In this document: positions 1-35,630 of the stretch, one piece after another
How positions within the stretch are numbered: the stretch's first letter is position 1
How the letters are laid out: each line of letters starts with the position of its first letter
Source: Bacteroidota bacterium
Lineage (GTDB): Bacteria; Bacteroidota; Bacteroidia; Chitinophagales; Saprospiraceae
NCBI GenBank assembly: GCA_009908745.1
Contig: JAAAOU010000500.1
Span: 1 to 35,630 of the forward strand
Direction of reading: 5' to 3'
DNA length: 35,630 bases
Made by a program: the position numbers and the translations under genes
Notes under the pieces: model-generated
The model's input: the letters and a program-made list of their open reading frames with translations, nothing else
What the model was told of the DNA's origin: nothing
The model's database searches: none

Positions 1-45
1 CTAGTGGTTTTGGCGACCGGAGGAAACTTGCCTCAACGGCCAGCA

Positions 46-80
46 AACTTTTCAACCTTACAACTTTAGAACCTTACAAC
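46..80. repeat. octamer array, CAACCTTN type
   Basis: Four consecutive 8-bp units of the pattern AACyTTNC, preceded by GGCCAGCAA. The same GGCCAGCAAC lead-in and octamers recur at 33755-33791 and 34128-34188, so this is a third copy of a dispersed intergenic element. The rest of 1-153 shows no gene. Confidence 0.7.
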
Positions 81-153
81 AGCTCAGGTTACACTTGTGC
101 GCTTAGTTGGGCGGACAAAGTTGTTTACAAATTGAACGAGAAAATACGCAGCC

Positions 154-1203
154 ATGTCGGAAAGAGTAATATGGGGAAGAGGCGCCAAAGTGCTCCTGTT
201 GCATTTCTTGATCGGGGGAGGAGCGATCACCCTTGCATTCAGCTACGGCAGCTTGCTAAGCGGTGATATCCTGCGCTTTGCAGAAAGCTGGATGATCAAC
301 GGCACACTTTGGGTGCTGATTGGCCTCGGTAGCGGCTGGCTGGTCCATTGGCTGGACCAGCAGCTCCCTTGGCTGGAGGCACCGGTGAAGCGGGCAGTGG
401 CCAGCTTGTTGCTGATGCTGGTGTACGCCACCGGCGTTGCTTTCCTGATCCTTTCCGTTTATGCGGTTACGGTCTACGGAATCGGGCCTTTGCAGGCTAT
501 TCAGAATGCTGGCATCACCTTCCCGCTGAGTGTGATAATAATCACCCTGCTGGTCGGTTTGTTCCTGCACGGCAGGGGGTTTTTCTTAGCTTGGAAACAG
601 GCCTTCCAGGAAGCCGAAGAGCACAAGCGGGCGGCACTATCCGCCAAGTACGAGGCACTGCGGAACCAAGTCAACCCGCACTTTTTGTTCAATAGCTTCA
701 ACGTGCTGTCAAACCTGGTCTATAAAGACCCCGACCTGTCGGCTAAGTTTATTCAGCAGCTGTCCAAAGTGTACCGCTATGTGCTGGAAAGCCGGGAGCA
801 GGAACTGGTGCCCCTGCAGCGGGAGGTGGAGATACTGCGTGCTTACCTGTTTTTGCTAGATATCCGTTTTGGCGCTTCCCTAGAAGCTAAATTGGACATA
901 GAGGTAGAGCAGGGAGACGCTGTCGTACCCCTCACGCTGCAGATGCTGGCGGAGAATGCTGTAAAGCACAATATCGTATCCAAAAGCAAGCCGCTGAAGC
1001 TCAGCATAACCCGCACCAACGGAAAGCTGGAGGTCACAAACAGCCTGCAACCACGGCATAATGAGCAGGCTTCGTTAGGCATTGGCCTGCCCAACCTGCA
1101 AGAGCAGTACCGCTACCTTTGCGGTAAAGAATTGACAGTAGAACGCCACAATGGCTGTTTTGCCGTGCATGTACCCATTGTAAAACTGACGGAAGCCTCA
1201 TGA
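154..1203 (+). CDS. LytS-type sensor histidine kinase
   Basis: An inner-membrane sensor kinase of the LytS/YehU group (His_kinase domain), which autophosphorylates and passes the phosphate to the response regulator encoded next. Four hydrophobic segments lie at about residues 12-35, 51-66, 81-106 and 117-140, with no large extracytoplasmic domain. A short coiled linker (about 150-168) follows. The phospho-acceptor motif NPHFLFN places the active histidine at H176. The ATP-binding N box reads MLAENAVKHN (N268), and a G-box-like GIGLPNL lies near residue 308. The 349-residue length is normal for the family. The stop codon overlaps the next start (ATGA), indicating translational coupling. The signal sensed cannot be told from the sequence. 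Confidence 0.95.
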   Translation: MSERVIWGRGAKVLLLHFLIGGGAITLAFSYGSLLSGDILRFAESWMINGTLWVLIGLGSGWLVHWLDQQLPWLEAPVKRAVASLLLMLVYATGVAFLILSVYAVTVYGIGPLQAIQNAGITFPLSVIIITLLVGLFLHGRGFFLAWKQAFQEAEEHKRAALSAKYEALRNQVNPHFLFNSFNVLSNLVYKDPDLSAKFIQQLSKVYRYVLESREQELVPLQREVEILRAYLFLLDIRFGASLEAKLDIEVEQGDAVVPLTLQMLAENAVKHNIVSKSKPLKLSITRTNGKLEVTNSLQPRHNEQASLGIGLPNLQEQYRYLCGKELTVERHNGCFAVHVPIVKLTEAS

Positions 1204-1952
1204 ATATACTTATTCTGGAAGATGAAGAGCTGGCGGCCGAGCACCTGCAGGACTTGATTCTCAGCTTGCGGCCAGCGGCCGAGATACAGGCTGCGCTGGA
1301 TAGCGTGGAAGAAGCGGTACGTTTTCTGAAACCCCGGCCCACCCTGGATTTGGCGTTTTTTGATATTCAGCTGGCGGACGGATTGAGTTTCCAGGTATTT
1401 CAGCAAGCTAAAGTGCCTTGCCCGGTTATTTTCACCACCGCCTATGATCAGTACACGCTTCAGGCGTTTAAGGTAAACAGTATAGACTACCTGCTTAAAC
1501 CGATCGACCGAGATGAATTGGCGCAGGCCCTGGGCCAGTACGAGGAGCTGCGGTCGTCTTTCAACGGCGGGCCTGCTATGGCAAGGGTGGAGCAAGCCCT
1601 GAGTATGCTGCAGCATAATCACAAAACCCGCTTCGTGGTCAAAGCGGGCCATCAGTTCTTATCTATTAAAACCAGTTCTGTCCTCTACTTTTTTTCGGAG
1701 CACAAACTGACCTGGCTGCGGCATAAAGACGGCAAAAAGCACCAACTGGACTACAGCCTAGAACAGCTGGAGCAACTGCTGGACCCCACGCAGTTTTACC
1801 GGATCAACCGGCAGCATATCGTACAGATCGAAAGCGTGGCGCAAACAACAATTTACTCGAATGCCCGCCTCAAGCTGTTGTTGTCAGACGGGGAGGAGGT
1901 GGTGGTAAGCCGGGACCGGGTCGCCGGCTTCCGCCAGTGGTTGGGCGAGTAA
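1200..1952 (+). CDS. LytTR-family response regulator
   Basis: Cytoplasmic transcription factor of the LytR/AlgR class, partner of the kinase just upstream (4-nt overlap). The receiver domain spans about residues 1-118, with acidic pocket E7/D8/E9, phospho-acceptor D55 (FFDIQ) and conserved K100 in the LLKPID motif. The LytTR DNA-binding domain covers about 140-250, recognisable by the SIKTSSVLYFFSEHK stretch and the closing FYRINRQHIV and VSRDRV segments. Length (250 residues) is typical. The gene ends 5 bp from the end of the convergent Crp/Fnr gene, and no clear terminator is visible between them. No target promoter can be assigned. Confidence 0.95.
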   Translation: MNILILEDEELAAEHLQDLILSLRPAAEIQAALDSVEEAVRFLKPRPTLDLAFFDIQLADGLSFQVFQQAKVPCPVIFTTAYDQYTLQAFKVNSIDYLLKPIDRDELAQALGQYEELRSSFNGGPAMARVEQALSMLQHNHKTRFVVKAGHQFLSIKTSSVLYFFSEHKLTWLRHKDGKKHQLDYSLEQLEQLLDPTQFYRINRQHIVQIESVAQTTIYSNARLKLLLSDGEEVVVSRDRVAGFRQWLGE

Positions 1953-1957
1953 ACGCG

Positions 1958-2611
1958 CTACAACAGCTGGATGCGGTTGCGCCCCAGCTCCACAAGGCCG
2001 TCTTTCTCGAGCTGCTTCAGCAATCGGGAGACGGCCTCGCGCGATGCATTGAGGTCGTAGGCAATTTCTTGGTGCGTGGCTTGCAAAGTACGGTTGTTGT
2101 TGGCCTCTGCTTTCTTCTCCAGGTAATCAAGCAGGCGTTCGTCCATCTTTTTAAAGGCAATGCTGTCGATGGTGTACACCAATTCCAGCATGCGCCGGTC
2201 GTAGGACGTCATCACGAAGTTCTTCCAGCTCGGGTAGCGGCTCATCCACTCGTCCATATACCGGGTAGGGATGCCGATGAGCGTGGTGTTCTCTTCGGCC
2301 ACGGTGCGGATTTCGCTCTTCTTGTCCATCAGGCAGCAGGTGAACGACATGGAGCAGGTCTCACCGGGCTGCAGATAGTAAAGAAACAGCTCGTTGCCCT
2401 CTTCGTCTTCGCGGGACACCTTGATGCTGCCCTCGATGATGAGGGGCACTAGCTTCACGTAAGCGCCAAAGTCCATGATGAGTTCACCCGCTTTGAAGTG
2501 CATGATGTTGCCGACCTGGGCGATATCTTCTTGTAGTTGGCGCTCCGCAATTTGCGGGTAGTTTTTCCGGATGAGCGACAGGATTTCGCTCTTGGTATTT
2601 TCTGTGATCAT
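1958..2611 (-). CDS. Crp/Fnr-family transcriptional regulator
   Basis: A 217-residue regulator with an N-terminal cyclic-nucleotide-binding-like beta-barrel (about residues 25-120, containing the YYLQPGETCSMSF roll) and a C-terminal winged helix (about 150-217). The recognition-helix region reads THQEIAYDLNASREAVSRLL. The barrel has no clear cAMP phosphate-binding RxS signature, and the N-terminus lacks the four-Cys Fe-S motif of true FNR, so the effector is unknown. Such short Crp-like proteins are common in Bacteroidota and often answer to stress or redox cues. It is the last gene of a minus-strand run and starts 5 bp after a 58-residue coiled-coil protein. Confidence 0.93.
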   Translation of the reverse strand: MITENTKSEILSLIRKNYPQIAERQLQEDIAQVGNIMHFKAGELIMDFGAYVKLVPLIIEGSIKVSREDEEGNELFLYYLQPGETCSMSFTCCLMDKKSEIRTVAEENTTLIGIPTRYMDEWMSRYPSWKNFVMTSYDRRMLELVYTIDSIAFKKMDERLLDYLEKKAEANNNRTLQATHQEIAYDLNASREAVSRLLKQLEKDGLVELGRNRIQLL

Positions 2612-2616
2612 GTCGG

Positions 2617-2793
2617 TTACGGTTGTTGGTCGATTTTTTGTTCGATTTGCGCTAGGCGCTTTTCGAGCTGCAGCAACTTTTCCAGAATGATGATGTGGGT
2701 CTTTTTGGCATCAATGCCGACCGGGCTGCTGTCGCTGTGAATTTCTTGGGCGATCGCTTCGAAGGTGGCTTGACTGACTTTTAATTCGTCCAT
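2617..2793 (-). CDS. 58-residue coiled-coil protein
   Basis: A short open frame starting at ATG 2793 and ending at TAA 2617. It begins MDELKVSQATFEAIAQEI and is followed by a Gly/Pro-containing turn. A strongly heptad-like helix (about residues 32-55, repeating Leu/Ile with Glu/Lys/Gln) predicts a coiled coil. It sits 5 bp before the Crp/Fnr gene and 34 bp after the DUF983 gene, filling the only gap in the cluster, which supports it being real. No known function is recognised. A small partner or modulator of the adjacent regulator is possible but is inference from position only. Confidence 0.7.
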   Translation of the reverse strand: MDELKVSQATFEAIAQEIHSDSSPVGIDAKKTHIIILEKLLQLEKRLAQIEQKIDQQP

Positions 2794-2827
2794 GATGTGG
2801 TAGTTTTATGCTTTTAGTATAGCTGGC

Positions 2828-3217
2828 TCAGCTTTGCTTGGCGCGGCTGGGGTCATATTTGTAATTGATATTCAGCCAGATGGAGCGGGCCAGCCGGAAG
2901 ATATACACAAAAAAGATGACCATGATAGCAATCAAGGCTGCAAAAGAGGCGGCGGTGCTCCAGTCCAACACCCAGTGTACAAACAGTACAAACAGGATAC
3001 AGAACCAGCCTGTGAAAATGTAAGAGATGAACATAGCGCCGTAGTAAAAACCGGGCTCCGGCATAAAGTCTTGGCCGCAGTGCTGGCACTCGTCGTACAT
3101 GTCAAACGGCTTGTCCAGGCTGAACGAACCGGTAGAGAAAAGGTCGCCTTCGTGGCATTTCGGGCACTTCAGGTTGAACATACTGTACGCTTTAGTGCCT
3201 TTTTTGAATAATCCCAT
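2828..3217 (-). CDS. DUF983 family zinc-ribbon membrane protein
   Basis: A 129-residue protein matching the DUF983 pattern: an N-terminal zinc ribbon with C18-x2-C21 and C44-x2-C47, then two membrane helices (about residues 58-84 and 88-113) and a short basic tail. The four cysteines probably bind zinc on the cytoplasmic side. The biochemical role of the family is unknown. It begins 15 bp after the methyltransferase gene and is probably co-transcribed with it. Confidence 0.9.
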   Translation of the reverse strand: MGLFKKGTKAYSMFNLKCPKCHEGDLFSTGSFSLDKPFDMYDECQHCGQDFMPEPGFYYGAMFISYIFTGWFCILFVLFVHWVLDWSTAASFAALIAIMVIFFVYIFRLARSIWLNINYKYDPSRAKQS

Positions 3218-3232
3218 ATTGAGTGATATCGT

Positions 3233-3829
3233 TTATAATTTGCGGGCGATCATGCGGACTACCGCTGCTTCGCCTTGATGATAGTCGCCTTCTTCCAAAT
3301 GTACCGAGCGCTTTACAAGTTCACGAGTGTCCAATGCGCTGAAATCCTCCTGCAGCTGTTCCAAGGAGAAAAGCATCTCTTCTTTTTTGGGCCCGCCCGA
3401 CGAGCGGCCGAGCTGGTCTTTGTGAAAGCCTTCTAGCAAAAGCCAGCCCCCTTTACGAAGCGCTTGGGCAGCCTGCCGATGCAGATAAGCCCGTTGCGGA
3501 GAGGGCAAGTGCGCGTAGCAGAGGAAGACGAGATCGTAGTAGTGGGGGGTGAACGCATAGGATTCTACGCTGCTTAAGGTGTAATTGACGTGAATGCCTT
3601 GGCGCTCGAAGAGTTGCTCGGCTTTGCGCTGTGCAGATTGGCTGTAGTCAAAGGCGTCGGCTTCCCAGCCTAGGCTAGCCGCGTAAGCTGCATTGCGCCC
3701 TTCCCCCTCTGCCGGGAACAAAGCCCGTCCCGGTGGAATGTTTGGCAGTTGCTCAGCTAGAAAGCGGTTGGGGGCTTCCCCGTACACGTAATCTGAACTG
3801 GCGTATCGCTCGTCCCAAAATTGCTGCAT
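3233..3829 (-). CDS. class I SAM-dependent methyltransferase (TehB/TPMT-like)
   Basis: A 198-residue single-domain methyltransferase. The N-terminal FWDERYASSDYVYGEAPN block is typical of the TehB/thiopurine-methyltransferase-like group. Motif I is FPAEGEGRNAAYAA (about residues 38-51), with an acidic residue ending strand 2 in DAFDYS. The segment YDLVFLCYAHLP forms the motif II/strand 4 region, and LRKGGWLLLEGF forms motif III. It acts in the cytoplasm on an unknown, probably small-molecule, substrate. It starts 5 bp after the rhodanese-like gene. That pairing, behind an ArsR regulator, would fit detoxification of a chalcogen or thiol compound, but this is inference. Confidence 0.88.
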   Translation of the reverse strand: MQQFWDERYASSDYVYGEAPNRFLAEQLPNIPPGRALFPAEGEGRNAAYAASLGWEADAFDYSQSAQRKAEQLFERQGIHVNYTLSSVESYAFTPHYYDLVFLCYAHLPSPQRAYLHRQAAQALRKGGWLLLEGFHKDQLGRSSGGPKKEEMLFSLEQLQEDFSALDTRELVKRSVHLEEGDYHQGEAAVVRMIARKL

Positions 3830-3834
3830 GCGTT

Positions 3835-4161
3835 TTATCCCTTAGGTCCTATTTCGTGATCGATGGCTTGCCTGCCGCCCTGCAGGTAAGCAATTTGCAT
3901 GAATCCCCGTCTTGCCATTTTAGAAGCCGCCAAAGCCGCCCGCTTACCGCCGTCGTCGTACAGAAAGTAAGGGCGCCTCTTATCCATCTCGGCCAGGGCG
4001 TCTTCGAAGTCGTCCGTCAAGTAATCAAGGTGTACCGCCCCTTCCAGCATGCGGTCTTTCTTGATCTCCCGATCGGTACGCAGATCAATCAAAACGGCGT
4101 CGTTGGTCAGCGCCAGTTCTACCATAAACAACTCTGGTGTCAATGCACGGTATGGACTCAT
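3835..4161 (-). CDS. rhodanese-like domain protein lacking the catalytic Cys
   Basis: A single rhodanese fold of 108 residues. The DAVLIDLRTDREI strand-helix and the GAVHLDYLTDDF substrate-side loop (in place of GHIPGA) are recognisable. The active-site loop normally reads CxxGxR. Here it reads D69-D-G-G-K-R74, so aspartate replaces the persulfide-forming cysteine. The protein should not be a sulfurtransferase and may act as a binding or regulatory module. It lies between the ArsR gene (68 bp upstream) and the methyltransferase gene (5 bp downstream). Confidence 0.85.
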   Translation of the reverse strand: MSPYRALTPELFMVELALTNDAVLIDLRTDREIKKDRMLEGAVHLDYLTDDFEDALAEMDKRRPYFLYDDGGKRAALAASKMARRGFMQIAYLQGGRQAIDHEIGPKG

Positions 4162-4229
4162 AGCTTAATAAGGCCTAAGCATGAATGTAGGTTGAAACCT
4201 TCATGTGTTTTTTTGAAAAGAGCGGTGGC

Positions 4230-4553
4230 TTACATGTTGCAGCTACAGTTCTCAAGGCAGGTGATAAGCTTTGACACATCGCGCTCTTTGAGTGAGTAGA
4301 GCATGCTGCGCCCTTGCCGGCGGACACTCAGGATGCCTTTCAGGCGCATGTTTTGCAAGTGGTGGGAGGTAAGCGACTGTTCGCTGCCCATCAGCTGGCA
4401 AATCTCGGAGACGGAGAGCCGGTCGTTCTCTTCGAGCAAGCGGATGATACCCAAACGCAAAGGGTGCGCGACGGTCTTAAGTATGTAAGCAATGCGTTCC
4501 AGCTTTTGCGCCTCGCTTTCCTTGCGCTTGTCTTTGCTTGTCGTCTTAGTCAT
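4230..4553 (-). CDS. ArsR-family winged-helix regulator
   Basis: A 107-residue ArsR/SmtB-type repressor, reckoned from the ATG at 4553. An in-frame ATG at 4598 would add 15 residues with no family similarity. The core is AHPLRLGIIRLL then SVSEICQLMGSEQSLTSHHLQNMRLKGIL (recognition helix about residues 58-70) and the beta-wing VRRQGRSMLYSL. The ArsR alpha-3 metal motif ELCVCDL is replaced by LSVSEI, so it cannot bind arsenite there. Three cysteines cluster at the C-terminus (C99, C103, C105), a possible alternative metal or thiol-sensing site. It heads the minus-strand cluster running to the Crp/Fnr gene, and a candidate operator lies just upstream of its start. Confidence 0.9.
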   Translation of the reverse strand: MTKTTSKDKRKESEAQKLERIAYILKTVAHPLRLGIIRLLEENDRLSVSEICQLMGSEQSLTSHHLQNMRLKGILSVRRQGRSMLYSLKERDVSKLITCLENCSCNM

Positions 4554-4565
4554 ATTCTTGTAAAA

Positions 4566-4585
4566 GTATGTTGATATATTCATAC
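4566..4585. promoter_or_regulatory. candidate ArsR operator
   Basis: A 20-bp imperfect palindrome with arms GTATG and CATAC and an ATAT centre. It begins 13 bp upstream of the chosen arsR start codon. ArsR proteins commonly autoregulate through AT-rich dyads of this kind, but the assignment is inference. Confidence 0.4.
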
Positions 4586-4708
4586 AACAGGAAGCCAAAG
4601 GGATAGTTGCCGCATGAGAAGGCTTTTCTTGAATAACCTATAGAGTAAATAGGCTTTTGGTGTTGAACACAGATTCGGTTTGTAGTCTGCTTTAATCGCG
4701 AAAAGGTG

Positions 4709-5029
4709 CTAAAACAGCCGCATGATCCACTCTTGCAAACGGCCTGATGCGGTGGCGCTTTTCGGAACTGTAAATTGCCGGATAGCGGTTAAGCCCCCGA
4801 GGTGCACCCAAGCATTGTACTCGCCGGGCTGTATATCGGGTAGGGGGACTGTAATTTGCTGCGGGCCTGTCCCCACTTGCTCTTTATGTTGCGCGATCAT
4901 ACGCCCCTTCACATCGAGGATGTCCACAGAAAGGGTACTAGGGTGGGGGGCAAAACAAAATAGGTCAGCTGTTTTCTCACTAGTTTGCCATTGGAGCGCC
5001 CCGATTTCATAAGTTGGCGTCCTGTTCAT
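4709..5029 (-). CDS. stand-alone T9SS C-terminal-domain-like protein
   Basis: A 106-residue protein of unknown function. Residues about 33-90 read like the beta-sandwich of a type IX secretion sorting tail: a SVDILDVKGRMI strand-turn-strand, a TVPLPDIQPGEYNAWV segment equivalent to the usual L-P-x-G-x-Y, and a final IRQFTVP strand. There is no signal peptide, no cargo domain and no PNP motif, and about 16 extra residues follow the final strand. It therefore does not look like an exported T9SS cargo. It may be a cytoplasmic beta-sandwich that only resembles the domain. Flanked by non-coding gaps of 110-190 bp, it is probably monocistronic. Confidence 0.6.
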   Translation of the reverse strand: MNRTPTYEIGALQWQTSEKTADLFCFAPHPSTLSVDILDVKGRMIAQHKEQVGTGPQQITVPLPDIQPGEYNAWVHLGGLTAIRQFTVPKSATASGRLQEWIMRLF

Positions 5030-5135
5030 CAGTTTTTGTGTATTTCAACGGGATTATAAAATGTTTTGACTTTTCTGACGGACTGCTCCGTAAAAAGTAA
5101 CGCTGATACGAGTAGGCAATTGTAGAAGTGAAGGG

Positions 5136-5178
5136 AGGCAATACATCCGACACGGGGTATTGATGTCTAGCATTGCCT
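5136..5178. other. inverted repeat in the intergenic gap 5030-5220
   Basis: AGGCAAT at 5136 and ATTGCCT at 5172 form perfect 7-bp arms. Inside them, ACATC and GATGT can extend the stem with a 5-nt bulge. A further AGGCAAT lies at 5114. It could be an RNA hairpin or an operator. No gene is seen in this 190-bp gap. Confidence 0.35.
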
Positions 5179-5220
5179 ATATCCCTGCAATAATAGGCTT
5201 TTTTTGAGAACTGGCAAAGT

Positions 5221-5811
5221 TCAGCTGGTTTTCAGCTGCTGAGTGCTGTGCACAAAAGCGATAATATCGGGGAAAAAACGGTTGAATTCCTCGTTAAGCG
5301 ACGGAAAGTCGCTGGCCAGGCTCTCTACTGCCCCATTGATGAGTTTAGGCTTGCTAGTGCGTTGGCGTAGCCGTCGGAAAGTATGCGCTAACCCGTTGTG
5401 AGAACCGTAGGTAGCCAGCCAGTCATCGGCTACCATCTTGGGTACATAGTCTTTGACTGGGGCAGGCATCAGGTGCAAATGCCTCTTCAGGCTGTCGTAC
5501 ACTTCTTGCCGGAAGGCTTCCAAGGGTTGATCGCTGTAATTCGGCCAGTTGACGGACAGCAGATAGTCATAGAATATATCGATAATGACCGGCGCATATT
5601 TGGAATGCCGCTTGTACAGCCTTCTGACGCCTTTCAGCACTTCAGGATGCTGATCGGTGTAGGAGTCGATGTCGCGGTGTAGCTGTACCCCCGCCTGCAT
5701 TCGTTCCGGCAATTGCTGTACTTGTGTATTGCGCAGGTAGTCTCCCAGGAAATTGCCGACCCTGAGGCTGTCGTCATCTCCGGAGAGGTAGAAGTGGGCG
5801 AGGAAGTTCAT
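5221..5811 (-). CDS. acyl carrier protein phosphodiesterase (AcpH-like, DUF479)
   Basis: A 196-residue cytoplasmic protein with the characteristic start MNFLAHFYLSGDDDSLRVGNFLGDYLR and the downstream HRDIDSYTDQHP and IDIFYDYLLSVNW motifs of the AcpH/DUF479 family. In E. coli AcpH removes the 4'-phosphopantetheine arm from holo-ACP. The conserved His/Asp residues in these motifs are consistent with an HD-like metal-dependent hydrolase. Full length and no sign of damage. The next gene in its direction is 190 bp away, so it is probably transcribed alone or after the small membrane protein (51 bp upstream or more, depending on its start). Confidence 0.88.
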   Translation of the reverse strand: MNFLAHFYLSGDDDSLRVGNFLGDYLRNTQVQQLPERMQAGVQLHRDIDSYTDQHPEVLKGVRRLYKRHSKYAPVIIDIFYDYLLSVNWPNYSDQPLEAFRQEVYDSLKRHLHLMPAPVKDYVPKMVADDWLATYGSHNGLAHTFRRLRQRTSKPKLINGAVESLASDFPSLNEEFNRFFPDIIAFVHSTQQLKTS

Positions 5812-5861
5812 GGGTGCAGTTTAGGGATAATTACAAACGGCAAGAAGAAAAGGTTGCCGTT

Positions 5862-6071
5862 TTAAGGCTGCGGGACGTCGGCCTCCTCTGTTACTACTTC
5901 CTCAGCAAAGCCTGCCCACTCCGCCACCGCATTCGGCAAGTAGTCTTGCCAAGACAAGTCAGCGCCGTAAGTAAAATAACCGATTAGTGCCAAATGGAAG
6001 AGCAAGGTGATAAAAAACGCTTTGGTGCGGATGGCTCTAGCTTTGCGGATGGATCGACGTTGGTACTGCAT
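5862..6071 (-). CDS. small single-pass membrane protein
   Basis: A 69-residue protein from ATG 6071. An in-frame ATG at 6119 would add 16 residues. The first 18 residues are strongly basic (QRRSIRKARAIRTK), followed by one hydrophobic helix (about 20-35) and an acidic C-terminus ending EEADVPQP. The basic N-terminus suggests an N-in, C-out inner-membrane protein. No family is recognised. It lies between lysR (about 90 bp upstream) and acpH on the same strand. Confidence 0.65.
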   Translation of the reverse strand: MQYQRRSIRKARAIRTKAFFITLLFHLALIGYFTYGADLSWQDYLPNAVAEWAGFAEEVVTEEADVPQP

Positions 6072-6158
6072 GACTTCAGGTTTTTGGTTACTATGGCAAA
6101 CGAGCATGGAAGCCAGCATATTACCTGCCTGCTTTTTTAAAAAGCGTTAAAACCAGCT

Positions 6159-7046
6159 TCATGCCCCCAACTGCGCGTCAAAGCTCTCGATAATCCGCTC
6201 TTGCAGATACTGTGCGACCTTGGACTGAATCTCCGAGCGGAACAGCGATATCTGAGTTTGGGAAAGACTGGGCAACCCCTCCTTGATAATCACACAGTCC
6301 TCTGGAACCAAGCTCTGAGGCAAGGCCGCCAAGCCCAAACCCGCCCGTATCGCCAGCAGTTTGCTGTTGTAGCTCTCGCTGACATAGGCCAGATCGGCTG
6401 CCAATTGGGCGGAAGCCAAACGGTGGACCACCTGCCGGCGGTAGACACAAGGCTCGGGGGACACGATGATGGGAATGTGGTTGGTGCTTTGCCATTTGGC
6501 ACACGCTGCCGGATTCAAGCCTACCCAGACAAGTGGGTCGTACCACGTCTTTACGATACGGTCTGGGTAAGCAATGCTGAGCTGCTCGTGCTTTAGGATC
6601 ACCAGCTCGTATTCGTTGGCGGTGAAGTTTTTGTACAGGTTTTCCGTCAGGTCGCATTCCACCGCCAATTGTATCCTAGGGTACTGCTCCCGGAAGCGGG
6701 CTAATATCGGCAGTAAATAGTGCGTGGCCAGGTCTTCGGGTATGCCCAGCCGCACGCGCCCGGTGATTTCTTCGCTGTACAGCTCTTCGCGTAACTGTTG
6801 CTCTACGTGCAGCATGCGCATGCCGTGCCGGTAGACGACCTTGCCCGTTTCTGTCATTTCTATACGGCGCCCCTGCTTATTCAACAGCCTTTGCCCGACC
6901 ATTTCTTCCAATTTTTTGATCTGCTGGCTGACTGCGGACTGCGTTCTGCCGAGTTCATTGGCGGCTAGGCTGAAGCCCTGTTGGTCGACTACAGTGATAA
7001 ATGTTCGTAAAAGCGGCAAGTCTAAGTATAATATATTGTGATCCAT
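6159..7046 (-). CDS. LysR-family regulator, likely controlling dabBA
   Basis: A 295-residue LysR-type regulator from ATG 7046. The earlier ATG at 7067 would add 7 residues before the usual LysR start region. The N-terminal HTH covers about residues 8-65 (FITVVDQQGFSLAANELGRTQSAVSQQIKKLEE). The effector domain begins GRVRLGIPEDLATHYLLP and has the two-lobed periplasmic-binding fold. It is divergent from dabB, with 140 bp between start codons containing a T-N11-A palindrome and opposing TAnnTTTG promoters. CbbR-type LysR proteins often control CO2-related genes in autotrophs, so an inorganic-carbon or redox-related effector is plausible. The effector itself is not evident. Confidence 0.93.
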   Translation of the reverse strand: MDHNILYLDLPLLRTFITVVDQQGFSLAANELGRTQSAVSQQIKKLEEMVGQRLLNKQGRRIEMTETGKVVYRHGMRMLHVEQQLREELYSEEITGRVRLGIPEDLATHYLLPILARFREQYPRIQLAVECDLTENLYKNFTANEYELVILKHEQLSIAYPDRIVKTWYDPLVWVGLNPAACAKWQSTNHIPIIVSPEPCVYRRQVVHRLASAQLAADLAYVSESYNSKLLAIRAGLGLAALPQSLVPEDCVIIKEGLPSLSQTQISLFRSEIQSKVAQYLQERIIESFDAQLGA

Positions 7047-7093
7047 GGCTATGCTTTTCGAAAACAAGGAAATATTTTGAGCAAAGTATATTT

Positions 7094-7108
7094 ATTAGAA
7101 ATTCTAAT
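7094..7108. promoter_or_regulatory. LysR-box palindrome (T-N11-A)
   Basis: ATTAGAA-A-TTCTAAT is a perfect palindrome with 7-bp arms and fits the T-N11-A consensus of LysR binding sites. It is centred about 67 bp upstream of the start predicted from the dabB -7 element, and it overlaps the predicted transcription start of the lysR gene. This is the usual arrangement for activation of the target and autorepression. Confidence 0.75.
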
Positions 7109-7110
7109 GG

Positions 7111-7118
7111 CAAAGATA
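7111..7118 (-). promoter_or_regulatory. predicted lysR promoter -7 element
   Basis: The minus strand reads TATCTTTG, an exact match to the Bacteroidota -7 consensus TAnnTTTG. It lies 65 bp upstream of the chosen lysR start and directly beside the LysR palindrome. Confidence 0.55.
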
Positions 7119-7153
7119 AAAATATTTAATTTTACTTATAGGCTTCGTGCACC

Positions 7154-7161
7154 TACCTTTG
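7154..7161 (+). promoter_or_regulatory. predicted dabB promoter -7 element
   Basis: TACCTTTG matches the Bacteroidota -7 consensus TAnnTTTG exactly and ends 25 bp before the dabB ATG. No good -33 TTTG is seen at the expected distance, which fits a promoter that needs an activator. Confidence 0.6.
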
Positions 7162-7186
7162 CCCCCGTAATCAACTCAACGACAAA

Positions 7187-8653
7187 ATGGTTTTAATTGC
7201 AGTTCTTCTACTCGCATTCATTTGTTTGCTAAGCCCGGCCAGGTCCGCTGAAAGAATCGCCGTACCGCTCGTAGGCGCGGGCTTTTTGTTCAGTGCTTAC
7301 ACCTTGTGGGACCCTACCCCCGCCATCAGCGGATGGGGGGTAAACTTTGACGCGGCTGGCCGTTTGTTCGGCACAGCCATCACTTTTGTGAGCCTTGCAG
7401 TACTGGCCTACAGCTTGCGCCATTTCGATGGGCACCGCAGCAAGCGGCTGTATTTCCGCCGCTTTGTGGCTTTGACGATCAGTCTTGTCATTTTTAGCAC
7501 GGCGGATCATTTGCTGCTTATGGTGGGCGGTTTGCTGCTGAGCAACTTCTTGCTGATCCGGTTGATGGAGCCTAACCCCTCTTGGGCAGCAGCCCGCGCT
7601 TCGGCCCGTTCTGCTTTCATCCAATTAGGGGTAGGAGGGCTGACGCTCGTATTGGCTGTAGCGATGGTCTACCTCACGCAGGGCCATTTATCCTTGCAAA
7701 GTTTGTACGCAGATTGGTCCGCCACGCCATGGCTGCCTCTGATTAGCGGGTTTGTTATCGTAGCGGCCTTGGCACAGTCCGCCATCTGGCCCCTGCACAA
7801 CTGGCTGGTCGCTTCCGCCAATGCCCCTACGCCGGTATCCGCTTTCATGCACGCCGGTTTGGTCAACGGAGGGGCGTTGATTCTGTACAAGTTTTATCCC
7901 CTGTTGGCACTCACAGGCTGGAACAGCACGGTGCTGATTGCCCTCGGCGGGTTGACGGCAGTACTGGGCACGGTATGGATGCTGGTGCAAAGCGATGTCA
8001 AGCGCACCCTCACTTGTTCTACGATGGGGCAGATGGGGTTTATGATCATGCAGTGTGGCCTGGGGCTGTTTCCGGCCGCTTTGGCGCATATGATATGGCA
8101 CGGCCTGTTCAAAGCTTCCCTGTTCCTGAGCGCCGGCTCTACGGTAAAAGCGGCGAGCAACAAAAGCCTCAAGTTAGAGGGCCCTTATGTGCTTCCAACC
8201 TTTGTTTTCGGGATTGTTATGGGCGTAGCGGGCGCTTATGTATTTTGGCTGTTTACAAACGCTAGCGGCGGTTTGGGCACCACTTATGCTTTGCTGCTGC
8301 TCTTCTGCGGTATTACTTGCGCCCATGCGGTTATGACCATATTGCAGCCTAGCCCTAGTCTTGGCCGGGGACTGTTGGCAGCGGCACTGGGGCTGCTGGG
8401 AGCCACCGTATACGGAGCGTCCGTCTGGGCCGTAGAAACTCAAATTGCGCACTTGCCGGCACCGGCTCTGAATGCTGCTCACATCGGTATTGCAATATTC
8501 TTTGCTCTAGGCTGGTTAGCGATGATTTTCCGGGCGTATTTCCCCAGTTTCGTCAGCCAGCAATGGATGGCACCGCTGTACGTACGGTTGCTGAAAGGCA
8601 GCCAGCCCAAGCATTCTACCCTCAGCTTGCGGCGTAGCAGCTATAAACTGTAG
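7187..8653 (+). CDS. dabB: DabB, membrane subunit of DAB inorganic carbon transporter
   Basis: A 488-residue polytopic protein of the proton-conducting NuoL/MrpA-like family, with about 12-13 hydrophobic helices. The motif PVSAFMHAGLVNGGALIL (about residue 218) corresponds to the ion-conducting helix region of the family. Its size, shorter than NuoL, and its position directly before a DUF2309 gene identify it as DabB rather than a respiratory complex I subunit, since no other nuo genes are nearby. In studied systems DabB couples cation flow to DabA, which hydrates CO2 to bicarbonate vectorially. It is 47 bp upstream of dabA and is probably co-transcribed. The C-terminal 25 residues are basic and probably cytoplasmic. 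Confidence 0.9.
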   Translation: MVLIAVLLLAFICLLSPARSAERIAVPLVGAGFLFSAYTLWDPTPAISGWGVNFDAAGRLFGTAITFVSLAVLAYSLRHFDGHRSKRLYFRRFVALTISLVIFSTADHLLLMVGGLLLSNFLLIRLMEPNPSWAAARASARSAFIQLGVGGLTLVLAVAMVYLTQGHLSLQSLYADWSATPWLPLISGFVIVAALAQSAIWPLHNWLVASANAPTPVSAFMHAGLVNGGALILYKFYPLLALTGWNSTVLIALGGLTAVLGTVWMLVQSDVKRTLTCSTMGQMGFMIMQCGLGLFPAALAHMIWHGLFKASLFLSAGSTVKAASNKSLKLEGPYVLPTFVFGIVMGVAGAYVFWLFTNASGGLGTTYALLLLFCGITCAHAVMTILQPSPSLGRGLLAAALGLLGATVYGASVWAVETQIAHLPAPALNAAHIGIAIFFALGWLAMIFRAYFPSFVSQQWMAPLYVRLLKGSQPKHSTLSLRRSSYKL

Positions 8654-8700
8654 CCTTGCGGCAAAACAAAACCCTACTTTTCACCAAGAAGCAAACCATT

Positions 8701-11247
8701 ATGACGCTTAATACCACCACACAACAACAAACCATCACCGGGGCTAAACCGCCCTTATCCGAACAGCTAGCCGAATTGTATCGCCTGATCGCCCCTACCT
8801 GGCCGCTGGCACACGCAGTAGCTTGCAACCCGCTGCAAGGCTTGGAAGAGCTTCCCTTTGAAGAGGCAACGCGGAAGGGTCAGGAACTTTTCGATGCGCA
8901 AACGTTGCCCGGTTTTTGGCAATTGCGCCAAGCCCTGGCCGCTGGCCATATCACCCAAGAGCAAGTGGAGCAGTCGATAGACAACGCCTTGGAAGGCCTG
9001 CCAGCGGCCCATGCCATCGCAAAGGACTCGATTGCCCTCCGCCCCCTGATGAAAACCATGGTTGAGGAGCTAGACGAGCGCTACACGCCAAGCCACACCC
9101 CTGAGTTGTTACAGCAGGCACTGGGGCAACTGCAGGAAGCCAATGCATGGCAAGGTACGCTAGAGCCGGTGAATAAAGATACGATCACCTGGTTGTCTGC
9201 TTTTCTGGACGAAGGGCAAGCGGCCTGGCCCATGCCCATGCGGGAACGCGGCTTTTACCGGGCGGTAAAAGCGTTGATGGAACTGCAAGGAGAAGGGGCT
9301 GGGCTTTTGGAGCTATTGCCCGAAGACAGCGAAGAAGCTATAGCCCTGTTGCTGGATAAGCTGCCAGTAGCCCCCAAAGACCATCATCGCTTCTTGCGCG
9401 ATCAGCTGCTGGCTTTGCCGGGTTGGGCTTCATTTATCCGCTGGCGGAGTGGGCAAAGTGATTATGCACCGCAGCTGCAGTACCCCATTACGTTGAATGA
9501 TTACTTGGCCGTACGCTTGCTGCTGCTTTGCCAACTGCCTCAAGCGGCTTGGGAAGAAGCGGTTGTACCCCAGTGCGAATGGCTCACCTTGCACCACTGG
9601 GCTGCTCAACAGCTACGCCCCGAACCGGCAACAGACCCCCGTGCATGGGCGGACTTGCTTCAGGATATGCAAGAAGCCTGCCACCGCCTGCGCCTGTCGT
9701 TGCTGCAAAGCTGGGAAGCGGCTTTTCGCCAACATATCGGCCGGCAACTGCAACAGCAGATGGCCGCAAAGCCGGAAACAGCACGCCCGGACGCACAGTT
9801 GGCTTTTTGCATCGATGTCCGCTCAGAGCCTTTCCGCCGCCAAGTAGAAGCTTGCGGCGATTACGAAACGTTTGGCTTTGCGGGGTTCTTCGGCCTGCCG
9901 ATCGCTTACGAAACCGTACTGGGAAAGCGGGTGAAATCGCTGCCTGTACTGCTCCAACCCGCCCACGAGTTACGCGAGCAAGCCAGCCCTTGCTGTGCCC
10001 ACCAAGCCGAGCGCCATCAAAACGGCCTGAAGCTGCTCAAAGAACTAAAGCAGGCTTATAAATCGCTGAAGTACAATATCGCCACGCCATTTGCGGCCGT
10101 GGAAGCACTGGGCTTGCCCGCTGGCCTCATCACCGTTGGCCGCAGCATTATCCCCCAGCCTTTGTCGAAGTTGCGCCGCCTGGGCCGGCGTTGGTTCCGC
10201 CCCGAGATTGATACCGCCCCGGATATCAACCCCGCTGAAGACTGGGGCATACCTTTCGACAATCAAGTTGCTTACGCAGGCAATGCGCTGCGCATGATGG
10301 GCCTGACGCGCAACTTTGCGCCGCTCGTCGTCCTCTGCGGCCACGGTAGCCAAACGGAGAATAACCCTTACGCTGCTGCTCTCGACTGTGGAGCTTGCGG
10401 CGGCAGCCACGGTGGGCCGAATGCTGCTGCCATGGCCCGGATTCTCAATCAGGAGGCCGTCCGCGACGCCCTGCGCGAAGAAGGTATTGCTATACCGCAA
10501 GACACCTTATTTGTCGGTGCCGAACACAATACAACCACCGATGCAGTCCGTCTGATCGACTTGCCCTCATTGACGGAAGAAAAGCAAGCGCAGGCGGCAC
10601 ACCTAAAATCCAACTTGGAAAGGGCCCAAAAACGCAACCTGGCAGAACGCGCCGGGCAGTTCGGGCTCAAAACCAGCAAAGGTATGCTGCGGCGCAGTAC
10701 CGATTGGTCGGAAGTGCGGCCAGAATGGGGCTTGGCGGGCAACGCCGGCTTTGTAGTTGCTCCCCGTCAGTTGACTGAAAAGCTGGACCTGCGGGGCCGT
10801 TGCTTCTTGCACTCTTACGATTGGGAGCAGGATGCGGAAGCTACTAGCTTGGAGGTTATCCTCACCGCCCCGCTAGTCGTGGCACAGTGGATCAACAGCC
10901 AGTATTTCTTCTCCACTGTCGACAACACGGCTTTCGGCAGCGGCAGCAAAGTGACGCACAACGTGGTCGGCAAAATCGGCGTGATGCAGGGCAACAGCAG
11001 CGACTTGATGCACGGCTTGCCCTGGCAGTCGGTCATGAAAAACGATGAGGAGCTCTACCACGAGCCCCTGCGGCTGACAGCTTTTGTGGTTGCTCCAAAG
11101 GAACGGGTGCAGATGCTGGTCGAAAAGCACGAGGTGCTGCAAAAATTGCTGTACAACGAGTGGGTCGCGATGCAGGTGCTGGACCCGGAGACGGAGCAGC
11201 TGTGGGCCTTGGGTGCCGATGGCAAGTGGGTGGCAGCTATAGTCTGA
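8701..11247 (+). CDS. dabA: DabA (DUF2309), zinc-dependent carbonic-anhydrase-like subunit
   Basis: An 848-residue protein from ATG 8701. An in-frame TTG at 8656 gives an unlikely 15-residue extension. It is a DUF2309 member with the beta-carbonic-anhydrase-like zinc site: C370 and D372 in AFCIDVRSEP, H548 in LCGHGS, and C563 in DCGACGG. The spacing of these residues matches the site reported for Halothiobacillus DabA (C351, D353, H524, C539). It is a soluble protein expected to sit on the cytoplasmic face of DabB and convert CO2 to bicarbonate. No carboxysome or RuBisCO genes are nearby, so a role in supplying bicarbonate for anaplerosis is likelier than autotrophy. The last codons and stop lie within a long inverted repeat. 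Confidence 0.93.
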   Translation: MTLNTTTQQQTITGAKPPLSEQLAELYRLIAPTWPLAHAVACNPLQGLEELPFEEATRKGQELFDAQTLPGFWQLRQALAAGHITQEQVEQSIDNALEGLPAAHAIAKDSIALRPLMKTMVEELDERYTPSHTPELLQQALGQLQEANAWQGTLEPVNKDTITWLSAFLDEGQAAWPMPMRERGFYRAVKALMELQGEGAGLLELLPEDSEEAIALLLDKLPVAPKDHHRFLRDQLLALPGWASFIRWRSGQSDYAPQLQYPITLNDYLAVRLLLLCQLPQAAWEEAVVPQCEWLTLHHWAAQQLRPEPATDPRAWADLLQDMQEACHRLRLSLLQSWEAAFRQHIGRQLQQQMAAKPETARPDAQLAFCIDVRSEPFRRQVEACGDYETFGFAGFFGLPIAYETVLGKRVKSLPVLLQPAHELREQASPCCAHQAERHQNGLKLLKELKQAYKSLKYNIATPFAAVEALGLPAGLITVGRSIIPQPLSKLRRLGRRWFRPEIDTAPDINPAEDWGIPFDNQVAYAGNALRMMGLTRNFAPLVVLCGHGSQTENNPYAAALDCGACGGSHGGPNAAAMARILNQEAVRDALREEGIAIPQDTLFVGAEHNTTTDAVRLIDLPSLTEEKQAQAAHLKSNLERAQKRNLAERAGQFGLKTSKGMLRRSTDWSEVRPEWGLAGNAGFVVAPRQLTEKLDLRGRCFLHSYDWEQDAEATSLEVILTAPLVVAQWINSQYFFSTVDNTAFGSGSKVTHNVVGKIGVMQGNSSDLMHGLPWQSVMKNDEELYHEPLRLTAFVVAPKERVQMLVEKHEVLQKLLYNEWVAMQVLDPETEQLWALGADGKWVAAIV

Positions 11248-11409
11248 CAACCCAAGATTTGTGAATCCTGCCCCCCCCCTGACGATAAATGTCAGGATCA
11301 GGGACCCGACGATGTTGACCCCGACGCTGCCGGTCGGGACCTTAGCTCGATAGCCAAAAAAAATAGCGGCGTTATGATTTTCACAACTCTCAAGTTGTCA
11401 GACTATATC
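11236..11409. repeat. 30-bp inverted repeat flanking a hairpin-rich segment
   Basis: Arms at 11236-11265 and 11380-11409 match at 25 of 30 positions in inverted orientation, including the perfect block GTTGTCAGACTATA. The left arm includes the last dabA codons and the TGA stop. The 114-bp interior holds a nine-C run (11271-11279), a hairpin CCTGAC/GTCAGG (11278-11296), a second hairpin CCCGAC/GTCGGG (about 11319-11337) and an A8 run. TA dinucleotides flank both ends of the TAGTCTGACAAC core, as a Tc1/IS630-type MITE would show. A long 3' hairpin stabilising or terminating the dab mRNA is the alternative. No gene is seen in 11248-11515. Confidence 0.6.
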
Positions 11410-11467
11410 TAGCAATGGCTGGATAAGTATATGGGCCTCCAATAGTACCGGATAGAAACATGTTTCT

Positions 11468-11475
11468 TATTTTTG
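11468..11475 (+). promoter_or_regulatory. predicted promoter -7 element for the GT-C operon
   Basis: TATTTTTG fits TAnnTTTG and lies 83 bp before the chosen start of the next gene (41 bp before its alternative start). No -33 element is evident, so this is tentative. Confidence 0.4.
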
Positions 11476-11557
11476 TCTGTTTCCGTTATATAAATAGTGA
11501 ATCGGTTTTCGGCTCATGGAGGCGTTTACCGTGCGAGCAAGCCGACAAAAGTGGAAT

Positions 11558-12856
11558 ATGATAGAAAAGTTGTCCTCGTATTGGCGCTGGTTTCTGAAGA
11601 ATTGGTTCATTGTATTAGTGCTCATTGCCGGGTTAAGGGTTTCCATGACGCCGGGGCGCTTCATAAAGGGGATGATCTGGTCAGATGCCGAGGGGTACTA
11701 TCTCTATTTGCCTGCTGTGTTAATCAACGGGGGGTTTGAGGATTTGGAAGTACGTACGGAGGTGCAGTTCCCCTTGTACGAAGGCACCAATAAACGGTTT
11801 ACGAAGTATACCTACGGCGTCGCTTTGATGGAGTTGCCCTTTTTCCTGCTTGCGCATTTTGTGGCAAGCATTATGGGCCAGGCAGACGGCTACAGTTATC
11901 CTTACCTAATTGGCTTGCAGCTTTCGGGGCTATTTTACGGTTTGATGGGGCTTTATTTCATGAAAAAAATACTCGAAGAGCACTTCAGGCCGCTGGTAGT
12001 GATGATGACCGTATTCGGTTTTTTTCTGGGGACCAATCTGTACCATTACATCCTTCAGCATCCGAGTATGTCCCATGTGTATTCCTTTTTCCTGTTCGGC
12101 CTTTTGGTGATGATGACCCCTAAACTTTACCATTACCCAAGCTGGCGCGTCTTTGGGGTGATGGGGCTGTTACTGGGGTTGGTTGTACTAATACGGCCCA
12201 CAAATATCCTGATAGGCCTTTACATCCTATTTTATGGCATTCGCAGTTCGGCGGCTATAAAAGAGCGCTTTCAGTTTTTGGGGGCACATGCATGGAAGGT
12301 GCTTTTTGCCGCAACCGCCAGTTTTTTGGTTTTCCTGCCTCAATTTGCTTATTGGAAGTATATCTCTGGAGATTGGCTCATCTATTCTTACGGCGATGAA
12401 GGCTTTAACTGGCTCAACCCCCGTATTGACATGGTTTTATTCAACATTAAGAACGGGTGGTTGCTGTTTAGCCCTATGGCGGGCCTTGCTGTAATCGGCG
12501 GTTTGCTTGGGAGCTGGAAGAACCCTTACAATATTGCCCCAATCACCGTTATATGGCTATTGACTTTATACATTACGGCAAGTTGGTGGTGTTGGTGGTT
12601 CGGCGGCGCGTTTGGACATCGCAATTTCGTGGAGTATTATATGATTTTAGCTGTACCTTACGCCTGGTTGTTTACAAAAGTGTTCGACAGCCCATACAAG
12701 CCGCTCAAAGTTTTTATGGTGCTATTATGGCTAGCCCTGCTTTATTACAGCTACTTTTTGGCGGTGTTCTACCACGGGCCCCACTACGACTGGGATAGTT
12801 GGAAGCTGGTAGTAAACTATATGTGGCACTTCAATTTTGGGGGTGAATTTCAGTAA
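11558..12856 (+). CDS. polytopic membrane protein, GT-C glycosyltransferase-like
   Basis: A 432-residue inner-membrane protein from ATG 11558. The in-frame ATG at 11516 would add 14 residues. About ten hydrophobic helices are visible. Just after the first helix is SDAEGYYLYLPA (D43, E45), an acidic motif in the first extracytoplasmic loop like that of GT-C fold enzymes (ArnT/PMT-type), which use lipid-linked sugars. Further support is the aromatic-rich loop around WWCWWFGGAFGHRNF. No exact family is recognised, and the acceptor is unknown. The stop codon is only 12 bp from the start of the large secreted protein that follows, so the two are co-transcribed and may be functionally linked. Confidence 0.7.
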   Translation: MIEKLSSYWRWFLKNWFIVLVLIAGLRVSMTPGRFIKGMIWSDAEGYYLYLPAVLINGGFEDLEVRTEVQFPLYEGTNKRFTKYTYGVALMELPFFLLAHFVASIMGQADGYSYPYLIGLQLSGLFYGLMGLYFMKKILEEHFRPLVVMMTVFGFFLGTNLYHYILQHPSMSHVYSFFLFGLLVMMTPKLYHYPSWRVFGVMGLLLGLVVLIRPTNILIGLYILFYGIRSSAAIKERFQFLGAHAWKVLFAATASFLVFLPQFAYWKYISGDWLIYSYGDEGFNWLNPRIDMVLFNIKNGWLLFSPMAGLAVIGGLLGSWKNPYNIAPITVIWLLTLYITASWWCWWFGGAFGHRNFVEYYMILAVPYAWLFTKVFDSPYKPLKVFMVLLWLALLYYSYFLAVFYHGPHYDWDSWKLVVNYMWHFNFGGEFQ

Positions 12857-12868
12857 TCCTGTTCCGTT

Positions 12869-15226
12869 ATGATTGGTTTTAAGCCTTCCGTTATAGTCCT
12901 TATAAGCGTCCTGTTCAGCCTGCTGTGTTTTTCAGCAAGTGGGCAGAAAGCATTCGATTGCAGCAGCAGCTACTATCCTGACGCTACACCCGTGTCAGCA
13001 GTGCTGATAGACAGTGGTATCGTTAAAGCAGAAGGCTGCACGGCGGGTCCGCCACCTTGTATATATGGAGGGTGCGAAACAGGCATTAAACGGTATTTGG
13101 CGAGGGCCGTAAAGATGACTGGGCTCGTGCAATTTAACAAGCCGGTGACCTGCTGGGGGCTGCCCGATCCACCCCATTTTAGTACGACCGGGGTTAATTG
13201 CGAACCGCCGTATGATTTATGCTACGGCTACTACTGCCCGGGTAAATATGCCGAAGCCATTAAAATGCTGGTTGATGTAAATGCGCAGTTGGTATTGCGT
13301 GCGTCGACAGCCTGGTACAGAGAGGAACAGTTTTCTCCTAAAGACAGCCACTCCGATAGTGCCAATGGATTAGGGCTGTGGGGGAGGTCCAAGCAACTCA
13401 TTGTGGATATCAATGCCGCGTATGACTGTGCGGGCTTACGGCGCCCAATTGTGCAGGCCGGCATATTTGAGTCCGTTGGAGAAGGCGTAAACCGGCTGTA
13501 TATTTCGGCTGAGGTGATTGAGTTTTTTCGCCGAGAAATCGAACAGCTGCCAGCACATCAACGAAGCCGCTACCTCAACAGCGACGGGAGTCCTAAGCAG
13601 GGCGTGAAGTACGATCGCATACTTATGCTTCAGGATACAGTGCCGCCGGTTCAACCCCAAATTGACATCAACCGGATAGAAGCAAAGCTGTGGGTTTTCT
13701 TTCAGGCTAAAACATTTATAGACTTTGGTTATAAAGCCTTGCACTTTGGCCAGTACTATTATATGGTAAGAGAAGAAGCCCCGTCTCGTTACGAGCCGCT
13801 TTACAGCTTATTGACTGCTATAAGAGGCTATGCGGAGCAAAAAGGCTCCTTTGTGCTCATCGCCGGGGAGAACCTCAATCGCCCTGTGGCCAAGGTGGGA
13901 GATCAGCTGCTTTTTGATTACGAAATGCGGGCCATGCGCCCGCGGGAGATATCCTCTCCTCCCGTACTAGGGGACGTGGAAGGGTGTGATATATTGCCCG
14001 ACACTGAATTGTTTGAGGGGACGCCCTGCGAAAACGCACGTTATCCGGCTTATATAGACCCTTGCGTGGTACACGGGGGCGTCAATGGGGGAACTATTAT
14101 TGGGACGGGCGGCCGTCATCCGTTAGGTTGCGACATAGCCCAACAGCCCTACCTGATCTACTTTGATTTTGGGCCGGGTGCAGCTTATTATGAAGAAGGA
14201 GGGGAGGCTTATGGCAAAACCTGCCAAGTGCCCGCTTATGATTTTATCGGGGAAGCCAAGTTGAAGTATCCGCCCGACTTTTATACTTACTTGGTCTGGG
14301 GGTATGATGACCAAAGGTGGTTTGGTTATGAATTGGGCCGTGCTTGCCGCTCCTTTTGGCTAGAAGACCATCAATGCAACTGGCGGCTAAGGCATTCACC
14401 GCACGGGTTTATACAAATACCCGGCTTGACAGTGGTGAACCGGCCGGAGAACTATTGTAATGTACACCATAATAATGCACTGATTGATTCGTCAGGGCAA
14501 TGGTACAACACCTATTACAACCGCTTTGATACCATCCGTCCGGCCGCTATGGGGTTTTTCTTTATGGGGGACGACCCCGCATTACTCAATAACGTGAGTG
14601 ACTACATGCAGGCGGCAACGCCCTCTATTGTTGTCCGTTCTGGTTGTAGGCGCAACCTGCCGCAACTTGCTTGTTCGCCTCAAGACCAGTTTATGGAAGA
14701 TACTCGGGCGGAAGCTTTTGTGGTTCAGCTGGGGACGGGCAACAAGGACTGCTCGTCTATCTACGTTTGGGAAGTCGAATCTGTCAATAGCGGCTGGTCT
14801 GCCAAATTTTACGGGGCTAATGCTTGTTTTGAGCCGCCGGAGAGCGGGGCTTACCGCATCCGTCTTGCTCAGCACAATCTTGGGCTGCAGGCTGACAAGT
14901 ATGCCAACAGCATGCTTTTGCAAGATACTATCGCCGTGTTTGACAAAGAGCACTGCCCGGATACCCGCAACGCACTGTCTTTGCACCCCAACCCTACAAC
15001 AGGGCAGGTCAATTTGTCATACGATTTTCAGAGGGGGCAAACGTACACGGTACGCGTTTTTGATATCACGGGGCAGCTAGTATATACGAAAGATTACTCC
15101 AGAGGGTCGGATTGGGCCTCCGTCGAGGTATCGCTGCCTCTAAGTTTGCCGCAGGGGATGTATACAGCTGTTTTGCAAGAGCAATCCGTTTTTATTGGGC
15201 ACGGCCGGTTCGCCCTTTTCAGGTAG
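12869..15226 (+). CDS. large secreted protein with type A T9SS sorting domain
   Basis: A 785-residue exported protein. Residues 1-25 form a signal peptide ending SASGQ. The last ~75 residues are a T9SS type A sorting domain, from LSLHPNPTTGQVNLSY through RVFDITGQLVY and LPQGMYTAVLQ to the end. The central part has no family I can name, but several segments look like strands of a TIM barrel: FIDFGYKALHFGQ near residue 290, GSFVLIAGENLNRP near 330, YLIYFDFGPG near 427 and YLVWGYDD near 475. This suggests a glycoside-hydrolase-like fold, offered as inference. Cysteine content is high for a secreted Bacteroidota protein. It is expected at the cell surface or outside, and is paired with the GT-C-like gene upstream. 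Confidence 0.75.
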   Translation: MIGFKPSVIVLISVLFSLLCFSASGQKAFDCSSSYYPDATPVSAVLIDSGIVKAEGCTAGPPPCIYGGCETGIKRYLARAVKMTGLVQFNKPVTCWGLPDPPHFSTTGVNCEPPYDLCYGYYCPGKYAEAIKMLVDVNAQLVLRASTAWYREEQFSPKDSHSDSANGLGLWGRSKQLIVDINAAYDCAGLRRPIVQAGIFESVGEGVNRLYISAEVIEFFRREIEQLPAHQRSRYLNSDGSPKQGVKYDRILMLQDTVPPVQPQIDINRIEAKLWVFFQAKTFIDFGYKALHFGQYYYMVREEAPSRYEPLYSLLTAIRGYAEQKGSFVLIAGENLNRPVAKVGDQLLFDYEMRAMRPREISSPPVLGDVEGCDILPDTELFEGTPCENARYPAYIDPCVVHGGVNGGTIIGTGGRHPLGCDIAQQPYLIYFDFGPGAAYYEEGGEAYGKTCQVPAYDFIGEAKLKYPPDFYTYLVWGYDDQRWFGYELGRACRSFWLEDHQCNWRLRHSPHGFIQIPGLTVVNRPENYCNVHHNNALIDSSGQWYNTYYNRFDTIRPAAMGFFFMGDDPALLNNVSDYMQAATPSIVVRSGCRRNLPQLACSPQDQFMEDTRAEAFVVQLGTGNKDCSSIYVWEVESVNSGWSAKFYGANACFEPPESGAYRIRLAQHNLGLQADKYANSMLLQDTIAVFDKEHCPDTRNALSLHPNPTTGQVNLSYDFQRGQTYTVRVFDITGQLVYTKDYSRGSDWASVEVSLPLSLPQGMYTAVLQEQSVFIGHGRFALFR

Positions 15227-15278
15227 CGCTAAGCCTTGGCCTTGCACCAAGCCCCCATTCTTTGTATCTTAACCCTTC

Positions 15279-15923
15279 ATGACCACAACAGCCACCATAC
15301 CTACCAGCTTTGACGAGCGCCTCCGGACCTTGGGGCCCGGCGAAACCTTAGTGCCTGCCAATTTTAGCGATTTCATTGCTTGCCTGGCCGAGTGTGAGTA
15401 CCGTATTGAGTACGAACGGGGAAATATTGTTCTTATGAGTATCGCTTCTGATGAGCACGAGCAAATCGTAGCCAATTTACTTTATACCTTGGTCAGCCAG
15501 CTCAAGGAGAATCCTGAATTCAAACGCTACGGCAGCAACCGCCACGTTTTTATTGAGGCCTTAGAAAAAGCATACTCGCCAGATGCCGCTGTGGTAAAAG
15601 GGCAGCCGGTGCCCTTCACGTATTCAGCGGGCAAAGAAGCCTATACCAACCCTTGGCTCGTGGCTGAAGTTATCTCGCCCTCTAGCCGCAACCGTGATTT
15701 TGGCGATAAACTGCTGGGCTACAAGGCGATTCCCAGCCTACAGTACATTATTTACTTGGAGCAGGATCGCCCTTTCGCCACGCTCTTCGAGCGCTTGTCT
15801 GGCTCGGGGCGCTGGCGTAGCACCGATTACGACAGCTTGTCGCAAAGCTTGCCTTTAGGGGAATTTGCTTTAGAAATGAAGGATCTGTACGACAACTTGA
15901 ACTTCGAACCTAAAGTAGGCTAA
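15279..15923 (+). CDS. Uma2-family (DUF820) nuclease-like protein
   Basis: A 214-residue protein with the PD-(D/E)XK-type core of the Uma2 family: H60 in SDEHEQIV, D102 in YSPDAAVV, E130 in LVAEVISPSS, followed by D140 and K144 in NRDFGDKLLGY. The LQYIIYLEQD and FERL segments complete the fold. The putative metal-binding residues are all present, so it may be an active nuclease, but the biological role of the family is not established. Many paralogues occur in Cyanobacteria and some Bacteroidota. It is convergent with the esterase gene, whose stop is 37 bp away, and it starts 52 bp after the secreted protein. Confidence 0.88.
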   Translation: MTTTATIPTSFDERLRTLGPGETLVPANFSDFIACLAECEYRIEYERGNIVLMSIASDEHEQIVANLLYTLVSQLKENPEFKRYGSNRHVFIEALEKAYSPDAAVVKGQPVPFTYSAGKEAYTNPWLVAEVISPSSRNRDFGDKLLGYKAIPSLQYIIYLEQDRPFATLFERLSGSGRWRSTDYDSLSQSLPLGEFALEMKDLYDNLNFEPKVG

Positions 15924-15943
15924 TGCTTGTAGCGTTGAATAGA

Positions 15944-15971
15944 TAGGAGATAATTGCAGGCTATTCTCCTA
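15944..15971. terminator. possible bidirectional hairpin between convergent genes
   Basis: TAGGAGA at 15944 and TCTCCTA at 15965 form 7-bp arms around a 14-nt loop between the convergent Uma2 and esterase genes, overlapping the last codons of the latter. No T-run follows on either strand, so it is a weak candidate. Confidence 0.25.
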
Positions 15972-17304
15972 GCAATTCCGCCAGCAAGCCGGCAAAGGTA
16001 TCCGAAGCGTACATGCCCACCCCATCATGGCCCACACCCGGCACAATCACCCGCTGATGCGCATGCCCACTGCCGTATATTAATTCCATATAGCGGTACA
16101 TATTCTCGCCCCGCTGGTAACGCGAACTTCCGAGCAAAGTAGCCGAGCAGTCGGCATCGTTGAATGCGCCGTCCGGCCCTTCTCCGTTACCCAGTAAATA
16201 GGTGACAGACCGGCTGGTGAAGTGCTCGTTGAAGGTCATGGCATCGGTGTTGCTTAGGTAAGCCGGCACCACTTCGTAGCCAAAGGGCCAGATGGTGTAG
16301 CCGCTGCAGCTGCTGGGGGTGTAGAGTTGATTGTTGCTTTCGTTGACGCGCTGCCCGTCCGGGTAGTAGAAGTACTGGCTGTTGGCAACGATGTACTCAA
16401 ATTCAATATCGGGATAAGCGGCTTCGGATGAATTGGCAGCGGCGAATAGGTGGGTGAATAAGCCCCCCGAGGAATGGCCCGTCACGACAATTTTTTCCAG
16501 TGCCGGAAAGTGCTCTTCGTCCGCCAAACGGCTGATGATCAGGTCGACCACTTCAAAGGCGCTCACCGCATTCGCACCCGCCGAGCCACGGCCCTCCCGC
16601 CAGCCATTCCCACTCCAGTACAGCTCGCCGTCCTGCGCAGTCGCCCCCTCCTGAAAGCCCGGGGCGATGAGTACCGTTTGCGCCGTTTGTTCCGTGTCCA
16701 TCAGGCTGGAAGTCAGGTAAGAAAAATAGTCGTCGGCATTGCGGTTGGCACCGTGTACGACGATGACCGCCGAGGTAAGCCCCGGCCAGGTTTGCTCCTC
16801 GTAAATGGGGAAACTGGCGTAGAAAGGAAAAGTAGCTTGGTTGTCGAGCGTAAGGGTAGATACGCAGGCAGCAGTAGCTTCCGTACAAGCGGTACTGGAA
16901 GCCCCTCCTTCTTCCCGGGTCGTAAAGGTATAAGTCAGGGGGGCTTCCAATCGTCCGCCATCTAGGCCAATCGCATCTTCGCTGATGCGCAGTGTGTAAG
17001 TCGTGTTGAAATCAAGCGTTGCGGCTATCGTCACCTGCGAGCTTTGGTTGGTATAGCTCAAGTCATAGGCTACGGTAGGCGATAGGGACAAGGCGGATTC
17101 AAACGCCGCCGGATCTAGGCTGCTGGAAAACACCAGCCGGATACTAGCATCCGTGTCTACGTTCATCATACCCTCTGTCAGCGCCCCGCCATTGATGCTT
17201 GCGGAGCGTAGGCTGATAGTAGCTGGCGTGCGGTCCTCCTTGTTGCAAGAAGCAATCAATAGCAAAGCGGGCAGCAGCAAAGAGAAGATACGATTGGCAC
17301 TCAT
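15961..17304 (-). CDS. surface lipoprotein alpha/beta-hydrolase (esterase) with Ig-like domain
   Basis: A 447-residue lipoprotein: the signal peptide ends in a lipobox with Cys20 (LLIASC). Residues about 28-130 form a Big_5-type Ig-like domain (VDTDASIRLVFSSSLDPAAFESAL ... YTFTTRE). Residues about 150-447 form an alpha/beta-hydrolase: oxyanion-side VVHGANRN, nucleophile elbow G276-H-S278-S-G280, and a likely catalytic His426 in VPGVGHDG. An acidic residue in GPDGAFNDADC is the probable third member. It resembles PHB-depolymerase/feruloyl-esterase-like hydrolases, but the substrate is not deducible. It is the last gene of the SLC13-SusCD locus, 77 bp after the preceding lipoprotein gene. Confidence 0.82.
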   Translation of the reverse strand: MSANRIFSLLLPALLLIASCNKEDRTPATISLRSASINGGALTEGMMNVDTDASIRLVFSSSLDPAAFESALSLSPTVAYDLSYTNQSSQVTIAATLDFNTTYTLRISEDAIGLDGGRLEAPLTYTFTTREEGGASSTACTEATAACVSTLTLDNQATFPFYASFPIYEEQTWPGLTSAVIVVHGANRNADDYFSYLTSSLMDTEQTAQTVLIAPGFQEGATAQDGELYWSGNGWREGRGSAGANAVSAFEVVDLIISRLADEEHFPALEKIVVTGHSSGGLFTHLFAAANSSEAAYPDIEFEYIVANSQYFYYPDGQRVNESNNQLYTPSSCSGYTIWPFGYEVVPAYLSNTDAMTFNEHFTSRSVTYLLGNGEGPDGAFNDADCSATLLGSSRYQRGENMYRYMELIYGSGHAHQRVIVPGVGHDGVGMYASDTFAGLLAELLGE

Positions 17305-17381
17305 AAGGGGTTAAATTTATTGAAGGCTATGCACAATAATGTTTTGGATTCGTACGCAAGAGAAATTGCCATACATAACCT

Positions 17382-19145
17382 CTATTCACAAAACGGGTAC
17401 GGGCAAGGAGAAGTTTGCGTGGCCGTAGACCCGGCGGCGCAGTCCACACCACCGTAGAAGAACGAACCGCCATTTTTGTAACCCCAAGAACCGCTGTACT
17501 CCCAAAACTGGTCGGTGCCATCCACGTTGGCATCCCCGTAGGTCTCTATGACGTCTGAATTTTGGAACAGCTCTACGGCGTCGTCGCCGTTTTGGTTCAT
17601 GGCATCAGACTGTACTACGTGGTCGAAGGCATCGTAGCAAGCGCCAAAGTAAGAAGCAATGGTTGCCGGCTCTCTAGCAATCAGGATGTGGTCGCCTTCT
17701 TCAATGGTCAGGCTGGGCAAAGCAAATTCCAAACCATCTGAGCCATTACCGTTATTAGCAATCCCTACACCATACTGCGTAATATCATCAATAGCACGGT
17801 TGGCCCGCAAGTGTACGGCTTTACCGCCGTTGGTGCCGGAGCCGTCCCACAGCAAGGCCAATGCGCCCTGTATCTGCAAGGGCACGCAGAACGGATAAGG
17901 GCAGTCGGAAGTGAAAGTGCTGGTGGAGCCCGTAGAGCAATCCACGCCCGCGTATTCCCACTCGCCATTGAGCTTGTACGCCCAGCTGCCGGTCCATTCC
18001 CACACTTCGCCGGTACCGTCGAGTTCTACATCGCCGTAGGTCTCAATGACGATATCCTCGTCGTACAGCTCGAAGGGGTCGTCTCCGTTGAAATTGACAC
18101 TCCCGGATTCGATGACGTGGTCGTAGTCGTTGAAGAACTCGCCAAAATAGTCCGCGATATTCATCCGGTCTTGGTCGCGTACCAGCAGGATGTCATCACC
18201 ACTGGAAACACTGATGGCAGGGAAGTCAATCTCCCGGCCGTCAGACCCGCCGCCGTTGTTGGCAATGCCGATGCCGTACTGGCTGAGGTCATCGATGTCT
18301 TCCAATACACGCAGGTGTATAGCCCGCCCGTTGTTGCTCGTGCCGCCAATGCGGAAAGACATAGCGCCTTTAAGCTCGATAGCAGGCGGGAGGTCGCCCA
18401 AGGTGATTTCCAAGACCTGCGGTACCATTTCCACGCCGTTGGTGATATTTTCCAAACTCACGCTGATCGTCTCTTCGCCTTCCAGCGTGCCATCACTTTG
18501 GGCCGTCAGTTCTATAGTCCCGCTTGTGCTTCCCGCTGGTATGGTAATGGAGTTGGCGCTGAGCGTGTAATCCTCGCCTTCCACCGCGGAGCCAGCGAAC
18601 ACGACATCCATGCTCACGTCCCGCAGTATGGCTTCTGGTATAGAGGCGGTGATCGTAATCATTTCAGTCTCGAACAGGCTGTTGCGGTCGCTCGTCAAGC
18701 TGATGGGCGGTGCTTCAAAAGCTGCTGTGGTGAAATCGAAGGCGTAGTCGGCTTGGCTTTCTTCTCCGTTGCTGCCGTAGGTGCCGGCGGGTAGCGACAA
18801 GGAGTAGCTGGTTTCGTACTCCAGCGGCTCGTCAAAGGTCAGAATCGCGATAGAGTTATTGCCCTCGTAGCTGACGGTATAGCCGGGCGAAGGCTCAAGT
18901 GTCAATGCGCCTTCGAAAGCCGTTTGGTCAACCGGGTGGGAAAGCACGAGGCTGATTTGGCTGAGTACGGATACGCCGGACACGCCCGTGGTTACCGCAT
19001 CCTCGTCGATGCGCAGTTGCAGTACCCGGAAATCGTTGGTAATAGGCAAGCCGTCGTCTTCCATATCGTCACAGGACAAGGTAGTGCCCAGTAAAAACAG
19101 GAACAGCAAGAACAACTTTCCATTGGAATTATATATGAAGCTCAT
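17382..19145 (-). CDS. multidomain lipoprotein with two lamin-tail-like domains
   Basis: A 587-residue lipoprotein, lipidated at Cys25 (GTTLSC). Domains in order: Big_5-type Ig-like domain (about 35-140), Calx-beta-like domain (about 148-250, with SAVEGEDYTL and LEGEETISVSLEN), then two tandem copies of a lamin-tail-like domain (about 255-420 and 424-587). The two copies share AxHLR, QYGxGIANNGxGSDG, a long acidic loop, IETYGD, a Trp-rich segment, and a closing Cys-containing GVDC...CPYPFC. The copies clearly arose by internal duplication. No catalytic motif is seen, so it is probably a surface substrate-binding protein. It starts 3 bp after the SGNH hydrolase gene. Confidence 0.78.
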   Translation of the reverse strand: MSFIYNSNGKLFLLFLFLLGTTLSCDDMEDDGLPITNDFRVLQLRIDEDAVTTGVSGVSVLSQISLVLSHPVDQTAFEGALTLEPSPGYTVSYEGNNSIAILTFDEPLEYETSYSLSLPAGTYGSNGEESQADYAFDFTTAAFEAPPISLTSDRNSLFETEMITITASIPEAILRDVSMDVVFAGSAVEGEDYTLSANSITIPAGSTSGTIELTAQSDGTLEGEETISVSLENITNGVEMVPQVLEITLGDLPPAIELKGAMSFRIGGTSNNGRAIHLRVLEDIDDLSQYGIGIANNGGGSDGREIDFPAISVSSGDDILLVRDQDRMNIADYFGEFFNDYDHVIESGSVNFNGDDPFELYDEDIVIETYGDVELDGTGEVWEWTGSWAYKLNGEWEYAGVDCSTGSTSTFTSDCPYPFCVPLQIQGALALLWDGSGTNGGKAVHLRANRAIDDITQYGVGIANNGNGSDGLEFALPSLTIEEGDHILIAREPATIASYFGACYDAFDHVVQSDAMNQNGDDAVELFQNSDVIETYGDANVDGTDQFWEYSGSWGYKNGGSFFYGGVDCAAGSTATQTSPCPYPFCE

Positions 19146-19148
19146 AAC

Positions 19149-19949
19149 TTATTTTTTGTGTTCGGTTTCAAATAGATCTTCAGTTTCGAAATCGTGTGTT
19201 TCCACTAGTTGCTGCAAGAAATCAGCGTCTTCTTGGTGCATGAAGAGGAGGTAAAGCTTTTCGCCATCTTCGTCTTTGGTCGTCAGCCGCTTCGGGATAT
19301 CCTCCAGGGTTGCCCCGCTGAAGTACTTGTAAAAGGCTAGCCCCAGCAGGTAAGTCCCGTTGGACGAGGGATGCTTGTCGTCAAAGAATAGTTCCAAATC
19401 CGGCCGTAGCGTGCGGGCTTCCGCAAAAAGCGGTCCAGCCGGCACCACATCGGCTTCAGCTTCCTCGCCAAGCTTGAGGTACATGCGTTCCACATCGGCT
19501 TGCATCAGCGGGTTGGATTTGTAGGCCCAAGTCATCATGAATACGGGTTTGGCCCCGTGCTCTTTCACGAGTTGAGCAAACTTCTTGCCGTATTCCATAA
19601 AAGACTCAGGCGTGTCTATAGAACTGAGGCTATGGTTGTTGAATACCACATAGTCCCAATTTTGCGACTCGATCAGCGCGCGGGTCTTGGTGCCGCGCTC
19701 TTCCTTCCAGTGCTGCTCCAGGTTGCTGCCGCCCACGGTGGATTGCCGGGTTTCCAGCTCCCAGCCCTGTGTGCGGGCCATAGCAGCCGTCACCTGTGGC
19801 AGGTTGAAGAAATAAGTAAAGCTGTTGCCGACAAAAAGCACGCGTTTGGGCGCTTCCTGCGGTTGCGCAAAGCCGGGCAATGCCAGCCCAAGCACAAGTA
19901 CTAGCCAAAGCCCGCGTTTGATCGTATGTGTACGGTCCTTCAAATTCAT
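19149..19949 (-). CDS. secreted SGNH-fold esterase (DUF4886-like)
   Basis: A 266-residue exported hydrolase. A signal peptide covers about residues 1-29 (basic start, hydrophobic core, ending GFAQ). Block I is VLFVGNSFTYFFNLP with nucleophile S43. Glycine of block II lies in TVGGSN (about 73-76), the block III Asn in VVFNNHS (about 104-105), and block V is D190-x-x-H193 (DDKHPSSNGTYL). All SGNH elements are therefore present. The family includes O-deacetylases and other esterases. There is no lipobox, so it is periplasmic or released. It lies 10 bp after susD and 3 bp before the lamin-tail lipoprotein gene. Confidence 0.85.
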   Translation of the reverse strand: MNLKDRTHTIKRGLWLVLVLGLALPGFAQPQEAPKRVLFVGNSFTYFFNLPQVTAAMARTQGWELETRQSTVGGSNLEQHWKEERGTKTRALIESQNWDYVVFNNHSLSSIDTPESFMEYGKKFAQLVKEHGAKPVFMMTWAYKSNPLMQADVERMYLKLGEEAEADVVPAGPLFAEARTLRPDLELFFDDKHPSSNGTYLLGLAFYKYFSGATLEDIPKRLTTKDEDGEKLYLLFMHQEDADFLQQLVETHDFETEDLFETEHKK

Positions 19950-19959
19950 GCTAGGCGTT

Positions 19960-21381
19960 TTACTGATTTACGGGAGTTGGTTCGAAGAAATCAGGGACCG
20001 GTGTTGGCACATTGGGGTTACGGTCGATCTCCGTGGTAGGGTACAAGAACCGCTGTGGCAACTGTGCGCCGGTATTCGGTTCTACTTGTACCCGGACCGT
20101 AGACTCTTTCAGCGTCCGGCGGGTATCGTTGAAGCCTTCGATATGGCCAAAAAAGGTCACGTAGCGCTCTTCCAGGATTTCCCGCAGCAGCGCGTCATCC
20201 GCCGCAATACCATCCTCGTTTTCCATGCCACCGCTTTCGAAATCGGCAGCCTCGTAAGCCTCGTACTGAATGTTAGCCATGTCGGCATTGGTCAGGTAGC
20301 CGCCGTTGGCCATGTAGGCGCGAAATTCATTCAGGTGCCCCAAGCCGGTATCAAAACCCTGCGTGCGGAAGCCGGCCTCTGCCAGCGTCAGCAGGTTTTC
20401 GTAGTAAGTAATGATGCGGGTAGGCTCTTCCTGTGCGGCAAAGCCACTCCCCGTATTGGGCTGTATGCCAAAGGAATTGATCTCAAAAAGATAGTTGTAG
20501 CGAGCGGTTTCATCCGTTTTGGCGTTGCCCCGGTAATTACTGAACATCGGGTTGTCTGCCTCATCGGGGATCACAAAGCTGGCGATAAAGTCAGCCGTCA
20601 CCAAGTCCGCTTGCCGGGAAGCGATCGCGAAGAACTGGTAGTTCAGGTTAGCGTTGCCCAAGGCGGTGCCGTGTGGCGTGATCAGGTCGTTATCCGGGGA
20701 GCTGATGCCCATTTGCGCTTCTGCGTACGCCATGCCATAGTTTTTCGTATGCATGTAAAAACGCGCTTTGAGGCTATGGGCCACCTCTATCCAGGCTTCC
20801 GGGTTGCCGTCGAAGTGGATGTCAGACCCAACTGCCGGGCGGCCAGCGCCAGATTCTAGGTCGGCAATCGCGTCATCCAAGAGGCTTTGCAGCTTGTCGT
20901 AAACCTGAATTTGCCCTTCAAAAGCCGGGCTCTCGAAAGAAGGGCGGCCGGCTTCATCGAAGGGGATACCGCCCCAAAGCGAAGCAGAGGTGCCCAGGCC
21001 GAATGCACGGATGATTTTCGTAATCCCCAGCGTAATGCCGCCAACGCCTTCTTCTACCGCGGCTTCTTCGGCGACGATAGCGTTGGCAATGGTGTTGACG
21101 AAAGCATCGTTCCACTGTGCATCAAAGTCGCTGGTGGTCACCGCGTATTCGCTAAAGCCCTGATGCTGCCGGTCGATGCCGGTGTAGTAACCGCAGAAAA
21201 TGCCTGCTTTGCGCGCCGCTTCCCCAGATTGGAAAAGCGTATTGCCGACTTCCGCGCCTGTCAGTATGTACTGGTAGGAAGAGGAAGTAGGGCTGTTTGG
21301 GTTTTCATTCAAACCGTCCACCAGATCACTGCAAGCAGTGAAAATCAGGGAGACGAAAAGAAGTATGGTAATGCGATTCAT
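19960..21381 (-). CDS. SusD/RagB-like outer-membrane lipoprotein (SusD-like_2 type)
   Basis: A 473-residue lipoprotein with Cys17 in LIFTACSD. The following segment LNENPNSP and YQYILTGAEVG is typical of the SusD-like_2 subgroup. It should sit as a lid over the SusC channel, binding the substrate at the cell surface. Helix-rich TPR-like regions are visible (for example EAWIEVAHSLKARFYMHTKNY near the middle). The C-terminal part (residues about 395-473) holds the closing motif ILEERYVTFFGHIEGFNDTRR typical of the subgroup. It is 18 bp after susC and 10 bp before the SGNH esterase. The ligand cannot be deduced from the sequence. Confidence 0.93.
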   Translation of the reverse strand: MNRITILLFVSLIFTACSDLVDGLNENPNSPTSSSYQYILTGAEVGNTLFQSGEAARKAGIFCGYYTGIDRQHQGFSEYAVTTSDFDAQWNDAFVNTIANAIVAEEAAVEEGVGGITLGITKIIRAFGLGTSASLWGGIPFDEAGRPSFESPAFEGQIQVYDKLQSLLDDAIADLESGAGRPAVGSDIHFDGNPEAWIEVAHSLKARFYMHTKNYGMAYAEAQMGISSPDNDLITPHGTALGNANLNYQFFAIASRQADLVTADFIASFVIPDEADNPMFSNYRGNAKTDETARYNYLFEINSFGIQPNTGSGFAAQEEPTRIITYYENLLTLAEAGFRTQGFDTGLGHLNEFRAYMANGGYLTNADMANIQYEAYEAADFESGGMENEDGIAADDALLREILEERYVTFFGHIEGFNDTRRTLKESTVRVQVEPNTGAQLPQRFLYPTTEIDRNPNVPTPVPDFFEPTPVNQ

Positions 21382-21399
21382 AATCTTTCAATTTTTGGA

Positions 21400-24300
21400 C
21401 TAAAAGTTCAAATTGAGGGTGAATACATAAGACTGGGTAGCCGGGTTGTTGAAATAGTCGATACCCCGGGCTTTGCTTACCCCGCTCAGGTTGGTGTCCG
21501 GGTCATTCCCCTCGAAAGCCGTCCAGATAATCAAGTTGCGGCCGGTGACCGTAAATTGGGCAGAGCCGATCCCTGTGTTGCGCTTCAGCCAATCGGACTG
21601 GGCCGTGTAGGACAAGCTGATTTCCCGCAGGCGCGTCCAAGAGCCGTCTTCAATGTATAGCTCGTCGTTGCCGCCGCTGAAGAACCCGCCATCACCGTTG
21701 TACCAGGACTCGGTCAAAGCTACTGGGCCCGCACCGAAATTGTGGACTTTACCCCGGAAGGTCTCTCCGGCAAGGATTACATCGCCGTCGTAAGTCAACA
21801 GGTTCTGGCTAGCCGTAGACTCTTGATCCGTATCGCCCCAGGTACCCAGGTCGGTCATCACGGATTTCGTGCCCGCGAAAATGTCGGAGCCTTGCAACGT
21901 CTCGAATAATACGGACAAGGTGAAGTTCTTGTATGTCAAAGTACTGTACAGGGAGCCTTGCCAGTCGGGGTTGGGGTCGCCGATCACACCCTCTAGCTGG
22001 TCTTGTACCGGGAAGCCATTCTCGTCAAACACAATATCGCCATTATCGTCGCGCAGGGTACGGGAGCCCCAAAGCACGCCGATGGGAAAGCCGAGCAGCG
22101 TCCTTGCATTTACGGCCGACAAGCCACCGAGTATGATGGAGAGGCCTTCATCCAAGCGGGTCACTTCGTTGTTGACTTCGGAGTAGATCGCGCCTACATT
22201 CCAATACCAATTCTTGTTTTTCAGAATGTTGTATTGCAGGTCCACTTCCCAGCCGTCGTTCTGAATCTCCGCGCCATTGGTGTACAAACGCGTCACGCCC
22301 CGGGAGTTGGCGATAGGGAAGTCTAGGAGTACGTCCTCCGTGGTATTATTGAAATAAGTCGCATTCAGCGTGATACGGTCGTTGTAAAAACGCAGGTCTG
22401 TACCGATTTCAAACTCTTTTTTCCGCTCAGGACGGAGTGAAGCACTGCCCCGCTGCGAGCTGGGCACAAAGGAGCCATCGCCAAACAGCCCACCGTCAAG
22501 CGAGCCGCCGTATTCGTCGCTGTAGTTCGGTGCTATAAAGATATTGGTGGTATTGTAGCGTGCAGGCTGTACCCCCACTTCGCCGTAGGAAAAGCGCAGC
22601 TTACCGAAGGACAGGAAGCCTTCGCTGAAGGCCGGCACCTCTGTAAACTGCCAGGCCACAGAAGCAGAAGGGAACAAAAAGGTATTGTCCGCCTCGCTGC
22701 CAAATGTAGAAGCGGACTCTGCCCGCAGCGTACCGTTGATGAACAGCTGGTCATAGGCATTAAGCGTAGCAGAGGAGTATACCCCTACGGTGCGTTCTTG
22801 CCCAAAGGTGCTTGTCACCTCGGTGTTTTCCGGCAGGGCGTTGTCAATGTCACGGACCCCGCTGTCTACGTCGAAAAACTGTATGAAGTTAGAAATAGAG
22901 CTGCCATCGACGATCAGCTCCCGGTTGTTGTAGTTGAAACCGACCAGCATGCTGCCGCTGAAGTTAGGGCCAAAAGAACCACCCGCCTTAGCGATATAGT
23001 CCATGTTGAAAACCGTATTGCGGGCCAGTTCTTTCTGGAAGCGGCCCTGCCGGAATGCGCCCGCCGCAGAGCCGGGCGTAAAGAAGTTCTGCTGCAATTC
23101 CGCAAATTTATCCAAGCCTACGCGGCCGATAAGGTCCAGCCAACTCGTAGGGGAAGCCGTCAACTCCGCCGAAGTGATAAAGCGGTCCACATCCACCAAA
23201 GCTTCCTGCTCGTTGATGGTCCAGGCCGGGTTGTTGTAAGTGGCAGAACCGTCAGCGCCCAGCGGTTCCCGGTAAGAACGGTGGCGGTTGAAAACAGGAG
23301 CAGCATCCGGCCCGGCGAAATACTCACCTCGGTAGCCCGTGTTGTCAAAGTCGGCTGGCGTACGCAGCAGACCCAAGTGCAGGCCCGAGGAGCTGGCGCC
23401 CCGTCGGATACGGTTGGACTTGCTCTTGGCGTAGGTGGCTGAGGCTTTCAGCTTCACGTTATCGGTGATGCGGTGGCTTACATTCACCCTGGCTGTCGTA
23501 CGCCGGTAATCGGAGTTGCTGCGGATGATGCCTTCTTGGTTCATATCGCTCAGGCTGGCGAAGATGGTGCTGTTGGCATTGCCGCCGCTGATGCTGAGGC
23601 TGTTTTCCCAAAAGTGGCCGTTTTGGAAGACTTGGTCGAAGTTGCTTTCGTCGAAAGTCTCCTGTGAGTTTTTAGAAACGACAGGGTAGTAGATATTACC
23701 TTCTTGGCCGACGTAAAACTCGCCGGAGGTATCAAATTCGTCCTGCCCGCCGGGTCGGTCTGTGATTTTGTCCCCCCAAGAGTCACGGGCACGCTGGTTG
23801 TACACGCCGTTGTCGCCTTGGCCGAAGGTGGTTTGCTTCGGGTACCGGCGGTTGATTTGGTCGACAGAATAGCTAGACTTATAATTGACCGACAGTGGCT
23901 TGTTGTACTGCCCGCCTTTGGTTTTGATGATAATCACCCCACCCAAGGCGCGTGTGCCCCAGAGGGCGGCGGCGGAGGCGCCTTTTAGCACCGTCACGCT
24001 TTCGATGTCGTTGGGGTTGATATCGTTCAGGCGCGATTGCGCGGCCAAGTTCTCCTGCGGGCCGCGGGAGGCATTACTGATAGGCACGCCATCCACCACA
24101 ATGAGCGGCTGCGCATCCCGGTCGATAGTAGAAATACCCCGGATCTGGATGTAGGCGCCAGCGCCCGGGTCGCCCGAGTTTCGGGAAATCCTTACCCCGG
24201 ATGCCCGGCCTTGCAGCGAGTTGATCACCGTAGGTTCAGCGGCTTGTACGACGGTAGAGCCGTCCACAGTAGAGCTGGCATAGCCAACCTCGTCTTCGTT

Positions 24301-24645
24301 TTCCTCGAAACCGAGGGCGGTGACGACTACTTGGTCCAAGACTTCCGCATCGTCCAACATGGTTACATCTATGGTGCTGCGGCCGTTGATCGGTTCCAGT
24401 TTGCTTTCCAGACCGACATAGCGGAAGAGCAAGGTGGCTTCGGGGCTCGATACATCAAGCGTATAATCGCCCAGCGCATCCGTTACCGTGCCGTTAGAGG
24501 TCCCCTGTTCCAGTACCGTCACACCGACCAGCGGCGTGCCGTCTGTATCATTGACATTCCCTTTTACGGTATGCTGTGCCAGCAGCGGGGTGCCGGCCAG
24601 CAGGGCACTGACAATGATTGTGCTTAGGAGTAATTTAAGCTTCAT
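21400..24645 (-). CDS. SusC/RagA-type TonB-dependent outer-membrane transporter
   Basis: A 1081-residue TonB-dependent receptor. A signal peptide (about 1-23, ending LLAQ) precedes a carboxypeptidase-regulatory-like domain (about 25-105: VKGNVNDTDGTPLVGVTVLEQGTSNGT). The TonB-box-like VLDQVVVTALG follows, then the plug (about 115-235, with SLQGRASGVRI, IQIRGISTI and PLIVVDGVPI). The remainder is a 22-strand beta-barrel ending in an aromatic residue (TLNLNF). No STN domain is present, so it does not transmit a signal to an anti-sigma factor. It pairs with the SusD-like gene 18 bp downstream and sits 35 bp after the SLC13 permease gene. Confidence 0.96.
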   Translation of the reverse strand: MKLKLLLSTIIVSALLAGTPLLAQHTVKGNVNDTDGTPLVGVTVLEQGTSNGTVTDALGDYTLDVSSPEATLLFRYVGLESKLEPINGRSTIDVTMLDDAEVLDQVVVTALGFEENEDEVGYASSTVDGSTVVQAAEPTVINSLQGRASGVRISRNSGDPGAGAYIQIRGISTIDRDAQPLIVVDGVPISNASRGPQENLAAQSRLNDINPNDIESVTVLKGASAAALWGTRALGGVIIIKTKGGQYNKPLSVNYKSSYSVDQINRRYPKQTTFGQGDNGVYNQRARDSWGDKITDRPGGQDEFDTSGEFYVGQEGNIYYPVVSKNSQETFDESNFDQVFQNGHFWENSLSISGGNANSTIFASLSDMNQEGIIRSNSDYRRTTARVNVSHRITDNVKLKASATYAKSKSNRIRRGASSSGLHLGLLRTPADFDNTGYRGEYFAGPDAAPVFNRHRSYREPLGADGSATYNNPAWTINEQEALVDVDRFITSAELTASPTSWLDLIGRVGLDKFAELQQNFFTPGSAAGAFRQGRFQKELARNTVFNMDYIAKAGGSFGPNFSGSMLVGFNYNNRELIVDGSSISNFIQFFDVDSGVRDIDNALPENTEVTSTFGQERTVGVYSSATLNAYDQLFINGTLRAESASTFGSEADNTFLFPSASVAWQFTEVPAFSEGFLSFGKLRFSYGEVGVQPARYNTTNIFIAPNYSDEYGGSLDGGLFGDGSFVPSSQRGSASLRPERKKEFEIGTDLRFYNDRITLNATYFNNTTEDVLLDFPIANSRGVTRLYTNGAEIQNDGWEVDLQYNILKNKNWYWNVGAIYSEVNNEVTRLDEGLSIILGGLSAVNARTLLGFPIGVLWGSRTLRDDNGDIVFDENGFPVQDQLEGVIGDPNPDWQGSLYSTLTYKNFTLSVLFETLQGSDIFAGTKSVMTDLGTWGDTDQESTASQNLLTYDGDVILAGETFRGKVHNFGAGPVALTESWYNGDGGFFSGGNDELYIEDGSWTRLREISLSYTAQSDWLKRNTGIGSAQFTVTGRNLIIWTAFEGNDPDTNLSGVSKARGIDYFNNPATQSYVFTLNLNF

Positions 24646-24680
24646 AACACAACTTTTTTAGTGAATGTATAAAAGCCTAT

Positions 24681-26183
24681 TCATCGCATATTATCCGGAA
24701 AATCGTGTGGGTTGAACCCCCACAGATACGGAAGGATGAAGTAGACAATGATTGTGAGTATGGCTATAGAAATCAAGTTGAGCCAGACTCCAGTTTTTAC
24801 CATTTCCGGGATTTTCAAGTAACCCGATCCAAAGACAATAGCGTTGGGCGGGGTGGCGACGGGCAGCATAAACGCGCAGGAAGCCGCCAGGGTAGCACCG
24901 ATCATCAGCACGTAAGGGTGCACGCCAATTACCGCTGCCAAAGGGGCGAGTATGGGCAGCAGCATGGCGGTAGTTGCCAGGTTGGAAGTGATCTCTGTGA
25001 GGAAGTTGACCGCCGCTACCAAAACCAGCAGCAGCATCAGCAGCGATAGGCCTTCCAACAGCGATAGCTGGCTCCCAATCCATTCTGCCAGCCCCGTCTC
25101 GCCAAAACCTGCCGCTAGGGACAAGCCGCCCCCGAAGAGCAATAGTACGCCCCAGGGCAGTTTCACCGCTTCTTCCCATTTTACGATCTTCCGGCCCTTG
25201 CCTTTGCCAGCGGGCAGGAGAAACAAGGTCGTAGCGGCAATGATGGCGATAATGGTGTCATCCAGTGCTGGCACAAACACGTTCAGCAGATAAGAGCGCG
25301 TGATCCAAGCAAAGGCAGTAGCGGCAAATACCGCCAGCACCACTTTCTCCTCGAAGGATATGGGGCCTAGCGCATCGATCTGCCGCTTGATTTCCGCCTT
25401 GCCGCCCGGGAAAGACTGTTGCTTGAAAGAGGCCGCCAGGTGCGTCAGGTAGTACCAGCAGATGGCCAGCATGATCAGAGAGACCGGCAGGCCAATCATG
25501 ATCCACTTGGAAAACGTGATTTCGATGTTGTACAATTCCTGCACAATACCTGCGAGAACGAGGTTGGGGGGCGTGCCAATCAGCGTGGCTACCCCGCCTA
25601 TAGAGGCACTGTAGGCGATGGACAGCATGAGTATCTTGCCGAAGATTTCGTTTTCGTCTGCTTTGGTGATGGGGTTGTCCTTGAGCTGGGTGATGACCGC
25701 CATACCGATAGGGAGCATCATCACGGAGGTGGCGGTATTGGATATCCACATCGAGAGGAATGCCGTGGCGACCATGAAGCCGAGGATAATGTTCCGCAGG
25801 TTGGTCCCGATCAATTGGATAATATGCAGGGCTATGCGCCGGTGCAAATCCCACCGTTCTATAGCAATAGCGAGTATAAAGCCGCCCACGTAGAGAAAAA
25901 TGTAGCGGTGGCCAAAGGAAACGGTCGTCTCACTAAGGCCAAGCGCACCCGTTAGCGGGAACAAAATGATAGGCAAGAGCGCTGTTACCGCGATTGGTAT
26001 TACTTCCAGTATCCACCAAGTCGCAATCCAGAGGGTGGAAGCAAGTACCGCAATAGCCTCTTTGCTCAGTAGTACCGCATTTTCATCCTTGCTCAGTGCT
26101 TCGGGGTCGTCGGGGTGGACGAAGAGGAGGACAGCCGCAAAAAGGGCAGGGCCCAAGAGTAAGCCTATTGTCTTCTTATTCAT
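24681..26183 (-). CDS. SLC13/DASS-family anion:sodium symporter
   Basis: A 500-residue inner-membrane transporter of the divalent anion:Na+ symporter family. Twelve or so hydrophobic segments are visible. The two SNT-type signatures that form the sodium/substrate sites are present: SNTATSVMMLP in the first half and SNLATTAMLLP in the second. Each half also has the TPPN motif (IGTPPNLVL and ATPPNAIVFG). Family substrates are di- and tricarboxylates, sulfate or phosphate; the carboxylate branch is likeliest here but not certain. It is the first gene of the SusCD locus, preceded by an 18-bp palindrome about 50 bp upstream of its ATG. An inner-membrane carboxylate porter beside SusCD suggests the imported ligand yields a carboxylate. 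Confidence 0.93.
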   Translation of the reverse strand: MNKKTIGLLLGPALFAAVLLFVHPDDPEALSKDENAVLLSKEAIAVLASTLWIATWWILEVIPIAVTALLPIILFPLTGALGLSETTVSFGHRYIFLYVGGFILAIAIERWDLHRRIALHIIQLIGTNLRNIILGFMVATAFLSMWISNTATSVMMLPIGMAVITQLKDNPITKADENEIFGKILMLSIAYSASIGGVATLIGTPPNLVLAGIVQELYNIEITFSKWIMIGLPVSLIMLAICWYYLTHLAASFKQQSFPGGKAEIKRQIDALGPISFEEKVVLAVFAATAFAWITRSYLLNVFVPALDDTIIAIIAATTLFLLPAGKGKGRKIVKWEEAVKLPWGVLLLFGGGLSLAAGFGETGLAEWIGSQLSLLEGLSLLMLLLVLVAAVNFLTEITSNLATTAMLLPILAPLAAVIGVHPYVLMIGATLAASCAFMLPVATPPNAIVFGSGYLKIPEMVKTGVWLNLISIAILTIIVYFILPYLWGFNPHDFPDNMR

Positions 26184-26231
26184 GGCCGGCTGCTCTTTAG
26201 TACAATGTCTATTTGATCATTCCCAATGGAT

Positions 26232-26249
26232 ATGTATTTATTCATACAT
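26232..26249. promoter_or_regulatory. candidate operator of the SLC13-SusCD locus
   Basis: ATGTAT-ttattc-ATACAT is an 18-bp palindrome with perfect 6-bp arms, 49-66 bp upstream of the SLC13 start codon. This is a normal operator position. The regulator is unknown: no AraC, GntR or hybrid two-component gene lies in the locus. Confidence 0.45.
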
Positions 26250-26363
26250 TTAGTTTTATTTTGGTTTCAGACTTAGTGGCACGCACAGTAACTGGCCGGC
26301 TAAAGACCAATTAGCGCTGCACTAAGGTATGTTTATGAAAGCGGCTTGTGAAATATTTTATGC

Positions 26364-26403
26364 TGTAAAACGATTGTTTTTTAAAATTTTATACCGTTTT
26401 ACA
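26364..26403. promoter_or_regulatory. inverted repeat in promoter of the HTH membrane protein
   Basis: TGTAAAACG (26364-26372) and CGTTTTACA (26395-26403) are perfect 9-bp inverted arms with a 22-bp AT-rich spacer. A further TTTACACC follows at 26408. The site lies 23 bp upstream of the start codon of a predicted DNA-binding membrane protein, so autoregulation is plausible. Confidence 0.5.
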
Positions 26404-26425
26404 CTTTTTTACACCATAGAAATCT

Positions 26426-27604
26426 ATGCAGGACAGTTTGCAAAACCAGTTTATAGAGCAGCTTGAAGCCCTATACGGGCCATGGGAGCGGTCGACTTCC
26501 CGGTTTGGCAACGCTACCTTTGGAAAGGTGGCTGCAGATTTGTGTGTGAGCGCCAGTCAGTTTAGCAAGTTAATATCCGGTGCCGCTACAGAGGGTATGT
26601 ATACGCGCAGTATACGCAATATCGGCAGGTTGGAACGGGAGCGGCAGGCCTTGCAAGAACGGGAGGAGGCTGTGGCCAAATGGGAGGGGGTTGCCGGCAA
26701 GTTGCGGCGGCAAAGCAAGCGGGCAAAGCGTAGGCTGGTGTTGTTTTCCTTGCTGGCGCTGGTACTGGGCGGGGGAATCGCCTACTTCATTTTAAGCCAA
26801 AGCACGGCCTTGGAAACCGCAGCTGAGTTTGAACAGCGCCACCCGTTGACGCCCTATTTCGACCGGGAATTCAATGCGGCTTATGATTCGCCCTACCTCA
26901 GAGAGTCCGAGGTGCAAGCGTATTGCCCCTGTAGCGCCTACGAAGGGCGTTGGTCGCTAAGCGCGCCCTACAAGCTGCCGTTGCCGGGCAACAAGAAACC
27001 CGGGGTGTACTACCTGGGCAAAAGCGCGGATGTACGCATGAAGTGCTCCAAGAGCGACACCTCTAGGGCGGGCAAAGGCAATGTGTTGGTCGCCTACGAA
27101 TACCTGGTCAACGAGATTTGGGTGGATACCAAACTGACGCCGCTGTCGCCTACCTACTTCGACAAAGAGCAGAAATCGTTCACAGCGGCATTCGACTCCC
27201 TGCAGTTCGAAGGCAACCCACAGTTCAAAAAAGTAGCTACCATCCATTCTTTTTTCATCGACAAGTTTGAAATCTACCCGGATGCTATTACCCGCAGCGG
27301 GGAACCCTGTGGCCGTTTTGCTACGGATATCGATGAGGAGCTTGTGCGCATCTACGAGATCGATTTGAAAAACGTGCTGCAAAATGTGCTGGGGGACCTC
27401 AATAAGACAGACTGCAACCCCAGCTCAAACCCTTATTGCGACCCTAATGACTTGCAAGAAGGAGAAAGCGTGATCAGTTTTGATTGCATGTACACTATAA
27501 AATCGGAAAACCTGGGTATGGGGGGCGGTTACCCGTACCGCAAGGGGTATCGCTTGGAGAAGCAGAGTTATTCGGACAACCTGACTTGTACCTGCAGCGA
27601 CTGA
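26426..27604 (+). CDS. membrane-anchored HTH protein with Cys-rich outer domain
   Basis: A 392-residue protein of no family I recognise. Residues about 28-65 look like a helix-turn-helix (ATFGKVAADLCVSASQFSKLIS). A charged coiled coil follows (about 66-100), then a very basic stretch (RRQSKRAKRR) directly before one membrane helix (about 104-124). The remaining ~268 residues should be periplasmic. They contain several Cys (YCPCSAY near 167, CNPSSNPYCDP near 340, a final CTCSD), a CHU-like beta pattern and no catalytic motif. The topology is like ToxR/CadC one-component regulators, although the HTH type differs. It is convergent with the CHU_C gene (25-bp gap) and follows a 9-bp inverted-repeat promoter site. 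Confidence 0.7.
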   Translation: MQDSLQNQFIEQLEALYGPWERSTSRFGNATFGKVAADLCVSASQFSKLISGAATEGMYTRSIRNIGRLERERQALQEREEAVAKWEGVAGKLRRQSKRAKRRLVLFSLLALVLGGGIAYFILSQSTALETAAEFEQRHPLTPYFDREFNAAYDSPYLRESEVQAYCPCSAYEGRWSLSAPYKLPLPGNKKPGVYYLGKSADVRMKCSKSDTSRAGKGNVLVAYEYLVNEIWVDTKLTPLSPTYFDKEQKSFTAAFDSLQFEGNPQFKKVATIHSFFIDKFEIYPDAITRSGEPCGRFATDIDEELVRIYEIDLKNVLQNVLGDLNKTDCNPSSNPYCDPNDLQEGESVISFDCMYTIKSENLGMGGGYPYRKGYRLEKQSYSDNLTCTCSD

Positions 27605-27629
27605 AAAGGGGTAGATTTTGTTTGCAAGG

Positions 27630-30128
27630 CTACCGTACCACGGCTACCGTACCCGAGATTTGCCGTACTTCTAAGCTCAAACGGTCGCGGTACTCTAGTA
27701 CATAAGCATAATGCCCGGCATTCACCGTTTTGCCGTTCGCCCGCCCATCCCAGCGGGCATTAGCTCCCATACCCTCGTACAGCAACCCGCCCCAGCGGTG
27801 GTAAATTTGCAAGCGTAGCGGCTCAATCCCTGGCCCGAAGGCTTGGAAAAAGTCGTTGCGGCCATCGTCGTTAGGGGAAAAGGCGGTGGGAACAAAAACT
27901 TCAGACTGGCAGTCGCCAGCTTCTACGACTATGGCTACCGTATCTTTACAAGCGGCGTTGGCGGCGATGAGGGAATACGTGCCCGGTTGGTCGGGTCGGA
28001 ACGTATTGCCGCTGCTGCCATCTGGCCAAAGAAAAGTCAGGCTGTCCTTGCTTGCCGACCGTGCGTTCAGCAGGATCGGCCGGCCCGGGCAGAAGCTGGT
28101 ATCGGAGGAATATCGAAATTGCGGACGGTCTAAGAGCGATACCTCTAGGCTGTCGCTACTGGTGCAACCCTCGTTGTTGGTCACGCTGAGGCGATAGGTA
28201 CCGGATTGGGCAACGGTGGTTTCAGGAAGCGTGGCTCCCGTATTCCATATATAATCCCAGCTTGGGTCCAAAGTATTACCGATGGTCCACTCCGCCGCAC
28301 ATTCCACAATATCCTCCCCGAGGTCTACGAGTGGGATTGGCAAAGCGGTCAGTGCCGTGCTGTCGGTACTGCGGCAACGGGTAGAAAGCGAAGTAGCTGT
28401 CAAATGGTACAAGCCCGGTGCCGTCGCCCACCGTTCAGCTTGCGTGCTGCCGTCCTGCCATTCCAATTCATAACTATCGGGATCTAGCGCGGTGGATAGC
28501 AAAAGGCTGTCGCCGGGGCAGAGCGCGCTATCTGCCGGCAGGCTGAACACGGGTGCTTCGCCAATTGCTACTTCGGCGCTGGCCGTATCCCGGCATCCAA
28601 AGAGGGACCACTCGTATTGGACTTCGTAGGTGCCGGCTTGGCCGTAGACGAGCTGTATGCTGTCGGTTTGTAAGGGGATAAGGCTGCCACCGGGAGCCGT
28701 CCAAGCATCGTCGTCCACCGGGAGCGTATTTGTACTGTGCGAGGCCGTAGCGGTATCCCCAACGCAAAGCGGGTAGGGGGAAAATACGATCGAATCAGGA
28801 TCGTAGCTAGAGGTACATGAATCCTCAATTTCCAAATTGACCGTTTCCAAGTTGACCTCATAGTCTATTTGCTCGCTAATCGGGGAACGGCTAAAGCTCA
28901 CAGCGGTAAATGTCGGAGCATTGGCCTCTGGGGCTTCTATGCTGCAAATAGGAGTAGGAGCGCACATTGCCACTTCGCCTACGGAATCCGTCAAGATGAT
29001 TCTTGTATCGGTATCATTAGACTCATCAAGTTTGGATACTACTACTCCTCCCGTGCTTAGACCAGCTAAGTCAGTTATAAAAGCACTGTCTCCGATATAT
29101 AGCTTTCCCCAATTTAAACTTCCGTCTGATGGTGCTACATTAATGACATAGGTGCCAAAAGTATCTATGCCGCTTAGGAATAGTTCCTCCCCGTTCGCGG
29201 CCAGTTCAAATGCGTTATCATACGAGCGGCACCACTCTAACTCCAAGTCTGAGTTGTATTTGGCTAGCCTCGTACCCGTTGAATTTGAGACTAGCATAAA
29301 CCTTTGCCCCGCCTCTCCCTGCGCTATTTTAAGTCTGCAGTCGTTGCAGTTGACTTCGAACACCTGCACCATTTCTCTTTGCTCGAGGTTGTACTCAAAC
29401 AGATACTGCGGACCTTCTAATTGAATAGCAAAGACCAGCAGCGTGTCTTCATAGCGTGAAGTAGCTATGCGAAAATAGGGAAGAGCATCTTGTGTTTGGT
29501 AGATACTACCGTCAGACAAGTTTCCGTCTTCGGATAAATGCATGATTGCTAACCCATTGTTGCCATTGCCGTCTGCTGGGATATCCACCACAATGATTTC
29601 ATCGCCTACTTCATGAACTGAAGTATAAGGGTTTAATAATAATGGATCTGTACCGGCTCTTAAGTGCCTAACTTCTGGAAAAGCTTTGCTCCATATCAGC
29701 TCCCCCTCGCTATTCGTCCTCGCAACTTCGAGGGTATCCATCGCTATATTCCATTCATTAACCGTGAACGTAAGGTCCCCATTTTGAAGCCCGCACATAC
29801 TGAGCACGCTTCCAGAATCATCGGAATTGTATTGTTGGTTAGAGGTGTACACGCGTTGTGCCCATTCTACAGCACCATCAGCCCCCAATTTGGTAATGAT
29901 ACTGCCTCCCAAATCATAGCTGTTAACATAAACGTTGTCGTTGCCATCAACGGATACTCCTGTAGCACCAAAAAATGCGTTGCGCTCTGGGTTGGTATAC
30001 ACTTTCTGAAAAGATTGGGCTGACAGCTGTAGCGCAGTTGCCAAAATCGAGAACAACATGATTAATAACCTACCGTTAATCAACAGGTACAACAGGAGCG
30101 GTTTGCAAAAAGAGCGATGTGCTATCAT
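27630..30128 (-). CDS. secreted repeat protein with gliding-motility C-terminal domain (CHU_C, T9SS type B)
   Basis: An 832-residue exported protein. Its hydrophobic N-terminus (about 1-38, ending LQLSAQ) is a long signal peptide. A start at 30059 would give a shorter signal. Residues about 40-400 contain repeated WD/propeller-like strands (NVYVNSYDLGGSIITKLGADGAVEWAQRV). The region about 440-740 holds tandem PKD/Ig-like modules with recurring C-x-D and LGED/W-x-TGA patterns. The last ~90 residues are the CHU_C domain (VFVPTAFSPNDDGRNDFFQ ... LQIYHRWGGLLYEG ... WDGRANGKTVNAGHYAYVLEY), the type B T9SS sorting signal. It is probably a cell-surface or released protein, possibly an adhesin. It is convergent with the HTH membrane gene. 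Confidence 0.9.
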   Translation of the reverse strand: MIAHRSFCKPLLLYLLINGRLLIMLFSILATALQLSAQSFQKVYTNPERNAFFGATGVSVDGNDNVYVNSYDLGGSIITKLGADGAVEWAQRVYTSNQQYNSDDSGSVLSMCGLQNGDLTFTVNEWNIAMDTLEVARTNSEGELIWSKAFPEVRHLRAGTDPLLLNPYTSVHEVGDEIIVVDIPADGNGNNGLAIMHLSEDGNLSDGSIYQTQDALPYFRIATSRYEDTLLVFAIQLEGPQYLFEYNLEQREMVQVFEVNCNDCRLKIAQGEAGQRFMLVSNSTGTRLAKYNSDLELEWCRSYDNAFELAANGEELFLSGIDTFGTYVINVAPSDGSLNWGKLYIGDSAFITDLAGLSTGGVVVSKLDESNDTDTRIILTDSVGEVAMCAPTPICSIEAPEANAPTFTAVSFSRSPISEQIDYEVNLETVNLEIEDSCTSSYDPDSIVFSPYPLCVGDTATASHSTNTLPVDDDAWTAPGGSLIPLQTDSIQLVYGQAGTYEVQYEWSLFGCRDTASAEVAIGEAPVFSLPADSALCPGDSLLLSTALDPDSYELEWQDGSTQAERWATAPGLYHLTATSLSTRCRSTDSTALTALPIPLVDLGEDIVECAAEWTIGNTLDPSWDYIWNTGATLPETTVAQSGTYRLSVTNNEGCTSSDSLEVSLLDRPQFRYSSDTSFCPGRPILLNARSASKDSLTFLWPDGSSGNTFRPDQPGTYSLIAANAACKDTVAIVVEAGDCQSEVFVPTAFSPNDDGRNDFFQAFGPGIEPLRLQIYHRWGGLLYEGMGANARWDGRANGKTVNAGHYAYVLEYRDRLSLEVRQISGTVAVVR

Positions 30129-30390
30129 AGCTAAATGAATTGAGCAATGAATTTACGGCAAGAATCAAGTAATCTCAAATATCCAGCAAAACTATGTCAT
30201 TTATTTTGCAAAGAATATAGCAGTGTCGTTGAATAGGTTGCTTTTTGTGGGGAGTATTTTGTCCCACTAATTATCGCTAACGTAGATACAAAAGAAAGCC
30301 AGTAAACCATCCACCCCCATAAGCGTTTCCAAGTTGTTTTAAACCCCGCCCACTAGGTTTTTTATAGCATAAACTTTCAAAACCATTTTC

Positions 30391-31677
30391 ATGAGCCCAC
30401 TGCAAAGTGTCGCCCAAGGCTACCGCAATGTACCCCGGCACATCACCAACCTTATTGCCGCGCAGTTCTTTGTGCAGGGGGTGAATACCTCGTTTTTCCT
30501 GCTGCTGAATTACTATATGGCCAAGGAAGGGTTTGCCGACTATCAGGTAGCGGAGGTGCTGTCGTACCGCTTTTTAGCAGTCTTTGCGCTGGCGTTCCCG
30601 ATTGGGCTGTTCATCAAAGGGCGGCGCTTGAAGCCTTTCTTCTATACGGCAACCATTGCTACGCCTTTGCTCTCCCATGTGATGTTGTTCGCCATCGACC
30701 ACCATTACATCGGCCTGCTGAATGTTTCTACCATGCTGTGGGGGGTGGCGTATACCTGCATGCAGATCACCGTCTTGCCTTTTATACTGATTAACGCCAA
30801 AGCGGAGCACCACTCGGAGGCGATTTCCATGTCTTTTCTGTCGTTTTCGGGTACCATCTGCTTGGTGGGCTTTTTCAACTATCTACTGACGCGAATAGCA
30901 CCTGGCTTTTTCTCGGAGCAGCGGGTGTTGCAGATCATCTCTACCTTGTCACTGGCGGGTGCCTATTTCGTTACCCGTATACGTGTACCGGAGCGGCTGT
31001 CGGAAAAAGTGCCGCTGCGCCAAGTCATACACGGTTACGACTGGGCGACGATATTCCGGGCGTTGACCCCTACGCTAATTATCGCTATTGGTGCCGGTTT
31101 TACCATTCCGGTGATCAACCTGTTTTTCCTGAATGTGCACGGCCTGCCTTCCGATCATTTTTCGCTGATCGGTTCGCTGACTTTTTTGCTAGTGGCTAGC
31201 GTCATTATTTTTATGCCCTACATCAAGCGGAGTTTTGGTTACCGCATTGCGATCACCCTGTTTCAGTCCGCCTCGGTGCTGGCGCTCTTTATCTTGGCTA
31301 CCACGGAGTACTACTCAGAAACCGCTTTTGCACTAGGCATTGCCATAGCCGCTTACGTCATCCGGCAACCCTTGATGAGCGCGGCGGCGCCTATGACCTC
31401 AGAGCTGACCATGTACTACGTAGGCAAGCGCAACCGCGAGATCATGAGCGCGCTGAATGCTTCAATCTGGTCCGGCAGCTGGTTCATCTCCATGAAGCTG
31501 TTTGGGTGGCTGCGGCAGTTGGATTTCCGCTACGTCAGCATCTTCTTGATCACAGTGGCGATGTATGTCGTTGGCGTGGCTTGGTACGCGCACCTCATTC
31601 GTCAGTATGAGCGCAAACAGCAGAGGGAGGAGCCCGAACGGCAAGCTGAGCGCAAGCCGGTCTACAGCGAGTCCTAG
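30391..31677 (+). CDS. MFS transporter
   Basis: A 428-residue inner-membrane protein with about twelve hydrophobic helices in two halves separated by a basic loop near the middle (RIRVPERLSEKVPLRQVIHGYDW, about residues 193-215). Charged loops such as KGRRLKPFFY after helix 2 and KRSFGYR in the second half match major facilitator features. A long charged C-terminal tail (RQYERKQQREEPERQAERK) is cytoplasmic. The substrate is not apparent, and no drug-efflux or sugar signature is clear. The 262-bp gap upstream has no gene. The next gene is an ArsR regulator 141 bp downstream, so co-regulation is possible but not shown. Confidence 0.85.
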   Translation: MSPLQSVAQGYRNVPRHITNLIAAQFFVQGVNTSFFLLLNYYMAKEGFADYQVAEVLSYRFLAVFALAFPIGLFIKGRRLKPFFYTATIATPLLSHVMLFAIDHHYIGLLNVSTMLWGVAYTCMQITVLPFILINAKAEHHSEAISMSFLSFSGTICLVGFFNYLLTRIAPGFFSEQRVLQIISTLSLAGAYFVTRIRVPERLSEKVPLRQVIHGYDWATIFRALTPTLIIAIGAGFTIPVINLFFLNVHGLPSDHFSLIGSLTFLLVASVIIFMPYIKRSFGYRIAITLFQSASVLALFILATTEYYSETAFALGIAIAAYVIRQPLMSAAAPMTSELTMYYVGKRNREIMSALNASIWSGSWFISMKLFGWLRQLDFRYVSIFLITVAMYVVGVAWYAHLIRQYERKQQREEPERQAERKPVYSES

Positions 31678-31749
31678 CGTGCCTTGTGGGCTGATCAAGC
31701 TTGTTTTTTCAGCACTTAGTGTAAAAACAGCCTAAAGTCAATACCCCAA

Positions 31750-31770
31750 AATCTATTCCTTGGGTAGATT
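31750..31770. promoter_or_regulatory. small inverted repeat upstream of the second arsR
   Basis: AATCTA (31750) and TAGATT (31765) are inverted 6-bp arms with a 9-bp spacer, 48 bp upstream of the arsR start, in the 141-bp gap after the MFS gene. A possible autoregulatory operator. No other feature is seen in that gap. Confidence 0.3.
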
Positions 31771-31818
31771 GCTAAGCGCTTTCGAAGTACTTTAGAAGCA
31801 GAACTAAAAAACCTCACT

Positions 31819-32100
31819 ATGGTGGCTACTTCCAGACTCAACCGCTTTGAACGACAAACGGAGATACTGCGCTCGATCGCGCACCCTATCCGCCTGGCGA
31901 TGATCGAATTGCTGCAGCGAGGACGCCGCCTGTCGGTCAGCGAAATTCACAGTGCCCTCAAAATCGAGCAGGCTACGGCTTCGCACCACTTGAAGATACT
32001 CCGGCAGGTAGGGATTGTGAAGGTGGAGCGCGAGGGGCGTTACTCTTATTACCTGCTGGCCGACGAGGTGTACCCGCAAATTGTGCAGTTATTGGCGTAA
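31819..32100 (+). CDS. ArsR-family regulator without metal-site cysteines
   Basis: A 93-residue winged-helix protein. The core is RSIAHPIRLAMIELL, then SVSEIHSALKIEQATASHHLKILRQVGIV (recognition helix about residues 50-61), and the beta-wing VEREGRYSYYLL. It contains no cysteine, so it does not use a thiol metal site. Effector unknown. It resembles the first ArsR in this window in the AHPxRL and SVSEI segments but is clearly a separate gene with a different C-terminus. It is 33 bp upstream of purB, but purB has its own predicted promoter. Confidence 0.9.
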   Translation: MVATSRLNRFERQTEILRSIAHPIRLAMIELLQRGRRLSVSEIHSALKIEQATASHHLKILRQVGIVKVEREGRYSYYLLADEVYPQIVQLLA

Positions 32101-32105
32101 TTCTC

Positions 32106-32113
32106 TATTTTTG
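32106..32113 (+). promoter_or_regulatory. predicted purB promoter -7 element
   Basis: TATTTTTG matches TAnnTTTG and ends 20 bp before the purB ATG. A TTG at 32081, 22 bp upstream of it, could serve as the -33 element. The promoter lies just after the end of the arsR gene. Confidence 0.55.
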
Positions 32114-32133
32114 CGGCTGCAAAAAACAGACTT

Positions 32134-33468
32134 ATGCTGACTGCCATATCGCCGATCGACGGCCGCTACCAAAGCAAGACCGAAGAGCTCAAAGAGTTTT
32201 TCTCCGAATACGCCCTGATCAAATACCGGGTTTTTGTCGAAATTGAATACTTCACCGCGCTCTGCAGGCACCCTCTGCCGCAGCTGGCCGGCTTCCCGCC
32301 GGAAAAGCTGGACGAACTGCTCCGTATCGCCAATCGGTTTACCGTCAAAGAGGCCGCCCGCATCAAAGAGATTGAGCGGGTTACCAACCACGATGTCAAG
32401 GCGGTAGAATACTTTCTGAAAGAGCAGTTCGACCAGCTTGGGGTCAGTGCTTACAAGGAATTCATCCACTTTGGCCTGACTTCGCAGGACATCAACAACA
32501 CCGCCACGCCGCTGCTGCTGAAGCACGCTATCGACCAAGTCTGGTTGCCGCAGTACCAAAAGTTGCACAGCAGCCTTAAGCAGCTGGGCGAAGATTGGTC
32601 AGGCATCCCTATGCTGGCGCGCACCCACGGGCAGCCCGCTTCGCCTACCACATTGGGCAAAGAGTTGCTCGTGTTCACCGCCCGATTGGACGAGCAGCTT
32701 CAGCAGCTTCAGCAGGTTACTTTCAAAGCTAAATTTGGCGGCGCTACCGGTAATTTTAACGCCCATTACGTCGCTTACCCGGATATCGACTGGCGTTCGT
32801 TCGGGGACGATTTTGTGCAGCAGCGGCTGGGCCTGCAACGGGCGTACCCTACCACGCAGATTGAGCACTACGACAACCTGGCGGCACTCTTCATGGCTAT
32901 GAAACGCATCAATACCATCCTCGTCGACTTGTGCCGGGACATTTGGACCTACATCTCCATGGACTACTTCCGTCAGCGTACGGTCAAAGGCGAAATTGGC
33001 TCTTCCGCCATGCCGCATAAAGTCAACCCCATCGACTTTGAGAATGCTGAGGGCAACCTTGGCTTGGCCAACGCGGTATTTACCCACCTGGCTGACAAGC
33101 TGCCTGTCTCCCGCCTACAGCGCGACCTGACCGACAGTACTGTCCTGCGCAATATTGGCGTGCCAGTCGCCCACACTATCATTGCGTTCAAAGCCATCCA
33201 AAAAGGCCTGAGCAAGCTGCTCCTCAACGAAGCTAAACTGCAAGCTGACTTGGACAATAACTGGATGGTGGTGGCAGAGGCGATACAGAATATCCTGCGC
33301 CGGGAGGGCTATCCGCAACCCTATGAAGCATTAAAAGAACTCACCCGGGGCAAGGAGCGGGTCACCCAACAGGACCTACACGCTTTTGTGGACGGCCTGG
33401 AGGTTTCAGCCACCGTGAAAGCGGAACTGAAGGCGGTGAGCCCGCATAATTATGTGGGGAAGGTTTGA
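32134..33468 (+). CDS. purB: adenylosuccinate lyase
   Basis: A 444-residue cytoplasmic enzyme of the fumarase/aspartase superfamily. It removes fumarate from SAICAR and adenylosuccinate in purine synthesis. The N-terminus LTAISPIDGRYQSKTEEL and the conserved FIHFGLTSQDINNTATP and MLARTHGQPASPTTLGKE blocks hold the catalytic histidines. The mobile signature loop reads GSSAMPHKVNPIDFENAEGN. Size and order of motifs fit the E. coli PurB-like branch. No other purine genes are adjacent. The stop codon lies only a few bases before the first 65-bp palindromic repeat. Confidence 0.97.
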   Translation: MLTAISPIDGRYQSKTEELKEFFSEYALIKYRVFVEIEYFTALCRHPLPQLAGFPPEKLDELLRIANRFTVKEAARIKEIERVTNHDVKAVEYFLKEQFDQLGVSAYKEFIHFGLTSQDINNTATPLLLKHAIDQVWLPQYQKLHSSLKQLGEDWSGIPMLARTHGQPASPTTLGKELLVFTARLDEQLQQLQQVTFKAKFGGATGNFNAHYVAYPDIDWRSFGDDFVQQRLGLQRAYPTTQIEHYDNLAALFMAMKRINTILVDLCRDIWTYISMDYFRQRTVKGEIGSSAMPHKVNPIDFENAEGNLGLANAVFTHLADKLPVSRLQRDLTDSTVLRNIGVPVAHTIIAFKAIQKGLSKLLLNEAKLQADLDNNWMVVAEAIQNILRREGYPQPYEALKELTRGKERVTQQDLHAFVDGLEVSATVKAELKAVSPHNYVGKV

Positions 33469-33476
33469 AGGTTGGC

Positions 33477-33640
33477 CCTCCTTCGCCTTGGCGTTTTAGC
33501 GGTTTAGCTTTGTCCAAGCGTTAGGCTTCGGCGGGTGGAGGAAGGTTGAAAGGTTGGGAAAGTTGAAAGGTTGGCCCTCCTTCGCCTTGGCGGTTTAGCG
33601 GTTTAGCTTTGTCCAAGCGTTAGGCTTCGGCGGGCGGAGG
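33477..33640. repeat. two 65-bp imperfect palindromes, 99 bp apart
   Basis: Cores at 33477-33541 and 33576-33640, each from CCTCC to GGAGG, differ at only two positions (GCGTTTT/GCGGTTT and GGGTGG/GGGCGG). The ends CCTCC/GGAGG and the nested CTTCGCC and GGCTTCGGCGG segments can pair. Each copy is preceded by GGTTGGC, and octamer units of the AAGGTTGN type fill the space between copies. Confidence 0.8.
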
Positions 33641-33696
33641 AAGGTTGTAAAGTTGAAGGGTTGAAAAGTTGGGAAGGTTGTAAGGTTGAAAGGGTT
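33541..33696. repeat. octamer array, AAGGTTGN type
   Basis: Blocks at 33541-33573 and 33640-33696 consist of successive 8-bp units such as GAAGGTTG, AAAGGTTG, TAAAGTTG, AAGGGTTG and TAAGGTTG. Two units are lengthened to 9 bp. They are the reverse complement of the CAACCTTN arrays at 33755, 34128 and 46, so arrays of opposite polarity face each other across the hairpin elements. Confidence 0.75.
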
Positions 33697-33852
33697 ACCC
33701 TGAAGGCGGAACGACCGCAAGTAATGGAGTCCTTCGGGGTTGGCTGATGGCCAGCAACTTTACAACCTTTGAACCTTAGAACTTTTCAACCACTAGCTTG
33801 AAAGGGTTACCCTGAAGGCGGAACGACCGCAGGGAATGGAGTCCTTCAGGGT
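33697..33852. repeat. two 44-bp hairpin elements
   Basis: Copies at 33697-33740 and 33809-33852 run from ACCCTGAAGG to CCTTCrGGGT and share GCGGAACGACCGCA and AATGGAGTCCTTC internally. The second copy has perfect 10-bp terminal arms. The right end GTCCTTCAGGGTTGGCTGA appears again at 34101, a third, partial copy. Small hairpins of this type resemble REP elements. Confidence 0.75.
33755..33791. repeat. octamer array, CAACCTTN type
   Basis: Four 8-bp units (CAACTTTA, CAACCTTT, GAACCTTA, GAACTTTT) plus CAACC, preceded by GGCTGATGGCCAG. It is complementary to the AAGGTTGN array at 33640-33696 on the other side of the first 44-bp hairpin, giving a long potential stem. Confidence 0.75.
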
Positions 33853-34100
33853 AGGGGGTTCAGTCTGGCATATAATCCACCCTACGGATTTTAGCATCAG
33901 GTGTTGCCTGTTATTCTTTTTAAAAGTATGGGGCTGCGGTGCGTTGCTTCTCCGCCCCACCTGTAGGCTGGCGTGTAGCCAGTCTACAGATAGGTCGGGC
34001 TGCGGGTTGTTGCTGACGTTACAACTGCTATGGCTTCCGAAAATGCAATGGCTTGGAGCTGAAGCTCGTGGGGCGAAAACCTCATCAGACTGAACAGCCT
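33853..34100. other. non-coding stretch with a strong hairpin
   Basis: No gene is supported here. CTGTAGGCTGGC (33961-33972) and GCCAGTCTACAG (33978-33989) form a 12-bp stem with one G.U pair and a 5-nt loop. A weaker GGGGC/GCCCC pairing lies just upstream (about 33929-33957). The rest shows no recognisable feature. Confidence 0.5.
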
Positions 34101-34127
34101 GTCCTTCAGGGTTGGCTGACCGGCCAG

Positions 34128-34188
34128 CAACTTTACAACCTTACAACCTTAGAACCTTTCAACCTTACAACCTTAGAACTTTTCAACC
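34128..34188. repeat. octamer array, CAACCTTN type (longest copy)
   Basis: Seven and a half 8-bp units in exact register: CAACTTTA, CAACCTTA twice, GAACCTTT, CAACCTTA twice, GAACTTTT, CAACC. It is preceded by GGCTGACCGGCCAG, itself an imperfect palindrome, and by the partial 44-bp element at 34101. It abuts the glnN terminator. Confidence 0.8.
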
Positions 34189-34220
34189 AAAAAAGCCCAA
34201 GCCACCGAAGCAGCCTGGGC
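34189..34220 (-). terminator. intrinsic terminator of glnN
   Basis: Read on the minus strand, GCCCAGGC and GCTTGGGC form a stem around a CTTCGG-containing loop, followed directly by T6. It lies 27 bp after the glnN stop codon. A clear rho-independent terminator. Confidence 0.85.
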
Positions 34221-34247
34221 ATTCCATGTTTCCTTCAAAAAATTATT

Positions 34248-35630
34248 TTACCGTACGAACATCAGCTCGCGGTACTTGATCAGGGGCCACTCGCGGTCGT
34301 CCACCAGGTATTCCAGGCGGTCGGCGTAGGTGCGCGTTTCCTCCATTAGCGGTTTGACGGCGTTGCAGTAGGCTTTAGCCATTTCGTTGGCATCCTTGAG
34401 TTCGTTGGCTTCCCGGCGGGCGTTGGTCATTTTGCTGACGCACTCCTTGATGCCGCGGACGTTCTCGGAGATAAGCTTGATGATATCGAGCTGCGAGCTG
34501 TAGTCGCTCTCCGGTAGGCCAAGCTCTTTGAGCTGCATGACGTTTTCCGCAAGCTGTGACTGGTAAGCGATGGCAGCGGGCAGGATGTGGTTGATGACCA
34601 TTTCCCCAACTGTACGGGCTTCGATCTGCACTTTGATGGTGTAGTTTTCGTTCATCACCTCGTAGTGGGCGTGCAGTTCTTTTTCCGTGAACACATCGCT
34701 GGAAGTGAAGAGCTCTATGGCTTCTTTGGCCACATAAGCATTCAGTGCATCCGGCGTGTTGGGCGTGTTGCTCAGGCCACGCTTGGCGGCCTCGCGTTCC
34801 CATTCTTCGCTGTAGCCGTCGCCTTCAAAGCGGATCGGCTTGGATTCGGCGATGTAGCGCTTCAGGATGGTCAGGATGGCGGAGTCCCGCTCCTTGCCGC
34901 CGTCCATAAGTTCAGACAACTCTTTGTGGAAATGCTCCAGCTGACGGCCAACGATGGTATTCATAATGGTCATCGGCGCTGCGCAGTTCATCGTGGAGCC
35001 GACCATGCGGATTTCAAACTTGTTGCCCGTAAAGGCAAAAGGGGATGTCCGGTTACGGTCCGTATTGTCCATTTCTAAGTTGGGAATCTTGCTCAGCAGG
35101 TCGAGTACGGCTTCCACGCCTTTCTCGTCTGGCGTAATACCGGCTTCGATATCATCCAGTACTTTTGTCAGCGTTTCGCCGATAAATACGGAGATGATAG
35201 CGGGTGGTGCCTCATTGGCCCCCAAGCGGTGGTCGTTGGAAGCGGAAGCGACGCTGGCCCGCAGGATATCGGCGTATTCGTATACCGCGCGGATGGTATT
35301 GACGAAGAAAGTCAGGAACAGCAGGTTCTTGCCAGGGTTCTTACCCGGGGAAAGCAAATTGCGGCCCGTGTTGGTAGACATGGACCAGTTGTTGTGCTTG
35401 CCCGAGCCGTTTACGCCGGCGAATGGCTTTTCGTGCAGCAACACCCGTAGCTTGTGACGGCGTGCAACCCGGTCCATAAGGTCCATCAACAGCTGATTGT
35501 GGTCGACCGCCAGGTTGACTTCTTCGAACATGGGCGCCAGCTCGTACTGCCCGGGCCCAACCTCGTTGTGGCGGGTGCGTACCGGGATACCCAGTTTGTG
35601 GCACTCCGTCTCCAAGTCGCGCATGTAAGC
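34248..35630 (-). CDS. glnN: glutamine synthetase type III, partial (5' end outside window)
   Basis: The C-terminal ~460 residues of a GSIII enzyme, which makes glutamine from glutamate, ammonia and ATP. The frame stays open to the window edge, so the true start lies beyond 35630. GSIII is about 730 residues, so roughly 270 are missing. Visible motifs are PVRTRHNEVGPGQYELAP, HKLRVLLHEKPFAG followed by VNGSGKHNNWS (substrate/ATP site), GRNLLSPG, and NDHRLGANEAPPAIIS. The GSIII-specific C-terminal domain with YEVMNENYTIKVQIEARTVGEMVINHILPAA follows. GSIII is the typical enzyme of Bacteroidota. The gene is transcribed toward the repeat region and ends in a clear terminator. Confidence 0.97.
   Translation of the reverse strand, partial: AYMRDLETECHKLGIPVRTRHNEVGPGQYELAPMFEEVNLAVDHNQLLMDLMDRVARRHKLRVLLHEKPFAGVNGSGKHNNWSMSTNTGRNLLSPGKNPGKNLLFLTFFVNTIRAVYEYADILRASVASASNDHRLGANEAPPAIISVFIGETLTKVLDDIEAGITPDEKGVEAVLDLLSKIPNLEMDNTDRNRTSPFAFTGNKFEIRMVGSTMNCAAPMTIMNTIVGRQLEHFHKELSELMDGGKERDSAILTILKRYIAESKPIRFEGDGYSEEWEREAAKRGLSNTPNTPDALNAYVAKEAIELFTSSDVFTEKELHAHYEVMNENYTIKVQIEARTVGEMVINHILPAAIAYQSQLAENVMQLKELGLPESDYSSQLDIIKLISENVRGIKECVSKMTNARREANELKDANEMAKAYCNAVKPLMEETRTYADRLEYLVDDREWPLIKYRELMFVR

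Follow-up and report, generated by a model that had tools for sequence, protein, structure and literature searches.

Most SusCD pairs belong to glycan systems, and carriers of the SLC13/DASS family favour dicarboxylates over amino acids. The SGNH hydrolase superfamily acts mostly on esters, and beta-poly(L-malate) is a natural, water-soluble polyester. One SusCD-type system, RagAB, is described as a peptide system in the available text of PMC11817032. Polymalate is reported as a carbon source for bacteria (PMC9210645, available portion), and PahZ1, which was characterised on synthetic poly(Asp), cleaves the beta-amide bonds of this polymer according to the accessible part of PMC4456602. Finally, the accessible sections of a 2022 review state that no function is known for any member of the DUF4886 family of SGNH hydrolases, and that nine of the 11 characterised SGNH families contain carbohydrate-active enzymes (PMC9487903).

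The window, which is the whole stretch of 35,630 nucleotides that we analyzed, contains six complete open reading frames (ORFs) on the minus strand between positions 15961 and 26183. They encode a DASS porter, SusC, SusD, an SGNH hydrolase, a lipoprotein with lamin tail domain (LTD)-like modules and an alpha/beta-hydrolase, in this order (Table 1). From the DASS to the hydrolase end they are separated by 35, 18, 10, 3 and 77 bp, which agrees with an earlier note on this DNA that had listed six same-strand genes with gaps of 3-77 bp. The SusC (TIGR04056) and SusD genes are adjacent and both products exceed their curated cut-offs, as expected for a SusCD locus. Further features shared with SusCD nutrient-acquisition loci are a lipoprotein hydrolase, a probable periplasmic hydrolase and an inner-membrane porter. 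Unlike the usual SusCD loci, however, the window locus has a DASS porter and a hydrolase of the PahZ1 fold, and it has no glycoside hydrolase (GH), polysaccharide lyase (PL) or sugar porter. The absence of the latter three, also claimed earlier, was confirmed for the six genes by Pfam and NCBIfam. Moreover, a GH or PL, as would define a glycan PUL, was found neither among these genes nor in the locus spans of 12 other stretches. Pfam and NCBIfam reported no STN domain in the window SusC.

Table 1. Features of the locus in the window, with the evidence for each assignment.
Feature	Position	Strand	Evidence
Alpha/beta-hydrolase lipoprotein with Big_5 domain	15961..17304	-	PahZ1/LpqC fold (model); lipobox IASC
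587-aa lipoprotein: Big_5, sub-threshold Calx-beta-like domain, two tandem LTD-like modules	17382..19145	-	PF13205; lipobox TLSC
SGNH hydrolase, DUF4886 family	19149..19949	-	PF16227 42.0 bits, cut-off 26.7; 7.1e-11
SusD-type lipoprotein (SusD-like_2)	19960..21381	-	PF12771 74.7 bits, cut-off 27; 8.5e-21
SusC-type TonB-dependent outer-membrane transporter	21400..24645	-	TIGR04056 608.2 bits, cut-off 368.25; PF07715, PF13715
DASS/SLC13 sodium-coupled anion symporter, inner membrane	24681..26183	-	TIGR00785 316.5 bits, cut-off 198.6
Tandem decamer array TTTTAYACnn, three full units and one imperfect (candidate operator)	26377..26414	.	Precedes P392
P392, putative membrane-anchored regulator: XRE-like HTH, one TM helix (about 103-125), beta-rich extracytoplasmic domain	26426..27604	+	Homologues, model

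Conservation counts show that the association of these genes exceeds chance. The full gene set is found in eight genomes from two families and part of it in five further loci, so that the check on gene order in other genomes proposed in the earlier note finds the genes staying together. The whole hydrolase was matched at 3.5e-81 or better in 6 of the 396 genomes of an order sample, and the locus is present in all six. A single locus, L021, came from the hydrolase search of genome contigs; its genes match those of L062, and L021 and G381 C110 were counted once. In the locus spans of the 12 stretches each ORF of at least 120 aa matches either a protein of the window locus or the PahZ1 of genome G459, bar two antisense ORFs in L023. 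Thus, no GH lies between the locus genes, an arrangement that the earlier note had named as one that would speak against its reading.

The alpha/beta-hydrolase, as modelled by AlphaFold (mean pLDDT 82.4, built from nine sequences), has the fold of PahZ1 and LpqC, enzymes that cut polymer backbones. Its three best fold matches are the PahZ1 proteins of Sphingomonas KT-1 (6ve6, Z 23.3) and Pedobacter KP-2 (9o7u, Z 23.2) and LpqC (3d0k, Z 22.7), which is annotated as a PHB depolymerase; the next entry follows 6.7 Z units behind, at Z 16.0. Sequence-profile matches were obtained at 5.9e-10, 1e-8 and 3.3e-5, with LpqC tied with PahZ1 in both fold and profile. The catalytic residues Ser278 (in GHSSGG) and His426 are invariant in seven sequences, and the catalytic acid is probably Glu375 or Asp378. 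The window enzyme and PahZ1 have the HG, GxSxG, G..R..R and His elements in common, but the former carries inserts and the added Big_5 domain, which Pfam detects together with a sub-threshold Abhydrolase_6 (18 bits, cut-off 26.3). In sequence it is remote from PahZ1 (17-21% identity in the fold alignment), and it scores 16.9 bits against the cut-off of 150 for the NCBIfam short-chain PHA depolymerase type 1 (NF050058). PHB itself was rejected as a target, since its product is a monocarboxylate, and no DASS porter is known to transport monocarboxylates.

Other enzymes are also found in the fold lists. Thermostable esterase 3doh comes close behind Pedobacter PahZ1 in Foldseek (4.7e-11 versus 9.5e-12), and feruloyl esterases (Z 15-16) and acetylxylan esterases are present as well. 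The Foldseek list further includes the siderophore hydrolases EstA/EstB and PfeE, as would be expected if the locus took up an ester-linked siderophore that is opened by the alpha/beta-hydrolase. We consider this highly improbable and rejected it, since these matches reach 2.1e-8 at best, well behind PahZ1 and LpqC (3.5e-13 and 6e-14), and it is hard to see what a dicarboxylate porter would do in siderophore uptake. Relatives of the hydrolase are also found where the locus is absent. Next to the two next-best ones, in G021 and G252 (34-36%), there is no DASS or SusCD of the locus kind.

In G459, which belongs to another family, the slot of the hydrolase is taken by a PahZ1 homologue (E 1.8e-51, 89 of 241 aligned residues, or 37%, identical). 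PahZ1-like genes are found in 6 of the 58 genomes of this family, G459 included. In two of the five others a DASS gene follows the PahZ1-like gene after 12 and 7 bp, and its product is 64% and 62% identical to the window DASS. These two clusters, L165 and L166, also hold genes for DcuC (C4-dicarboxylate) and a beta-aspartyl-peptidase, both over the cut-off in L165 and with counterparts in L166 at 80% and 76% identity. An M14 carboxypeptidase is encoded in the L165 cluster, and L030 has another M14 gene, clustered with SGNH and DASS genes. The five neighbourhoods covered among 30 records of plasmid PahZ1 relatives have no common context, and their (incomplete) annotation contains no dicarboxylate porter.

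The PahZ1 homologue of G459, the neighbours of the PahZ1-like genes and the M14 genes would all suit a beta-aspartyl polymer or isoaspartyl peptide, such as poly(Asp)-like material, cyanophycin remains or an Asp-rich protein, that is cut at its amide bonds and whose aspartate, or a C4 acid derived from it, enters via DASS. However, the window genome (assembly 95.4% complete) has no beta-aspartyl-peptidase orthologue, the best match being 35% over 82 query aa inside a 995-aa frame. Moreover, the window locus includes an enzyme of the mostly ester-acting SGNH superfamily, and the preference of DASS carriers is for dicarboxylates. We therefore regard a beta-aspartyl target as improbable.

The window porter belongs to the same family as NaDC1, NaCT and VcINDY, but unlike these it is encoded in an outer-membrane uptake locus, and its substrate is predicted from its motifs. 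These are SNTAT, SNLATT, GTPPN and VATPPN, two of them of the SN type expected in DASS binding sites. SNLAT, GTPPN and VATPPN are invariant in all 12 locus porters of alignment A6, the window included, and SNT is found in 11 of the 12. They resemble the binding-site motifs of NaDC1 and NaCT rather than those of NaS1 (SNPAT, VANPPN), and by motif the porter is thus of the carboxylate type. NaS1 nearly equals NaDC1 as a match (1.7e-77 versus 6e-83), and in L028 the DASS gene is followed, beyond one intervening ORF, by a sulfatase gene. Both would be consistent with a porter for sulfate or another inorganic anion in a locus whose nutrient is a sulfate or phosphate ester. This we judge very unlikely, in view of the invariant SNLAT and VATPPN and of the absence of sulfatases inside the locus spans covered, whose flanks were scanned in part.

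Porter and locus do not always go together, as close relatives of the former often occur without locus genes. Of 39 DASS matches, 6 are in the locus, 20 more neighbourhoods were covered and 13 left out. SGNH, P392 or a close SusC is absent from all 20, three of which (L139, L143 and L150) contain distant SusC-like ORFs (24-31%) at least two genes away from DASS. In the DASS tree the locus porters do not form one clade (six changes, at least three of them forced by starred branches), and therefore a single joining event of porter and locus is unsupported.

The SGNH hydrolase exceeds the Pfam cut-off for DUF4886 and keeps the catalytic residues, namely Ser43, Gly74, Asn105 (at least 90%) and Asp190-x-x-His193 in alignment A1 (n=10). 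Its N-terminus is signal-peptide-like by eye and no lipobox was found in the protein, suggesting that it probably resides in the periplasm instead of being anchored at the surface as a lipoprotein. SGNH matches were found in 17 genomes of the phylum, of which 11 neighbourhoods were covered; the 6 left out show 28-34% identity. Outside DASS loci the relatives adjoin genes for GH97 (L090), a penicillin amidase (L027) and an acyl-CoA dehydrogenase (L024), and a GH3 gene is near in L029. Since distant relatives adjoin GH3 and GH97 genes, the SGNH enzyme may be a carbohydrate esterase.

This would fit an accessory locus of esterases that serves an acylated glycan, in which SusCD imports an acyl-decorated saccharide, both hydrolases are carbohydrate esterases, the glycosidases are encoded elsewhere and DASS takes the released acyl acid, e.g. 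succinate. The glycan bias of SusCD pairs, the carbohydrate-active enzymes in most characterised SGNH families and the feruloyl and acetylxylan esterases in the fold lists point the same way. However, GH, PL and sugar porter are absent between the genes of the loci covered, and the hydrolase is nearer to PahZ1/LpqC (Z 23) than to feruloyl esterases. Furthermore, the SGNH proteins linked to GH genes show 31-40% identity, and DASS is missing from their stretches. We consider an acylated glycan unlikely, if less so than a beta-aspartyl target.

Across 166 aa, the two modules at the C-terminus of the 587-aa lipoprotein share 50% identity, so the duplication noted earlier stands. The name 'lamin tail' stands less well: Pfam LTD (PF00932) is not detected in the window protein at E 0.01, and only related cluster proteins, several of them, exceed the cut-off. 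The protein is a candidate polymer-binding or scaffold protein.

The unit has a seventh partner that had been missed when it was described as six genes, the divergently encoded P392. In 10 other stretches the cluster is headed by a divergently oriented homologue of P392. P392 was detected in 4 of 395 phylum genomes (1e-8) and 4 of 395 class genomes (1e-10), five genomes together, and in both samples only beside the cluster. Unlike the regulators of known SusCD loci, it exceeds the cut-off of none of the regulator families in Pfam and NCBIfam. Its predicted topology, with an HTH, one TM helix and a beta-rich outer domain, resembles that of ToxR-like one-component membrane regulators, but its HTH is XRE-like and not winged. 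Fold matches of its model (mean pLDDT 77.5) are weak: ToxS/VtrC barrels at Z 6.4-7.0, which is no evidence of kinship, an XRE-like HTH at Z 6.2 and OmpA/NspA barrels at Z 7.4-7.6. The three full units of the preceding TTTTAYAC array agree at 24 of 24 positions, and no other site in the window reaches 20 of 24 or more. In all eight loci that have a close copy of P392, this gene is preceded by a TTTTAYAC array with the same 10-bp period, which is a candidate operator.

Because the hydrolase fold and the neighbouring genes point to a polyanion of C4 acids, we propose, with about even confidence, that the cluster serves the Sus-type acquisition of a polyanion, either polymer or oligomer, built from C4-dicarboxylate units. 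The likeliest single target, with roughly half of that confidence, is beta-poly(L-malate), of which the PahZ1 substrate poly(Asp) is, by our own comparison, the amide analogue. At the cell surface the chain would be captured by SusD with the aid of the LTD-like lipoprotein, and the lipoprotein hydrolase, with its PahZ1/LpqC fold by model and profile, would cut the backbone there. Oligomers would then pass into the periplasm via SusC, as the function of its family suggests, where the probably periplasmic SGNH hydrolase may finish them or strip ester groups. The free dicarboxylate would be imported with sodium by DASS, whose motif is of the carboxylate type, and P392 would sense a ligand and act on the TTTTAYAC array.

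The earlier note had likewise envisaged capture and cleavage of a polymer and import of a carboxylate, and gene conservation, porter motifs and the backbone-cutter fold support this part; the surface SGNH enzyme, the tie between porter and locus and the cutin-like target were not upheld. Nothing in the locus indicates cutin or suberin, and long-chain diacids are not known as substrates of DASS carriers. In a more specific and doubtful version, the cluster would be the first Sus-type 'polymalate utilisation locus', in which SusCD is joined by a polyesterase of the PahZ1 fold at the surface, an oligoesterase of the DUF4886 family in the periplasm and a symporter for sodium and malate. A membrane-anchored XRE-type regulator of a new kind would switch it on by binding to the TTTTAYAC array, whose units recur once per helical turn, and the relatives that combine a PahZ1 homologue with DcuC and beta-aspartyl-peptidase would be the corresponding loci for poly(beta-Asp).

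A locus of this kind is not described in any of the titles and abstract starts that searches of the open-licence PMC literature listed. Searches of the same literature found no paper linking SusD with polyester and, in the text available, nothing relevant on polymalate in Bacteroidetes. Should our proposal hold, the Sus architecture would extend to a polymer made of organic acids and not of sugars, the uncharacterised DUF4886 enzymes would gain a physiological setting and PahZ1-type hydrolases a plausible natural role. P392 and its predicted operator would provide a testable regulator, and the locus would name marker genes for finding bacteria that consume polymalate or similar polyanions.

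The earlier note's six genes are all complete minus-strand ORFs, with intergenic gaps of 35, 18, 10, 3 and 77 bp, and family scans of the six bear out its claim that glycoside hydrolases, polysaccharide lyases and sugar porters are all missing from their products. The products were assigned as a DASS symporter, SusC, a SusD-like_2 protein, a DUF4886 SGNH hydrolase and two Big_5 proteins. In the SusC the same scans found a CarbopepD_reg_2 and a Plug domain but not an STN domain. One Big_5 protein combines a sub-threshold Calx-beta-like domain with two modules that are 50% identical to each other, and the other carries the alpha/beta-hydrolase domain. Both have a lipobox followed by acidic residues (CNKED and CDDMEDD). 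In this phylum a lipobox followed by acidic residues is a surface-export signal, and the residues would fit export of both proteins to the surface. The SGNH protein has an N-terminus that looks like a signal peptide by eye, and a lipobox was looked for there and is absent.

The locus is real and conserved. A full set of genes, comprising SGNH, DASS, SusC, SusD, Big_5/LTD-like and alpha/beta-hydrolase genes and that of P392, a divergent putative regulator overlooked in the earlier note, was found in eight genomes. Seven belong to one family (the window's genome G000, G004, G235, G381, G017, G203 and G065) and the eighth, G859, to another; in G859 GLUG motifs replace the LTD-like pair of the Big_5 protein and there is an additional 1114-aa LTD-like protein. 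Partial loci occur in five genomes: DASS-SusC-SusD-SGNH, cut by contig ends (G032); SusC-SusD-SGNH-DASS-LTD-like-PahZ1 homologue with a distant P392 (G459, other family); SGNH-DASS-SusC-SusD with a distant P392 (G766, other class); SusC-SusD-SGNH-DASS (G024); and SGNH-DASS with a distant P392, LTD and M14 genes (G048), where SusCD was not found on the 20-kb contig. The conserved gene order proposed as a check holds in that the genes are kept together, but their order varies. SGNH immediately precedes DASS in G203, G065, G859, G766, G048, G459 and G024, and in the remaining loci DASS stands at the head and SGNH after SusD. In 12 stretches all ORFs of at least 120 aa within the locus spans match window locus proteins or the G459 PahZ1 homologue, except for two antisense ORFs in L023.

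All loci except that of G859 were picked by SGNH or hydrolase matches, so that the presence of P392, DASS and SusCD in them is unselected. Among the SGNH matches, those at least 39% identical come from 15 genomes. Nine show the association with DASS (G000, G004, G032, G017, G024, G048, G065, G459, G766), and it is missing from the stretch examined in six (G008, G015, G019, G036, G452, G651; contig ends cut G015 and G651). A search with the hydrolase brought up 44 of 396 genomes of the order at 0.001, most over the Big_5 domain; the six that reach 3.5e-81 or better all have the locus. The neighbourhoods of the next-best matches, G021 (5.9e-37) and G252 (4.1e-32), lack it.

P392 lies divergent to the porter gene and consists of an XRE-like HTH, a single TM helix (~103-125) and a beta-rich outer domain. 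Homologues stand divergent at the cluster head in L022 (75%), L061 (66%), L062 (48%), L063 (59%), L064 (58%), L067 (55%) and L155 (56%), and a distant form (27-29%) does so in L084, L085 and L030. At 1e-8, P392 is present in four of 395 genomes of the phylum sample (G000, G065, G459, G766). These are the top four among the 17 of 395 with an SGNH match at 1e-20, and the only ones with DASS in the 11 of 17 SGNH neighbourhoods examined. A P392 profile also matched four of 395 genomes in the class sample at 1e-10 (G000, G065, G859, G459), and the whole locus was then located in G859.

Alignment of five P392 upstream regions revealed a block in which TTTTAYAC recurs every 10 bp and which may serve as an operator. 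Scored as matches over three units (maximum 24), the window array reaches 24/24 at 26387-26414, and nowhere else in the whole window is 20/24 reached, bar an overlapping frame at 26377. All eight loci that have a close P392 carry the array: the five from which it was recognised and three outside that set (L063 23/24, L064 21/24, L155 22/24). It was not found in the three distant-P392 loci, nor in L131, which lacks P392. L061 has one further site scoring 20/24 within the intergenic region that holds its array. When each of the eight regions was put through 2000 dinucleotide shuffles, no shuffle equalled the observed score apart from a single one in L062.

Features of the window and of related stretches (L-numbers)
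Feature	Position	Strand or context	Reading
P392 gene	window 26426-27604	+	putative regulator
TTTTAYAC tandem decamer array	window 26377-26414	upstream of P392	candidate operator, common to eight loci
DabA-type protein (PF10070, 825 bits) after Proton_antipo_M protein	window 7187-11247	+	likely DAB-type inorganic-carbon transporter pair
His_kinase and LytTR response regulator genes beside Crp-family regulator gene	window 154-2611		
PahZ1-like and DASS genes divergent from LTD/DcuC/peptidase cluster	L165 3087-15655; L166 2-10000		likely poly(beta-Asp) or isoaspartyl utilisation
DUF4886 domain fused to LTD-like repeats, 717 aa	L030 10818-12971	cluster with SGNH-DASS	

The best PDB matches of the porter are human or mammalian NaDC1, NaCT, NaDC3 and NaS1. 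Its binding motifs (SNTAT, SNLATT, GTPPN, VATPPN) are nearest to those of NaDC1 and NaCT, whereas NaS1 has SNPAT and VANPPN in place of SNLAT and VATPPN. SNLAT, GTPPN and VATPPN are invariant in 12 aligned locus porters, that of the window included, and L067 reads TNT where the others read SNT. The porter is not tied to the locus. A sample of 298 genomes of the order gave 39 close matches in 37 genomes; six of these lie within the locus. Of the others, 20 neighbourhoods were examined, and genes for SGNH, P392, LTD-like protein, hydrolase and a close SusC are missing from all of them, although three have a distant SusC-like ORF (24-31%) at a distance of at least two genes. In L132 and L145, DASS homologues lie near apparent uronate-catabolism and TRAP genes, as judged from the N-termini of their products. 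G005, of the window's genus, has a porter 89% identical to that of G004 at the same site, with one flank 79-85% identical at the DNA level and without P392, SusCD, SGNH, LTD-like or hydrolase genes. In the tree this porter falls beside that of G004, inside the locus porters (100/99), as a loss of the locus would give; the site is either a natural deletion or a pre-insertion state. A comparison of L131 5407-9589 with L022 1074-6937 shows that G005 retains DASS and misses the rest of the locus.

An AlphaFold model of the hydrolase (9 sequences, mean pLDDT 82.4) is closest to poly(aspartic acid) hydrolase-1 (PahZ1) of Sphingomonas (Z 23.3, rmsd 3.5, 247 aligned) and Pedobacter (Z 23.2, rmsd 3.2, 248 aligned) and to the annotated PHB depolymerase LpqC (3d0k; Z 22.7, rmsd 3.3, 248 aligned); the next entry has a Z of 16.0. 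Foldseek returned the same top three, with esterase 3doh close by E-value and lower in TM-score. From sequence alone, a nine-homologue profile recovered LpqC at 5.9e-10 and PahZ1 at 1e-8 and 3.3e-5, and a four-homologue profile gave 0.0004, 0.012 and 0.48. Ser278, His426 and a G..R..R stretch are invariant between the hydrolase and PahZ1-like proteins; the catalytic acid, less sure than these two residues, is probably Glu375 or Asp378. The breadth of the alpha/beta-hydrolase superfamily counts against reading the substrate as a C4-dicarboxylate polymer.

In G459 the hydrolase slot holds a lipobox-bearing PahZ1 homologue (1.8e-51, 89 identities over 241 aligned residues), whose gene starts 9 bp after the LTD-like gene. 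PahZ1-like proteins occur in six of 58 genomes of that family, G459 included. In G1167 and G1135 the PahZ1-like gene precedes, by 12 and 7 bp, a DASS gene whose product is 64% and 62% identical to that of the window; in G1168, G1144 and G536 no DASS was found in the stretch examined. L165 (G1167) also has a MocR-like regulator, LTD-type proteins, a porin, an M14 carboxypeptidase, a DcuC C4-dicarboxylate transporter (385.8 bits, cut-off 100) and a beta-aspartyl-peptidase (TIGR01975, 405.4 bits, cut-off 331). The last two have counterparts in L166 (G1135) that are 80% and 76% identical. The L166 cluster resembles that of L165 in its MocR-like regulator, LTD proteins and porin; the M14 peptidase was noted for L165. 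The PahZ1 and porter families thus co-occur in two arrangements or more, and in one of these their neighbours include genes for C4 acids. An orthologue of the beta-aspartyl-peptidase was not found in the window's genome, and for the window an ester polymer is therefore preferred over an amide.

Other contexts count against the dicarboxylate reading. Outside DASS loci, SGNH relatives adjoin GH97 (L090), penicillin amidase (L027) and, at 72% identity, acyl-CoA dehydrogenase (L024), or lie near GH3 (L029), so that specificity for dicarboxylate esters is not a trait of the SGNH family. In L028 a single ORF separates DASS from a sulfatase downstream of it. The Comamonas polymalate hydrolase is reported to have neither metallo- nor serine-esterase activity (PMC9210645), which counts against polymalate.

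Non-glycan SusCD systems exist, among them peptide systems such as RagAB, and a non-glycan Sus locus is therefore not by itself a new kind. Searches of open-licence PMC papers brought up no title or abstract opening that describes DASS, a DUF4886 protein, a PahZ1-fold hydrolase, an LTD-like lipoprotein and P392 as a set. According to a 2022 review, DUF4886 had no member of known function (PMC9487903). The predicted substrate, a C4-dicarboxylate polymer with beta-poly(malate) favoured, is unusual and testable. The occurrence of the porter without the locus would suit one that is already of use where only the free acid is available, and the locus may then open up a polymer to it.
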